A stretch of 64,000 nt of DNA from Pyropia yezoensis (lineage: Eukaryota > Rhodophyta > Bangiophyceae > Bangiales > Bangiaceae), in the NCBI GenBank assembly GCA_009829735.1, contig CM020618.1, positions 6,946,627 through 7,010,626 on the forward strand, written 5' to 3'. Shown here in pieces: positions 1-64,000 of the stretch; positions within the stretch are counted from its first letter, which is position 1; each line of letters starts with the position of its first letter. The position numbers were made by a program, and so were the translations under genes. The notes beneath the pieces were generated by a model. It worked only from the letters and a program-made list of their open reading frames with translations, was not told where the DNA came from and made no database searches.

Positions 1-1051
1 CCGAGGAGGGCAACCAATACCTCCTGGTCATCTGCGATTGCTTCACGAAACTTACGCGAGCGATACCACAGCCAGAGATCACGGCCGTGTCGGTCGCGTC
101 AGCCTTCCTAGATCACTGGGTTGCCGCTTATGGCATCTCAGATAGTACGCTATTGGACAACGGACCGCCATTGGCGTCCGTCCTGTTTCAGGGAGTGCTG
201 GACATGTTGGGGTTTCGCGCAACCTGTGCCACCCCTTACCACCCACAAACTAATGGGCAGGCGGAGAGCTTCAACAAGACTGTTGTTCGGCAGCTGCGCC
301 ACTATGTGAGTGAGCACGTGAAAACGTGGGACCGATACATCTCTACTTTGACTGCTGCCGTCAATTCGCATGTTCACTCTTCTACGAGGGACGTACCCCT
401 CGCTTTTGTGACTCCGCGCCGTGTGCGGCCTATTGCGGTACAGCGGCCGCTCCCAAGTAGGGAGGCTGGTGGCGGGACACCTACTCCTACAGAGATTAAG
501 GTGGAGTTCACTGATAGGCTTGAAAAGCTCATCCCTAAAGTCAGGGCTAAAATGGACAAAGCGCAGAAGCGCTACAAGCGTACTTCGACAAAAGGGTACC
601 TAACGCCAGGCACGCCCCCAGGCAGGGTGACTGGGTGCTAGCATATTTGCATACCCCAACTTGGGGAAAGCTGGTGTTTCAAACGAAGGGACCTTACCGA
701 GTCCTTCGTACGGATGGGCGACGGTTCACCATCGACAGTGACGATGGGATCCGTACAGTGAACGATCAGGACGTGATAAAAGTTGTACCACCTCCTCCAG
801 GCGACCCGACTTGGGCGCGTGCACTCAAGGCGTGCTTTCCGCCGCACCTGCCTGCGGCCAACCAGAGTCCGCAGAAGTACGCGTTCGAAAAGTTCGTCGA
901 CCACGGGTGAGATGAGGATACTAACCGTCTCATGTTGAGGGTGTGCTGGTTTGCCTACGGCGCCAAAAAAGATACATGGGAGTACGTGGAGGACCTCCCC
1001 GCTGAAAAGGTCCGGGCTTACTGCGCCCGGAATTACATCGAACGTGATTGA
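1..1051 (+). pseudogene. Element A pol, 3' end: integrase core and chromodomain, broken
   Basis: Frame 3 from position 3 encodes the Ty3-type integrase core, beginning after the first catalytic Asp. The second Asp is visible in LLDNGPPLAS (about 153-182), and YHPQTNGQAESFNKT (about 237-281) contains the catalytic Glu. A frameshift near 590-635 moves the reading to frame 2, which continues with DWVLAYLHTP and a GPYRVL module like those in the pol tails of X and D. An in-frame TGA at 908-910 interrupts the chromodomain. Reading continues to a TGA at 1049-1051 through VCWFAYGAKKDTWEYVEDL, which aligns with LVRWWGYAQSEDTWE of element D. In D the codon matching the 908 stop is Arg, so a CGA to TGA change is the simple explanation. 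Confidence 0.85.
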
Positions 1052-1092
1052 CCTCCATCAACGAGACGGAAGGCCAGGTGGTCAGGCCCAGA

Positions 1093-1097
1093 GAGTA
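1093..1097. repeat. Target-site duplication GAGTA, left copy (element X)
   Basis: GAGTA directly precedes the LTR start TGTAGCAC. The same five bases follow the other LTR at 11922-11926. This pairs the two LTRs as one insertion. Confidence 0.95.
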
Positions 1098-1460
1098 TGT
1101 AGCACAATAGGGATCCGTCGCACGTCCACTCTCAGGGAACACTCACCAAGGGGGATCGGCACCAACGTCACCGGGAGGCCAAGGTTGCTGTCCTTGGAGC
1201 GCAAGCCACGGGACCAAGATGGGAGCCCAAATGGGAGGGGTTTGTTGTTCTACCTTGGCCGGCGGTGGATTCGCCACCGGCCCCCTCGTTATAAACCCTC
1301 GGAGACACTACTAACTACCCTCCACCCCAAGATGCAAGTCCCTCTGGTCATACGTAACTTATAGATACCGTGACCAGTACGAACTATCAAATTGAAAGTT
1401 AAGGGTTAGAAGTAGCCCCCCTGATATTAGGGTCACAATACGGACAACCATATTGCTACA
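1098..1460 (-). repeat. 3' LTR of element X (363 bp)
   Basis: Bounded by the inverted ends TGTAGCA and TGCTACA, with a second copy at 11559-11921 and a third at 56086-56448. It contains a GC-rich imperfect hairpin (about 1257-1282). There are TATA-like motifs on both strands: TATAAA on + at 1290-1295, and CTATAAGT read on - at about 1357-1364. Confidence 0.95.
1289..1297 (+). promoter_or_regulatory. TATA-like motif reading out of the X 3' LTR toward the antisense ORF
   Basis: TTATAAACC on the + strand lies about 750 bp upstream of the ATG of the antisense ORF. Both X LTRs carry it, but X' has TACAAA at this place. A promoter role is inference from motif and position only. Confidence 0.3.
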
Positions 1461-1472
1461 TATCCCCCCCTT
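1461..1472 (-). other. Polypurine tract of element X
   Basis: Read on the minus strand this is AAGGGGGGGATA, ending exactly where the 3' LTR begins. That is the expected plus-strand primer position. The same tract borders the LTR of X' at 56449 onward. Confidence 0.85.
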
Positions 1473-2047
1473 AGATTCGGCCCGTCCTCGGGTCGAGTTG
1501 CATTCGGGGTACCGAATGTAAGTGGGTCGCGTGACCGTTTACCCGTCGGGTGGGGCTTTGCGCCCCGTCGCGACAGACACCCCTTTTCGAGGTTGTCTCA
1601 GGGGGGTGCCCCCCTTTGCGTGGTACACACACACGATCCGTTTTCCGGACCGTTAAATTCCCGATGCGGGTTGCTGTTCACGCCCCCCCTTTCCGAGGGG
1701 TGGTGCAAGCGGATCCGCCACCAGGTGCCTGGTGGTAGGGGGGCCCCTCTCGTGTGGACGATTGAGTGGGGGGCGGGGGCTGCCCGCGTTGCGTGGGGGC
1801 GGTTGGAGGTGACCCCCCTTACTTACCCCGTGTGTGGGTGTGGCCCCGTCCCGCCCAGGTGCCTGGGTGGAGCGCGGTCGTAGCCCCGTGGGGCGCGGGT
1901 CGACCCGCGTGCCTGCGGCGCTTCTCGTGGCCGTTTGTGGTCATAAGCGCGGGTGTCCGCGCTTCCCTGGCTCGTCCCGGTTATCCCACCGTACCGGGTT
2001 GTAGCCGTCGACGGCTTGTGGGCGCGGGGGACTCCGCACCCGTTATC
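1473..2047 (+). other. Leader between the X polypurine tract and the antisense ORF
   Basis: No ATG-initiated gene is recognisable here. The frame of the antisense ORF is open back to 1766 but only from a GTG. The first part (to about 1770) is the segment conserved in X'. It contains a C/G-rich inverted repeat around 1600-1740. It would be the 5' leader of an antisense transcript. Confidence 0.5.
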
Positions 2048-4495
2048 ATGTCCTATCCCCAGGTGCTTGAAGAGGAGGAAGACCTCCTGATCGGGGAGGA
2101 GATGGAGGACGACGCGCCTGTCGGTCCCGACGCCGCGCGTTACGGGGTGAGCTCGTCTGACGACGACGGGCCTGCGGTGTCCGTCCGTCTGTCGGCCGGA
2201 GGACTGTCGTCCGTGTGCAGCGGCACGACGGTGCCGTCGGCCGGAGGTCAACCCGGTGGTCAACCGCGCGTGGCGGCTTCTACCCCCTCTCTGCCGGCTG
2301 CCCGGATGGAGCCTGGTGCCGGTGCCGGCTCACCGCAGGTACCTCAAGATGGTCCGCCCTGCGGCGGAGGTGGCGACCCGCAGCCGACTCCGGCTGGTCA
2401 CGGTGGTCCGGGGGTCCGGGCGGTGACTCCTCGAGGCGGTCCCGACGTTGACGCGGGTGGTGGTGGCGGTGCGACACCCGGTGCGGTGGGTCAAGACGGT
2501 GCGGGTGTCCGCACGGCCGGGGCTCCGGCTCCGGAGGCTGTCCAAGTGCCTTCCACTTCCGAGGCGGGGGCTACGCCGACGGGTGGTGCCGGTGCCGGTA
2601 CCATACCTGCGGTGCCGCGGGTGTCGAGCGGTCAAGACGCTCCTTCTCCCATGGCGGTTGACACCGGGAGTTACTCCGGGCGGGCGCCCGCCCTTCTTCT
2701 TCCTCCTCGGCCTCGTCCATCTCCGACGTCGGCCCCTCTGCCGGTGGTGCGTCCCCCGGCGCCCCCGATTCTTCCTGGTCCTGCCCGGGTTGCCCCGTTG
2801 GGTGGCGGCGTCGCCGTGGCGGCGGGTCAACCCGCCATGTCGGTGTCCGACTTGGTGGCTCGGGTTCGAGGCCTCACGGTGCAAGAGTCGATGGAGTCCG
2901 ATGGGCGTATGCGGGTGGACTTCCACCTGGTGCATCCCCGTGGAGAATCCTCCCGGCGCGTCAAGGTGGACCCGTGCTGGGAGCGGGAGTTGGTGCGGCT
3001 GGTCAACCAGCCGAACGCGGTCCGGGTGGAACACCATTGGATCCTGAGTCAGCCGGACGACCGGCATGCGCAGCTCTGGCGCACCCGGGTGGGACGGGGT
3101 GAGGTCTACCTCGACCCCAACTTCGGGGTCTGCGACTTGATTGCCCCCGCGTTGCCGCGGGAGATTGACTACCCGGCTAGTGCTCGGGGGATTGCGGCGG
3201 CGGCGGAGCCGGTTGCGTTTGGGGAGACGGTGAGCCGTACCGGTCGGTATCCCGACTTTGACTACTACCCGGGAGAACCCCCGTATCTGTCGTTGACGGC
3301 TCCCTACCCGCCCATGGCGGGGTTGAAGTCGGCGTCGAGTTGGCGACGTAACCATGGTGTCATGGCCGATGCGTTCCGCACGGATATAACGTGTGCGTTG
3401 CAGACCGGCAACGGTCGTGCTCCGGTATACACTCCCGTGCGCCCGCCGCTATGGCAGGAGGGGTGGGAACCCGCCCCTGCTTTCCGGTTTGACACCGGCT
3501 CCTGCCTCCGATACTTCGGGAGTGTGTTGGCCTCCCGGCCGGTCCACCCGTTGCAGGGTACCTTCACCCTTGAGGTTACCCTCGGGCAGGCTTCATCCTT
3601 CTTGCTGTCCGTCCGCCGGCAGGGTCGTCTGTTTCATCTTCCGACGGGTGTCCGTCGGCACATCGCGCAGTTGGGCGTGGATCTGATAGCTGCCAAGACC
3701 GGGTTGGCCCGGGAGTTCGAAGCCCTGCTGGCTGTTCACGATGCCGTGAACTGGGCTGGGGTGTTGGCCCTTCCCCCGTACCGGGACCCGCAGGCTGGGG
3801 CTTCCCCCTTGCCTCGTCACTCGTTGCGTGTCCGGCGTACTCAGCCGGGTGAGCCTAGTTGCCATGGGTGGGCGTCCACCGAGGCCGTTCCTGACCTGGG
3901 TATTCCCATGGTTATCCATGACCCTCTTCAGGTCCTTGCTCCGTGGTTCGGTAACCCGATGCCGGCGGCGGTTGGCCGTCGTCCCCGAGAGTGGGGCTCC
4001 GTGGGTGGGGAGCGTGAGGTGTCCCGTCGTCGGGCGGAGTACCGCCGTGGTTACGGTGGAGCCCCTTCGGTAGGGTCCTACCGGGCCTCGTATCAGGTGC
4101 CACCGGCTCCGGTGGTAGCCGTGTCGGCTCCTATGGCTCCTCTGGCTGCGCCAGTGTCACCTCCCGCCCCTGTCCTACATGACGGGGGTCCCCGTCTCTG
4201 GTATGAGGGCGTTGACGCCCTTGTTACCCGCGCCATGCGTGGGGGTCTCTCTGTTAGCTGGGGGGATATCCCCCCAGGTGCTGCGCTGGTTGGGTCAGCG
4301 CGTTGCTTCGGTGGCGTGCTGGACCGCCTCCAGAAAGCTCTGGAGGACGTGGAGGCTGGCCGCAGCACCCTCGTCCAGCTATGCACCGAGGTAACTCGGG
4401 TGGTCGACCGTCGTGACGTTGCCGACCGGTGGAGCACGGAGGTCTACGCGCTTACGCGTGAGTGGCCTCCCTCGGGCAGTGGGTCTACCCACTGA
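2048..4495 (+). CDS. Antisense accessory protein of element X (815 aa, unknown family)
   Basis: This ORF lies inside element X but on the opposite strand to gag-pol, between the pol 3' end and the 3' polypurine tract. The first in-frame ATG is at 2048 (tatcATGtcc); the frame opens earlier only with GTG. The first 55 residues are acidic (LEEEEDLLIGEEMEDD). Residues about 55-260 are Gly/Pro/Ala-rich and look disordered, and the rest looks folded. Residues about 430-560 align by eye with minus-strand ORFs at 13000-13509 of element A: YFGSVLASRP against HFGSVIMTAS, and SVRRQGRLFHLP against SVQRRGMFWRLP. I recognise no catalytic motif, zinc finger, signal peptide or membrane segment. It is not envelope-like. 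A nucleic-acid-binding, regulatory or capsid-accessory role is possible but unproven. Length, lack of stops and homology in another family argue for a real gene. Confidence 0.75.
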   Translation: MSYPQVLEEEEDLLIGEEMEDDAPVGPDAARYGVSSSDDDGPAVSVRLSAGGLSSVCSGTTVPSAGGQPGGQPRVAASTPSLPAARMEPGAGAGSPQVPQDGPPCGGGGDPQPTPAGHGGPGVRAVTPRGGPDVDAGGGGGATPGAVGQDGAGVRTAGAPAPEAVQVPSTSEAGATPTGGAGAGTIPAVPRVSSGQDAPSPMAVDTGSYSGRAPALLLPPRPRPSPTSAPLPVVRPPAPPILPGPARVAPLGGGVAVAAGQPAMSVSDLVARVRGLTVQESMESDGRMRVDFHLVHPRGESSRRVKVDPCWERELVRLVNQPNAVRVEHHWILSQPDDRHAQLWRTRVGRGEVYLDPNFGVCDLIAPALPREIDYPASARGIAAAAEPVAFGETVSRTGRYPDFDYYPGEPPYLSLTAPYPPMAGLKSASSWRRNHGVMADAFRTDITCALQTGNGRAPVYTPVRPPLWQEGWEPAPAFRFDTGSCLRYFGSVLASRPVHPLQGTFTLEVTLGQASSFLLSVRRQGRLFHLPTGVRRHIAQLGVDLIAAKTGLAREFEALLAVHDAVNWAGVLALPPYRDPQAGASPLPRHSLRVRRTQPGEPSCHGWASTEAVPDLGIPMVIHDPLQVLAPWFGNPMPAAVGRRPREWGSVGGEREVSRRRAEYRRGYGGAPSVGSYRASYQVPPAPVVAVSAPMAPLAAPVSPPAPVLHDGGPRLWYEGVDALVTRAMRGGLSVSWGDIPPGAALVGSARCFGGVLDRLQKALEDVEAGRSTLVQLCTEVTRVVDRRDVADRWSTEVYALTREWPPSGSGSTH

Positions 4496-4807
4496 GGAAT
4501 GCTATTGTTTGTGCGGGAGAGGGCCCCGGCAACCCTTATGGTAGCCGGGTAGTAGTGAGTATAAACTCATCCCCCGCTGGGGGCATTGCTTGCCTCTGTT
4601 TGCTGCCCTGGGAAGTACCCCTTCTGGCTCAGTGGTGCCTTGCCTCCCGTCCAACTTCTTCCGGTTGGTTCATGCTTGGGGAGGTTATCCTCCCTCACTT
4701 TGTGTCTTGGCTTTGGGAGGTCATCCTCCCGTGTAAGCCTCCTAGTTACTTCGATATTATCGGAGTTAGCCTTTACCTTTAAGTTACCTTATTAAGGTTC
4801 AGGTTTT

Positions 4808-4903
4808 ACTTAGTTACCTAAGCTTAGCTCTACTTAGTTACCTAAGCTTGGTTCGACTTAGAAACCTAAGTCTGATTTGACTTAGAAACCTAAGTCTGCT
4901 TTA
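4808..4903. repeat. Four-copy 24-bp minisatellite between convergent ORFs
   Basis: Units start at 4808, 4832, 4856 and 4880. Each opens with ACTTAG(TT or AA)ACCTAAG, an imperfect palindrome (CTTAG/CTAAG arms), followed by a variable 9-nt tail. It lies between the stop of the + ORF (4495) and the stop of pol (4975), where both convergent transcripts would end. A role in termination or 3'-end formation is inference. Confidence 0.85.
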
Positions 4904-4974
4904 ACCATGTCACACCCTACTTAGTAGGTATAAGCCTCACCCCCCAACAGCCGAAGTCGGTGTCGGTTGGGTTG

Positions 4975-7900
4975 TTACAGTAGGCGTCGTCGCCTCATGT
5001 AAGGCATGAGTAGTTGGCGGGGTATATTTGCCGCCTGTTCCCAGGTGGGTGAGTCGTATCCGACCCACATAACCTTGACGTACCAGGGTCCTGGTAGGTC
5101 CGGGTCGGTGTGTCCGACCACGCTCTCTACTTGGTATGGAATCCCATCCGGTCCCACCGGGTCATCTGACCGGTGGGTTGTAAGAGCTTCATGTAGCAAC
5201 CCAGCCGGTACCGGCTGGGGCTGTTCCGGCATCGGAGCAGGTGTGACGTCATTCATGCTGATGCGTTGAATCTCCGTATCGGAGTGTAAGATAACAGAGT
5301 GGTTATCTCTGTGGAGGATCTGGTACGGTCCCTTGACCGGTTGCATAAGCTTGTTCCCTCGGAACTTCTGGTGTCTGATATAGACCCAGTCACCTGTTAC
5401 CAGGGTTGCGTTGCGCACCCGTAGTCGGGCGTCGAAGTTCTTCTTGTATCGAAGTTGTGTTCTGTCAAGGGCACTCTTGAGCTTAGGAATCATCCACGAT
5501 AGCTTGGCCAACCAAGCTAGGTGGATGCGTTCGGCGGGTCGGCCCTTCGGTGTATCATACCGAGTGCACCTGCCTGGCGGCAGCGTCAGGTTACCGACGC
5601 CTAGTGGCATGACCCACTCCAGCGGAGCAATGTTTGTGCTCCGATGTGGCCTGGCATTGTATGCCAGGGTGAGTACGGACAGAAGCCTGTCCCAAGTGTT
5701 CGTGTGCTCTGCCACGTAGCACTGTAGCATCTTGACGATGGTGCGGTTGAACCGCTCCACCTGCCCGTTGGACTGCGGGTGGTAGTCGGATGCCCGACGT
5801 GGTTCGATACCGAACATGCCCAGGACCTTAGTGCAGAATGCCGACGTAAGGTTTGCTCCGTTATCGGAGAGGAGTTGCTTCATGACTCCGTATGCACTGA
5901 TCCAGTGGTCAACCACTGCGTTCATAATCGTGTATGCCGTATCATTCGGGATGGCTGCCGCTCGTGACAGCTTGGTGAATCGGTCAGACATGACCAGGAT
6001 GTACCTGTTCCCTTCTTCCGTTACCGGAAGTGGCCCGAGTATGTCGATAGCGACTTGCTCGTTGGGCCCATCGGGTGGGAATAGCTTCATGGCAGACGCC
6101 TGCCTATGTAGACTCATGCGGTTACGCGCACAGGGGTGGCATCCCCTTACGTGGTCGACCACGTCGACGGCCATTGCTGGCCAGTAGAAGAACCTTCGCA
6201 TTGCTGCGAACATACGTGAACCCCCCGGGTGTCCGGCTGTAGGGTTCTCATGTTCTCGTTCCATGACGGCTTGCCGTAAGGACACGGGAACCACGACTTG
6301 ATGTCGTCCATCGGCGGGTGCCCGCCGGAATTTGAGTCCGTCTTCGTTCTCGGAGAAGATGCCGGCCGTACCGGCCAGGAGGTTAGCACGATGACGTCTA
6401 CAGTCATCGTCGTTGGCCTGTGCCTCGCGGAAGTCCGCGAGGGTCAATGGGCACGCAAGGTGTGCCATGGTATGGTCAGCCATACCCTGGGTAGCATTAC
6501 CCACCATGCACACCGGTACCACCGGGATGTCCTCGTCCACCGGGCGGGTATCCCCGCTCGGGGTGTCGAGTCGAGACAACGCGTCTCCGAGGTGGTGGGT
6601 TGACCCAGCCTTATACACCGTGCGGTAGTCGTGCTCGGCCATCTTCAGCCTCCATCGGGCTAGCCTCCCATGGCTATCGGAATCCTTGTCACCAAGGTTG
6701 AGGAGCCATCGTAGGGGTTCGTGGTCGGACCTCACGATGAACCTGGAGCCCTCCAGGTATGGACGGAGCAGTTGCACTGCCCATATAACTCCGAGGCATT
6801 CACACTCGGTGGCACTATAGTTCCGCTCAGCCGGGTTGAGTGTCCGGCTGAAGTACCCTACCGGACGTAGGTCCGGGATAACGTTATCGGTACCGATCAA
6901 CGTCTCTCCCTGTAACAGGGTGCATCCCACTTGTGTATCACATGCATCGACATCGATGACGAAGGTACCCCGTCTATGCGGTAACGCAAGGACGGGTGGG
7001 GCTAGTAGGGCTCGCTTCAGCGACTCGAATGCCTCCTCTTCGCTAGGCGAAGGGGGTTGGAGTACCTTGGGTAAGGTACTGCTCGTAAGAACCGTTAACG
7101 GTTTAGCTATCCGAGCGAAGTCCTTGACGAACCGTCGGTATACATTGCACATTCCCAGGAAGCTCTTGAGCTGCGTCTGGGTGTTAGGGAACCGGGCATC
7201 CCGGAGTGCCCGGGTATTGGCTTCGAGTACCCCTAGTTTACCAGGGGTTATCTGGTGGCCCAGATATTCGACCGTCTGTTGGAAGAAGGCGCACTTCTTC
7301 AGACGCAGGGTTACCCCGGCGTTCCTCAAGAGGGTGAGTACCTCGTCAACATGTTGTACATGGTCATCCATGTTACGCGAGAAGACGATGACGTCATCGA
7401 GGTACACTAGGCAGTTACGCCACTTCACCCCAGACAGTATGATGTCGATAGCCCGCTGGAATGTAGCGGGGGCGTTGGACAATCCGAAGGGCATCCTTAG
7501 GAACTCGTACACTCCACTGTGACAGACGAATGCCGTCTTGGGGATATCCTCGTCCGCCACCGGGATCTGCCAGTATCCGGCATTGCAGTCGATGGTGGTA
7601 AACACCGTAGCCTCCCCCAGGGAGTCGATGCATTCATCCATCCTTGGTAAAGGGTATGAGTCCTTCTTGGTAACCAAGTTGAGGCGTCGATAATCGATGC
7701 AAAACCGAGGGGTTTGATCCTTCTTCGGCACAATAACGACTGGGGCACCCCATTCCGACATCGAAGGTCGGATCACCTTAGCTTCACTCATCCTCTTCAC
7801 TTCTCCATCAACGATCTCTCGTTGCATAGGTCCCGCTCGGTGCGGTTGTGAGCGGGCGGGTCGTGCGCCTGGTACCAGGTCTATACGATGTTGGGTTGCC

Positions 7901-9141
7901 CCAATGGTCCCCAAGGCCCCGCCTGTCCACATAACGTCATGCTTTCTTAGCATCCGTCGTACCCCTTCGGCTACCGAAGGGGGAAGGTGGTCGAGGTCAG
8001 CCTCGGCCAGTGCCTTCAAGGCCTCTTGGTCCTTTGGCGGCAGGTCCGCCGGAGCCGCCGATGGGTTAGGCTTCCCGTCATCGGGTTGCTGTCGCTCGGT
8101 GGTCTCGGCGACCGCCAGTACTTCAAGTGGTTCCACTTGACCTTCCTTATCAGGGGTAAGGATATCTCCTTCGTAGAGTTCGGCAATCCCGAGGATAGTT
8201 CCCTTCGGGAGGGTGACTGCCTTACGGCGGTAGTTCGCCATCACTAGGAGGGACGACCCTCCTGCTGGGAGGTCTATGAGACCGTTGGCCATGGTCAACC
8301 CATGGCGGTTGTACGTCCGTAGGTTGGACTGGACTCTGCAGATGCCTGCGAGGTCGCAGTTAACCGGGAGGACTGTCTCTGACAACGGCTCAAAGCGAGT
8401 TCGCTTGGCCAACCGAAGTGTCTTCGGCTCGACGCTTGCGTACACCTCAGCCACGTTAACGTGGCTTCCTTGTAGCGTCAGGTCCCTGACGATAGCCGTG
8501 TGTCCTCGCTTCGTCCCGTCGGCTTCTTGAAGCTCGACGGTCCTCCGGCCTGGCCGGATTGCATCAACGTGAACGTTGATGAAGGTGCACCCCAGTATGC
8601 AGGGCACCGATAGCGTTTCACATACCAGGAAGTCAACTTCCGTGGTGAGATCCCCGATGGTAACCTGCAGCGACATCGCTGCGGTCGTACGAATGAGTCG
8701 ACCATTCGCGTCCTTGATGGTGGGTCCCCGAGTCACTCTGACTCGTGGAAGCCACTTGTCCGGGAGGGTATCCTTCCGGATAAGGTTGGGTCCAGCCCCT
8801 GTGTCCAGTACAGGGTAGTACGATCGTGTCGACTGGGGGTCAACCCCCAGGGTGGCTGATACCTTGAAGTTCTCCAAGGTAAACAACACATGTCCTACAC
8901 CGATATCCGGTGTAGCTCGGGCATCCTGAACAGGGCCCTTGTCTGGTTCAACGTGACGGGGCTTCCCGTCCTCTCCTCCCAACCTTGGAGGTTGGTCATC
9001 AATCCCCTGACGCCGTGTCGTCGGGGCCGGAAGGTGTACCCGGGGGTTGATGCGGCGTCGGCTCAACCGCGCTCTCCGTGGGGCTTTCCCCGCGGTACTC
9101 CGGGGTGGCTTGCTTGGGTAACCCCAGCGCCCCCCGGTCAT
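4975..9141 (-). CDS. pol: Element X Pol polyprotein: protease, RT, RNase H, integrase, chromodomain
   Basis: 1388 aa, uninterrupted. The aspartic protease has VLDTGAGPNL (about residue 110). The reverse transcriptase has RFCIDYRRLN, MPFGLSNAPATFQRA and the catalytic YLDDVIVFS (about 579). RNase H has VIDVDA (about 728), an ATECECLGV Glu and the C-terminal GDALSRL Asp. Integrase has an HHCC zinc module (AGHPG...CHPCARN, about 970), DILGPLP (about 1034), LSDNGA (about 1093) and QVERFN with the catalytic Glu (about 1130). A chromodomain-like tail (YVKVMWVGYDSPTWE) ends the protein, placing it among chromoviruses. Pol is in the -1 frame relative to gag. Its ATG lies 8 nt after the gag stop, but the frame is open through the slippery site, so a Gag-Pol fusion by -1 frameshifting is expected. 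Confidence 0.95.
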   Translation of the reverse strand: MTGGRWGYPSKPPRSTAGKAPRRARLSRRRINPRVHLPAPTTRRQGIDDQPPRLGGEDGKPRHVEPDKGPVQDARATPDIGVGHVLFTLENFKVSATLGVDPQSTRSYYPVLDTGAGPNLIRKDTLPDKWLPRVRVTRGPTIKDANGRLIRTTAAMSLQVTIGDLTTEVDFLVCETLSVPCILGCTFINVHVDAIRPGRRTVELQEADGTKRGHTAIVRDLTLQGSHVNVAEVYASVEPKTLRLAKRTRFEPLSETVLPVNCDLAGICRVQSNLRTYNRHGLTMANGLIDLPAGGSSLLVMANYRRKAVTLPKGTILGIAELYEGDILTPDKEGQVEPLEVLAVAETTERQQPDDGKPNPSAAPADLPPKDQEALKALAEADLDHLPPSVAEGVRRMLRKHDVMWTGGALGTIGATQHRIDLVPGARPARSQPHRAGPMQREIVDGEVKRMSEAKVIRPSMSEWGAPVVIVPKKDQTPRFCIDYRRLNLVTKKDSYPLPRMDECIDSLGEATVFTTIDCNAGYWQIPVADEDIPKTAFVCHSGVYEFLRMPFGLSNAPATFQRAIDIILSGVKWRNCLVYLDDVIVFSRNMDDHVQHVDEVLTLLRNAGVTLRLKKCAFFQQTVEYLGHQITPGKLGVLEANTRALRDARFPNTQTQLKSFLGMCNVYRRFVKDFARIAKPLTVLTSSTLPKVLQPPSPSEEEAFESLKRALLAPPVLALPHRRGTFVIDVDACDTQVGCTLLQGETLIGTDNVIPDLRPVGYFSRTLNPAERNYSATECECLGVIWAVQLLRPYLEGSRFIVRSDHEPLRWLLNLGDKDSDSHGRLARWRLKMAEHDYRTVYKAGSTHHLGDALSRLDTPSGDTRPVDEDIPVVPVCMVGNATQGMADHTMAHLACPLTLADFREAQANDDDCRRHRANLLAGTAGIFSENEDGLKFRRAPADGRHQVVVPVSLRQAVMEREHENPTAGHPGGSRMFAAMRRFFYWPAMAVDVVDHVRGCHPCARNRMSLHRQASAMKLFPPDGPNEQVAIDILGPLPVTEEGNRYILVMSDRFTKLSRAAAIPNDTAYTIMNAVVDHWISAYGVMKQLLSDNGANLTSAFCTKVLGMFGIEPRRASDYHPQSNGQVERFNRTIVKMLQCYVAEHTNTWDRLLSVLTLAYNARPHRSTNIAPLEWVMPLGVGNLTLPPGRCTRYDTPKGRPAERIHLAWLAKLSWMIPKLKSALDRTQLRYKKNFDARLRVRNATLVTGDWVYIRHQKFRGNKLMQPVKGPYQILHRDNHSVILHSDTEIQRISMNDVTPAPMPEQPQPVPAGLLHEALTTHRSDDPVGPDGIPYQVESVVGHTDPDLPGPWYVKVMWVGYDSPTWEQAANIPRQLLMPYMRRRRLL

Positions 9142-9149
9142 CCTTCCTC

Positions 9150-11333
9150 TTACTCGTTTCCCGCCCTTGGTAGGGTGCTGTCCGCCGGGACATCCGGCTG
9201 AGGAGGTGCCCCCTCGACGGCCAGTACTCCACCTGGAGCTGGCTGCCTACCCGGTGCGGGTCCGGGTGCTCGGGGGGGATACCCCCCGGTGGATGCCTTG
9301 CGTTGCGCCGCTGCCCGCCGAGACTCCTCGGGGATGAGTGGGCAGGAAGACACCCAGTGCTGGGGATCCCCACACAACATACATCCGGACGTGCCGGTCC
9401 CCCCTTGAGGTCGCATCGGGGTAGCCCCGTAGCTACGGTTGCCTCCCTCGGGCGCCCGAGTGCCTGCTCCCTGGTAGGCCTTGGGTCCTTGGGTCAACCG
9501 GAACATGGACTCCCCCAACCGGTTGGGTCGGCCCGCAATCTGCGGGGGTGCCTCCGTGCGCACCGCCCATGTTGGCAAGGGTTGGTGAGGGTTACCCGTC
9601 ACCGGGGAGTACCCCGTAGTCCGCACATACGGGACGCGCCGTCCCGTTCCTTCGTTGACCTGGAACTGGGTTCCAGCCGGGGCGATGTACGCTACCGTAC
9701 CATGTTCATCAATCACCGGCGTCGCCGGTAGCAACAGGTGGCCCTGTTGGTCGACTAGAGGGTCACCCTCACCAATAGGGGTATGTTCGGTCGCCACCAG
9801 TACTGGTGCGGCCTTACGTTCCACCTTCTCTTGCCTCGGTACCGGGGTAAGACTGGGCTTGCCTCCCTCACCCTTGGGCTTCGGGGCCAAGGCACACTCC
9901 GGGTGTAGAACCCGGTAGGCGTCCCCTAGGGACTTGCACATATGCATCAGTCGACTGAAGTTCGTCCGTGCCGTGTTAGCGCCCCGTGCGGATATCCGCA
10001 CGTAGTTGGGTACTCCTGCGAACAGGATGGCCCGTAGCTCCCCTTCTCCGAGGAGCTTCCCCAGCTCGTAGTCGAGCTCTTGGATCCGGCGTCCAAACAT
10101 CTCCTCATCCTCCCAGGACTGGGCGGTGGCAGTGCGAAGGGCCCGATAGTGGTCCTCGCACTTGTCCTCACTGAGGTAGCTGCTCAGCAGCTCCTTCAAT
10201 ATCCCACGGTAATCCATGGGGGTGGCCGCGACCCTCATTCCCGGCATCGGGGATGCCTGGCGAAGAATGCCTCGCACCCGTTCATCAACAAAGAACGGGA
10301 GGATCTCCAGGGCCAGCCCCTCGTTAACGAGCGCCTTGTCTGCGGCTGCCTTGAAGCTAGTCAAGAAGCCGATGACTGCCAACGGGCGTCCGTTCGGCCC
10401 CCCGAACATAGGGACTCCCTTCATAAGGGTCTGCATAGAGCGGATCGCCCGATGCGACGTATTACGCATCGATTCCGACACGGTGGTAGAGCGGTCCTCC
10501 AAACGATAACGTTCCGGAGTAAGAACCGACCGGAAGACCTCGTTGACGATCTCCGTGTCAGCGTCCTGGATATCCAGTCGCTTAGCCAGTTGATGAGCGA
10601 ACTCATCGGACTCCATCCGCTTCAGTAGGCTCGCAGTTACCTGCGCGGTCATAGCTTCCACCACTGAAGATGGTACTTCAGGCGTCGGCACCTCGGGAAC
10701 CCGAGTTGCCGGGCCTCCTTCGTCGTGGGGGTACTGCGAGAGGGTACCCCCTCCCCCCATAACCGACTCTCCCCCGGCGTACGTATCTGCCGGGTCGTGT
10801 CCGCGGAGTCCGCTTCGGGTGCTCCGAGCGTATCGCTCCGTGTGACTCCGTTCCAACTCTGCCGACGAGTCGGACCCATACCCCATTGTGTCCGGGGGTT
10901 GTCCAGGAGTAGCAACCCCGGGATTGACCCTGGTGGACTCCGAAAGTAGTCCGGCCGGTTCGAACCGTACCGGTGTGGGAGGAACACGACGGGGTCCCGT
11001 CGTGTGCCGTGTTGACATCAACACTGCCATTGCGTCCTCCGTCCGATCTTGACGGGCGTCGAGCCCGGAAAACCGGGCCTCGATGCGGGCCAATGATGCC
11101 ATCAGGGAATCCCCTGGTGAAGGAGGCGGCGGAGTGAGGTCGGTCGACGACAGTTGAGGCGGGCCCCCGCCTCCTGCCGTCCGAGCCGTGCCAAACGTCG
11201 ATCCGGCACCGGAAAGCATTGGCGTCTCAATGTTATCGATCGGGTTCCCGATCCCGGTTCCCGTAGTCACCTCCGGAGTCGGCGTCGACGCCGATCCGTC
11301 ATCTTGAACGTTCCCCGTCTCTTGGGTAGACAT
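9150..11333 (-). CDS. gag: Element X Gag polyprotein (727 aa)
   Basis: The start is the ATG at 11333 (gactATGtctacc); a GTG two codons upstream is ignored. The N-terminal 230 residues are Ser/Thr/Pro/Gly-rich. The capsid-like middle has the Ty3 retrotransposon gag pattern, with LNEGLALEILPFFVDERVR and a later region around AQSWEDEEMFGRRIQELDYELGKLL. One CCHC zinc knuckle, CMLCGDPQHWVSSC, lies about 80 residues from the end. The last codons are GCG GGA AAC GAG TAA, embedding a -1 slippery heptamer. Gag forms the particle and binds RNA in this class of element. Confidence 0.9.
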   Translation of the reverse strand: MSTQETGNVQDDGSASTPTPEVTTGTGIGNPIDNIETPMLSGAGSTFGTARTAGGGGPPQLSSTDLTPPPPSPGDSLMASLARIEARFSGLDARQDRTEDAMAVLMSTRHTTGPRRVPPTPVRFEPAGLLSESTRVNPGVATPGQPPDTMGYGSDSSAELERSHTERYARSTRSGLRGHDPADTYAGGESVMGGGGTLSQYPHDEGGPATRVPEVPTPEVPSSVVEAMTAQVTASLLKRMESDEFAHQLAKRLDIQDADTEIVNEVFRSVLTPERYRLEDRSTTVSESMRNTSHRAIRSMQTLMKGVPMFGGPNGRPLAVIGFLTSFKAAADKALVNEGLALEILPFFVDERVRGILRQASPMPGMRVAATPMDYRGILKELLSSYLSEDKCEDHYRALRTATAQSWEDEEMFGRRIQELDYELGKLLGEGELRAILFAGVPNYVRISARGANTARTNFSRLMHMCKSLGDAYRVLHPECALAPKPKGEGGKPSLTPVPRQEKVERKAAPVLVATEHTPIGEGDPLVDQQGHLLLPATPVIDEHGTVAYIAPAGTQFQVNEGTGRRVPYVRTTGYSPVTGNPHQPLPTWAVRTEAPPQIAGRPNRLGESMFRLTQGPKAYQGAGTRAPEGGNRSYGATPMRPQGGTGTSGCMLCGDPQHWVSSCPLIPEESRRAAAQRKASTGGYPPRAPGPAPGRQPAPGGVLAVEGAPPQPDVPADSTLPRAGNE
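9156..9162 (-). promoter_or_regulatory. -1 ribosomal frameshift heptamer GGGAAAC (element X)
   Basis: Minus-strand codons GCG GGA AAC give the canonical X XXY YYZ pattern G GGA AAC, two codons before the gag TAA. A -1 slip leads into the open pol frame (CGA GTA AGA GGA AGG ATG ACC). Elements B and D have the same arrangement. Confidence 0.8.
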
Positions 11334-11539
11334 AGTCACAATCAGTCAACCGACGCAACGACCACCACGAATAAGAGAGCGAGGGGGTAGATTGGGGAGA
11401 GTAACAGTAGGTCACAGTCACAGGTAAAAGCTCAACACAATCGATCAGGTCGCAACACCACGAGTACAAGAAAAGGACCGGATCCCTATCCGTGTGCCAG
11501 GGCCGAAGACGGCGTCACCACAAGGGTGACGGAAACCCG
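11334..11539 (-). other. 5' leader of element X between primer-binding site and gag
   Basis: Roughly 200 nt of untranslated leader. I see no conserved structure here beyond short runs. Confidence 0.6.
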
Positions 11540-11557
11540 TCCCCTGCTGCTCCACCA
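11540..11557 (-). other. Primer-binding site of element X
   Basis: Read on the minus strand, TGGTGGAGCAGCAGGGGA begins 1 nt after the 5' LTR. The identical 18 nt follow the 5' LTR of B (52273) and occur upstream of gag in D (57411). It would pair with a tRNA 3' end in ...CTGCTCCACCA. I cannot assign the tRNA. Confidence 0.85.
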
Positions 11558-11558
11558 A

Positions 11559-11921
11559 TGTAGCACAATAGGGATCCGTCGCACGTCCACTCTCAGGGAA
11601 CACTCACCAAGGGGGATCGGCACCAACGTCACCGGGAGGCCAAGGTTGCTGTACTTGGAGCGCAAGCCACGGGACCAAGATGGGAGCCCAAATGGGAGGG
11701 GTTTGTTGTTCTACCTTGGCCGGCGGTGGATTCGCCACCGGCCCCCTCGTTATAAACCCTCGGAGACACTACTAACTACCCTCCACCCCAAGATGCAAGT
11801 CCCTCTGGTCATACGTAACTTATAGATACCGTGACCAGTACGAACTATCAAATTGAAAGTTAAGGGTTAGAAGTAGCCCCCCTGATATTAGGGTCACAAT
11901 ACGGACAACCATATTGCTACA
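11559..11921 (-). repeat. 5' LTR of element X (363 bp)
   Basis: The second copy of the 1098-1460 LTR, followed by the TSD GAGTA. On the minus strand it should carry the sense promoter; the TATA-like CTATAAGT is present. Confidence 0.95.
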
Positions 11922-11926
11922 GAGTA
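11922..11926. repeat. Target-site duplication GAGTA, right copy (element X)
   Basis: Matches 1093-1097. Element A sequence resumes directly after it. Confidence 0.95.
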
Positions 11927-12006
11927 CTTTAAGTCGAAGTGGTACGCAAAAGGGATTTTAACTACAGCCCTAACCCTCTCACTCTCACAACAAGGGCAGC
12001 TGCCAT

Positions 12007-13846
12007 CTAGGCACGCATGCTAGACTTTCCACCACCACGACCCTCGCTCTCACGCGGAGGCGAGCGACGAGACCAACGCCGGTAACGGTCACCACTCTGC
12101 GGTGGAGCAGGCGCCTCCAAGTCGGAGTCGTCGTGAGTCTCTCGATCACGAGTGCGACGACGAGGGCGGCCACTTGCCTGCTTGGTCTTGCGCGCAAGTT
12201 GGTGGCGCGGACGACGGACGGACTCGGCTTCGGACGGGGTGGATGAATCCGACTTGGAGTATGACATCTCGTCATCCGACACGCAGGGAGAGCGCCGCGA
12301 GTGGCGGCGACGTCGACGAGGAGGAGAGTAGGCACGGCTCGCCCGACGCTTGCCGCGCCCAAGTGGGGCCGACGAGGGCATGATGGAGCCGATGCGAGCC
12401 AACTCGGCCTTCATGAATTCCTCAACCGACTCGCAACTTGCAGTCGAGACGACAGTGCGAACGCGCTCTTCAAGTTGATGGGTCTCCGAAGTCTGGAGAG
12501 TCGCTGCCGACGCGCCTAGCCACGAAACGGTGCGCAACAACGTGGTGGTAAGCATCTCAGAAGTCAATGGCGCGGACGGCAACACCAACTTGGGGTAGAC
12601 CGTACGTAGAGTAGCCCCCACGTTGGGGGACACAGGCGTGGATGTCTCGACCGCAATGCCGATCGGGATGTCCCCGTGCGGCTGGAACGGAAAAGGAGGA
12701 AGAGGAGGGGCTCTCCGACTTGGCGGAGCCCGAGGGTAGCCGCGACCTCGAGTTGAGGCCGCCGCGGCACCTTGCACCCGAAGCTCCTCAGGGTCGGCGA
12801 CCGCAACCACAAGGTTCTTCTCCGGGGGCGGCGCAGTGTGGCCCTCCACAACTGGGGCATACGGGGAGTTCCCGATGCCCAACCCCTTCTTGAGTACCAC
12901 GCGACCGTCGTGAAGTTCACGGCCGACCAAGAAAAACTGGCGAAGTGAGCCGTCGCCGTTGGGCCCACGAGAAGGTCGGCGCAACTTGAGCTTGATGCTC
13001 TACCACTCGATGAGCTTGCGGAGCTTCAACATCTCCTCGAGTAGAATGAGTCGACCCGACAAGCACCCCTCAGCAACTTGCCGAGGGGTGAGCTGCTCCA
13101 AACCTTGGATCAGGCGGGGCGGGAGGCGCCAGAACATCCCACGCCTCTGGACGCTGGCCAGCCAGGTCGACATGACCTCGAGGAGCCCCAGTGTTGCCAA
13201 CATGGCAAACACTATGTGGTCCGGGCTAGCCGTCATTATGACGGAGCCAAAGTGGTCCACCAAGCTCGGTAGTAGCGCGGGGAACCCATAGGGGACCTCA
13301 AATTTAGGCCACCACTCGGGCTTTTTTGGGTAGAGTAACTCCTTGTTCGCCGGCGCTTGTTGCGCAAATTCAAGTTGAGCCGAGGTCACCAAGTAGGGAC
13401 CTCGTCGGATGTCCTTCTCCATCCGCACGTCGAAGTCATGGATGAGCGGATCGGAGGTCCTGAGGAACGGGGGGCACGTTGCCCCCCCGTCCCATGTGAA
13501 GGTCGACACGTCGCCGGGGCTCTCTGTGGTACCCCCCGCGGGTCAACAAGTTGTTGACCCGCTGCACATTTTTGACCTCCTCGTCGTCAAAGAAGGCAAA
13601 CTGGTCCGTCTTTACATCGGGAGGGAATCCTACCCTACGGGGGAACTTCTCCCGTAGGCGCCCCCAGATGCTATCCATCGCTGTGTCAACTATGCTGCAG
13701 CGGACAATTGTCAAGCCCTCCTCGTACAGGGGCCAGGGTGGGTAGTACCACCTCCCCAGGGCATCCCGTAGAGTAACGGGGCCTGCCACCACGTCGAGGT
13801 GACGTACCGCTGGACAGCGAGTTGCGCCGCCTGGCGAGTGCAACAC
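12007..13846 (-). pseudogene. Antisense accessory ORF of element A, broken
   Basis: Once X is excised, this region lies just downstream of A's pol and reads against it, the same arrangement as in X. Minus-strand segments 12007-12984 and 13000-13509 share one frame and are separated by a TAG at 13000-13002. Segment 13436-13846 is in another frame, so there is also a frameshift near 13430-13510. The middle segment resembles the X antisense protein (HFGSVIMTAS...LASVQRRGMFWRLPP against YFGSVLASRP...LSVRRQGRLFHLPT). The C-terminal part is Arg/Ser-rich and basic (YSPPRRRRRHSRRS), like an RS or nuclear-targeting tail, and X lacks this tail. No ATG was found for the N terminus, and it is shorter than in X. 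Confidence 0.7.
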
Positions 13847-13890
13847 GCGCCTTCATACCCCTTCCCAGAGCCGACCCGGTAGGTCGAAGC

Positions 13891-13904
13891 TGAGGAGAGG
13901 GGAG
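13891..13904 (+). other. Polypurine tract of element A
   Basis: TGAGGAGAGGGGAG ends immediately before the LTR start TGTGGCAG on the + strand. This fixes the LTR as the 3' LTR of a plus-oriented element. Confidence 0.8.
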
Positions 13905-14372
13905 TGTGGCAGAACTGGCCCCACGCAGGGGGGCAGAGCGCGCCATAATGGGACGGGGGACATCTGGTCTGACTCGTTCCTCCCTTGGCATTTGATCCCG
14001 AATTTCCCGAAGTCAGGGATACTTTGCTTGATAGTAAATCCAACATGGACTTGAGGGGTTTCTGCATTTTACCGTCTTGAATATTCGTGTGGCCCGGTGG
14101 GCATGTGCTGTGGTGGGAGATTCTGAGTGGCAAGATTTTGAGGGCCTCTGGGGGGATAACGGGAGGGACTGCGGGGCTTGGCCTCGCTTCCCTGTCCCGA
14201 CCAAAAAACTGTTGGCCCACACACCATCTTCTTGTTTACGAGTGGGGGGATTGCCCCACAACAGAGACAGCGTGTGTGCTACCTGCACGTCTTCCGGTTC
14301 CCCAGACACGGGAGGCAGCCCTTGTGCATCACCTAAAGTTGGGTACTGGGTGAGCGAGGGTTTTTTGCCACA
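13905..14372 (+). repeat. 3' LTR of element A (468 bp)
   Basis: Runs from TGTGGCAGAACTGG to TTTTGCCACA. It aligns along its length with the 5' LTR of B (51802-52270), with many substitutions. A partial, inverted third copy is at 15387-15481. Confidence 0.85.
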
Positions 14373-15386
14373 GGTGAAGAAATCCGCAAGGACCGTTCAG
14401 CTTGCGGACCCGTTCTGCAAAGCACATCTCGTCTTCATTCTCCTTCTGGTGCGCCTGCGTAAGCTTCTCAAATTCAGAGGCCAACGCGGCTTCATCAATC
14501 ATGGCCCTCAGCAACCAGTTGATGAACTCCAAGGAGGACGTCACCTCACCAGCCCCTCCACTTGAGGAGATGGCATGACGTACACAATCTCCGTCCGTAG
14601 GTCGCCCTTGGTGAGTTCCTGTAGCATGTAGAAAGCCATGCCTTCGCTTATAGCATTGTCCTCACAGGCTTTCGTAAAACGACATAGAAACTCAAAGACA
14701 CGGAGGGGGAGAGTTCCATTCCACTCCGCTTTGTGCCCAAAAGAGAGAGTTACGTTCTTCTTGGCACGGCCCATAGCTCGGGCCTGTGGAGGACCATACG
14801 CCACCGACTTGTTGTGTGGAGGGCGTAGGTTTCACAGTCAAAGATCATCTGGTAGACCGGGTTGGCTGCCTGAATCTTAGGCGGCACCTCACGTTGAGGA
14901 AACAGCCGCTGGGGCAGAGGGGTATACTGACCGGACGTCTCTGCCGTCTGCACCGGCGGCCTAAATGTAGCCCCCGGATTTTCTGTAGGGAGCCCCCCCG
15001 TAGAAGGCGGCCGCCCTGCCGAAGTCATTGTGGCCCTCAAGTTGGGAGGCACGGGGGCCGATCCCTGCTCGGGATGCCCCGTTGCAGGCGTAGGGAGAAG
15101 TGTTCCCTGCGTCTGCGGGCTCGAGAGCCCCACTCCTGTCGGGACATCGAGACCATCTTGCAAACTCGCCACAATATAATTTTATTTGGTATTCGTCATC
15201 ATGACCACCAGTTCCGGCAAAGCCTGCCGGAACACATCAGTCGCCTCCCGACGGACAGTTTCCGCCACGAGAGGGTATCCGACTTCAGTCGAGTCTCCGT
15301 CAGCCTACGGGAGTCCACCTGAGGGGTAACCACGATCCTCTGGGGTCTCAACAGAGGGCAAGGTCGCGAGCCCATCACCGGCCGTT
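14373..15386 (-). pseudogene. Gag of element C, degenerate
   Basis: Three minus-strand frames together cover gag sequence homologous to B gag, for example PLPQRLFPQREVPPKIQA, FDCETYALH, SFGHKAEWNGTLPLRVFEF and AERVRKLNGPCGFLH. At least two frameshifts are needed. At the position where B has a TAG stop (53254), C retains CAG, which shows the B stop is a mutation. Confidence 0.8.
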
Positions 15387-15481
15387 GGGATCAAATGCAA
15401 AGGGAGGAACGGGTCAGACCAGTTGTCTCCCGCCCCAGTATGGTGCGCCCTGCCCCCCTGCGTGGGTCCAGGTCTGCCACA
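15387..15481 (-). repeat. Partial LTR of element C
   Basis: The reverse complement of this segment matches the first about 95 bp of the A and B LTRs (TGTGGCAG... to CATTTGATCCC). Confidence 0.75.
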
Positions 15482-16080
15482 GACGGACCACCTTTCCAGT
15501 GAGAGGCGCCCGCTACTCATTATGGACGTGGATTACATCGCGCCCATTCTTTTGCACGCGACGCATGGCGGCAGGGGGCATCCTCGTATCCTCGGGGCTA
15601 AAGCGGCCGTGTTCGAACATGTATTTGAGTCAGCTAGCGAGTACGCCTCAGAAATGGCGGAGGTTCTCCGATCTGACGGGGTGTGGCTCTTGCGCCGTTC
15701 TATGGCGGAGCTCTCTCAAACAAGAAATGCCACAAGATCTCCGAAAAGCTGGAGCTACTGTGCGTTCTGCTTGATACGCATGATTCTCCTGCTCCGGCGC
15801 GTGCCTACCGCAATTTGTGCGCGCTATGGGCCTCCATCACCCCTGTGCTCAACCGTGCAGAGAACAATTGTCCTCCGGAGGAGCGCCCCAGCTTCCGCGA
15901 ACGAGTGGCGGAGCTGGTTGACAAGAATGTGGCGGACTTCCAGTGGTGCAGTGTCATCCCCAAGTTCTACGTCCTCTGCTGTCATGCGCCTGACTTCTTG
16001 GACACACACAGATCCATCGGGCGTTTGAATCAGTAAGGACTGGAGGTGTGTCATGGGCACGACAACCAGAACAACAAGGC
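15482..16080 (+). pseudogene. Decayed ORF of unknown (probably mobile-element) origin
   Basis: Two overlapping + frames carry non-random protein: 15522-15735 (MDVDYIAPILLHATHGGRGH, FEHVFESASEYASEM) and 15683-16036 (KLELLCVLLDTHDSP, FYVLCCHAPDFLDTHRSIGR). The second frame ends at a TAA (16034-16036), after which the same frame reads GLEVCHGHDNQNNKAL before the next stop. The shape 'P-K-F-x-hydrophobic-x-C-H-x-x-D-F ... S-x-G-R ... E' resembles C-terminal regions of some large transposon-encoded proteins. I cannot name a family. Confidence 0.4.
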
Positions 16081-16475
16081 GCTATGAGGACCCACATTTT
16101 TGGACCGGTGTGCACAGCTGCTGCAGAAGGCGGCAGTTGTGCGTGGCTAACGAGTCCGGCTCTATTCGAGGCAAGTGCGGGCCGTCAGCGGCCGCTGGGG
16201 CTCCCGGATCGACGAAGAAGACAGACATGGGGAATCCAAGGAACAAGGTAGCTGCCGGATCCGTTCCAGGCGCGTCTGCTGCCTGCACTGAAAGGCGCGA
16301 TGCGGAGGTGGACCTGTGGGCGGACAACTTGGCTAGTGCAGCATGGAATAAGATGGCTGCTCACCGCCGACGCAAGAGAAAGAAAGCTGCCACGGCGGTC
16401 CACTCTGCCAAGACCGAGAGCGCGTTCATGGCTGCCGTAAAGGACGAGTTTTTTGCGTTGTTGCTGGACAGTTAA
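16053..16475 (+). other. Unrecognised 140-aa ORF, possibly the tail of the decayed ORF upstream
   Basis: An ATG ORF overlapping the end of the previous remnant in another frame. It is basic (AAHRRRKRKKAATA) and ends in FFALLLDS. I see no family match. It could be a frameshifted continuation of the upstream protein rather than a separate gene. Confidence 0.3.
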
Positions 16476-17574
16476 GCTTGCGTTTTCCTTGTGCGGTCCC
16501 ATGTCTCAACATGATCTCTCTCTGTTTCCGCAAAGCCTCCTTGTGGGCCTTTGATGCCCCTACAGCAGCGGGCCGCTGCATGGTCTTGCTCGTCCTCTCT
16601 CTTCAGTGGCCTATGTGTGACATTGCCTGATGATACCTTTCTACCAGCAGTGGCTGTGTGTGGACGTGAAGAGTACCGAGCCTTTAGAGTGAGAAGGAGC
16701 CCTCCTTGTCATGTCTGATTTTAACCTGAGCTCCTCGCCATAGAGTCTCCTGGCGACGATGCTCGACTTCCGCGTGACACGTTATCCGAAGCCTGGTATA
16801 CTTCGTGTGTGTTCAGAATGCGGCAAGGTTGCTCCTGACTGCGAGCTCTGGGCCAATGGCTGACGCGGAATCGCTCTGAGCATTAGTGTCCGCACTCGGG
16901 CCGGGTCTCCTGGGGATGATTCTCTTTCCCTCGCCGGCTTTCTTGTGATGGCACTGATGGCCGGCCGGACTCTTTCGCCCGGATTAGTCGGGACCTGCCC
17001 CACCGGCTGGAACGACCCGTGCAGGGGAGATCAGCTGGAGAGACGGGCAGGGGCCGAAGAGGGATATGGCTGGCCCGCACGTGGACCGGAGTGTAGGGTC
17101 GCTGGGCGCGAGTGTTAGCGGATACCTATGTGCGCGTGGGGGTGCCCGCTGCCTCCTCTTCGTAAAATCATGTTGCAGTTTCCCAATTTTGTCCCATGTG
17201 GACAAGAGCAAGAACACACGGTGTCTGACCATCGATAAGCCTCAGATGATGCCTCTCGGGGTAATGACAGCTCTGCATAAAAGTATCAAGTCGTCGTCGG
17301 GCCGTCGTGGAGTGGTCGTAGGGTGGCCGGCGTGTGGTCGTAAGGTGGTCGTCGGGTTGTGCCAATCCCATCTGCTTTGAGCTGTGGGGCTAAAACCCTG
17401 TGACTTGCAGATCATGATCTGCAGTGCACTCGACGTGTTTACGCCCACGGGCCCGGCAATGCGGCCCCAGTGACCCTGTGAGGGACGTTTTCCTGTTCGC
17501 GCCCTGCAAGTCGTTTGCAATAGCGACGCCCTTGAAAGGGGAATCGGCGGCTACGATGGTCGCATCATGAGGGT
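16476..17574. other. Gene-poor spacer
   Basis: Mixed-composition sequence with only short overlapping ORFs on both strands. No supported gene, RNA or clear repeat was seen. Confidence 0.5.
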
Positions 17575-17930
17575 CCATTGTTGTACGAACAGTGCGATCA
17601 GGGGCATTTTCGGGATTTTTGACCACTTCGAGGGGAAACCAGGCACCGGCTGAGCGCGTCACACTGTTCTTGACAGAGAGGACTAGGGATGGAGGGAGAA
17701 CCGGAAAGATCCGACGAAAAGTCAGGAGTGCTTTGACGAACCAGCGTTCGTTGCGAGAGCTGTGGTGGAAGCAGCCACTGATCAGCTTTCTTCGACAGAA
17801 GTGCTGCACTACGCCCTCAGCGAGCTCTCTGCTGCCAGCATGCGACTGGCCCTCGCTCTTGCACACTTGCTCTGGCCCTTGTACCCGTGAGACAAAAGTC
17901 GAAAAACTGCAACACTTGCGTGTGCTCGAT
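17575..17930 (+). repeat. Left arm of a diverged inverted duplication
   Basis: This arm is homologous to the reverse complement of 20470-20815. Shared blocks include AACAGTGCG near the outer end, ATTTTTGACCAC against ATTTTTAGCCGC, and CCAGCGTTCG against AGCAGCGTTCC. Translations also align (VRSGAFSGFLTTSRG with VRSEIFSRFLAASKG; LTNQRS with LTKQRS). The conserved reading is too short and broken to call a gene. Confidence 0.6.
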
Positions 17931-20469
17931 AATGCTGTCTTGGTGCGCGGATCCCCGCGTTCGACAGCCAAGCGGTAGGGGGCCGTGTCACTCTCCAGTC
18001 TCTCCACGCTCAGCGTGGGCTTCATCTCAGTACTCGCCGTGCTAGGCACCCCACAGGCGTAAAAACACTGCATGGAGTTCTCCCGAGGGGGACCATTATA
18101 CGATCCCGTCCTGCGCTATGTGTAACAGTGTCATGTGTTCAGGGCTCATGAGGCTATAGTCATTCATCCGTTGCTGGCGGTGGGCACGGAAGAATAGGCG
18201 GAGTTGGAGTACGACCCCGGCGTGCCACCGGTGCAATGTTCCGACCAGGGCTGTTCAAGGTTATCAGATTTCGCCATGTGTATTTTATCGGAGAGTCTCA
18301 GGTCAGTGAGCGTGTGGAGCTGACAGGGGACCGTGGCTGAGCCAAGTGTATAAAGCGGTGAAGGAAACACGAGCGCAATGCCCAAGGGTGTATACCCGTG
18401 CTCCTGACTAGGCGTATGTATGACTAAACACGGACCATCCGAGTGCATTGATACCCTCAACGACGACTAACTTCATCAAAGAAAAAACGGGCGTATACTG
18501 AAAAACTAAAGTGGAATGCATCGAGCCAGCCATTTCTGGAGAGCAGTGCGCAATCTGAAGCCCACAGCCAATCACAAGCCTTGCACGATGATAAACAACG
18601 ATGTTCATTGTACTCCTCTAGGTCATAGCAGTACAATGGTGGCTTAACTACTCAATTAACATGGTCAATAGACACTTTTACATAACTTTTGTGTATTTCT
18701 TATGATACCCTAGGGAATCTGGGGCAAGTGCATCACAGATACTCTTGGATACCCAAATCCCACGTAAGAGTTTATATTCTCTGTGAACCGACATCCGCCA
18801 TTTGTATCATGTATGCCCTTGAGTTGATACACTCGTAATACACTTGGCAAGATACCCTTGAAGAGACATGGTTCCGACGACCCTCAGTACTTCCTGCGCC
18901 AGGCGTTGGCGGCGCGGCACTGCAGCAATGACTACCAGGTATCTTCCTCTGTTGGGCAGCAGGATGTGGACGCCTTCCGATACTAAGAGCGCGGGCGGTA
19001 CTTCCCTAAACCGACAGTTGGTCAAACGCGCGTTCTACGAGACAAATACTTGGTCATCGGCCTGTTTGGTTTTCTTGTCCGGATAGCCCGAATCTTCGAA
19101 AACAGCAAGACTGAACAATCCTCTCTAATGAATGTAGTTTGCTCTATCTGCATCCATACTGTTCGCGTGGTGCTTCCTGTGCAAGGGGTAGTCTTGTCCA
19201 AAAGTACTACGAGAGATATTGGCCCTGGAGGAATGTCACGTCTACAATACTCGGGACCACAGAAGCCCCCATCAGCTACAAGACGAACACGTTCGCGACG
19301 TGATCTGGTCTTCCTGGGCCAGTTCGCCACACTTGCGCGACAAGAACCTGCAGGATGGGCCAGAGGGTAGTCCAAAACGTCCAATCCCTGGCCCCGTGCT
19401 CAGGCTGGCAAACTCTTTTGTGGACTGATGTCGATGGCGCGCACTCCACTACCGTGGTTCAAACGATTGCCCTAAGAAGAAGCCCTCCTGAACTTTACGG
19501 TACTCGACACTTTCCGGGTGTTCGGTGAAACGTACGGGAAATCCACTTTTCCACAGAAACGGCAGTGAGAGGCAGGTAAGATGCCGTTCTGAAGAAAAAA
19601 GAGCATGAACGTAAATAAGACTCGTCGAGCTCCATCGACTGTTAAAAAAGAAAGAAAAGTTGAGTGCGTCAAAAACTGAGCCTTCTCAAGTAAACCGCCA
19701 CAACAGCTTTCCCGACCGTGCAATGCATAGAAGTGAAGGCGATTTGGACATTTGGGGCTACTTCAAAAAAACTGGCCAGTTTCGCATGAATCCAGAAGTC
19801 CAAGAAGCATGTATGTACAGCTTGTGCGGGCTGTTTGTTCACAGGTCGAGGACTTTATTTTATGTGCATTTTCCGCACGCCTCTATATTTGTGAAACAGG
19901 AGACGCACCCTCTCGAGCTGTCATGGATCGGAAAAAAGCAAGAAGATTCGTCATTTAGTGGGCATTGCTGTTTCAGTTGTGACCCTGGTGACCAGAATCG
20001 TGGACTTGCCGAGTCAAAAGAGGTTACGCAGGAACGCTCCCTATGAAAAATAGTCCCAAAAGCGTGTATTAGTGAATGGAATGCGAACAGCCATTGCAGA
20101 ATAAGCATCGTAAAACCGCAGATGAGATATTCGGTTCTTTTTTTTAGTTCGGATCGTCCTGAGAATACAGTGGACCCCTCACTTGGCGGCCCTCGGTGAC
20201 ATGCCAATCGGCTGAACAGTCTTGGGGGGCGGACGTCAATTGATCCTGACGGGTTGACTGCATGCGAGCGATTGATGGTCGCTGATTGGCTCATCTGCGC
20301 CAGACCTATGACGAAAAAAATGTTTCAAGTTAACTGTGGCACATGTGACAGTCGTACGTCTCCTGGGTATACGTAAGATGAATGTGATAAGAAGGGAACA
20401 TAATGAATTGGGTTTCTTGCCTTCTGTATTTACAATTGTACCTCTTTGGTTTGGAGAGTCTTGGATTGC
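17931..20469. other. Spacer between the inverted arms
   Basis: About 2.5 kb of lower-GC DNA with short ORFs only; I recognise no transposase. With the two arms it could be a fold-back or non-autonomous DNA element, but no target-site duplication was found. Confidence 0.4.
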
Positions 20470-20815
20470 TGTTCCCCGAACTTTGTCTCGTGTCGACAAC
20501 AGCAACAGCGCCACAACAGACCATGAGCCAATCGCGTGCTGGTAACTGAAGAACGACCAATAGCGTGCTGTGGAAATGTGATCTTGAGAAGGCGATGATG
20601 ATCTGCAGTCCCAGTGGATCTTTTACGGAACGCTGCTTGGTCAGAACACAGTTGTTTTCTCGGGCGATCTCGACCGCTTTCGCTCTGTCTCGGCGTGATC
20701 CACTCAACATTGGTGGGAAATGTCGCGACTGGGCCTCTTCCCCCTTCGATGCGGCTAAAAATCTCGAGAAAATCTCAGAACGCACTGTTTGCATAACAAC
20801 GCGGAGCAGTCATTG
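20470..20815 (-). repeat. Right arm of a diverged inverted duplication
   Basis: Minus-strand partner of 17575-17930. Similarity runs about 300 bp with indels and stops near TTCGGGGAACAGCAATCC on the inner side. Confidence 0.6.
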
Positions 20816-22477
20816 ATCAGAGGTGGGTAATCTGAGGCATGCAATTGGTCTGTTCTTGTTGTTGTTCCCATGTATCAAAACCGGGGCACTGCAATAGTGC
20901 CGGATACACTGAGTCCAACTGCCGAAAGAGTGTTCCGCTATCAAGTGCTATTGAGAGAGGACGTACCCTCAATCGCGGTGTCGAAGACTGTTGAGAATCT
21001 CAATGCTTTTCTTTCGTAATGTTTGTCGATCACGACATAAAACAAAGCGTCCTTCCGAGATCGTCAAGCAACCGAGGAGGCCTTGTCGCCAAAGTAACTC
21101 TGCTCTCGTCTGTTTCGGACTGATCGTGCGATATTATGCAAAGGACGTCTGCAGAACGCCATTGAATTCACAGTCGCGCTCTTTTTGGGCGAGCAACTGA
21201 CCGGTTCACTTCACTTTAGCCTTCTTCAGCGTTTCATGTAAGTCGAAAAATGCTCACGACTTAGGTGAATTGGGCCCTGTTGTGGCTCTCTGAGGGAGCA
21301 GCGCGTCAGCAGCAGTATCAAAAGTCACCATTGATTGTGTTGTCACCGTCTGGTCATGGGGGAGAATCAAGACCATGCAAGTACCTATGTCCAGAGTCTG
21401 AGCCTGTCTGATGCGGCTTCGCGACAATGAGCTTTGCAAACGTTTTCCGCTATGTACACGAGACGAGCAGCACAACGTCGACCAGGGGCGACAAATTGTT
21501 CACGTCGCGAACCACGTCTTCGACCACACCGTGCTCTTTCTCCTGGACTAGCCACCCACTTCCACATTGGTGTAAAAACTCCTGTGCACCTGTTGAGCCT
21601 TTTCAAGGTGGCCCCAGCAACGCAGCAAGTTTACGCGCGTTCCCGGCGCATAGCTGTCTTCCGATTTTTTTCTCCGCGGCCAGGCCCGACCAGCGGAACC
21701 GCCACCTCGTTGGGCTGGCGAGGAGCTTCTGCAAGGTTCCGAACCGCGCCCCCGCCCCCTGATCATCGGCGTCCCTGCGGGGGGGGGTCACTGTGTAAAA
21801 TAGAATAATCTCAATTGGGCCGGGTGCACTCGGTGGGGGCCCCAGCTGGCCTCGTGACCCCCCCTCGGCTGGCAAGGCCAGCCGCTGATGGTCTTGTGTT
21901 AGGCCACGTGGCATGTCCGAGACGGCGAACGGCGGGGCCCCGCCAAATCGACTGGGTGTTGGAAGCCACCCCCGCGTCACTTTTGACCGCAACCTCTTTT
22001 GCCGTCGAGTCGCCCGCGATTCGTCCAGATCAAGTGTAAGGATTGCTCCCATTCCAGTGCGTGGGGCCTGTTGCCAAGCCAGTCCCGCCCTTTGCCACAC
22101 CCGCGTGTCGGGTTTATTCGCAGGGGGGGGCGGCAGGAGACCCCCCGTCCACGCCAAGTGCGCGCGCCCTCGCGCGCGCGCGCACAAAGGCAACAGCGGC
22201 CGCCCTCTCTCCCCCTCCCCTGTCCCTCACCGCCGGCCACTCCTCCACCACATGGCCGCCGGCAGTTGCAACGGCCACGCCGAGGCGTGCCCTGCCCCCC
22301 TTTCGCCCTTCACCCGCTTCCCTCTTACCCCTGTCCGTGTGTGCTGCACCACCTCCCCCCTCCCGGTGGCCCCCCCATCCCCCTCGCTCGTCCCCGCATC
22401 CGCGGCGGCGAGCGCTCCCTCCCCCCCTCCCCCCCCTCGCCGCCTCGGCATCCCCCCCACCGCCACTACTGCTGGTC
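20816..22477. other. Spacer and upstream region of the DDT-protein gene
   Basis: No supported gene. GC rises sharply after about 21600. An A/T patch (GTAAAATAGAATAATC, about 21795-21810) lies roughly 670 bp before the ATG. An alternating CG run occurs at about 22158-22184. The frame of the downstream gene is open from 22043, but without an ATG before 22478. Confidence 0.5.
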
Positions 22478-23050
22478 ATGACCTCCGCCCCCTGTGAGCC
22501 GATGACAGACCCGCCTAGGAGGGGGCCTGCCCACCGGCTGTCCCCGCCGAACGCCCGCCCCGCCGGTGGGGGCGGGAGGGATGGTGGTGCCCCGGCGCTA
22601 GGCGTCGCTGCGGGGGGAGTGGCCCGCCCTGTGTGGCGGGGCAGGGTTGGCCAGCCGCGCACGTTGAGCCCGGCGGCGGCGGCGGCAGTGGCGGCGGCAG
22701 TGTCCGCGGCTGTGGGTACGAGAGCTGCGGTGACCGCTCCCCGTGCGCCTGCCCCATCTCCGCCGCTGCCGCCGACACGTCAGCCAGCCCCGGCGGCTCC
22801 TGTCGCGGTGCCTGTGGGGGCGGCAGAGTCGGCAACGGCAGCGGCGGGCGCTCCGGCAGCGGCTGGCGCTCCGGCAGCTGCGGGCGCTCCGGCAGCGGCG
22901 GGCGCTCCGGCAGCTGGGGGCGCTCCGGCAGCTGCGGGCGCTCCGGCAGCTGCGGGCGCTCCGGCAGCGGCGGGCGCTCCGGCAGCGGCGGGCGCTCCGG
23001 CAGCGGCGGGCGCTCCGGCAGCGGCGGGCGCTCCGGCAGCGGCGGGCGCT

Positions 23051-23081
<31 letters not shown>

Positions 23082-23086
23082 GCGCT

Positions 23087-23117
<31 letters not shown>

Positions 23118-26100
23118 CAGCGGCAGCGGCGGGTGCTCCGGCAGCGGCGGCAGTGGCGGTGGTACCAGCGGCCGGGGTAGCGGCCGTGACAGCGGGAAGG
23201 CCGGCAGCGGTGGCGGCGGCTGCAGACGTGGCGGCCGCGGCGTTGGCGCGCAGGGCGCATGTCGGGCTCTCTGGGTCTGTCAAACCCGCGCGGGCGCCGG
23301 CCGCCGCTGCCGTCACGGCCGGCCCAGCCGCCTCTGTCATTGCCCCCACCAGCGGCGGCGGCCCGTTGGTGGCCTCGCGATCGCCATGTTCCGTCGAGGA
23401 CGCGGCCGCGGCAGCCGCTGCGGCAATCGCGGAGCTCAGGGGGGCATGCGCGGCGGCACGCGCCGCGCGGATTGAGATGACCACCTTGGAGGCCGCGGCG
23501 AGGGCGCCTCGCGTGGTGGCCGCGGCGCCCCGTCCGGCATCGTCGGTGGCGCCCGCTGTGCAGACGACGCCCGCGGCGGCGGCAGCGGTGGATTCTGTAG
23601 CGACAGCAGGGGCGGCAGGGTCCGTTGCAATGGCGGCGGTACCATCCGTAGGGGCGGCAGCGCCTCGCGCAGCTGTCGCGGGGTTAAATGCAGTGGCGGC
23701 GGTTCCTTCCCTGGCGGCCGTGGTTCCCCCCACGACGGCTGCCCCTCCGCGTGCAGCGCCGGCATCGTTCCGCGAGGCGACGGTGCCTCCCGTGACCGCC
23801 GCACCCCCCGCCCCAGCTCCCGATGGGGACCCAGTCTCTGATGACTTGGTCGGCGAGGTAGTCTGTGCCGGGCCCATATCACAGTGTGACCTCAAGCCGC
23901 CGGCAAGGGCGGCGCCATCGTCGCGGACGCGCCCGTCCAACATTGCAACGGCGAACGCGCGGCCATCAGAACATGTTCCGGCTGCGGTGCTTCCGCGGGT
24001 ACCGGCGTCGGCAACTGCGCCTGCCCCCTCATACTCTACTGCTGTGGCACGCGCGCTGTTGGCGGCGACCGCTCGCCGCTTACAAGCGGTCATGCGCCGG
24101 TCCGCTGCGGTGGTGGCGACGCCCGCTGGGGTGATGCAGCAGCCGGCAGTGGGGAATGCATCCCCATTCACCGGGAGGGAATCTTCCCCCGAAGCATATC
24201 TCTCGTTGGCAGGGTCGGGGCCGGGATCGGCACCCGCCTGGACGGGCCAGGTGACAGAGGTGACGCCCTCGCTGGGTCCGGTACCGATGGTGACACCCTT
24301 ACCGGTGAAGTCAGCGCCCTGTGCGGCCTCGGCGTCGGGGCCATCTCGAGCGGCGGCGGGATTGCCTTCGGCCGAGGCAGAGTCCCCAGGGTCGGCACCC
24401 GCATTGACGGGCCAGACGACGGAGGTGACGCCCTCGCTTGGTCCGGCATCGATGGTGACGGCCTCGCTCGATCCGGCACCGATGGAGACTCCTCTGCCGG
24501 TGAAGTCGGCACCCTGGGCGGCCTCGGTGGCGGGCCCATCGCGGGCGGCGGCGGCATCGCCTTTGGCCGGGGCTGAGTCCCCGTCGGTCGCAGCGACGTC
24601 CTCCCCGGCAACGGCATTGCCTCCCCCTAGGTTGGCAGCAACCTCGGTGGCGGCATCCCCGCCTCCGATGGCGGCGACCTTGGAATTGCTCGCGCCATCT
24701 CCACCAGCTGATGTTCCGCTTCCTTCTGACGCGTTGTTGCAGCCTATCCAGGCCGTCCCGTGGCCATCTTCTATGAACGTCTCGTTGCTGCCGTCACCAT
24801 TCACATCGCTCCCCACGGCTACTCTCTCGTCGGCCGTGTCTCTCCCCTTGGCTCCGTCTCCCTCTGCAAGCGCGCCACCTGCAACAGCTTCTCCCTCGCT
24901 GTCGCACTTGCCGCCTCCGGCAGCGGTCCCTTCTCCTCGGGCGACAGCGGTAGCGGCTCCAGAGAAGCAGCTCCGCTTGCGATCAATGACTTCGCCCTTG
25001 GTACCCTCAGTGGTGGCTGTGCCATCCTCGGCAGCAACTCTGACGGAGCAGCTTCAGCTTCGGGCGGTGACCCCACCCGTGGCAACGACTGTACCTCGCT
25101 CGGCGACGCCTTCGCGTGTTTTGACGGTCACTTCGTCGCCTGTGGCGACGGCGGCTCCACCGCTGTCGACGACTGTGCCTCCTTTGGTGGCTGCTGCTCC
25201 TTCCCCTGAAGGGGCCCCAGCGAAGTGTCTTCTTCGGGAAGAAAGGGCCACACCTCTGGCAGCGACGGTACTTCACTCTGCGACGGCGTCACCTTGTTTG
25301 GCGACAGTGCCACCCCCTTTGGCAACGGTCGCTCCTTCCTCAGTGGCTGCTGTGCCTCCCCCGGCGGCGACGACGCCACGCCGAGCCGTTGTGCAGTGCC
25401 CTTCGGGGGCGGCTGTGCCTCGCGCGGCGACTTGCTTGCCGAGTCTGGCGGCAGCTCCACCTTGTGTGACGGCGAAACCGCCTTCGGCGAAGGCGCCACC
25501 CTCAGCGTTGACACAGCGCCCGGTGGTGACTGCTGTGCGTCGCTCGGCGACTGATTCGCCGAGTTTGGTGGCAGCTTTACCTCATGAAGCATCTTCTGAA
25601 CCTCATTCGGCGTTGGCGACGGCGGGACTCCCCGCGTTGATACAACGCCCGGCGGTGTCAGTTGTGCCTCGCCCGGCGCCTGCTTCGCTGAATGTGGCGG
25701 CAGTACCTCCCCACGGGGCGGTAGCTGAGTCTCCCTCGGCGGCAGGGACGGTGAGACGCCCGGTGGCGGCGCAGCACCCGTCTTTGCCGGCTGTACCTTG
25801 CCCGACGATGGCTTCTCCGAGTCTGGCGGCAGTTACTCCTCCTGGAGCGTTAGCTGAGTCTCCTTCAATGACGGCGACAGCGCCACGCCCGGCGTTGACG
25901 CAGCGCCTGGTGCTTGCAGCTCAGCGTCCAGCTGTGGCGGCTGTGTGCGCAGCCGTAGCCGCGCCTTCCGACGCAGTGCACTCTTTGCTGACGTCCGGTG
26001 CTCAGCCACCAGATGCAATGTCGTCTCCAGAAGTCCTGCCGACGTCGCCAGCGACCAAGCCGCTTCCGATCCCGTCACGGCAGGTCTCGGCGGTGTTGAC

Positions 26101-29100
26101 TACGTCTGCAGCTGCGGGAGTTGCATCATCAGTGGGGAATCCTCCCGTGACGTTTGCTTCGCGACCTGCATCGCTGCGGACGCCCACCCCGCCACCATCG
26201 GCTTTGTACGCCACAACGGCGTGGCCACACACAACCGAGAGCGCCGTTGCCGAAGCGGCGGCCGTTGCGCCGATGCGGACGCTCACACCCCCGCCTGCAG
26301 TGGTGAGCGCTCTGGCTTTTCGGCCTCCTTCCCCCGAGATGGCGGCGACCTGTGCTTCAGTGGTGCCTGTCCTGCCAGCGGAATCAGCGGTCGTTGGGTC
26401 GACAGTGGCGGCCGGTTCTGCGTCGGCACTGTCAGCGATTCACGCTCGTGCGACGGCGGACTCGACTTTCGTTGCGCCGGCTGTATCGCCGGTCCCATTG
26501 GGCCGCCCGTTACCCGCAGTGCCCTCCACGGCTGCGGTGTCTTCCGCTGTGCATGTTCCACTGCCTCGCCTCCAAACCAGGGCAATGTGGCCGTCAGCGG
26601 CTGGACCCGTTCTCCCGGCTCAAGTGCAGCAGCTCAAGGACGCCGTGCATCTCTACTCTCAAGATGTACCCCATGTGTCAACTGCGTGGCAATTTGAAGG
26701 GATGCAACGTCGGCCGACCGAAGCGTCCTCGCAGCCGCAGCTGCATGTGGGAAGTGCGGGGACGCACCCTCAACTTGTGCAACGTGTTGCGGCAAACGAG
26801 GGAGGTTGCCTTCATCTTCCGCAGGAACTGCAGGGCACCGCTGAGGCCAACCCTCAGCTGATGCAGCTGGATGACGAGCAAGCCGCGGGTGCATCGAACC
26901 CTCAGCTGCTGCAGTTGCAACGGCAGCAAGCGATGGCGTCGGCGTTGCAATCAACACTTGTGCGGCTACAGCAGCAGCAGCTGCTGCAGCAGCAGCAACA
27001 GCAGCAGCAACAGCAGCAGCAACAGCAGCTGCTGCTACAGCATCAGCAGCAGCTGCTGCTGCAGCACCAGCAGCAGCTGCGGCAGCAGCAGAACCAGCAT
27101 CAGCACCAGCACCAGCTGCCGCAGCATCAGCATCCTCAGCTCGTACAGGATCAGTTGTTGGGGGTGGGGACGCATCCCCGCTTTGTACAGTTCCAGGACA
27201 ACCAGCGTGTCCTGGTTCAACAAGGCGTCGAGGTGGGGGCTTCTCCTCAGCACGGGCCGCTATCGCAGGCGGTAGTGGGGACGCACTCCGAGCATGGACG
27301 GCAGAAGCGAGTCGGAGCAATCGGGACGCACCCCCCTCTGGGTCAGCCGCTGCTTATGGGGGCTGCGGGGGCGCATTCGCGTCTGATGCATCAGCGCTTG
27401 TCGGCTGGAGTTTGTCCTGACATGTCCATGGCTTGTCCGGGGCCGGCGGTGTCCGTGCCGTTGGAGGTGTCGTATCCTGTGAAGACCAGACATTTGACAG
27501 AGGCGCCTGGTGCACGTGTGGAGCCGTGGACGGCCGCGGTGCTGCCGTGGCCATCCGCTTCTGATCCATTACCGTCAACGGCGGTGCCGTGGCAGCTTGC
27601 GGCTCAGTCTTCGTCCTGGAGAGAGGAGTTTCCCGTTGTTGTGGCCGGGCCGATTGGTGTACCATGTCGACCACCATTCGCGGGGGCTCCCGCATCATCT
27701 ATGGTCTCGTCGTGGCCGACAGGGGTAACCGCGCCGATGCCGTCAAACGGGCAGCAAGCGCCTGCACCGCAACCGCTGCTCGGCTCACCCGGATCGCTGC
27801 TCGAGGCGCAACGACAATTGCTAACAGCGCCGCCGCCTTTGGCCGCTGCAGCGCTCCCGTCGCGACCCGTGGGTGCTCTCCCGACGCCATTGGCGGGAGC
27901 TCCTCGTGGACAGCCGGCGGATGCCGTCATGTTACCTGCTTCACCTTCCCAGCCACTGTTGAGAGCTCCCCAGCCGCCGACAACGGTGCCTCGACCACTG
28001 CCGGCTGGGGCAGCGGCGTCGGCGCCTCAGCCGCCTCGTGCACCTCCCCGACGGTCGTCAGCGTCCCCGCGGCCGTCTGCGGTGGCGCCGCGTCCCAGCG
28101 CAGCGGCGCGTCAACCTTCGGAGGTGGAGCTTCGCGCCCGACGAGCGGCACGAGGGCCTTTACCGGCGCGACCAGACCCTCAGACGGGGGCGCGCCGCCA
28201 CCAGCGCGCTGCTGCGCCGAGTGTACCTCCTGGCCGTCCGCCGACACAAGCTGCTCTTGCCGACGTTGTGTGCGTCGCCCACTTTTTAGCCCTCTTTGCC
28301 CGCCCCTTGCGATTGTGCCGGCGGCACATTGACGCTCCCTTGCTGGAGGAGGCGTTGTTTGACCCCGGCTCGCACCATCCTTACATTGCGCGCCTCGTCC
28401 GTGCGCTGCTGTCGCACCAGCCTGACTTGGAGCTCAACTCATCGGAACCCGTGGTGGTGTTTCGGGCGCTTACGCAGTTGCTGCGGGAGCACGTGCCAGG
28501 CGAGGTGTTTCCGGTTTCCGCTTACCAGCCAGATAGCCGACGGCCGCTCAAGATTGAGCAGCTGACCCCGTTTGCGATGGCTGGTATCATGAAATCGCTT
28601 TGCGACTTGGCGGCGGAACAAAATCCGGCAGTGCGGTCGGCCATTGACAAGGACATTGAATCCCGTACGTCCAAGCCCTCGGCCGCCGCTGCGGCCGCCG
28701 CCGCCGCTGCCACAGCAGATGCGCCCGTTAAGCAGGTGGACGCGGGTGGGGTGCGGATGAACCGGCCGCTGGGCTGGGATGCTGCTGGTCGAAGCTACTA
28801 CCTTATTCAGACTGGCGACGGGTCGGCATCGGGCGTTCGTGTTTTTTCGGAAGAGGCTTCTGCACCCGGCAGGATTGGTGGGGGTGCCACCACCCTCCAG
28901 GCTTTTTCGGTGGACACGCTCGATGCCGCGGCGTCCACCCTCGACTCGCACGCGGTGGTGCAGCAGAGGCTTGCCTTTGTGGTCGCCGCGAGGCCCAGCG
29001 GCGCTGGTGCCGGCCTCGCTGCCGGCAACCCCAGCGGCAGTGCTCCCCCGTTGGCCACCTTTCCCGCCGCTCGCGCGGCAGCCGCGCTTCGTGTGGTGCG

Positions 29101-31369
29101 GTCCACTGTAGCGGCAGAGGCAGCTGCCCGCAGTGCGGACGACGGAACGGAAACGGAAGACGAGGTGGAGGCTGCTGACGCGGCGGCAGCGGCCGCGGCC
29201 AAGAGCCGGGCGCCCTCCCCTGGCACTGATGACCCGGCCATCCTCCGGCACCGCACTCGCGGGGGGTCCAAACGCAAGACGCGGCCTGGCCTGGCGGCGT
29301 CAGCTGGGCGGGCGAGGCGCGACGGGAGCGCCAGTGACAGCAGCTCTTCCTCGGGCTCTTCATCTGGGAACTCCCTGTCGGGCAGCGATCGGTCGACTGA
29401 ACGGTTGACGTCTGGGGACACGCCGGATCGGGGACGCCAGCCGAGGAAAACCAAGCGCCAGCGCGTGCGACACGTGCGCAGCCGGTCGACATCGACGAGC
29501 AGCGGCTTTGCGTCCAGCGGTGGGGCGCCAGACGGCCAACCAGGCGGCCCCGTGACGGCCACCCCAGTGGTATCTGCCCGTCGCCGTGCTCAAGAGGAGG
29601 CGGTGGCCAAAGCCGCGGCCGCCGCCGCCCGGGAGCGCCGCGCCGCGGACCGGGCTGCGCGCCTGTCGAGGGCGGCGGCGCCCACCCCGTCCCCGCAAGC
29701 CGACGCGCGACCACTACGGTCGGGGCGGGAGACGCGGGCATTGCTCATCGACGGCGCCTTCGCCCCCGCCGCGTCTGCAGAGCCGCCGCCGCCGTCGCCG
29801 GCGCCATCGAGGCGCACCCGCCAGGCGGGGCAGCGGGCCCACAGCTCGTCGCTACCGACGGGCCCATCGGTCGCCACGCGGGTCCTCCCCGGCAGACGGG
29901 CGCTCCGCTCGTCGGCCACGACCGACACGGGCGGGGCGGCCAGTGACGGTAGCGGTGACGCCAGCGCCGGCGAGCCGCTGCCCGTCGTTTCCCTCGCTAG
30001 CGGGCGGCGCGGCACATCAACGGGCTGCGGTTCGCCGTCGCTGCTGCCGCCGTCGCCGCTGCCACCGCCGTTGAGCCCGCCGCTGGCGTCTACGGCGCCA
30101 AGGAAACGTCGTCCCGCGCCACGTGCGCCGGGCCTGGCGCCCACCGGCACACCCGGCGCGCTGCGGCGGCCGCTCCCGCCACCCGCTCCACCGCCTGCTG
30201 GCCGCCTGCCGTGGCGGTGGCGCCTGTCGCGGGCGCCGATGCGGCCGCCGAGCCCGCCGCCGCGGCCGCCGCCCGCCACCGGCCGGCTCGTCTGCCTCGC
30301 TGCCCGGCCGCAGCAAACGGACCGGGTGACCGCGTCGCCGCCCGCATCAGACGCGAGCTCCTCCTCCGGGGAAGACGAGGGGGATGGGGGGCGAGCGGGG
30401 ACTGCGTCACTGTCGGCCAGCGGGTCGCCCGCGTCGGCAATGACTGTGTCCGATGCGTCCGCCTCGTCGGCATCGTTGGCGCGGCTGCCGTCCAAGCGCC
30501 GACGACGGACGTGGGGGGGGGGGGGGCGCCGGCCGCGTGCGTCCCGAGCGACAGCCGCGGTGGCTGCCGCTGCCGCCGCTGCCGCGCCCGCCCCCCCCGC
30601 CGCCGCCGCCACCACTGCCGCCGCCCGCCAGGACCGCGGCCGCGCACGATCGACACGCAGCGGCCGCGCCGCGGCGACGGCGACAGCGGCGGCGGCGGCG
30701 CCTGCGGCGGCGGCGGTGGCGGCGGCAGCGACGACAACGACGCCAGTGACACGGACGCGGACGCGGCGCACCCCCCCCGTAGCGGGGGTACTCCTGCCGG
30801 GCTCCCTGGGTGAGGAAGACGACGTGGTATTTGTGGCGGTCGCGCCGCCACGAGATGCTGCCGCCGCGGTGGCCTCACCACTGCCGGCCTCCGCGGCGGT
30901 CCCGCCGCCGCCGGCCGCCGCGGTCGTCCCGCCACCGCTGGTCGCGGCGGCGGCCCCGCCACCGCCGGTCGCCGCGGCATCCTCCCGCCGCGCTAGACGA
31001 CGGTCACGGCGCGGCGGTAGCGCTGGCGGCAGCGGCAGCACCCCCCCCGGAGGTGGCGGCAGCGGCGGCGGCGGCACCCCCTCAGTTGCCCCCCCATCGG
31101 CGGCTGCCACCTCCGTCACCCCGCCCTCTCGGCGACGGCGTGCCGCTGCATCCGCCTCCCCCTCCTTTTCTGCACAGGCTGCAACGGCAGCAGCGGCGGC
31201 GGCAGTGGCGGCGGCCGCGGCCGCCGCGGCGCCGCGGCTGCACGTGGCGGGCCTCGCCGACGACACCACGTCAGAGGATGGCGGGTCGGCATGGTCCGCG
31301 TCGGATGCGGCCGACAGCGACTGGAGCGGCGGCCCGCGGGGCGGTGGGCGGGCGGGTGGGGCGGAGTAG
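22478..31369 (+). CDS. Giant DDT/WHIM-domain chromatin-remodelling-type protein (2963 aa)
   Basis: A single uninterrupted 8.9 kb frame. The ATG at 22478 is the first in-frame ATG (MTSAPCEP); a second at 22502 is possible. Two short conserved islands stand out from low complexity. Residues about 1929-1985 (VVCVAHFLALFARPLRL...LEEALFDPGSHHPYIARLVRALL) fit the DDT helical domain. Residues about 2094-2126 (MNRPLGWDAAGRSYYLI...VRVFSEE) fit the WHIM motif that follows DDT in ISWI-partner proteins (BAZ, CECR2 and RSF1 type). Such proteins bind ISWI ATPases in the nucleus and position nucleosomes. The rest holds a (GAPAAA)n tract, a Gln run (about 1498-1553), long Ala runs, Ser-rich acidic stretches and Arg/Lys clusters (KRKTRPG, RQPRKTKRQR) usable as nuclear signals. 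I see no PHD or bromodomain. Part of the N-terminal low-complexity frame could be untranslated or contain introns that I cannot see. Confidence 0.75.
22848..23140 (+). repeat. Coding 18-bp minisatellite (GAPAAA)n
   Basis: About a dozen tandem copies of GGCGCTCCGGCAGCGGCG-like units, with GCA/GCT and GCG/GGG variants. They grade into GCAGCGGCG repeats that encode Ala runs. All frames on both strands are open across it, which explains the long shadow ORFs here. Confidence 0.9.
26967..27138 (+). repeat. Coding CAG/CTG repeat (Gln/Leu/His-rich tract)
   Basis: Interrupted CAG and CAA triplets with CTG and CAT/CAC, encoding QQQLLQQQQ-type sequence within the DDT protein. The CTG interruptions make local hairpins likely. 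Confidence 0.9.
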
Positions 31370-33641
31370 GTAGGGGGGGCGGGGCGAGCAACGGTGTGCC
31401 GTCGGCGCCCATATAAACGCGGGAGAAGTGGCGCGTATGTGTGTGGGTGTGGTGGGGAAGAGGACTGGTCCCCCACTGTAGATGCACCGGGGTTGTTCAC
31501 TTTTTTTTTGTTTTTTTCAGGGCAGCGGACGCCCCCGGACAGCAGCCGACGACGCGGACGGTGTCCCCCCTTTTCTTTTCCCGCTGCCAGCCTGGTGCCT
31601 CATCTGCCTGGCCTTCTCGCCCTTCGGAGTCCCCTCGCGACGGGGTGTGGCAGCAGAGCTCCGCGGGTGGCAGCGGGTGGCGGGGTTGGCCGTGGAGCCC
31701 CGTCTGCGGTGGTGCGTGAGGATGCGCGGTTCGCGTCTCGCGGGACGGGCGAGTCGCACCTCCCCATGTCGTTCTCAAGGTGGAAGACCGATCGGTGACC
31801 AACCGCCAGTACTACTCGCCCGTACGGGTACGGCACAGGGGCCCTTCACTTGCACGGCTTCAACCACGCGCAGGTTGTCTCCACGGGCGCCCAGGTGTTC
31901 GAACACCTAGAGTTCAAAACGATAGGCACGGAGGGGAAGGGTGGGAGGAGGACGGGTGTGGGGGAGGAAGCATGCCTCCTGCAGCAATCGAGCGTCGGCG
32001 CGAAGTACTCCCCGTGTTCTCCATCTCTTATCTCTCTTGCCAGCCATGAGCCACACTAATTGTATACACTGCTCAGTGCGAACACGCGCGTACACGAGGA
32101 CGTAAGTCCAACAAGTCTCATGCACTACATATGTACGGAGCAGTTCGCACTCGCTCGATTGGGCGCTGCTCATGGGGGGCCCCAAATAAAGCGCGCGCAC
32201 CCACCCCAGCACTGCCGCCAAGGTGGCCATCCGCCCACATCCCGCCCTATCAGCCGCAGCCAGACCCTCTCCCGTCGACGCGCCTGCCCGCGCGCTCCCC
32301 CTGCCGCGCGCCGACCCCTCGTCCCCTCCCCCCGCCCCGCCCACCGACCCCCCTCCCCCCACACCACACCACTGGCATCCCCTCCCCCCCCCCCCCCTCC
32401 CCCCCGTCGGTGAAACTCAATAAAAAGAATGGTGCTGGCCGACGCGGTCGCCCTCGCTGTCACCACTGTCACCCCTGCGGCCGCCGTTGCCGCCGCTGCC
32501 GCTACCGCTGGGCGGCCACAGTGTCCACCTGCCCGCGCGGTGGTGGGGGGGGTGGGGCCCGCCCGCCCCCCCCCGCTGCACCGGCGGTTGCGTTGCTGCC
32601 GGGGGTGAGACCGCGACGCAAGCGGCGTCGGCGGCCAATTCTCGACTGCTGCCGCCGCTCGCCTCCCCCAGGCTCTCGGCCGCCCTCCTGTCGTTGGTTT
32701 GGTGTTGGGCCCCACACCACCCCCCGGGGCAAGGCAAGCGGGGGGGGGGGGGGGCGGCGGCGGCGGGTTGCTTCCCTTGTGAGGCCCAACCTTCCCCCCC
32801 TCCCCATCCCCCACCTTTCCAACCTCCGTCTACATCGCGAGCTGGTTTCGGCACAGGTGCCTCTCTCTCCCCGCTGTGCACGGTCCGTGGCCCGCGGCGC
32901 CTTTCGTCCTGCCCGCCTGCGTCCTGCACGGGTGCAGCGTCCCGCTGCCGCTGCCGCCGCTTGCTGCTTCCCCCTCCATCCTGCGCCCCCCCCCCCTCGC
33001 TTGCGCGGGTGCATCCCCTCTCCCTGGCAGTGGCTGCTGGCCTACTTTGGGGAGGCCGTCCCCTCTTCTGTGGGCGGCAGTCCCCCGCGCTGGTGTGGCG
33101 GTGCGCGTGCGCGGGGGTGGGGTGCTGCAAGCGAGTAGTTGGGCAGGGCGCGGGGGGGGGGGGGGGGGAGGAGGGTGTTGGGGGGGGTGGGGGACGGAGG
33201 TTGCCGCCCTGCCGACGGTCCTCACCTGGGCGTGGCTGGCCGTTGGTTGGTGGCTGCGGCGTCTGGGGGGGGCGGGGAGTCTTTTGCGACTGTGCGTGCT
33301 GCGGGAGCGCAGTGGGTGTGTGCATAGGGGGGGGGGGGAGCCACCGCTGTGGTTGGGGACTGTCGTCGTGCCGCAGACGTTGGCTGTGCTCCCTCCACCA
33401 ACTCCCTCCCCCCTCCCCGCCCCTCCTCCTTCACTCTCACCCCCACGCCCCCCCGTCAACGGACGTTTTGCTTCTCATGTCTTGTCGCCCCCCCCGCGCA
33501 CCCTTCTGGCCACTCTCTTTTTGCAGTCCATTGGCCTTCTCTGCGTGAGCCGGCCGGCGGTGGTGGGTTGCCAGTACCACGGTGGGTGGGCTGGGTGGGC
33601 TGCGTCACCGCCGTTGGCTCCGTGCCACGGGTGGCGCCGCC
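31370..33641. other. Intergenic region with homopolymer tracts and the kinase 5' region
   Basis: Contains a TATA-like ATATAAACG (31411-31419) and a strong pyrimidine tract ending in CAG (about 31500-31520). A small unassigned ORF lies at 31850-32059 (with HGFNHAQVVSTGAQVFEHLEF). There is an AATAAA near 32415. Long C and G runs occur near 32385-32405, 32740-32756, 33152-33170 and 33327-33338. A second acceptor-like tract (CTCTTTTTGCAG, about 33514-33525) lies upstream of the kinase ATG and may end a 5'-UTR intron. No gene is firmly supported. Confidence 0.45.
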
Positions 33642-35276
33642 ATGGGTTCCTCCTCTTCCAAGACGCGGAAGTCGTCGGCGCTGGTGCCAGGCCTCGAATT
33701 CGCCTCCCCGACAAGCACCGTGAGCAGCCCGGCAAGCAGCGGCAGCCCCGGCAGCAACAGCGGCATGAGCAGCCCCGACCTTGGCGGCAATCATCACCAC
33801 TCCTCTTCCCACACCCGCTCATCGCAGCCGGTGAGCATGCGCGGCTTCCAGTTGCGTTCCATGTCCCGCCGCGGCCGCACGGGTAGCACCCACGCGGGCG
33901 GGGCGGCCATATCCGCGAGCTCCCCGTCGATGGGGTCTGTGTTTGGGGGCAGCGGCACGGGCGGTAGCAGCGGGGGCGGAACCAGCGGCAGCGCCACGCC
34001 GGTCCAGGCGCCCAATGAACTGTTTGAGTCGACGCCTGGGTTGGTGGTGGAGAACCCGATGCAGCCACGCGGAGCGCTCAGCCCAAAGGCGGCGGAGATT
34101 GAGGCGCGCACGTACGCAGCGGCGGCCGCAAGATCCGGCGGGAGCGGTGGTGGCGGCGGTGGCGGCGGCGGTGGTGGTGGCAGTGGCGGTGGCGGTGGCG
34201 GTGGTGGTGGTGGTGGCGGCATGAGCTCCCCTGGTGCCTCGACGGTGCGGTCGAGGGCAGAGGCGGGCTCGACGGGTGTGCTGGGGCCGCTGCCGTCGGG
34301 CAGCGGTAGCGGGATGGTGGCCATCAATAGCGGCAGCGACGGGGCGGCGGGTTTATCCCCCGAGATGCGGATTGCGTCGCTGGTGGCAGGGGCGGCAGGG
34401 GTGACGACCAACGCCGAGGACCAAGCAGCGTTGGGGGACTGGCTCATCCAGTATGACGAGGTGACGCTGGGCAAGACGATTGGGCACTCGAGCTTTGGCA
34501 CCGTCAATGAGGGCCGCCTCAACGGCACACGGGTGGCGGTCAAGACCATCAAGCGCGGAGTTGGAAAAGACGCCAACGCCAGCAACAGCATCGAGTCGAT
34601 TGAGAACTTTAAGAAGGAGGCGCGGCTGAACAGCAAGCTCCGTCACCCCAACATTGTGCTCTTCATGGGCGTTTGCGTAGAGCCCGCCCACGTATGCATT
34701 GTAACGGAGCTGATGGAACGGGGCAACGTGCGGGACCTGCTGGTGGGTCCACCTGGGGGCAAGCCCGTCAAGCTGGACTGGTCCATGCGGCTCTCGTGGG
34801 CCATGGACACGGCCATGGGGGTTGCCTACCTGCACAGCCGCAGCCCGCCAATGATCCACCGGGACCTCAAGACGACCAACCTGCTCGTCGACAGGGGGAT
34901 GAACGTCAAGATCTGTGACTTCGGGCTGTCTCGCTTCCAAGCCGCGGACAATGTCATGTCTGCAGTGGGGACTGTGCAGTTCGCGGCTCCCGAGGTGCTC
35001 AAGCATGAGAAGTACACCGAGCTCGCTGACGTCTTCTCCTTTGGCACCGTCATGTGGGAGCTGTACACTCGGCAGCGGGTGTTCAAGGGGGTACCACAGA
35101 TTGAGGTGTACAAGGCTGTCATCCAGGGCTCCATGCCCGTCATTCCCAAGACGGTCAACGCGACGTTTGCGGCACTGCTGCGGGACTGTTGGGCTCTATC
35201 TGCCACCTCCCGACCGTCCTTCCGGGAGATCTTAACCCGGCTGGAGAAGGTTCGGGAACAAGAAAAGTTTGCATGA
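33642..35276 (+). CDS. TKL/Raf-like protein kinase with N-myristoylation-type start (544 aa)
   Basis: The start is the ATG at 33642 in a perfect GCCGCCATGG context. The frame extends 20 codons further only to a non-ATG start. The N terminus MGSSSSKTRK fits an N-myristoylation signal with following basic residues, suggesting membrane tethering. Residues 10-260 are low complexity, including a long Gly run (about 166-195). The kinase domain occupies about 268-540: Gly loop IGHSSFGTV (280-288, with Ser in place of the second Gly), catalytic Lys301 (VAVKTIK), HRDLKTTN (H406-D408), DFG (426-428), an APE (AAPEVL) and a subdomain XI Arg (SRPSFREIL). HRDLKTTNLL and the DWSMRLSWAMDTAMGVAYLH style are typical of TKL (Raf/CTR1-like) kinases, so Ser/Thr specificity is likely. 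No ligand-binding or Ras-binding domain is visible. Confidence 0.9.
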   Translation: MGSSSSKTRKSSALVPGLEFASPTSTVSSPASSGSPGSNSGMSSPDLGGNHHHSSSHTRSSQPVSMRGFQLRSMSRRGRTGSTHAGGAAISASSPSMGSVFGGSGTGGSSGGGTSGSATPVQAPNELFESTPGLVVENPMQPRGALSPKAAEIEARTYAAAAARSGGSGGGGGGGGGGGGSGGGGGGGGGGGGMSSPGASTVRSRAEAGSTGVLGPLPSGSGSGMVAINSGSDGAAGLSPEMRIASLVAGAAGVTTNAEDQAALGDWLIQYDEVTLGKTIGHSSFGTVNEGRLNGTRVAVKTIKRGVGKDANASNSIESIENFKKEARLNSKLRHPNIVLFMGVCVEPAHVCIVTELMERGNVRDLLVGPPGGKPVKLDWSMRLSWAMDTAMGVAYLHSRSPPMIHRDLKTTNLLVDRGMNVKICDFGLSRFQAADNVMSAVGTVQFAAPEVLKHEKYTELADVFSFGTVMWELYTRQRVFKGVPQIEVYKAVIQGSMPVIPKTVNATFAALLRDCWALSATSRPSFREILTRLEKVREQEKFA

Positions 35277-37553
35277 GCGGTAGGGGGGAGCCCTGGCGGA
35301 AGTGAGGAAGGGGCGTCGTGGTGTTTGTTTCGGGACGGCGCCGGTCGGGCTGTTGTCAGTCGTCGCCGCAAGAAGATCCATTATGAAGAGGATAAAAACA
35401 AGTCATAAACACGCACGGTGTCTGCTTCTGCGTGCCGTCTGTGCCGACCAAAGATGCTGCTTGGGGGTTCTCAAGTCGGGCAGAGTAGTGGCGAGACAGC
35501 GACCTCATCATGACATCATGACATCGCAGGGCACGTGTGGCGTCGGCCGACCCTCAGGCCAAACTGCGTGTCTGTCCCGTCAGGCGATCAGGGGCGGGGT
35601 GTCTGGGAAGTCCCAGTGTCATGCACGGAAGTTGATACAGCAATGATGGAATGCGCCTGCAGACACAGCCAGCTGGCTGCGAACCCGATAGCGCATCAAA
35701 CTGCTGACGCGATGTCGGGTGATACATGGCTTCACAAGCTCAAGAGTTTCCCGACACCCACCCGACCACCGGCAGGACTGGCACACCATGGGCGTACAGC
35801 TCGTGAAGTAGGTGTGTAGACATATCTGGCTGTACTGTACATACAGCTGCAGGGATTTGCAGCCCATCTGGGTGTGTCTGCTGTACGGAAGCCTTCTCTT
35901 GGGCCCTGTGAGGTCTGTTCTGTGTGTGGTGCAGTACGAGGCGATACATAGAAGTGTGCTGTGCTGGACCGCTCCACGTCACCATCAGGCGCGCCTGTGT
36001 CAAGAACTGTCGGATTGGTCTAAATAGCCCGACATCAATTTGCACTTACTGACAGAAAACAATCAATCCGACAATTGCGCGTGCCGCGTGGATAAGCCCA
36101 CAACTTCCATCAACAATCAAATGAGAAAGTAGGCCGAGCAACACACGACTCCGCGGAGACAGCCAGTCGCGCCGAGGACCATCAAAGATTTACTGTACAG
36201 CAGATTGTTGTCAGCCACACGTGGTGGTGAGCATGGACAGTTGCCACTCCGAGGCGGTCCAGTGTCTGATGCCGACCCATCCCCCGATGCGTCTCCCCCT
36301 GCACCGCCGCCCCTCGCCACGGGTCCCTGAGGAAGGTCTTTCTAGAGTGGCCGCAGATGGCATAGAGAGGATTTCCTTCGCAAGCCCTGTCCGCCCAAAA
36401 TCCGTGTCACCGAGCGGCACGCGTTGAGATGGGAGGCCGCGCCACGTTGCGAGCGTTGGGAGTCCCCTTCCCACCCTCATGGACATCCCCGCTCGAGTGC
36501 GGACCCTTGCACCAGGCGCCCCGAATGCGCTATACAGGGGGATCAAAAAAAATACCGCATCATTTGCTGGTTTTTTTTGGTTGGTTGCTGGGGGAAAGAC
36601 GAGTCTGGGCGCCGGGGCCTCTGTCTTGACCGCACGGCAAGGGTTCCCACAGGCCTGCTGTTGGCTTTTCTTTTGAACCAAACGAACGACGCCAACAGGG
36701 TGAAACGGTGGATCGGCGCCGAAAGAGTCCAACCCAGACACCCGCCCCGTGTGCCGTGGTTGTGGCCCCACCTGGCGTGCCGCGACCCGTGCGGTCAGCC
36801 TGTCGTGCTCGAGGTGCAGCCCCCGGCGTCCCTGCAAGCCACGAGAGTCGGGGGCCCTTTTTCGGAGACGCTGGGGGGGGGGTTCTCCCAGTGCACGGCT
36901 GGCCAAAACTCACGCGCCACAGCCGCAGCAGAGCCCACCGTTGAAAGCATTTAGGACCAGCGGCGGGGGCGGCGCGAGCCACATCCTCTCCTGGGCACCT
37001 GGAAGCCGCTGAGCGGCACCTCACACCACAGACCTACGGGGCCCTCCCTCGCCTTGCGTGCGCGTCCCAGAGGTGTTCTGCGGCACCAGTGAGGATACGT
37101 ACCCCTCCTGCGGTCGTCGAGGCGCCCCATGAGTGAGCAACTTGCCACAACGCCGAAGACCGTGTGCACGGTACCCCCTGTGTGCCTCTGCAACGTTGTG
37201 TCCTGCAGTACAGTACCTTACCGGGCGGGACACTGTCGCTGAGGACCATCAACCGTCTTGTATGTTCGTCAGCTGCCACTCAACCGGTGTTTGGAGCACC
37301 CCATTTTCCGGCCATCCTTTTGCAGTGTTTTGTGCTGAGGGCCGGACAACGACCGCAGACACCGTGCGCCTTCGTCCGTAGTCGGTGAGGCTGCGTGCAG
37401 TTCTTCCGACGCTTTCGCTGGCCGTCGACTGGAAGAGGTCTCTCTCCTGGGTGGGTACCCGGTAGCGTACCCTTCCGCTCCCACCTGTGTCTGAGACTCG
37501 TCTAGTGTCGTGAGCTCCTGCCTGTTCCAACCCGCATCCACGCCGCCGCCGTC
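35277..37553. other. Intergenic region between the kinase and co-chaperone genes
   Basis: About 2.3 kb with only short overlapping ORFs and no recognised protein. Contains small A and T runs (36544-36582) and a CATCATGACATCATGACATC direct repeat (about 35507-35526). Confidence 0.5.
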
Positions 37554-40427
37554 ATGCCGGAACGCCGCCGCCGCGGTCAAGACCCCGTCGATGCGGCTGA
37601 GGCGCACTGCCTATCGGGCAACGTAGCGTTTCACCGGCGCGACTGGCCGGCAGCTATACGATGCTACACCGCCGCTATCCGGGTGCGGTCTAGCGCAGGT
37701 CTTCCTTCAGACCGGCGTCTGATGAGCAACCGCTCCGCTGCGTGGCTTGCGCGCGCGGAAGACGTTGTTCAGGTGGCGGGTGGAGAAGACGTGGACGACC
37801 ATCCTCCAGGGGGTGTGGGCGTCGCTGCATGTCTCGCACACGCCGCCCGAGATGCTGCGCGATGCGTCAAGGTGGACCCGGCGTGGCCAAAAGGCTGGTT
37901 CCGCCTCCACTCGGTGTTCCTGGCGGCGGGCAATGAGGCCGAGGCGGCAGAGGCTCTTCACCGAGGGCTTGCGAACTGCCCTCCGGATGAAGACTTGCGG
38001 CGTGCGCTGGAGCGGCTGGAACGAGGAATGGTGGTCGCGCGGGCCAAGCCGGCCGTTACATCCTCTTTGGCCGCGGCTGAGTCGTGCAAAGCACCAGTGG
38101 ATCGCACCTGTGTTGTGGAGAGTGGGTGCAGTGTGGTCAGTCGCAGCAGCAGCAGCGACGATGCACTGTCGGGCAGCCTGACGTCTCCGGCTGAGCAGCT
38201 GCGGGATGTGGGCCGCGTACGCTTTCTCGCCGAGGATTGGGACGGGGCCATTGAAGCATTTACCGAAGCAGTTGCCGTGGCTGCGCGGGCCCGGCTGCCG
38301 GCCGATGCGGACGCGCTGTCCGCCCGCTCGGCCGCCTACCTCCGCAAAGGCCTGGACGCCGCCGATGATGTCGTGAAAGGGGGCATCCATTGCGCGATGG
38401 CGGCTGCCTGTCTCGATCGAGCCACTTCCGATGCGAAGACATGCGTAGCAGTCAAGCCAGACTGGGCTGACGGCTGGCTGCGGCTGGGAGCCGCTTATGC
38501 GGCGCGGGAATTGTCCGACTTGGCGGCAGAAACGTACCACAGGGGGCTGGCCAGCTGTCCAGACAACATTGACCTCAAACGGGCGCACGAGGTGGCCGTT
38601 CAATGTTTGAAAGGTGAGCAGACGGCGAAGGGGCGAACCGAGTGGACTCGGCAGCCCGACGAGGATGGGCATGCTACAGAGGCTGATACGGAGGCGTCCC
38701 CGTTGGGCCAGTCGACCGTGAAGCCGCTTCCGACAACGCCTCATCAGCAACTCTATGAAGACCAAGACGACCTCCCACGCGCAAATGAGTCGCAGATGCC
38801 CCGCACCATGTCGACGACGTCCAGCCCGCTGACACAGTCGAGCCCCGCGTCGTCTCTTGGCGGTCTAGACCCAGGGGAAGACCACGAGGACGAGGCCAGC
38901 GAGAGCTGCTCCGATGCGGCGCGGTCGCACGCGAGTGATTCCTTCTCTAGCGGGTGGTTCGGCCGCCGCCGAAGCTCTGCTCGGGTGAGGGCACGACATG
39001 ACCGGACAGTTCCTGCCCCCGCCCCTCTCGCTGGTTTTGCGCCTGGGGAGGACGATGGCACGTCGGCTGCCTCGGATGACAGCGGTCACCGACCGGCTGT
39101 CGAGCGCCGCCCTGTGGACACATCTATGTATGACGTGCTTGGGGTCACCCACAATGCTTCACCTGCGGCCATCCGTCGGGCCTACTATGTGGCCGCCAAG
39201 CAGGTGCACCCTGATCGTAACCTCAACGATCCGGAAGCGACGGCCAAGTTCCAGGAGCTGGCCGAGGCCTACCAGATCTTGTCCGACCCTGACTCCCGCG
39301 CTCAGTACGACGCGCACGGTACCGTGGACGGGGAAGGGGTGCTCACGACCGACCCTGCCACGCTTTTCACCGTAGTCTTTGGCGGCGACCAGTTCAAGGC
39401 ATACACCGGCGAGCTGCAGGTTACTGCTCAGGCGGCCAATGCGGATGCCGACGGAAACCCACCGGACGAGGCTACGCTGACGCGGATCCAGACCGAGCGG
39501 GTCGAGGCGCTTGCGAACCAGTTGACCGAGCTCATCCAGCCATGGGTGGATGGTGACCACGATACCTTTCGGGCCTGGGCTGACGCCGAGGCTTCGCGGC
39601 TTGTGGAGGTCAACTTCGGTGCCGCAATGCTTCATACCATTGGCTACGTCTATGTCCACACAGCAGCAATGGCGTTGGACGGTCGTCTCCCTCGCTTGCT
39701 AACCGCTGGCCGCTACACATCCCACCGGCAGGCCGCCCAGCGGAGAGCGCACCGCGCGGCAGAGAGGCTGCTTGAGTCTCAGGCCAAGATGCGGTCCCGC
39801 CTGGCTGCCGCCCGCGCGAATGGCACACCTCTGTCCGAAGAGGAGGCCCGTGCTGCATCGCTGGCCATGACCGAGACTGCCATCGCTATGTTTTGGAAGC
39901 TCACCGTCACCGACGTTCATGACACGCTCGACGCTGCCGCGCGACGCGTACTGGAAGGGGTGGACCTACCGGCCGATGCGGAAATGCAGGTGGCAGGCGA
40001 GGCGGCCTTGGCCGATCCGTGGGCGAGCGGGTCCGATCGGCGTCCTCAGGGTGGTGCGGCCCGTCGCAGCCGGGGCGCTGCGTCCGTACACGATGGGCCG
40101 GCGGACCGGCCGGCTGACCAGTCCGCACCTCGCCCCTGGGCTGAGCGGTCGGCCAACGCTCCCAGCGAGGCGGCCCGCCGTCGGTTTTCGTCTGGGGCGA
40201 CCGACGCGGGCTGCCGCCCGTTCCCCGCAGCCGCGACACGTGCTGATGCTCCTGGCTGCGGGCCGCGGGGCATGCCCGGCCGGACTGCGGGGCGGTCCAT
40301 TAAGGGGCTTCTTCGCGGTAAGAGCGGGTTGCCCAACGGCGTTGCCGCTACGACCCGTGCGGAGGTGCTGGTGGAGCGGGCGCGGGCGGTTCGGCTGCTG
40401 GGCAAGGTCTTCATGAACCCCCAGTAA
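37554..40427 (+). CDS. TPR-J-DnaJX co-chaperone (957 aa)
   Basis: The ATG at 37554 follows GCCGCCGTC. Two related TPR blocks lie at about residues 12-140 (GNVAFHRRDWPAAIRCYTAAI ... HRGLANCPPDEDLRRA) and 213-345 (GRVRFLAEDWDGAIEAFTEAV ... HRGLASCPDNIDLKRA). They look like an internal duplication of a three-TPR, Hop/STI1-like unit. A Ser-rich acidic linker follows. The J domain is at about 525-589 (YDVLGVTHNASPAAIRRAYY...FQELAEAYQILSDPDSRAQYD), with the HPD triad intact near 552-554. Residues about 605-815 match the DnaJ-X domain seen after J in CAJ1/DJP1-type proteins (FTVVFGGDQFKAYTGELQV, FGAAMLHTIGYVYVHTA, FWKLTVTDVHDTL). The predicted role is to recruit and stimulate Hsp70, with the TPRs binding Hsp70 or Hsp90 C-terminal tails, in the cytosol or at organelle import. 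The tail is Arg/Ala/Pro-rich. No signal peptide is seen. Confidence 0.9.
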   Translation: MPERRRRGQDPVDAAEAHCLSGNVAFHRRDWPAAIRCYTAAIRVRSSAGLPSDRRLMSNRSAAWLARAEDVVQVAGGEDVDDHPPGGVGVAACLAHAARDAARCVKVDPAWPKGWFRLHSVFLAAGNEAEAAEALHRGLANCPPDEDLRRALERLERGMVVARAKPAVTSSLAAAESCKAPVDRTCVVESGCSVVSRSSSSDDALSGSLTSPAEQLRDVGRVRFLAEDWDGAIEAFTEAVAVAARARLPADADALSARSAAYLRKGLDAADDVVKGGIHCAMAAACLDRATSDAKTCVAVKPDWADGWLRLGAAYAARELSDLAAETYHRGLASCPDNIDLKRAHEVAVQCLKGEQTAKGRTEWTRQPDEDGHATEADTEASPLGQSTVKPLPTTPHQQLYEDQDDLPRANESQMPRTMSTTSSPLTQSSPASSLGGLDPGEDHEDEASESCSDAARSHASDSFSSGWFGRRRSSARVRARHDRTVPAPAPLAGFAPGEDDGTSAASDDSGHRPAVERRPVDTSMYDVLGVTHNASPAAIRRAYYVAAKQVHPDRNLNDPEATAKFQELAEAYQILSDPDSRAQYDAHGTVDGEGVLTTDPATLFTVVFGGDQFKAYTGELQVTAQAANADADGNPPDEATLTRIQTERVEALANQLTELIQPWVDGDHDTFRAWADAEASRLVEVNFGAAMLHTIGYVYVHTAAMALDGRLPRLLTAGRYTSHRQAAQRRAHRAAERLLESQAKMRSRLAAARANGTPLSEEEARAASLAMTETAIAMFWKLTVTDVHDTLDAAARRVLEGVDLPADAEMQVAGEAALADPWASGSDRRPQGGAARRSRGAASVHDGPADRPADQSAPRPWAERSANAPSEAARRRFSSGATDAGCRPFPAAATRADAPGCGPRGMPGRTAGRSIKGLLRGKSGLPNGVAATTRAEVLVERARAVRLLGKVFMNPQ

Positions 40428-40611
40428 GAGCCAGGGGGCCGGGTGGTTGGGAAAGAGGGGAAAAGTAGCACAAGGTCTTCGCGTGTGAGTCAAAGGAACA
40501 CTCTGCGCTTATCTATACCCTGACCTTTGCTGGCCCGTGTAGCCCTCCCACCCGCCAGAGTGGACCCACGGGCGGGATCGATCGGAACAGAAAGAACAAA
40601 CGCACCGCCGG

Positions 40612-40616
40612 GTCCT
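40612..40616. repeat. Target-site duplication GTCCT, left copy (copia)
   Basis: Matches 45415-45419 and flanks the copia LTRs exactly. Confidence 0.95.
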
Positions 40617-40823
40617 TGTCCTGGTGCAAACCAAGGCGCGTTCGCCATTCCATTCTCGGACCAGACGGCCACACGCCGTGACCCTAAAGGTCCCCGTGCA
40701 CCCGCATAGATCCCCACTCAATCTCCCCTCGATCGGGTCGATCGCGGGGCCCACGCAAATCCCACTCGGACATTCTGTCCCACTGCGGGGTCACCGGTGC
40801 CGTACTGACCGTATCCCCCAACA
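40617..40823 (-). repeat. Copia 3' LTR (207 bp)
   Basis: On the minus strand it runs from TGTTGGGGGATACGG to CCAGGACA. It matches 45208-45414 throughout. Confidence 0.95.
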
Positions 40824-40832
40824 CTCCCCCAC
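40824..40832 (-). other. Copia polypurine tract
   Basis: The minus strand reads GTGGGGGAG directly before the 3' LTR. Confidence 0.75.
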
Positions 40833-40852
40833 GGCTACGGGGGCCACGCTAA

Positions 40853-43800
40853 TCACGCGTCTTGGCGGCCTACCCCCGCCACGCCTAGCCCCTCGCGGAA
40901 CCGCTCGAAGGCATCGCGGGGGAGAGCCTTGGTAAACCCGTCCGCCAGCTGCTGCTCGGACGGCACGTACACCATCACCACTTGCTGCCGCTCCACGCAG
41001 TCACGGACGAGGTGGTAGCACACCTCGATGTGCTTCGTGCGGGAGGTCATCCCCTCGTTGGTTGCCATGGCGATGCACGCCTGGTTGTCTTCCTTGAGGT
41101 CGACTGGGCCCGCGTCCTCCCCCAGGTCGCCCACCACACGCCGCAACCACAGGCTGTCCTTCACAGCCTCGGCCGCAGCAACATACTCCGCCGCGGCCGT
41201 CGACGTGGCCACCAGCCGCTGCATGCGGCTGCGCCAGGAGATAGCCCCGCCGTGCAGGGTGAACACGAAGCCAGTCGTCGACTTGCGGGTGTCCTTGTCG
41301 CCCGCAAAGTCGGAGTCCACCCAGCCCTCCAGCGGCGCCATCTTGCCGTACACAATCCCCATGTCGCGGGTGCCTTGCAGGTAGCGCAGCACCCCCTTGG
41401 CGGCCCGCCAGTCAGCCTCGGTAGGGCTGGACATGCGGCGCGCCAACTTCCCGACCGCGTAGGCGACGTCGGGGCGCGTCTGGTTGGTCAGGTACATCAG
41501 GGAGCCGACCAGCTCGGCGAAACGGTTCCCTTCGGGGAGCGGCTCGCCCCCGCCCAGCTCCGTCCCCCGCACCATGGGGGTGTGGTTGGCCTTGCTGTCC
41601 ACCATGTTGAACTCCTTCAACAGGTCCGTGATGTGGCGGGGGTTGGACAGCGCCACCGTCCCCGCCTTCCTGTCCCACTGTACCTGCATGCCGAGGTAGG
41701 ACTTGACCTCCCCCATGTCCCTGACGGTGAAGTGCTGGGCGATGCGTTGCTTGACGTCCTCGACCGCGACCTTGTTGGAACCGCCCACGAGGATGTCGTC
41801 AACGTGGACCTCCACCCTGACGATCGCCCCGTCCTTGTGGAAGATGTAGACGCATTTGTCAGCCTTGGACTGCACCCCGCCCTCCTCCACGAGCTTACCG
41901 TGTAGGTGCTTGCCCCACAAGTGGCCGGCCTGCTTGGTGCCGTACAAGGCCATCAGCAGGAGGGCATCCTCGCCGGCGTCCTCGAAGCCATCCGGGATGA
42001 CGATGTACACGTCCATGTCCATGGCTGCATACAGGTACGCCGTCTTGATGTCCAGGTGGTGCACGTGCCACCCCCGCGCCGCAGCCGTGCCCAGGAACGC
42101 GCGCGTCGTCGCCGCCGACGGCATGGCGGCCCACGACTCCCGGAAGTCCTTGCCCGGCTTCTGCCGGTTGCCCTGGCCCACCAGGCGGCACTTGGGGCGC
42201 TCGAGCTCCCCCGCTTGGTTGGCCTTATACTCGAAGAGGACGCGAGTACCCAGCCGCCGCGCACCCGCCGGCGCCTTCCGTTTTTCCCAGACGCAGTGGT
42301 CGATCATCGACTGCCGCTCCGCATTGAGGGCCCCCTCCCAGAGGGGCCAGTCGTCACGCTGCATGGCGTCACGGACGGTCTTGGGCGGCGGCGGCAGATC
42401 CCGCACCATCACCGGCTCTTTGGCCGGTTCAGCGCCCTTGACCGCGGCCGCGTTGGCGGACGCGCCGCCGCCATCGTCCTGCCCGTAGCGGCTCGGCGCT
42501 TGACGCCTGCGGCCCGGATACCGTGGTACCTCCTCCTCGGAGGCGGAAGAGTCATCTTCCTCCGCCAATGCCCCCGTCAATAACTTGGCAGCGTCGATGG
42601 CCGCCTGGACGTCGGGGGTGACGGGGGCCTGCTCGCCGTGGCTGCCGCTTGCCTCCGGTGAGGAGGGCGTGGTCGTCGCTGCGCCTCGGGGCGCGCCGCT
42701 AGTGGCGCCGCGGGGCAGGCCGTCATTTGCCTGACCCGCTTCCTCGTCCGCCGCCCTGCCCCAATGGACTTCCTTGTGCGTAGAGGCATTCGTTGCCTCG
42801 TCAAACGCGACGTCCCTGCGCACCACCACGAGCTTGCTGCCGTCCAGCAGCACGCGGTACGCCCGCCCACCGGGCGCGTACCCCATCATCTTGCCGATGG
42901 ATGTTCGCGGCTCCATGCCCTTGATCTTCTTCGGGGGCTTGAGCGCGAACGCAGTGCTCCCCCACACCGCCAGCCCCGACACGTCGGGTCGCTCGCCCGT
43001 GAACGCCTCCCAGGGGGTGGCCTCGAGCCCCTCCTTGGGAGACCGGTTCATCACGTAGGTCGCCGCAACGGCGGCCTCGGCCCAAAACTCCTGGCCGAGC
43101 TCCGACTCGGCCAGGGCCGCGCGGACGCGCTCCTTGATCGTGCGGTTCACCCTCTCGGCCTTGCCGTTGCTCTGGGGGCTGTACGGTGGGGTGATCTCCA
43201 CGTCGATCCCCTTCTCCGTGTACCAGCTCTTGAGGTTGTCAGTGATGAACTCCTTGGCGCCGTCGAAACGGATGCGCTTCAGCTTCTTCCCGCTGCGGCG
43301 CTCGAGCTCGGGGATCTTCCCCTTCAGCACTCGCCCCGCCTCGCCCTTGGCGCGGATGGGCACCCCCACCGTCAGGCCGGCACTGTCTTCGTACAGCACG
43401 ATCAGGTAGCGGGAACCGCCGATGGACGCCGGGAAGGGGCCCGTGATGTCCACATGCAGCAGCTCCATGACGTCCGTCTTAGTGGTCGACTCGGGGAAGG
43501 GGGCGCGGGCCATCTTTCCCTCGACGCACGGGCGGCATACCGCCCCAGCCACACGCTCGGGCGCGACCTCCGCGGCCGGCAAGCCGTCGACCATCTTGGC
43601 CACCCGCTGCAAATTGGCGTAGCCCAGGTGGAAGAACCTGCGGTGCCACACCATCGCCGCCCCCGTCACGGGCGCGGCCGCCATCATCGCCTTCTTGGCG
43701 ATGGGCATGCCGCCGAGCATGTACTGCCCGTCGGCGTCCAGCTCCCCGACCGCGTCCGCCTTGGAGACCGCCGCGATCGGCGCCCCTACGTCGGCCTCGC

Positions 43801-45058
43801 CAAAGATGTAGCAGTGGCCGCGGGCAAAGAGCACCGCCCCGCCCGCCTTGTCGATGCGTCCGACCGACATCAGGTTCTCCGTCAGTCCGGGGACTCGATG
43901 CGCGTCCCGCAGCGTGATCGAGCTCGAGGCGCCCTTGTCGCCCACATTGACGGTTGCCTCTCCACGTCCGGTGGTGGCCAGAGTGCCGCCCGACGCCAGT
44001 GTTACCTGCTCGCCGGTCCGCCCGTGCCCCACCTTGAACGTCCCCCGCCCTGTGGCAAGGTGGTGGGTCGCCCCAGAGTCCACCAGCCACGACTCGGCCC
44101 GCGCGGCGATCTTGTCCCGCGCCACGGCGCCCACCTCCAGGCGGGCCCGAAAGGCGAGCTTCTTGTCGTCGCCCCGGTCTCCCCCGTAGGGGCCCTTGCC
44201 GCCGCGGCCGCCGCCTCGCTTGTCGTCGGCCGCGCGCCGCTTGTTACAGTCGGCGATCTTGTGGCCCGGCTTCTTGCAGTAGAAACAGAGCGGCTTCTTG
44301 TCCGGCCGCCCCTTCTTGTCGTCCCTCTTGATCGCCATGGCGGCCAGGTACGCCTGCACCGCCGGCGGGACGTCCCCGTCCGTCTGGATCTGCAGCTCCT
44401 TCTCCACCCCCAACAGCTTGGCGGTGACGGCCGGCAGACGCAATGCGGCGTCCGTGTTCCGCAGGACCGTCCGGATGGTGCTGTAGCCCGCCGGGAGCCC
44501 GCGGAGGATGTGCAGCGTCAAGGTCTGGTCGTCCTTGGTCACGCCCGCCGTTGCCAGGTCGTTGCGCAACCCCTTGGCCCGTCCGACGTACTTGATGATG
44601 GTCTCGTTCGGCAGCATCCGCAGCATGGTGAGCTCCTCCTCGAGCTCCGCCCGCCGCGACGTCGTGTTGTCCTCAAAGAGGACACGGAGGCAGTCCCACG
44701 CCTCCGCCGCTGACTTGCAGTCGGCCACCAGGTTGAGGAGATGCGGCTTGACGGCCATCTGGATCTGCGCCAGCGCCTTCTCGTCCTTGCGCTCCCACTC
44801 CTCGATGGCCTTGATGTTCTTGTCGCGCGCCTCGCGGACCTCCACGGCCGCCGCCAGGGCGGCCGACGTGGCCGCCGCGTCATCGGGCGGCGGGCGCACC
44901 ACCTCCGGGCTGGGGACGAGCAAGGGCCGCGGCGTCACCACCGCCGCCCAGTTGCCGTTGTCCCGCAGGTACGCCTTGCAGTAGGTCGACCAGGAGCGGT
45001 AGTCCTCGTCGAGCCTCTCGAAGTAGAGCTTCGTGCCCTTGGACCCCTCCCCCTCCAT
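40853..45058 (-). CDS. gag-pol: Copia Gag-Pol polyprotein (1401 aa)
   Basis: The start is the ATG at 45058 (MEGEGSKGTKLYFERLD, the usual copia gag opening). The frame extends back into the LTR, but that part is unlikely to be coding. Domains in order are a gag UBN2-like region, zinc knuckle CFYCKKPGHKIADC (about 256), aspartic protease WLVDSGATHH (about 324), and integrase with H/H-C/C (HRRFFHLGYANL...CRPCVEGK). The integrase core has D at DITGPF (about 535), D at FDGAKEF (about 601) and E at NGKAERVNR (about 635). RT follows with HVDDILVGG (about 1083; Tyr of the usual YVDD is His). RNase H has DSDFAGD (about 1250), E in TAAAEYVA and a KHIEVCYH/VRD end. Integrase before RT defines Ty1/copia. 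There is one ORF with no frameshift site, unlike the Ty3 elements here. Confidence 0.95.
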   Translation of the reverse strand: MEGEGSKGTKLYFERLDEDYRSWSTYCKAYLRDNGNWAAVVTPRPLLVPSPEVVRPPPDDAAATSAALAAAVEVREARDKNIKAIEEWERKDEKALAQIQMAVKPHLLNLVADCKSAAEAWDCLRVLFEDNTTSRRAELEEELTMLRMLPNETIIKYVGRAKGLRNDLATAGVTKDDQTLTLHILRGLPAGYSTIRTVLRNTDAALRLPAVTAKLLGVEKELQIQTDGDVPPAVQAYLAAMAIKRDDKKGRPDKKPLCFYCKKPGHKIADCNKRRAADDKRGGGRGGKGPYGGDRGDDKKLAFRARLEVGAVARDKIAARAESWLVDSGATHHLATGRGTFKVGHGRTGEQVTLASGGTLATTGRGEATVNVGDKGASSSITLRDAHRVPGLTENLMSVGRIDKAGGAVLFARGHCYIFGEADVGAPIAAVSKADAVGELDADGQYMLGGMPIAKKAMMAAAPVTGAAMVWHRRFFHLGYANLQRVAKMVDGLPAAEVAPERVAGAVCRPCVEGKMARAPFPESTTKTDVMELLHVDITGPFPASIGGSRYLIVLYEDSAGLTVGVPIRAKGEAGRVLKGKIPELERRSGKKLKRIRFDGAKEFITDNLKSWYTEKGIDVEITPPYSPQSNGKAERVNRTIKERVRAALAESELGQEFWAEAAVAATYVMNRSPKEGLEATPWEAFTGERPDVSGLAVWGSTAFALKPPKKIKGMEPRTSIGKMMGYAPGGRAYRVLLDGSKLVVVRRDVAFDEATNASTHKEVHWGRAADEEAGQANDGLPRGATSGAPRGAATTTPSSPEASGSHGEQAPVTPDVQAAIDAAKLLTGALAEEDDSSASEEEVPRYPGRRRQAPSRYGQDDGGGASANAAAVKGAEPAKEPVMVRDLPPPPKTVRDAMQRDDWPLWEGALNAERQSMIDHCVWEKRKAPAGARRLGTRVLFEYKANQAGELERPKCRLVGQGNRQKPGKDFRESWAAMPSAATTRAFLGTAAARGWHVHHLDIKTAYLYAAMDMDVYIVIPDGFEDAGEDALLLMALYGTKQAGHLWGKHLHGKLVEEGGVQSKADKCVYIFHKDGAIVRVEVHVDDILVGGSNKVAVEDVKQRIAQHFTVRDMGEVKSYLGMQVQWDRKAGTVALSNPRHITDLLKEFNMVDSKANHTPMVRGTELGGGEPLPEGNRFAELVGSLMYLTNQTRPDVAYAVGKLARRMSSPTEADWRAAKGVLRYLQGTRDMGIVYGKMAPLEGWVDSDFAGDKDTRKSTTGFVFTLHGGAISWRSRMQRLVATSTAAAEYVAAAEAVKDSLWLRRVVGDLGEDAGPVDLKEDNQACIAMATNEGMTSRTKHIEVCYHLVRDCVERQQVVMVYVPSEQQLADGFTKALPRDAFERFREGLGVAGVGRQDA

Positions 45059-45192
45059 AGCTGGGGGTGACCGGGTCCAGCGTCCGCACCTCGACACAAA
45101 CCCCCGCAGGGGGGTGAACGCGCCCGTCTCCTGCCACCCGGGTCTTTCACCGGCGTGGCTAGAGGAGGTAGTTGGCACGGCGCCAGCGACGT

Positions 45193-45207
45193 GCTGGGCC
45201 CATAACC
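45193..45207 (-). other. Copia primer-binding site complementary to the initiator tRNA-Met anticodon arm
   Basis: Directly inside the 5' LTR, the + strand reads GCTGGGCCCATAACC. This is the anticodon stem and CAU loop sequence of eukaryotic initiator tRNA-Met, so the element RNA is complementary to an internal tRNA segment and not to its 3' end. Drosophila copia is known to use such a half-tRNA primer. Confidence 0.8.
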
Positions 45208-45414
45208 TGTCCTGGTGCAAACCAAGGCGCGTTCGCCATTCCATTCTCGGACCAGACGGCCACACGCCGTGACCCTAAAGGTCCCCGTGCACCCGCATAG
45301 ATCCCCACTCAATCTCCCCTCGATCGGGTCGATCGCGGGGCCCACGCAAATCCCACTCGGACATTCTGTCCCACTGCGGGGTCACCGGTGCCGTACTGAC
45401 CGTATCCCCCAACA
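45208..45414 (-). repeat. Copia 5' LTR (207 bp)
   Basis: The second LTR copy, flanked on the right by the TSD GTCCT. Confidence 0.95.
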
Positions 45415-45419
45415 GTCCT
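45415..45419. repeat. Target-site duplication GTCCT, right copy (copia)
   Basis: Matches 40612-40616. Confidence 0.95.
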
Positions 45420-45425
45420 CCCCGT

Positions 45426-46456
45426 TTATCCTCCCCCCTCGGGGTCCCCGTCCTGCCCACGAGACCGCGGGCCGAGCACCCACTCGCTCTGCCGCCACAG
45501 CAGCCACCCCCCCCACACCGCCACTGCGGCGTTACACGCCGCAACCCACGCCAGCCGACCGCCATAGCACGATGCGCCCACGCAGTAGGCGCCCCCCCCC
45601 GCCCCCCCCCCCCCCCCAGCCCCCCCCCCCGCCCCTAGCGGCGGTGGCAGCACCACCCTGGGGGTCCCCCCCCCCGCCCCCCCCCCGCCAACGAGTACCG
45701 ACGCGAGGAGCAGGCCGCCCGCAGCGGGCGCGGCGGTGAGAAGCCCAAACGTGGCACCCCACGAGGCGAGCCCGTACGCGTCGGCCACCGCGGCGGGGAT
45801 GAGCGCAAAGAGCGCGCCGTGGCAGCCGCCGGCGCCCACCACCGCCGCTGTAAGGCCCGCCGCCGACGCCGATGGCGCGGCGGCGGCAGACGCCGCGGCA
45901 GTGGCGCCGGCCATGCCCGCCACGGCGAGCACAAGGCCCGCCGGCCGTGCGGCGGCGGCGGCGGTGGTGATGGCGCCGCCGCCGCCGCCGCCGCCGTCGA
46001 CGCCGGCCGCCGCCGCCGACGCCGCGGCGGCCGCCGCCGCCGCGTCTGAAGCGGCGCCCGCAGCGAGGCGGCCAACCGTGTTGGCCGCCGCGTACGCCAC
46101 GACCAGGCCCGACCAGCGGGCGCGCAGCGCCGCGGCGGTCGGGGCATCGACGGAGCCAGTGTCGGCGGCGGCGGCGGCGGCCCCCTCAGCGGCGCGTGCC
46201 ACGACCAGCGCGGGGAGGTTGGAGAGGATGGCCATGCCCCCCCCAATGCCGACGAAAAAGACCGTGGCGAGAAACCAAAAGTGGGGGGTCCCCACCGCCG
46301 CGGCGACCGACACGGAACGGGGGCGCGCCGAGGAAAAAATAGAGGAGTTTGCGAGAGGTGTCGAGGCGGAGGAGGGCGGAGCTCTCAAGGCCGATGGGCT
46401 CCACGCCGAGCTCGGGCAGTCCCGGCCCCCCAACCTATCGCCGCCGTCGCCGCCGC

Positions 46457-46487
<31 letters not shown>

Positions 46488-47248
46488 GCCACTGCTCGCG
46501 TCGGGGTTGGGCAACAGGGGCTCGGCCGCTGGGGTGACGGGCCCCCCCCGCCGCCCAGCGCCGCCACCCTCCACCCGTGCACCACCACCACCACTGCCAC
46601 CACCACCGCCGCCGCTGCCGCCGCCGCCGTCATGGCCGCCGCGGCCAACCGGTGGCACAGCCCCCCTCGCCTCGGGCACCCACGGCACCAAGGCAATGGC
46701 GGCGAGCAGCACAGCGGCAGCGGCCGCCACCCCCACCGACACGGACCGCCGGCCATTGGCGGCGGCGGCGGCGACCAGGACGGCAACGAGCCCCCCCTCG
46801 GCGCCAACTAGCACCCGGAAGCGGCGAGGGGTCAGCCGCGGCGGCGGCGGCGGCGGCGGCTGGGGCGACGGCAGGGGCAGGCAGTCGCCGCCTGCGCCGC
46901 CCCCCGCCACCCCCACTCTCGCGGGGCCCGCCGCCCACGCAAGGACGGCGGCGAGCGCGGCACCCCCCCCGCCCGTCGCGGCGGCCATGCCAGCGAGCCA
47001 CACCGGGAGGGAGCCCCCCCCGCCCCCCCCCCCCGCCCCAAACGCCGCGTACGCGGCGCCAATGAGCCCCGACGACAGGCCAAACGCGGCGGCGAGTGTG
47101 CCCACAACCGCCCCGCGGTCGGCGGGGGCAAACGCCGCGGCCGCCGCCGCCACCGCCGCGCAGTAGACGGCGTAGCTGCCCTGGCCGACGAGGAAAAAGG
47201 CGGCCGCCGCGGCGACGCGGCGGCCGCCAGCGCCGCCGGCCGCCCACC

Positions 47249-47293
<45 letters not shown>

Positions 47294-47750
47294 TGGTGGC
47301 TGGCCCATCGGACGCTGCCGCGGCAGCGTGTGCGGCGGAGGCGGCGGCAGCCAGCGCCGCGTGCGCCCCAGCCAGGGCGACCCCCCCCGCGAGGGCGGTG
47401 GGCGCCCCCCCCACGCGCCCGTGCAGCAGGCCGACGGGGAGGCCCAGCCAGGCGCCTGCCGTCGCGGCCGTGCTCAGTGCCGCCGCCACGGCCGACGGGG
47501 TGGGCGGCGGGGCGTGACCGCCGCCGCCGCCGCCGCCGCCGCCGGGGGCGGGGGCGGGGGCCAGCCGCAGGCCCGCAACCACGGCGGGGGCTACCGCGGG
47601 GACGGCGTAGATGCTGCCGGCGGCAACGAGCGTGGCGAGCGTCCCCGTGACGAGCGTCGCCCAGGCGCGGCGGGTACTGGGGGGAGGGCCGGCTGCTGGG
47701 GGCGAGGCGAGGCGGGTGGAGGGGGGGGGGGGGGGGGTCGGGCCCGCCAT
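45426..47750 (-). CDS. Nodulin-like/NFD4-type major facilitator transporter (774 aa)
   Basis: The ATG at 47750 gives MAGPTPPPPP. About 12 hydrophobic segments are arranged six plus six around a Gly/Pro-rich central loop. The N-terminal half starts WATLVTGTLATLVAAGSIYAV, as in nodulin-like domain proteins. The C-terminal half has NFD4-family landmarks: HFWFLATVFFVGIGGGMAIL, ANTVGRLAAGAASD and GALFALIPAAVADAYGL. Substrates of this family in plants and algae are poorly defined, so I give none. Long G runs on the coding strand (C runs on + near 45595-45635 and 47000-47040) encode poly-Gly loops between helices. These inflate the length over the usual 500-600 aa and are frameshift-prone in assembly. 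The stop TAA (45426-45428) is 6 nt from the copia TSD, so its 3' UTR has been replaced or displaced by the element. Confidence 0.75.
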
Positions 47751-48453
47751 GCCCGCCGCCGCCGCGCGGCCGCGGCGTCAAGACGGGTGCGAAAGGGGAG
47801 GGGCGGACTCACAGACCCGAGTCCCCGCAACGGCGGCAGCCGCGGGGAAGGCGGGGGAGGGGCGAGCGGGGAGGAGGGGCGGCGTGGCCGCCTCGGCACG
47901 GGGGTTGCCGCAACGGCCTTTGACATTCGCCCGAGCGAGGCGCCTAGGCGGGCAAGTCGGTGGCTGTCTCGCGGCGACGATGCGCTGGATTGGGTGTAGG
48001 GGGGGGGGGGAGGATCACGCAGGCGAAGGGCGCGGGTCGCAGTCGTGGGGGGGTACCAAACCATGGTGTGCCCGCCATCAGGCGCGGGTGGAAGGACCAG
48101 GTGGCGGGCGCGTCGTGTGGCAGAGCGGCCGGCGTGGCGGCGGGGGCCGTGCCGCGGCCGGCCTGCCGTGCGCAACGCGGGTGCGGGGGCGGGGGCTGCG
48201 CGTGGTATGGCACACCACCCCCATTCCACTGCGCGCGGGCGGCGCCCCCCGCAGCGACGCTTGGGGTGGGGGGGGAGGAGGTCAAGGGACGCGGGGGTAA
48301 AAAAAGTATTCACACGAGCCCCACAGCCCAGGCGGCGTGACGCCCCCAGGCGGCCGCTCTGGCCACATCCCGGGAACCCGTCCACACCCCACCGCCTCGT
48401 CTGGCGTAGACGGCTTCCAGCGCGCCCCTCCGTCGACGGCTGCGCGACAACGC
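47751..48453. other. Intergenic: MFS upstream region and 3' flank of the next gene
   Basis: About 700 bp, GC-rich, with a G run at 48000-48011. Both flanking genes are on the minus strand, so this should hold the MFS promoter and 5' UTR. No gene is supported. Confidence 0.5.
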
Positions 48454-50232
48454 TCAGTCGCTCCCCTCCCCACTGGCGGCGCTCGCCCCCCCGGTCGTGA
48501 CGGTGGCGCTCGCGCCCCTCCACCCACCCCCAACTGCCGTCACAGCGGCCTTTTCGTCCTCGTCCTCGTCGCAATCGCCGTCGTCGTCGCTCGAAATGTA
48601 CACAGACGCGAGCACCTTGCGCTGGTCCGCTGCCGGAGGCGGCACGTACCCCGCCGCCCCCTCCTCCACCACCTCGCAGTCGCTGTCCCCGTCAGCGACG
48701 GGCGCCAACGGACCCGCTTCACCACTCGCAGAGGGCGTCGCGGCGCCCGCCTCGGTGGCAGCGGCCGCGGTCGTGGCCGCCTTGGCCGCCTTGGCAGCCG
48801 TGCGGGCGGCAGCCGCCGCCATGGCTTCTTCGTGATGGCGTGTTGACACGATCAACGGGCGCCCGGCCTCGTTGGTGAAGCGGTTGCGAAAAAACCAGAA
48901 GGGCTCCCGGTAGTGCAGGGTCACTGCCAAGTCGGCAAAGCCCCGGATCCACCGTACCTTCGGGACCAGCGTAGGCTGGGGATAGGACTCGGCTGCTTCC
49001 TCTTCATCCTCCTCATCGTCGTCATCACCAGCGTCGGCGCCACCAGTGCCACCGACGCCACCAGCGATGCCACCGCCGTCGCCACGGCCCCCGAGCGGCG
49101 GCTCCTGGCGGGCCTTTTTGACCACCACCGGCATCGGGTTGCCAGCTGCGTCCAGGAGGGTCCCCTGCACGGCAAAGAGTGACTTGTCTTTGACCGCCTC
49201 CTTCTCAGACAGACGCACCGCCTCCCGTGCCGTGTCCTCGGCATCGGCCAACGGCGGCCCGTTTGCCAACGGTGACCCGGCAGCCGACGACAGCAGTCCG
49301 GCACCGGCGCGAGGGCGACGGCGCGGGGGCCGCACCACTCGCGGCAGCTCGACCTTTTTGGTTGGATGCTCGTACCGCACAGAGAGGGACACCGTGATGC
49401 GACCAACGCAGGCGGTGGCGGCAGCGGGTGCCGCGGAACCATCATCAACTGGAGTGGTACGGCCGAGGCGAATGCGGCGAGTGCTTGTCAGCTTGTCACG
49501 GCTGTCAAACGTAGAGAAGCCCTTGAACGTCACCGTCCGCGGCGATAGGGAGCGGCCATTGACGCATCCGAGCTCCTTGGCCACCCCCAGGCCCTTTCCG
49601 TCCACGCGCACCTCTGCATACACCCGCGCATTCACCGTGGAGCGCCCCGCCAGGTGCGCCTGCAATGCCCGGTTCACCGCGGGGGTGCCCCCCGTGGTGG
49701 ACACCACCACCTCAATCTCGTCGCCCGCCTCGCAAGACAGGTACCAGCCAGACTCGGGGGCGAGGGGGCCCTCCGCGGCCGCCCGGCGGCATGCGGCGGG
49801 GGGGACGTAAAACAGGTCGTAAGCCGTGCGGGGGGTGGACACGGTCGCGCGGGGGGGGGCGGCGGAGCCGGTGCTCGCCGCCGCCTCGTCTGCTGACGCG
49901 GCCGCCGCAGCGGCCACCCGGTAAACGCTAACCGATATCAAATTCTTGGCCAGCGCGTAGGCCGCGCCATTGCCCGTCGCTAGCCGAGAGGTACAGAACC
50001 GGCTGACATTGACGGTCTTGCGCTTGACCGACGAGACGTGCGCCACGGCACCGGGCGCCACCGCCCCCTGCGCAAGAGCGGGCTTGATGTCGACCGGGGA
50101 GGAGCCCCAGGCAGACGCGGCAGTCGACGCGGTCGACGGAGCCGACGACGTCCACTTGCGCTTGTCCCCGGCCGCGGGGGGAGGATGAGGGACACCTGAC
50201 GCACAGGCCGGGGCATGCCCGCCCCCATTCAT
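48454..50232 (-). CDS. Unrecognised protein, possible DUF7918-like fold (592 aa)
   Basis: The ATG at 50232 (MNGGGHAPACAS) is preferred over the open upstream frame, which starts at 50745 and lacks typical coding bias. Residues about 70-300 look folded: NVSRFCTSRLATGNGAAYAL, then YDLFYVPPAACRR, GWYLSCEAGDEIEVVV, NARVYAEVRVDGKGLG, RTVTFKGFSTFDS and ACVGRITVSLSVRYE. The order 'accessory binding strand, VYVDGK-like strand, F-x-F-S block, G-x-I-x-V strand' is reminiscent of the fungal/protist DUF7918 family, but this is by eye only. A second folded patch is RWIRGFADLAVTLHYREPFWFFRNRF (about 450-480). Basic KRK patches at 24 and 70 and an acidic Ser tail (VYISSDDDGDCDEDEDEKA) suggest a nuclear protein. 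Function unknown. Confidence 0.6.
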   Translation of the reverse strand: MNGGGHAPACASGVPHPPPAAGDKRKWTSSAPSTASTAASAWGSSPVDIKPALAQGAVAPGAVAHVSSVKRKTVNVSRFCTSRLATGNGAAYALAKNLISVSVYRVAAAAAASADEAAASTGSAAPPRATVSTPRTAYDLFYVPPAACRRAAAEGPLAPESGWYLSCEAGDEIEVVVSTTGGTPAVNRALQAHLAGRSTVNARVYAEVRVDGKGLGVAKELGCVNGRSLSPRTVTFKGFSTFDSRDKLTSTRRIRLGRTTPVDDGSAAPAAATACVGRITVSLSVRYEHPTKKVELPRVVRPPRRRPRAGAGLLSSAAGSPLANGPPLADAEDTAREAVRLSEKEAVKDKSLFAVQGTLLDAAGNPMPVVVKKARQEPPLGGRGDGGGIAGGVGGTGGADAGDDDDEEDEEEAAESYPQPTLVPKVRWIRGFADLAVTLHYREPFWFFRNRFTNEAGRPLIVSTRHHEEAMAAAAARTAAKAAKAATTAAAATEAGAATPSASGEAGPLAPVADGDSDCEVVEEGAAGYVPPPAADQRKVLASVYISSDDDGDCDEDEDEKAAVTAVGGGWRGASATVTTGGASAASGEGSD

Positions 50233-51801
50233 GATGTGACCGCTGCCGGGGCACCGCACGTCCGACGAGGGGGTGGGCAGGGGACAAAGAGAGGCGGACA
50301 GAAGGAGCGGAGAGGTAGCGGGAATCGCTCCGCAGCGGCCGCCGCCGATACGGCACGAGCGGTCACCACACAACAGGTTCACGATGAGCGGTGGGAGGAC
50401 GCCGTGACTGGACGCTGCGGATGAACGCGGACTGGTGCGCCTCCCAGGCCCTCCAGGACGAGCATCGGCTGCTCCTGGCAAGGGGTCGGTGGGTGGTGCT
50501 TGTGGCAGTAGGATTGTAGCTGCTAAATTTAGCGCGGGGTACGTGCACGAGAGCGCGCAAAGCGAAAGTCGACACCGCACTAGTGGCACCCCTTGACTGA
50601 CCGTCCACGTTTTCCCCAACTTGGCGCGAGCATCGGATACGCCGACATACCGGGTCGCCCAGGTCGAGGCAGCCGATGTGGGCCCGTAGCATATGGCCGG
50701 TTTCTGAAGAATGGGACGGTCCGCCTGAACCTCACAGCACGTCACAGCAGAAGTCCAGAAATTAGTTTCACTGTCAGCGTCCTACTCGGGATTTGGTTGG
50801 CTTGTTCGATTTGGTCAAGTCAGACAAGCGATACGAATCGGCTTCTGCTGGCAGGTGAGCGTTCGAGTGCGCTAATGTCTGACAATTCGAGGTGAGATGC
50901 AGGGTTCTGTCACAGACGAAGGGCTGGAAATCGTCTGGTGCAACCCGCACGGGCCTGCTGTGGGCTGCTCAGACAATCCACCGCGCGGATACGCCGCTCC
51001 CATTGGCTGCTGGAGAGGTCCACCCCGGCTGTGAACCACGACCACGCTCGCCGTGGGCCTGCTCTGGAGTGCTGTGGAGTGCTCAGGGCCCTCACAGCCA
51101 GGGAATTGAAGAAATAAATCTCAGCTTTTCCACCGCCCTTCGCTGCCACCGCCCCCGCCGTCGCCCGCCAGCGCTCCCGCCCTCCCATCGCTGGCGCCCC
51201 CGCCCTCCCCAACCAGCGCATCCCCCCTGCTCCGCGCTGGGCCCCAGCTCGCCCGACCTGCCCTCGCCAGCATTGGCGCTCCTCCCATCGCTGTGCCCCG
51301 CCAGCACCCCACACCGCATCGCACTTGTTCTCCCTGCACCGCCCCTTCCCTTGAGTGTGCCGACTCATCGTCACCTTGTGAGGTTGTGACAACGAGGGCC
51401 CCCTTTCGTTGACCCGCCGATCAGGCCACGATCGCCCTGTGAGACCTCAACGGGGGCTGTGTTCGTTCGACATTGATGACTTTTTCGATGTCGTGTGTTG
51501 GGAGGCAACAAAGACAACGAGAACACTATCTCGGAATCTGTTTGATCGTGTGCTGTAATGCAGCCTGCGTCACGCTGACGACGACGATTATCGGTGTGGG
51601 GGGGGGCGGAAGCGCGACGTCGCGCACCGTTTTGGCGGCTACGACAGGCCTGTACCCGAGCTATGCATGATCCAGGGAAGTGCCCCTACATCATCACACA
51701 TCCAAGAGACCAGAAACAAATAAGAAATCAACCAAGCAGACACGGCACGAGCAGAACTGGTGCCCGGTCCCGCCAGCGAGTGGCACTCATCAGGTCGACC
51801 T
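50233..51801. other. Spacer between the host gene and element B
   Basis: Upstream sequence of the preceding minus-strand gene, then about 1 kb with no supported gene. CT-rich repeats near 51130-51350 produce shadow ORFs. An AAATAAA lies at about 51112. GACCT at 51797-51801 would be the left target-site copy of B, but its partner is not in the window. Confidence 0.5.
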
Positions 51802-52270
51802 TGTGGCAGTATTGACCCCCAGGTAGGGGGGCACCACGTGCCATGCAAGGGGCGGCAGGCCACTAGCCTGACCCGTTCCTCCCCCTGCATTTGGGTCCGT
51901 ATTCTCTAAGTTTGGTGTAGTTAGCTCAGTAGTAAATCCAACTTGGATTTGAGGGTTTTCTGCATTTATCGTCTTGAATTTTCGTGTGGCCCGATGGGCA
52001 GGTGCTGGGGTGGGAGATTCTGAGCGGCGAGATTCTGAGGGGACCCTGGGGGGATAAGGGGGGGGACAGCGGGGCTTGGCCCTGCGTCCCCGTCCCGAGG
52101 AAGAAACTGTTGGACCACACACCATCTTCTTGTTTGTCAGTGGGGGGATTGCCCCACAACAGGGATAGAGTGTGTGCGACTTGCACTTCTTCCGGTTCCC
52201 CCGACACGGGAGGCAGCCCTAGCACACCGCCCCAACTTGGGTGCCGTGTGTGCTTGTGGTTTTTGCCACA
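51802..52270 (+). repeat. 5' LTR of element B (469 bp)
   Basis: Runs from TGTGGCAGTATTGACC to TTTTTGCCACA. Homologous to 13905-14372 (element A 3' LTR). Confidence 0.9.
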
Positions 52271-52272
52271 TT

Positions 52273-52290
52273 TGGTGGAGCAGCAGGGGA
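52273..52290 (+). other. Primer-binding site of element B
   Basis: TGGTGGAGCAGCAGGGGA begins 2 nt after the LTR and is identical to that of X and D. Confidence 0.85.
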
Positions 52291-52389
52291 CAGAGGTAAA
52301 CTTTACCTCCGGGTGCACCCGGGTGTAGGGGGCCCTCTGTCTCAGAGGAACGGTGGTCTTGGACCGTGTCATACGGATCGTCAGCCAAC

Positions 52390-54333
52390 ATGGCAAGTTC
52401 GCACCCCCCGTCGTCTGGGGAGTACACGGGTGACGCACGTACTCCAGTGCCTTGGAATACTGGTGAAACAAAGGGTTTTCCTGGGGTCGCAGAGGAACTG
52501 GAGGTTCCTCAAGCCAGCAGGACTGGAAGTACGGGCGGGCAACAGGCCACCCCGACTCAGTCGGGAGTTCATTCGGGTGACACTCCTGATGTGGGTGGGC
52601 CGAAGTCCGGCCACCGTTCGGTACACTCAACGGGAACGTCCCAAAGTGAGAGGACTGGCCCCGCGGGTTCCACTCGGGTTGGAGCCATCTTCGGCTTGGA
52701 GCCGTCGCCAACTAGGCTTTCGGAGGACGGCGGACCTCCGTTGGTCGGCGATGGGCTCGCGCCCATGCCCCCGGTTGAGACCCCTGAGGATCGTGGTTAC
52801 CCCTCAGGTGGACTCCCGGAGGCGGACCGAGACTCAACTGGAGTCGAAAATCCACTCCTCGCGGAAACTGTCCGTCGGGAGGCGACCAATGTGTTGCGGC
52901 AGACTTTGCCGGACCTGGTGGTCACGATGACGAATACTATTCTGAATCAGATTGTGGTGAGTTTGCCAGATGGCCTTAATGTCCAGGCCGGATTGGGGCT
53001 TTCGAGCCCGCAGGCGCAGGGGGAATCCCTCCTCACGCCTGTCTCGGGTCGCCCCGAACCGGGGGCGACCCCTGTGACTCCCAACGAGGGAGCCACACCA
53101 TTCTCTGTGGGGCGTACGCCCTTCACGAGGGAGTTCCCCTCGGAAACGCCGGCTGCTACACCAAGCTCGCCGCGGCAGACGACAGGCACTGCGGTTCAAC
53201 TCACCCCATTGCCTCAGCGGCTTTTCCCTCAACGTGAGGTGCCGCCCAAGATCTAGGTGGCCAACCCAGTCTACCAGAGGATCTTTGACTGTGAGACCTA
53301 CGCCCTCCACAACAAGTCGGTGGCGTACGGTCCTATTCAGGCCCGAGCCATGGGCAGTGCCAAGAAGAATGCACCTCACTCTTTTGGGCACAAAGCGGAG
53401 TGGAATGGAACTCCCCCCCTCCGTGTCTTTGAGTTTCTACGTCGTTTCACAAAAGCCTGTGACGACAATGCCATAAGTGAAGGCATGGCTTTCTATATGC
53501 TACAGGAGTTTACGAAGGGCGACCTCCGGACAGAACTCATATCCGTCATGCCCAGTTCCTCAAGTGGAGGCGCTGGTGAGGTGACGTCCTACTTGGAGCT
53601 CGTCAACTGGTTGTTGAGAGCCATGGTGGATGAAGCAGCGTTGGCTTCTCAAGACGAGGAGTTTACGCAGGCGCATCAGGAAGAGACTGAGGACGAGTTG
53701 TCCTTTGCGGAGCGGGTTCGTAAGCTCAACAATCTTTGTGGGTTTCTTCATCCACAAGCTGTGGTGAAGAGTCGGTTTGTGGAGGGACTTCACTGGTCAG
53801 CCAGGATGGAGACCCGGGAGCATAATACTGCCCGGGCGACACTAGCGGACTTCGCTAGGTTCGCCTACCGCAGAGGTGAGGCCTACCGCAAGTTGCGGGA
53901 GGAACAACGCCAGGAGCGTCAGGCCGAGTTGGCCAAGGAACGAGAGGAGGCGCGCCAGGCCAGAGAGCTGCGAGAGGCACGGCGAATCCGCAAGGAGAGG
54001 GTAGTAGCTGCCGTGGGGACTTCCCAGGGTACCTCTTCGTCTTCCTCAGTCGGGAAGACCCCTCCGGGAACTGACAATCGGTGTTGGAACGGCAACTCCG
54101 GTGGACACTGGGCATATGATTGCCCTGTGTTGAGTAAACGCATTCAACAACTTGTTAAGAATGTGAGTAAGAAGTCGGCTACGAACGAAGTACGTTCACG
54201 CCGCGAGGGTGGACCTCAACCGGTAGTGGCGGTCGCCACACCCTCGGCGGAGGGGGCGGACACGTCGTCCTCGGACTCGTCGTCTTCCCCTTCGCCCTTG
54301 GATTCAGACGCCAAGTCGGCGGGAAACGAATGA
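52390..54333 (+). pseudogene. gag: Gag of element B, one nonsense codon and a damaged zinc knuckle
   Basis: The ATG at 52390 (gccaacATGgca) matches the context of D gag. A TAG at 53254-53256 splits the frame between PPKI and VANPVYQ. Element C has CAG at this codon, so the stop arose in B. The capsid-like region is FDCETYALHNKS...FEFLRRFTKACDDNAISEGMAFYML, parallel to D gag (MWLRKLVKACNDNGVSEGMALYAI). A charged Arg/Glu/Gln helix (QERQAELAKEREEARQARE) precedes a knuckle reading C-x2-G-x4-H-x4-C. The second Cys is replaced by Gly. The frame ends AGNE-TGA, overlapping the pol-frame ATG (ATGA). Confidence 0.85.
54321..54327 (+). promoter_or_regulatory. -1 ribosomal frameshift heptamer GGGAAAC (element B)
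   Basis: Codons GCG GGA AAC GAA TGA contain G GGA AAC in the correct phase. The -1 frame continues CGA ATG ACC into pol. Confidence 0.8.
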
Positions 54334-56085
54334 CCGTTGGAGCTGGCCGTCCTAAGCTCACAACGGCAGCCTCGGCCAAGTGGATCAAGAGGACGAACCA
54401 ACCCTGCCGGATACTGCGGCGACCTAAGGGAGTCCGCCCACCTCGGGTAGGACTCCCCAAGAACGTAAACCCACGTCGGGTCATCGCGGTGCTGATGGGT
54501 GAGAACTTCCAGGTGGCTGGACGGGTGCAACTAGCCCCCGGCCGTGCCTGTTGTGCCCGTATCGTACTTGATACTGGGTCAGGAGCCTCCTTAATACGCA
54601 AGTCGCTATTACCAAAGGAGATGAAGCTCTAGCGCTGGAGGTCTAAAGCCGACCATATGATCGACATCAATGGTGGGGTACTTCCCATTGTTGGTGCCGT
54701 GACCCTACCAACTAGGTTGGGAACCCATGAGGTCGACGTGACCTATGGAGTAGTCGAGAATATATCGGTACCCCTGCTTCTGGGTACCCCTTATGGTGTA
54801 ACGCAAGTGCCTTTGATTTGTGGCCCAGAGTATTGGGTCAAGTTGATGAATGGGGAGACCATCCCCATTCTTGGTCAGGGAAAGTCTGTGGCTCCTGTGA
54901 CAGTTTCAAAGTCGAAGCCTGTTTGCTCCGTGAGAGAAGGGTTTACTGCTACTCTGCGTTTAGCCCGTAAAGTCACGTTGCCCCCCAACTCGGTGGGGCA
55001 CGTTGACGTTGTAACTGATTATACGGGGAACGGGTTGGTGCACCCTCACCCCCGTCTTGCTCGCAAGCACCAAGTGCAAGTTGCCCTTGGCACGATGGAC
55101 TCCAAAGCCGGAGTCCCGTGGAGGATTCAGGTGATGAACCTGAGCTCTTCGCCCAAGTACTTCAAGTCGGGAGCCAAGTTCGGCTATATCGACCAACATG
55201 AGGGACCAGTAGTAGCGGTCACCCTCAACGCGGGCGCGACTAGCGACCCGAAGTCCGAAAAGGAGAAGCACCAAGCCCAGCTGGCCGCCTCTCCTCGACC
55301 CCATGTGCACATGGGGAATGTTCCACCCAGGTTGAGGGTTCAAGTTGAAAGCCTCTTGGACCAATACCACAAGTTGTAGGATGGTCAATTGGGACTCATG
55401 AGAGCCACCCAACACCGGATCGAGTTGAAACCCGGTGCACCCCCTATACGCCAACAACCGTATAGGGGAGGACCCCGTTTAAGGGCCCTCGTTAAGGAGC
55501 AAGTTGCCCGCATGGAGGCCCTTGATGTGATCGAGGCCAGCAACGCCAAGTGCGCGAGTCCGGTGGTTATTGTCCCCAAAGTTGATGGGACCCCACGGTT
55601 CTGTATCGACTACCGTAAGCTCAACGAGAGCACGGTGAAGGACAGTTATCCCCTACCCAGGATGGACGACTGTCTGGACTCTTTGGGGGAGGCTAACGTG
55701 TTCTCTACCCTAGACTGTAACGCGGGGTACTGGCAAATTCCCATTGCCCCGGAAGACAGGCATAAAACTACCTTTACCTGTCACTCTGGTACCTACCAGA
55801 GCAAGCGACTACCGTTCGGACTGTGTAACACGCCGGCAATTTTCCAGCGCGCCATGGACATGATTCTGGCCGGAGTACGGTGGCAGATCTGTCTTGTGTA
55901 CCTAGACGATATCATTGTGTTCTCCCGAAGTCCGGAGGAGCACATTGGCCATCTTGGCCAGGTGTTCAAGCTACTTGCTGACGCCGGTGTGTCACTGAAG
56001 GCGAGCAAGTGCCACCTCTTCACTCAGGAGGTGGAATACTTGGGACATATTGTCCGTCCGGGGCGCCTCAGTGTCAACGAGAAGA
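54330..56085 (+). pseudogene. pol: Element B pol, truncated: protease and most of RT
   Basis: One frame with two stops: TAG at 54630-54632 and TAG at 55377-55379. The second replaces the Trp of YKGLWDGQLG seen in D, a TGG to TAG change. Aspartic protease is IVLDTGSGASLIRKS (about 54560-54610). RT has FCIDYRKLNESTVKDSYPLP, LPFGLCNTPAIFQRA and YLDDIIVFSR (about 55900-55930). Sequence ends at LSVNEK, the point where D reads RVNEKNLVG, cut by the LTR of X' at 56086. RNase H, integrase and chromodomain are absent. Confidence 0.9.
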
Positions 56086-56448
56086 TGTAGCACAATAGGG
56101 ATCCGCGGCACGTCCACTCTCAGGGAGCACTCACCAGGGGGGATCGGCACCAACGTCACCGGGAGGCCAAGGTTGCTGTCCTTGGAGCGCAAGCCACGGG
56201 ACCAAGATGGGAGCCCAAATGGGAGGGGTTTGTTGTTCTACCTTGGCCGGCCGTGGATTCGCCGCCGGCCCCCTCGTTACAAACCCTCGGAGACACTACT
56301 AACTACCTTCCACCCCAAGATGCAAGTCCCTCTGGTCATACGTAACGTATAGGTACCGTGACCAGTACGGACTATCAAATTGAAAGCCAAGGATTAGAAG
56401 TAGCCCCCCTAATACTAGGGTCACAATACGGCCGACCATATTGCTACA
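56086..56448 (-). repeat. LTR of X' (363 bp)
   Basis: TGTAGCAC...ATATTGCTACA, collinear and equal in length with the X LTRs. The + strand TATAAA of X is TACAAA here. Confidence 0.9.
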
Positions 56449-56762
56449 TATCCCCCCCTCAGATTCGGCCCGTCCTCGGGTCGAGTTGCATTCGGGTTAC
56501 CGAGTGTAAGTGGGTCGCGTGACCGTTTACCAGTCGGGTGGGGCTTTGCGCCCTGTCGCGACAGACACCCCTTTTCGAGGTTGTCTGAGGGGGGCTCCCC
56601 CCTTTGTGTGGTACACACACGATCCGTTTTCCGGACCGTTAAATTCCCGATGCGGGCTTCTGTTCACGACTCCCCTTTCCGAGGGGTGGTGCAAGCGGAT
56701 CCGCCACCAGGCGTCTGGTGGTAGGGGAGCCCCTCTCGTGTTACCGAGTGAATGGGGGCGGC
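56086..56762 (-). mobile_element. Truncated element X copy (X'), 3' end only
   Basis: The 363 bp LTR (56086-56448) is followed by the X polypurine tract and by the segment matching 1461-1770. Similarity then fades after about 56760. Oriented as X's 3' end, it lacks gag, pol and the antisense ORF. It carries many substitutions relative to X, so it is older. Confidence 0.85.
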
Positions 56763-57410
56763 CGTGGCGTTCTGAGCCCCTGGGACCGTTGGAACCCGGG
56801 AGACTGACTTGGGACCCGGCTGGCAGCGTTACGTGGAACCACGCGCTGGCCGAGGATCCCTGCATCGGTGGCCCGGGGCAGTGGCGACACGCCCGGTGCC
56901 CTGATTGGTCACCCGGAGCGGTGGACTTGCCGGGTTGGGGCATACTGACCTTCGCGTTATTTGTCTGATTTTTCGCATTTGTTTCCCTTGCGTGATTTCG
57001 TGTCTTTCCCTTTTTTCCCACTGGGTTTTTTTTGGGGATTGACATTTGTGTGTGGGGGGATTTCGCTTGCTTTTTGTGTGTTGGCCCGGTGAGCGGCCGG
57101 TGCCTTGCTGGCACTTGGCCCGCTGGGGGCGCCCTCTGGGGGCCTCGCTCAGGGCCCCTGGAGGGGCCAGGGGGGGAGGTTCTTGAGGGGTGCTCCGGGG
57201 TTCTCCCCGGGGCCATCTTGTAAAATCAACAGTACTTTGGGTTCCTTCTCCCTCGGGCTTTTGTCCTGTTTACCTTTGCCTCTTATCGTGGCGGGCGAGT
57301 GGATCAGCAAGGGCTCTTACCTGTTCCTTCCTGGGCTTCGGACTGTGGTCTCTGAGTGTGTGGTTGTGGCTTCTGGGTCCGGGAATCTGGGTTCCATTAC
57401 GCTACATTTA
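56763..57410 (+). other. Junction region and probable 5' LTR of element D
   Basis: The last bases before the D primer site include GCTACA (57401-57406), a plausible LTR end. I could not fix the LTR start because the 3' LTR lies beyond the window. A T-rich stretch occurs at 56945-57050, with GC-rich sequence at 57090-57220. No gene is seen. Confidence 0.5.
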
Positions 57411-57428
57411 TGGTGGAGCAGCAGGGGA
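57411..57428 (+). other. Primer-binding site of element D
   Basis: TGGTGGAGCAGCAGGGGA, identical to the sites of X and B, 137 bp upstream of D gag. Confidence 0.85.
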
Positions 57429-57547
57429 GGGCTTCACTCTTCTCCCGTATCGGGACAGCCCTCTTCTTTTTCTGTGGCGTTTGGTTCCTTGGTTCCCGTT
57501 TCTGGTAACGAGATCGTTTGGTTCAGGTCGAGTGCCGCACGGCCAAC

Positions 57548-59254
57548 ATGACGGACCCTGTCCCTTCGGGTGGTCGGGGCCGTGGTGCGCCGTCGGACGT
57601 TTCGATGGTTACTCCCGCTGGCCGTGGCCGCGGCGGTCCCTTGGGTCCGTCGAACCGTGGCGGAGGCGGGTCGACAGGGATTCCTCGTCGGGGGACAGCG
57701 CCCCCGGGTGGGATCCGGGTTACAATGGGTCAGGATTCACGTGGGAACGCGGGTTCCGAGTCGGGGACCCGAGTTCCACCTTCGGCTACTGTTGCTGGGT
57801 CCCCGGACATTGTGTCCACACTGGAAACGTTTCGAGATGAGATTTTGGCTACTGTTTCCCAGGCCCTGAGCCAGAGTCCTGCTGGCCAGGGTGGGTCCCG
57901 TGATACCAGTCGTTCCGATCGTTCTCGTTCCCGCCGTCACCGGCGTCGTCATCATTCGAGTGGCTCCTCTTCCTCTTCTTCCTCTGGTACCACATTTTCA
58001 TCCGTCTTCGATGAGGAGGACCTGGAACCCATTCGGAACCCACGAACCGAGCCCAAGGTAATCAAGTGTTCCGACGATCGTTTTGCTCGGGTCCTGGACT
58101 ATCGTACGTATCGCCTACGGAACAAGAAATCGACCTATGGAACGCGAGAAGCACGTAAGATGGGACGGGTTGCTCGTAACATGAAACACTCTTTTGCTGG
58201 GTACCCTAATTTCTCTGGGAAAGAGGCCCTCAAGGTGTTCATGTGGCTCCGCAAACTGGTTAAGGCATGTAACGATAATGGGGTTTCCGAGGGCATGGCC
58301 CTGTACGCGATCCCTCATTTCCTGTCTGGGGACGCGGAGCTGCGGTACACTCGGGCCCTTCCGGACTCCTCAAGCGCATCAGGTGGCGCGTCGATCACGA
58401 GTTACCCTGAGGCCGTTAACTGGTTCCTTGAAACGTACGCTGAACCCCATGCGTTGGCACTGGCGCAGGACAAGTTCAGTCGGGCCGCTAAGGAACCAGA
58501 TGAGGGGATCGAGGCCTTTGCGGTACGCTTACGGGGTCTGACGGAACTATGTGGGAACATCCACACCGAAGGTACCATGAAACAGCAGCTGATTCAAGGG
58601 CTCCCTGAGTACCTACGTACGGACGCATTTGTTTACAATATCCCTGACCGTACGTACCAGCAGCTGGTAACGTTTACTGCGGGCAAGAACAAGGCGGCTA
58701 CCGAGGTTATCAAGATGGCCCGAGGGTCCTCTGTGACCAAGGCTGGCCCCTCCGGAACCGTCCGCAGACCCACTGAACCGAGGCCCAATCGTTCGTTGGA
58801 CTCGTCCCCGTTGATGGCTGTTAATCCTATGGGCCCCTCTACAATCCTTAAGGGCCCCCTCGAGAAGGAAACTGGGAAGACCGGGTCGGGTCAAGTGTTT
58901 GGGTTCAAGGGACCCACGCCCCAGTTCGTGGGAGTACGTACCATGGACAGTCGACGCCCGTACCGTTGTTACCTTTGTTGGGAACCGGGTCACATGGCCC
59001 ATCAATGTTCCATGTTGTCTGAGGTCCAACGGAAAGCGGTTCTCCAGGCCCGGGACTCGTTCCTTGCGGCCACTCGTGGACGGAGTCAGAGTACCGATGT
59101 AAAGCCAAACGCGGACCGCCAGTTCCATCGTCAGATCCGGGTTGCTATGGTTCAGGCCCTTTGTGAAGGGATAAACCTCTCGGATGACGAGGCGGACCAA
59201 GGGTACCAAGTGAACGACGGTTCCCAGGAGCCGGGACCCTCGGGAAAAGAGTAA
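57548..59254 (+). CDS. gag: Element D Gag polyprotein (568 aa)
   Basis: Starts at the ATG at 57548 (gccaacATGacg), as in B gag; the frame runs 10 codons further upstream without ATG. The N terminus is Gly/Arg/Pro-rich (GGRGRGAPSD), then an RS-like basic stretch (SRSDRSRSRRHRRRHH). The capsid-like domain, about residues 170-390, includes FSGKEALKVFMWLRKLVKAC and ITSYPEAVNWFLETYAE. Zinc knuckle CYLCWEPGHMAHQC is intact about 95 residues from the end. The last codons are TCG GGA AAA GAG TAA with an embedded slippery heptamer. No nonsense codons. Confidence 0.9.
   Translation: MTDPVPSGGRGRGAPSDVSMVTPAGRGRGGPLGPSNRGGGGSTGIPRRGTAPPGGIRVTMGQDSRGNAGSESGTRVPPSATVAGSPDIVSTLETFRDEILATVSQALSQSPAGQGGSRDTSRSDRSRSRRHRRRHHSSGSSSSSSSGTTFSSVFDEEDLEPIRNPRTEPKVIKCSDDRFARVLDYRTYRLRNKKSTYGTREARKMGRVARNMKHSFAGYPNFSGKEALKVFMWLRKLVKACNDNGVSEGMALYAIPHFLSGDAELRYTRALPDSSSASGGASITSYPEAVNWFLETYAEPHALALAQDKFSRAAKEPDEGIEAFAVRLRGLTELCGNIHTEGTMKQQLIQGLPEYLRTDAFVYNIPDRTYQQLVTFTAGKNKAATEVIKMARGSSVTKAGPSGTVRRPTEPRPNRSLDSSPLMAVNPMGPSTILKGPLEKETGKTGSGQVFGFKGPTPQFVGVRTMDSRRPYRCYLCWEPGHMAHQCSMLSEVQRKAVLQARDSFLAATRGRSQSTDVKPNADRQFHRQIRVAMVQALCEGINLSDDEADQGYQVNDGSQEPGPSGKE
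59242..59248 (+). promoter_or_regulatory. -1 ribosomal frameshift heptamer GGGAAAA (element D)
   Basis: G GGA AAA in gag phase, one codon before GAG TAA. Just downstream, a G-rich run (about 59255-59263) can pair with the C-rich run TCCCCTCCCC (about 59275-59284), giving a possible stimulatory stem. Confidence 0.8.
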
Positions 59255-62200
59255 CGGGGGGCGGATCGAAACGGTCCCCTCCCCATCGTCGGGATAGTAC
59301 CTGCTCGTTTGCAACTGCGTTGGGGTTCTCCAATATCTTTAAGGGCCCCGTTATACCTGTACGTTCTGAGTCTCCTATTACTTTGAAAAACCCTTGTTCC
59401 TGTTTGCCCTCTCTGGCACGAAGATCCAAGTCTGGGCTCCGACGTCGGATGGGAATGAAGAAGCCCTATGGGTTCAAGGGTACCTTGCTTGTACTGCGCA
59501 AGAGAAACTTTGCTTTGAACGCTTTGATTCGACTGGACACGGAGGAACCGAAGGACACTACGGCTATTCTGGACACTGGTGCAGGGCCAAGCGTGGTACG
59601 TGAGGATGTCCTCCCTGAAGGGTGGCGACGACTGGCGTCAAGGGCCCCCAAGTCGACGCATGTGTGTGACGCCTCTGGTCAGCTGTTACGGGCCCGTGGG
59701 ATCGTGGAACTATCGGTGATCGTGAACGGGAAGCCGATGGAGTTCGAGTTCCTCGTGGTCAGGGCCCTCTCGGTACCGTTGATCCTCGGGATGGACTTTC
59801 AGAAGGAACACGTTAAGGCGATCTACCCTGGAACAGAGTCTGTGCTTTGGAACCTGGGTTTCCTGACCTACGCCAAGAGAACGTGGGACGGAAAGACCCA
59901 GAACGCTTTTCCTGTGACGGGTAACCCTGTACGCCGAGATCCTTCTGCCCTGTAACTCTCCAAGGCTGTAACTTTGGCACCCCGATCCCTCCAAGCGGTC
60001 TACGTCAAGTGCGGAACGAACGGACGTTGTTTACTATATGAACGACCGCACAAGATGTCTAAGAAAGGGCTCCGTCTGCATAATGCCCTGGCTGACGTAC
60101 GGACCCGGCGGAACTTCCGGATCCACATCATGAACATCTCGAACCGGGCGGTCAACTTGCCCAAGAATTTCGCCGTAGGCCTCGCTATCCCGTACGACGG
60201 ACCCGTGCTCGAGGTCCCCACTGGTTACTTGCCGGCCCCTAGTGAGGGGGCGGACCCTATTGTTACGCTGGGAACAGAGCAAGGGAACACGTCGGGTCAA
60301 GCGTCGTCACCGGAGGGCGAGACCCCTGAGGGATCCGATGGAACCACGGTACCCGAGCCGGATACAAAGGGCAAGACGTCAGACGGAACCCCGGTCAAGA
60401 TGCCCAAGGTGGCGTACGAGCTGATCCCGCCTGAACTTCACCAGGCCGTACGTGAACTTTTGGAACGCTACAAGGGGCTGTGGGACGGACAACTGGGACG
60501 TATTGACGTAACACCCCACCGGATCACTTTGAAGGACGGGGCCAAGCCTATTCGTTCCCAACCGTACCGTACCGGGCTCCATCATCGGGACCTGATCAAG
60601 GAACAAGTGGAAAAGCAGACCAAGCTCGGGGTCATTGAGCCGTCTCAGGCTGAGTGGTCGTTCCCGGTCGTCTTGGTCCCCAAGCCCGATGGTACCCCGC
60701 GGATCTGTGTTGACTACCGCAGACTGAACGATGTGACGGTTAAGGACACGTACCCGTTACCAAGGATGGACGAATGTATCGACTTTCTGGGAGAGGCTAC
60801 CGTATTTCCGATGCTGGACGCGAACTGTGGTTACTGGCAGATCCCTGTTTCTGCCGAGGACCAGGATAAGACGACGTTCACGTGTCACGAAGGAATCTTC
60901 CGGTACATCAGGCTCCCCTTTGGTCTCACGAACGCTCCGGCTACGTTTCAACGGGCCATTGACATGATCCTGTCCGGGGTTAAGTGGAAGACGTGCCTCG
61001 TGTACCTGGACGACATTATTGTTTTCTCTAAGAACCCTACGGAACACCTGGAGCACCTGGAAGAGATCTTTGGGCTACTCGCTAAGGCCGGTGTTTCCCT
61101 GAAGGCCAGCAAGTGCTTTTTGTTCCATGACGAGGTTGAGTACCTTGGCCATATCGTCGGCAAGGGCCAGCTACGCGTGAACGAGAAGAACCTAGTCGGG
61201 CTACGGGAAGCCAAGACACCGAGAACCAAGAAGGACCTACGCAGTTTCCTGGGAATGTGTAACGTTTACCGTCGCTTTGTTAAGGACTATGCTCAGGTTG
61301 CCCGCCCTCTGTTGGCTATGAAAAGTACCAAGGTACCCGACCCTCTGCCTCCTTTTACTCCGGCTCAGACGGACGCGTTTGAGGAACTGAAGTACCGTCT
61401 GACCCACACACCGATCCTGGCGCTTCCGCGACGCTCGGGCCAGTTTATTGTGGATACCGATGCGAGCGCTGCCCAGATTGGTTGCGTTTTGCTACAGGAA
61501 TAAGAGGACGGGGCCTACAAGCCCGTGGGTTACTGGAGCAGGGTCCTGACACAAGCGGAACGGAACTATAGTACCACGGAACGCGAGTACCTTGCTGTTG
61601 TCTGGGCTCTCTTTTTGTTACGACCGTACCTAGAGGGGACACGCTTCGTTGTACGTACGGACCACACCGCTTTGAAGTGGATGTTACACATGGACGGAGC
61701 CCATGGACGTTTGGCTCGTTGGCGACTCCGGTTAGCTGAGTACCATTATACCGTTGAGTCCCGTCCTGGTCAACACCACCATGCTGCAGACTTTATGTCA
61801 AGGCTAGAAACTACGGGACACGACCGAGGACCTATACCTGAGGAGATACCTTCCCTGTTAACCATGGCCAACTTCGTTACCGGATGGGTCCGCCCGAACT
61901 TCAAGACACACAAGAGGTACCCACCGCTGTCGATTGACAGGATCCTCAAGGCTCAGGGGAACGATAAGCGTTGCAAGGAACTTCAGAAAGAGATGAGCCG
62001 GAACGCTAACTCGCGGTACGGGGAAACACCTGAAGGGTTACTTGTACGACTGGCTCCTCTGGACCGAGCCGTTCAGATTGTGGTCCCCAAGGAACTACAG
62101 CAGGAGATACTGACTTTGGAACATGAACCAGGCCACGCGGGACACCCAGGGATTAACAAGATGTATACCTCTATGAGACGAACGTTCTACTGGGAAACTA

Positions 62201-63459
62201 TGGTGGCCGATGTGCACGCTTTTGTTACCAACTGTACCGCTTGTTCAAAGGGCAAGGTTCAAGGAAGGCGACGTACCAATCCGTTGAAGCTGTTCCCCGC
62301 AACGGATCCCTTTAAGGACGTATGCCTTGACCTGTTGGGACCCTTGCCTGAGACAGTGAACGGGAACAAGTACCTTTTGGTTATCGTGGACAGGTTTACC
62401 AAGCTGACCAGAGTGGTACCCATTAGCAGTCAGGACGCGGAAGTGGTGGCCTCGGCCTTTTTGGATACGTGGGTCGCTTCTTACGGGCCCCCGGAAACGT
62501 TACTGACTGACAACGGGCCCCAGCTGGCGTCCACGCACTTCCGTGGCGTCTGCAGTATGCTTGGGATCAAACACGTAACGTCTACCACGTACCATCCGCA
62601 GACCCAGGGACAAGTGGAACGCTTTAACCGTACTATCGTGGCCCAGTTACGTACGTACATTGAGGACCATCCGGACCAGTGGGACAAATTGGTTTCCGTG
62701 CTTACCGTGGCGTACAGTACCAGGCCACAACAGAGTACCGGCGTGGCCCCATTTGAGTTCGTTATCCCTGAACGCGTGCGTACCTTTGCACTGGACCGGC
62801 TCCCAGGGTCCCCGTATCCCAAGGAGTTCATTGGCATCGCACGCCAGGTACGCGAGATGAGACGGGCCCACCTAAGGAACCTAGCTTTTACGTTACGCAA
62901 GAACCTTGACCTGGCCCAGCGTCGGTACAAGCGGGGTTACGATAAACGGGTTACGCCTGTGAACGAGACCCTTCGCGTGGGAGACTGGGTGTACGTGGAT
63001 ACCAACGACGACAGTTGGAAGAAACTGGACCAGAGGGTCAAGGGTCCCTATCGGATCGTGGACCGGGATGGGCACACGTTCACGGTACTAGTTGAAGGGA
63101 TCCGTGACCGGGTCAGTAGTGACCATGTGGCCCGTGCACCCACACCCTCTGGCCAGACGGATTCCACGTCCATGTTACATGGTCCGCAGGAACCGGTTGT
63201 ACCCCTGGACCTCGAGGACTCTGGCACCCCTTTTGTTTGGGAACGTTTCTTGGGGCACGACAGGGACCAGGAAGGGAACCTTTGGCTCTTGGTACGCTGG
63301 TGGGGTTACGCCCAGTCCGAGGATACCTGGGAACCTTACCACAAGTTCGACAGGGCCAAGGTTATCCAGTACTGTGAACGCGTTGGGACCGAACCTCCAC
63401 TGCGGGAGGAGGGGGCCATCGTACTACTGGAACCGTTCAAGGCTATCTATGCTGTGTAG
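59248..63459 (+). pseudogene. pol: Element D pol: protease, RT, RNase H, integrase, chromodomain, with two in-frame TAA
   Basis: A single frame, open across the gag end, interrupted by TAA at 59953-59955 and 61501-61503. Protease is AILDTGAGPSVV (about 59560-59595). RT has RICVDYRRLN, LPFGLTNAPATFQRA and YLDDIIVFSK (about 61003-61032). RNase H runs from IVDTDAS, through the second TAA, to TEREYLAVV and DFMSRL. Integrase has the HHCC module (HAGHPG...CTACSKGK), LDLLGPLP, LTDNGPQLAS and GQVERFNRT. The chromodomain is LLVRWWGYAQSEDTWEPYH (about 63280-63340). Both stops can be explained by one transition from a Gln codon. The domains are otherwise complete, so this copy died recently or the stops are assembly or read artefacts. 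Confidence 0.85.
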
Positions 63460-63882
63460 CCCTGGAACCTTGAACCGGGTGCAGACATGTGTCCCCGTTG
63501 CTAACCCTGGGCCCCGCACCCTTGACCTGGTCAGCCGGTTCCCCGAGACCAAGTGCTGGTTGAAACACCCGAGTAGGTGGACAGGTTGGTGGTTCGACTC
63601 GGGACACCAAGGGCCACATTTAGTTCCTGCAAAGATTGTTTTCCTTTGAAAGGAGGGCTACTTGGAATTCTGTTTCTGGTTAACCTTGGGTTGACTCTTT
63701 CCCCCTTTTCCCCATTACTCTCACCTCCCATCCAGGGATTGCAAGAAAGGGGGGTTTACTGGAAGGGAGCAGGACTACCAAGAGGATGACAAGAAGCAGT
63801 GGAAACTTTATGACTCTCCAAGCAACAAGACGTAGGGTCAACACATGGAGCACGCACACAGAACCCTCATACCCTCGCTAAC
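63460..63882. other. Element D spacer between pol and the antisense ORF tail
   Basis: About 420 bp, similar in size to the 479-bp spacer of X. It has a pyrimidine-rich block (63690-63735). No gene is seen. Confidence 0.5.
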
Positions 63883-64000
63883 CTAGTACCTACGGAAACG
63901 ACTGTCGGGACGAGAAGACTCTTCCTCGTCCATGTCGTCTCGACCACGGACACGAGAACCTTCCTGGGTCCCCGTCCAGGCACGTCGCGCGGCCGCCTCG
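63883..64000 (-). CDS. Possible C-terminal tail of an antisense accessory ORF in element D (partial)
   Basis: The minus frame is open from the window edge to a TAG at 63885-63883. It encodes about 38 residues, including RVRGRDDMDEEESSRPDSRF then RRY. This resembles the tail of the A antisense ORF (HDDSDLEAPAPPQSGDRYRRW) and has the right place and orientation. The ORF is short, charged sequence aligns easily, and the body of the ORF lies outside the window. Confidence 0.4.
   Translation of the reverse strand, partial: EAAARRAWTGTQEGSRVRGRDDMDEEESSRPDSRFRRY

Follow-up and report, generated by a model that had tools for sequence, protein, structure and literature searches.

Three related families of Ty3 retrotransposons in the red alga Pyropia yezoensis carry homologous genes in the same slot, between pol and the 3' LTR, and in the same orientation, antisense to gag-pol; sequence comparisons establish this homology, and they establish selection on the encoded protein. 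We rate that protein as a new family in red algae, in a slot that is itself already known from plants and fungi. Members of the three families, designated X, A and D, lie in a stretch of 64,000 nucleotides ("the window"), and their relatives were sought in a genome of 107.5 Mb in 11 contigs. The window also holds what reads by eye as an intact Copia element (40617-45422), with a 1470-aa ORF on the minus strand between direct repeats of about 215 bp that are 99% identical, and an Ala/Pro-rich open frame of 3108 residues (22043-31369) with an 18-bp tandem repeat near 22726-23217.

X is a young, complete-looking element on the minus strand, with open gag and pol frames and, as in Ty3/gypsy elements, the order protease-RT-RNase H-integrase together with LTRs, a PBS, a PPT and a TSD. 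Its features are:

1098..1460, minus strand: 3' LTR of X (BLAST self-match)
1461..1475 (approximate limits), minus strand: PPT of X, read from the sequence and adjoining the left LTR
2048..4495, plus strand: antisense accessory ORF of X, 815 aa, between pol and the PPT and antisense to gag-pol
4975..9141, minus strand: pol of X (protease, RT, RNase H, integrase), an open frame (Pfam)
9150..11339, minus strand: gag of X, an open frame related to the A-type and D gags
11559..11921, minus strand: 5' LTR of X (BLAST self-match), with the PBS just inside

Pfam found RT, RNase H and integrase in X pol, the protease scoring just below its cut-off (25.3 vs 28.2 bits). The LTR pair shows one mismatch over a 364-bp BLAST match, the TSD GAGTA flanks the element on both sides, and the PBS, which adjoins the right LTR, has a core, TGGTGGAGCAGCAGGGG, that is common to X and D.

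The antisense ORF of X is intact, running 815 aa from its ATG within a 909-residue open frame. GC-rich DNA favors long frames, and GC content is 68% at 2001-4000, so that a spurious frame, or the mirror of a sense gene, had to be considered; however, the longest frame in 300 first-order Markov versions of 1461-4974 was 412 residues. In the protein, the N-terminal ~280 aa are of low complexity and a core at about residues 350-640 is conserved. A TATAAA at 1290 on the plus strand, in the 3' LTR of X, faces the ORF, and we infer only that it might serve as a promoter; the motif is absent from the D LTR and from the stretch of the A LTR that was scanned.

X sits inserted within element A, whose LTR gave no BLAST match to that of X. 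The parts of A are:

1..1092, plus strand: integrase/pol end of A, at the left window edge, split from the rest of A by the X insertion
12010..12984, minus strand: antisense ORF of A, C-terminal piece with an Arg/Ser-rich tail
13003..13509, minus strand: antisense ORF of A, core piece, matching X types
13439..13846, minus strand: antisense ORF of A, N-terminal piece in another frame
13906..14372, plus strand: 3' LTR of A (at least this far), matching 51802-52270

The antisense ORF of A is thus broken into three, by a frame change and a TAG. Its core piece matched the X types by hhalign (P 8.9e-4) and X by BLASTP (1e-4), while the two other pieces, each compared alone, gave no match. P0010, an unbroken A-type relative, matched X (4e-9) and P0004 (7e-7) by BLASTP and, taken alone in a profile comparison, the X types (P 2.5e-5). 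At 13905-15481, A/B-type pieces abut in opposite orientation: a piece of LTR, a gag fragment in reverse, and the start of the LTR repeated as an inverted copy of 95 bp.

D runs past the right edge of the window into the stretch designated L031:

56764..57406, plus strand: 5' LTR of D, 99.5% identical to the 3' LTR at L031 2426-3068
59974..63459, plus strand: pol of D, as two open frames in the window (59974-61503 and 61525-63459)
63883..64000, minus strand: antisense ORF of D, C-terminal end, the remainder lying past the window at L031 110-1957

The antisense ORF of D is an open frame of 615 residues ending exactly at window position 63883, and A-type proteins match it at 3e-9 and 2e-10. X-like DNA was also seen beside D. 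At 56085-56761, an X-family LTR with about 310 bp of the inner 3' part (93.6% identity to 1091-1776) joins a Ty3 pol frame (55389-56090) on one side and the D 5' LTR on the other, and looks like a truncated X copy. Directly past the D 3' LTR (L031:3073-4501) lies an X-like element 83% identical to window 1779-3190; the start of its antisense ORF is 80% identical to that of X over residues 1-244, after which the frame changes.

Profile comparison linked D with A (P 4.6e-7, 213 columns), X with A (P 1.8e-6, 207 columns) and D with X (P 5.4e-5, 161 columns), in collinear regions; the scores were 61, 57 and 47, whereas the best of 59 column shuffles per pair scored 24-27 and the reversed profiles 16-28. 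BLASTP joined the A type, represented by L032, to D (5e-10) and the A type to X (5e-9), although X and D gave no direct BLASTP match at 1e-3. The common stretch takes in a PPYL motif together with the core, as far as NWAGV in the X protein and IEWES in the A protein; between D and A the similarity extends to a PY motif. When a 170-aa D core was used as query, 115 places were among the matches listed; of these, the 10 lowest-ranked (E 1e-4 to 9e-4, 25-28% identity), four of which have the 724-residue open frame typical of A-type copies, look like A-type matches, and these would independently signal the D-A link. The preliminary description of this DNA had proposed an 815-aa antisense ORF in X, a broken counterpart in the same slot of A despite an unrelated LTR, homology of the two proteins from an alignment by eye, and possibly the tail of a third in D; all of these proposals hold, the last in the form of a complete open frame, and the profile similarity on which it had staked the homology is significant for each pair.

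The rest of the three elements is related as well: the pols of X, A and D are 39-50% identical, and the gags are linked by P values of 2.6e-10, 2.8e-27 and 4.2e-8. The antisense gene therefore appears to have been inherited together with the rest of the element. This placement, in the interval from pol to the 3' LTR and on the strand opposite gag-pol, was seen from both sides in X, L032 and D, and L035, L036 and L037, examined on the pol side, carry the antisense gene after pol. We also read nine stretches downstream of other integrases (L048-L056). L048 and L049 run into X copies. In L055 (G000:C2:16547700-16551900), a fourth family sharing 67% identity with A-type pol at its pol end, the slot is occupied by two antisense frames, of 274 and 262 residues, that showed no significant link to the X, A or D proteins (P 0.25-0.53). 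No homologue of the antisense gene was present in the 4.2 kb, part of it nested DNA, read for each of L050-L054 and L056, which carry what we take to be a chromodomain.

The substitution ratios indicate that the antisense frame is under purifying selection in X, A and D. Thirteen open D-type ORFs (stop-to-stop frames, with the duplicate L046 and the stop-bearing L037 excluded) yielded dN/dS values of 0.25-0.58 over 78 pairs, and of 0.25-0.45 in the between-clade pairs with dS of at least 0.9. When all six frames were compared in six D-type pairs, the antisense ORF frame was lowest (0.26-0.51), its lack of stops following from our selection of open ORFs; the -2 frame, with 28-34 stops, gave 0.40-0.61, the remaining four gave 0.95-2.17, and the five held from 10 to 40 stops with both sequences counted. 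This selection in the antisense frame, amid stops in the five others, argues with the simulations and the profile comparisons against a spurious frame or a mirrored sense gene, and we judge that explanation refuted. For A, the three pieces compared with L032 gave a pooled dN/dS of 0.27, and the A integrase compared with L032 pol gave 0.35. X copies are young (a median of 22 differences in 2445 bases, with a stop in 3 of 30), and the 30 copies had a pN/pS of 0.47, with 41, 39 and 70 changes at the three codon positions. The expectation that the ratio would lie well below 1 was thus borne out in all three families.

Constraint is uneven along the gene. In the X-like copy past D, which is in two pieces of different frame, residues 259-383 gave a dN/dS of 0.21; over residues 1-239 the value was 0.63 in the ORF frame and 0.63, 0.71 and 0.75 in three others, so the comparison there cannot single out a frame. 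The N-terminal part of the X protein seems hardly constrained, and the N-terminal 108 codons of D are the least constrained of that gene (0.33-0.69). Between D and L035, dN/dS was 0.08 in pol (dS 0.89) and 0.26 in the antisense gene (dS 1.04), and between D and L036 it was 0.08-0.10 and 0.28, respectively. By these estimates the antisense gene is kept, yet at the protein level it evolves roughly three times as fast as pol.

Whether the ORF is present in most copies, a further point raised in the preliminary description, received a divided answer: among the best matches, presence is good for X and A, and mixed for D. X-type places numbered 55 among the matches listed, all covering residues 1-815 and 49 of them without a stop, and the search with P0010 gave 76 places among the matches listed, 74 without a stop. 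With a 170-aa X core query, the 150 places among the matches listed were 99-100% identical; the open frame around the match spans 815 residues or more in 105 of them and is shorter in 45 (below 600 in 25); part of the X copies are therefore broken. The D-type search gave 72 rows among the matches listed, at 100 to 39% identity and many with stops. We next turn to the D elements themselves, in which the gene is often missing: among the best 150 of 3527 D pol-end places, some of which are pieces of one element, 78 had the gene, 39 a replacement segment, 33 neither and none both. In those 78 the core lies antisense no more than 4 kb downstream (median 999 bp), with none in sense orientation and none upstream.

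Four gene-less D copies chosen for a long pol frame (L057-L060) retain only about the first 108 codons of the gene, most of which is replaced by a segment of ~700 bp (326-1029 in L057, and likewise in L058, L059 and L060). The segment has 41 matches in the genome and occurs in two clades, those of D and L035, which are 82% identical there over ~430 bp. In L057 and L059 an antisense frame of 326 residues runs open through the segment, but in L058 and L060 it does not, which makes a conserved gene improbable there. A pol frame of more than 1400 residues is found at seven of the 39 segment-bearing places, and the antisense gene is therefore not needed in cis in every element. It is possible, if rather doubtful, that the gene acts in trans in a two-form system, in which gene-bearing elements would supply a product used by gene-less sisters with intact pol, the two forms having coexisted in at least two D clades. 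The D family amounts to a natural experiment, with close relatives bearing and lacking the gene in one genome and some of each having a long open pol, and the question of the gene's role thereby becomes testable.

The same copies bear on the proposal that the antisense transcript matters, through dsRNA or antisense regulation, with the protein incidental. The four gene-less copies read still carry the upstream side along with about 108 initial codons, so antisense RNA may still arise from them, and dsRNA roles for plant antisense ORFs are discussed in PMC7264820; however, purifying selection at the codon level, in one frame, over hundreds of codons and in three families, speaks against this proposal, and we consider it very unlikely.

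The protein itself, which the preliminary description did not recognize, has no significant Pfam match; the weak ones (DUF6214, E 0.089; DUF5518, E 0.19) were weak or under their cut-offs. The PDB held nothing below E 0.4, two designed helical repeats scoring 0.42 and 0.81, and searches of the viral_contigs and genome_contigs databases gave no relative. Six database relatives of the X type are named Pyropia vietnamensis, and relatives there are annotated "hypothetical protein". No description of such a gene was found in the red-algal literature covered, most subscription journals lying outside that coverage. Predicted structures were too poor for use (mean pLDDT 40.5 for X residues 295-815 and 33.0 for P0010), with just one C-terminal helical stretch of X reaching 65-89.

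Two origins or identities within the element repertoire were tried and not borne out. Derivation from gag is not supported (P 0.03-0.62, the lowest being that of the A type against the D and A-type gags). Membrane spans usually exceed a hydropathy of about 1.6, and the best 19-aa values here were 1.29, 1.23 and 1.16; being antisense and having no obvious membrane span, the protein is not env-like. The lack of a significant relation to gag or to a Pfam family would place the origin of the gene elsewhere, for example in a host gene that the ancestor shared by the three families had captured, but no clear homologue outside elements was noticed among the matches listed, the contexts of a minority of which were read, and we hold capture to be unlikely. 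We give equally little weight to a distant membership in Transposase_28 (TRP28), the plant antisense family, diverged too far for sequence methods: slot and orientation are those of the Retand antisense ORFs, and by eye the hydrophobic pattern seems to resemble that of TRP28, but in single-profile tests PF04195 matched nothing in the whole genome at E<=10 and none of 16 members at E<=1.

On balance, we think it somewhat more likely than not that the antisense ORF is an accessory protein-coding gene, probably ancestral to a lineage of Bangiales Ty3 retrotransposons and kept because its protein, a trans-acting nuclear regulator or helper, benefits the element. Transcription would start on the 3' LTR or leader side and run towards pol. 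The protein would be nuclear and trans-acting, and would work on element RNA or on transcription, or counter silencing, as has been proposed for accessory and antisense proteins of certain other retroelements. A nuclear role is faintly suggested: the D protein has a KRRK, the A type is rich in Arg and Ser over one stretch, and no membrane span is obvious; a search of X with the simple pattern used gave no basic cluster. D elements without most of the gene fit a product that neighbors can supply.

Accessory genes placed antisense in this slot are already known from flowering plants and from a fungus (PMC7264820). The antisense ORFs of the plant Ty3 elements Retand, Grande and RIRE2 are alike in their slot, and according to PMC7264820 and PMC11963269 their function is unknown, with a nuclear or regulatory role proposed; in Retand, TRP28 is present in 97% of clusters (PMC11963269). 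The protein described here differs from these in being red-algal, in lacking a TRP28 match and in being unrelated by the sequence tests made. The ORF of Boty (Botrytis), as cited in PMC7264820, also lies antisense in the pol-to-3' LTR interval and is likened here by placement. Among other retroelements, PMC11963269 describes antisense genes in HTLV-1, 2 and 3, with APH-2 being nuclear, and PMC10309623 describes the CERV of Cer1 as required for nuclear export of genomic RNA. These accessory proteins with nuclear roles, of HTLV-type antisense genes and of Cer1, offer a functional parallel only. CERV is encoded in sense orientation. A separate red-algal family, selected in three retrotransposon families, suggests either a repeated origin or a greater age of such genes.
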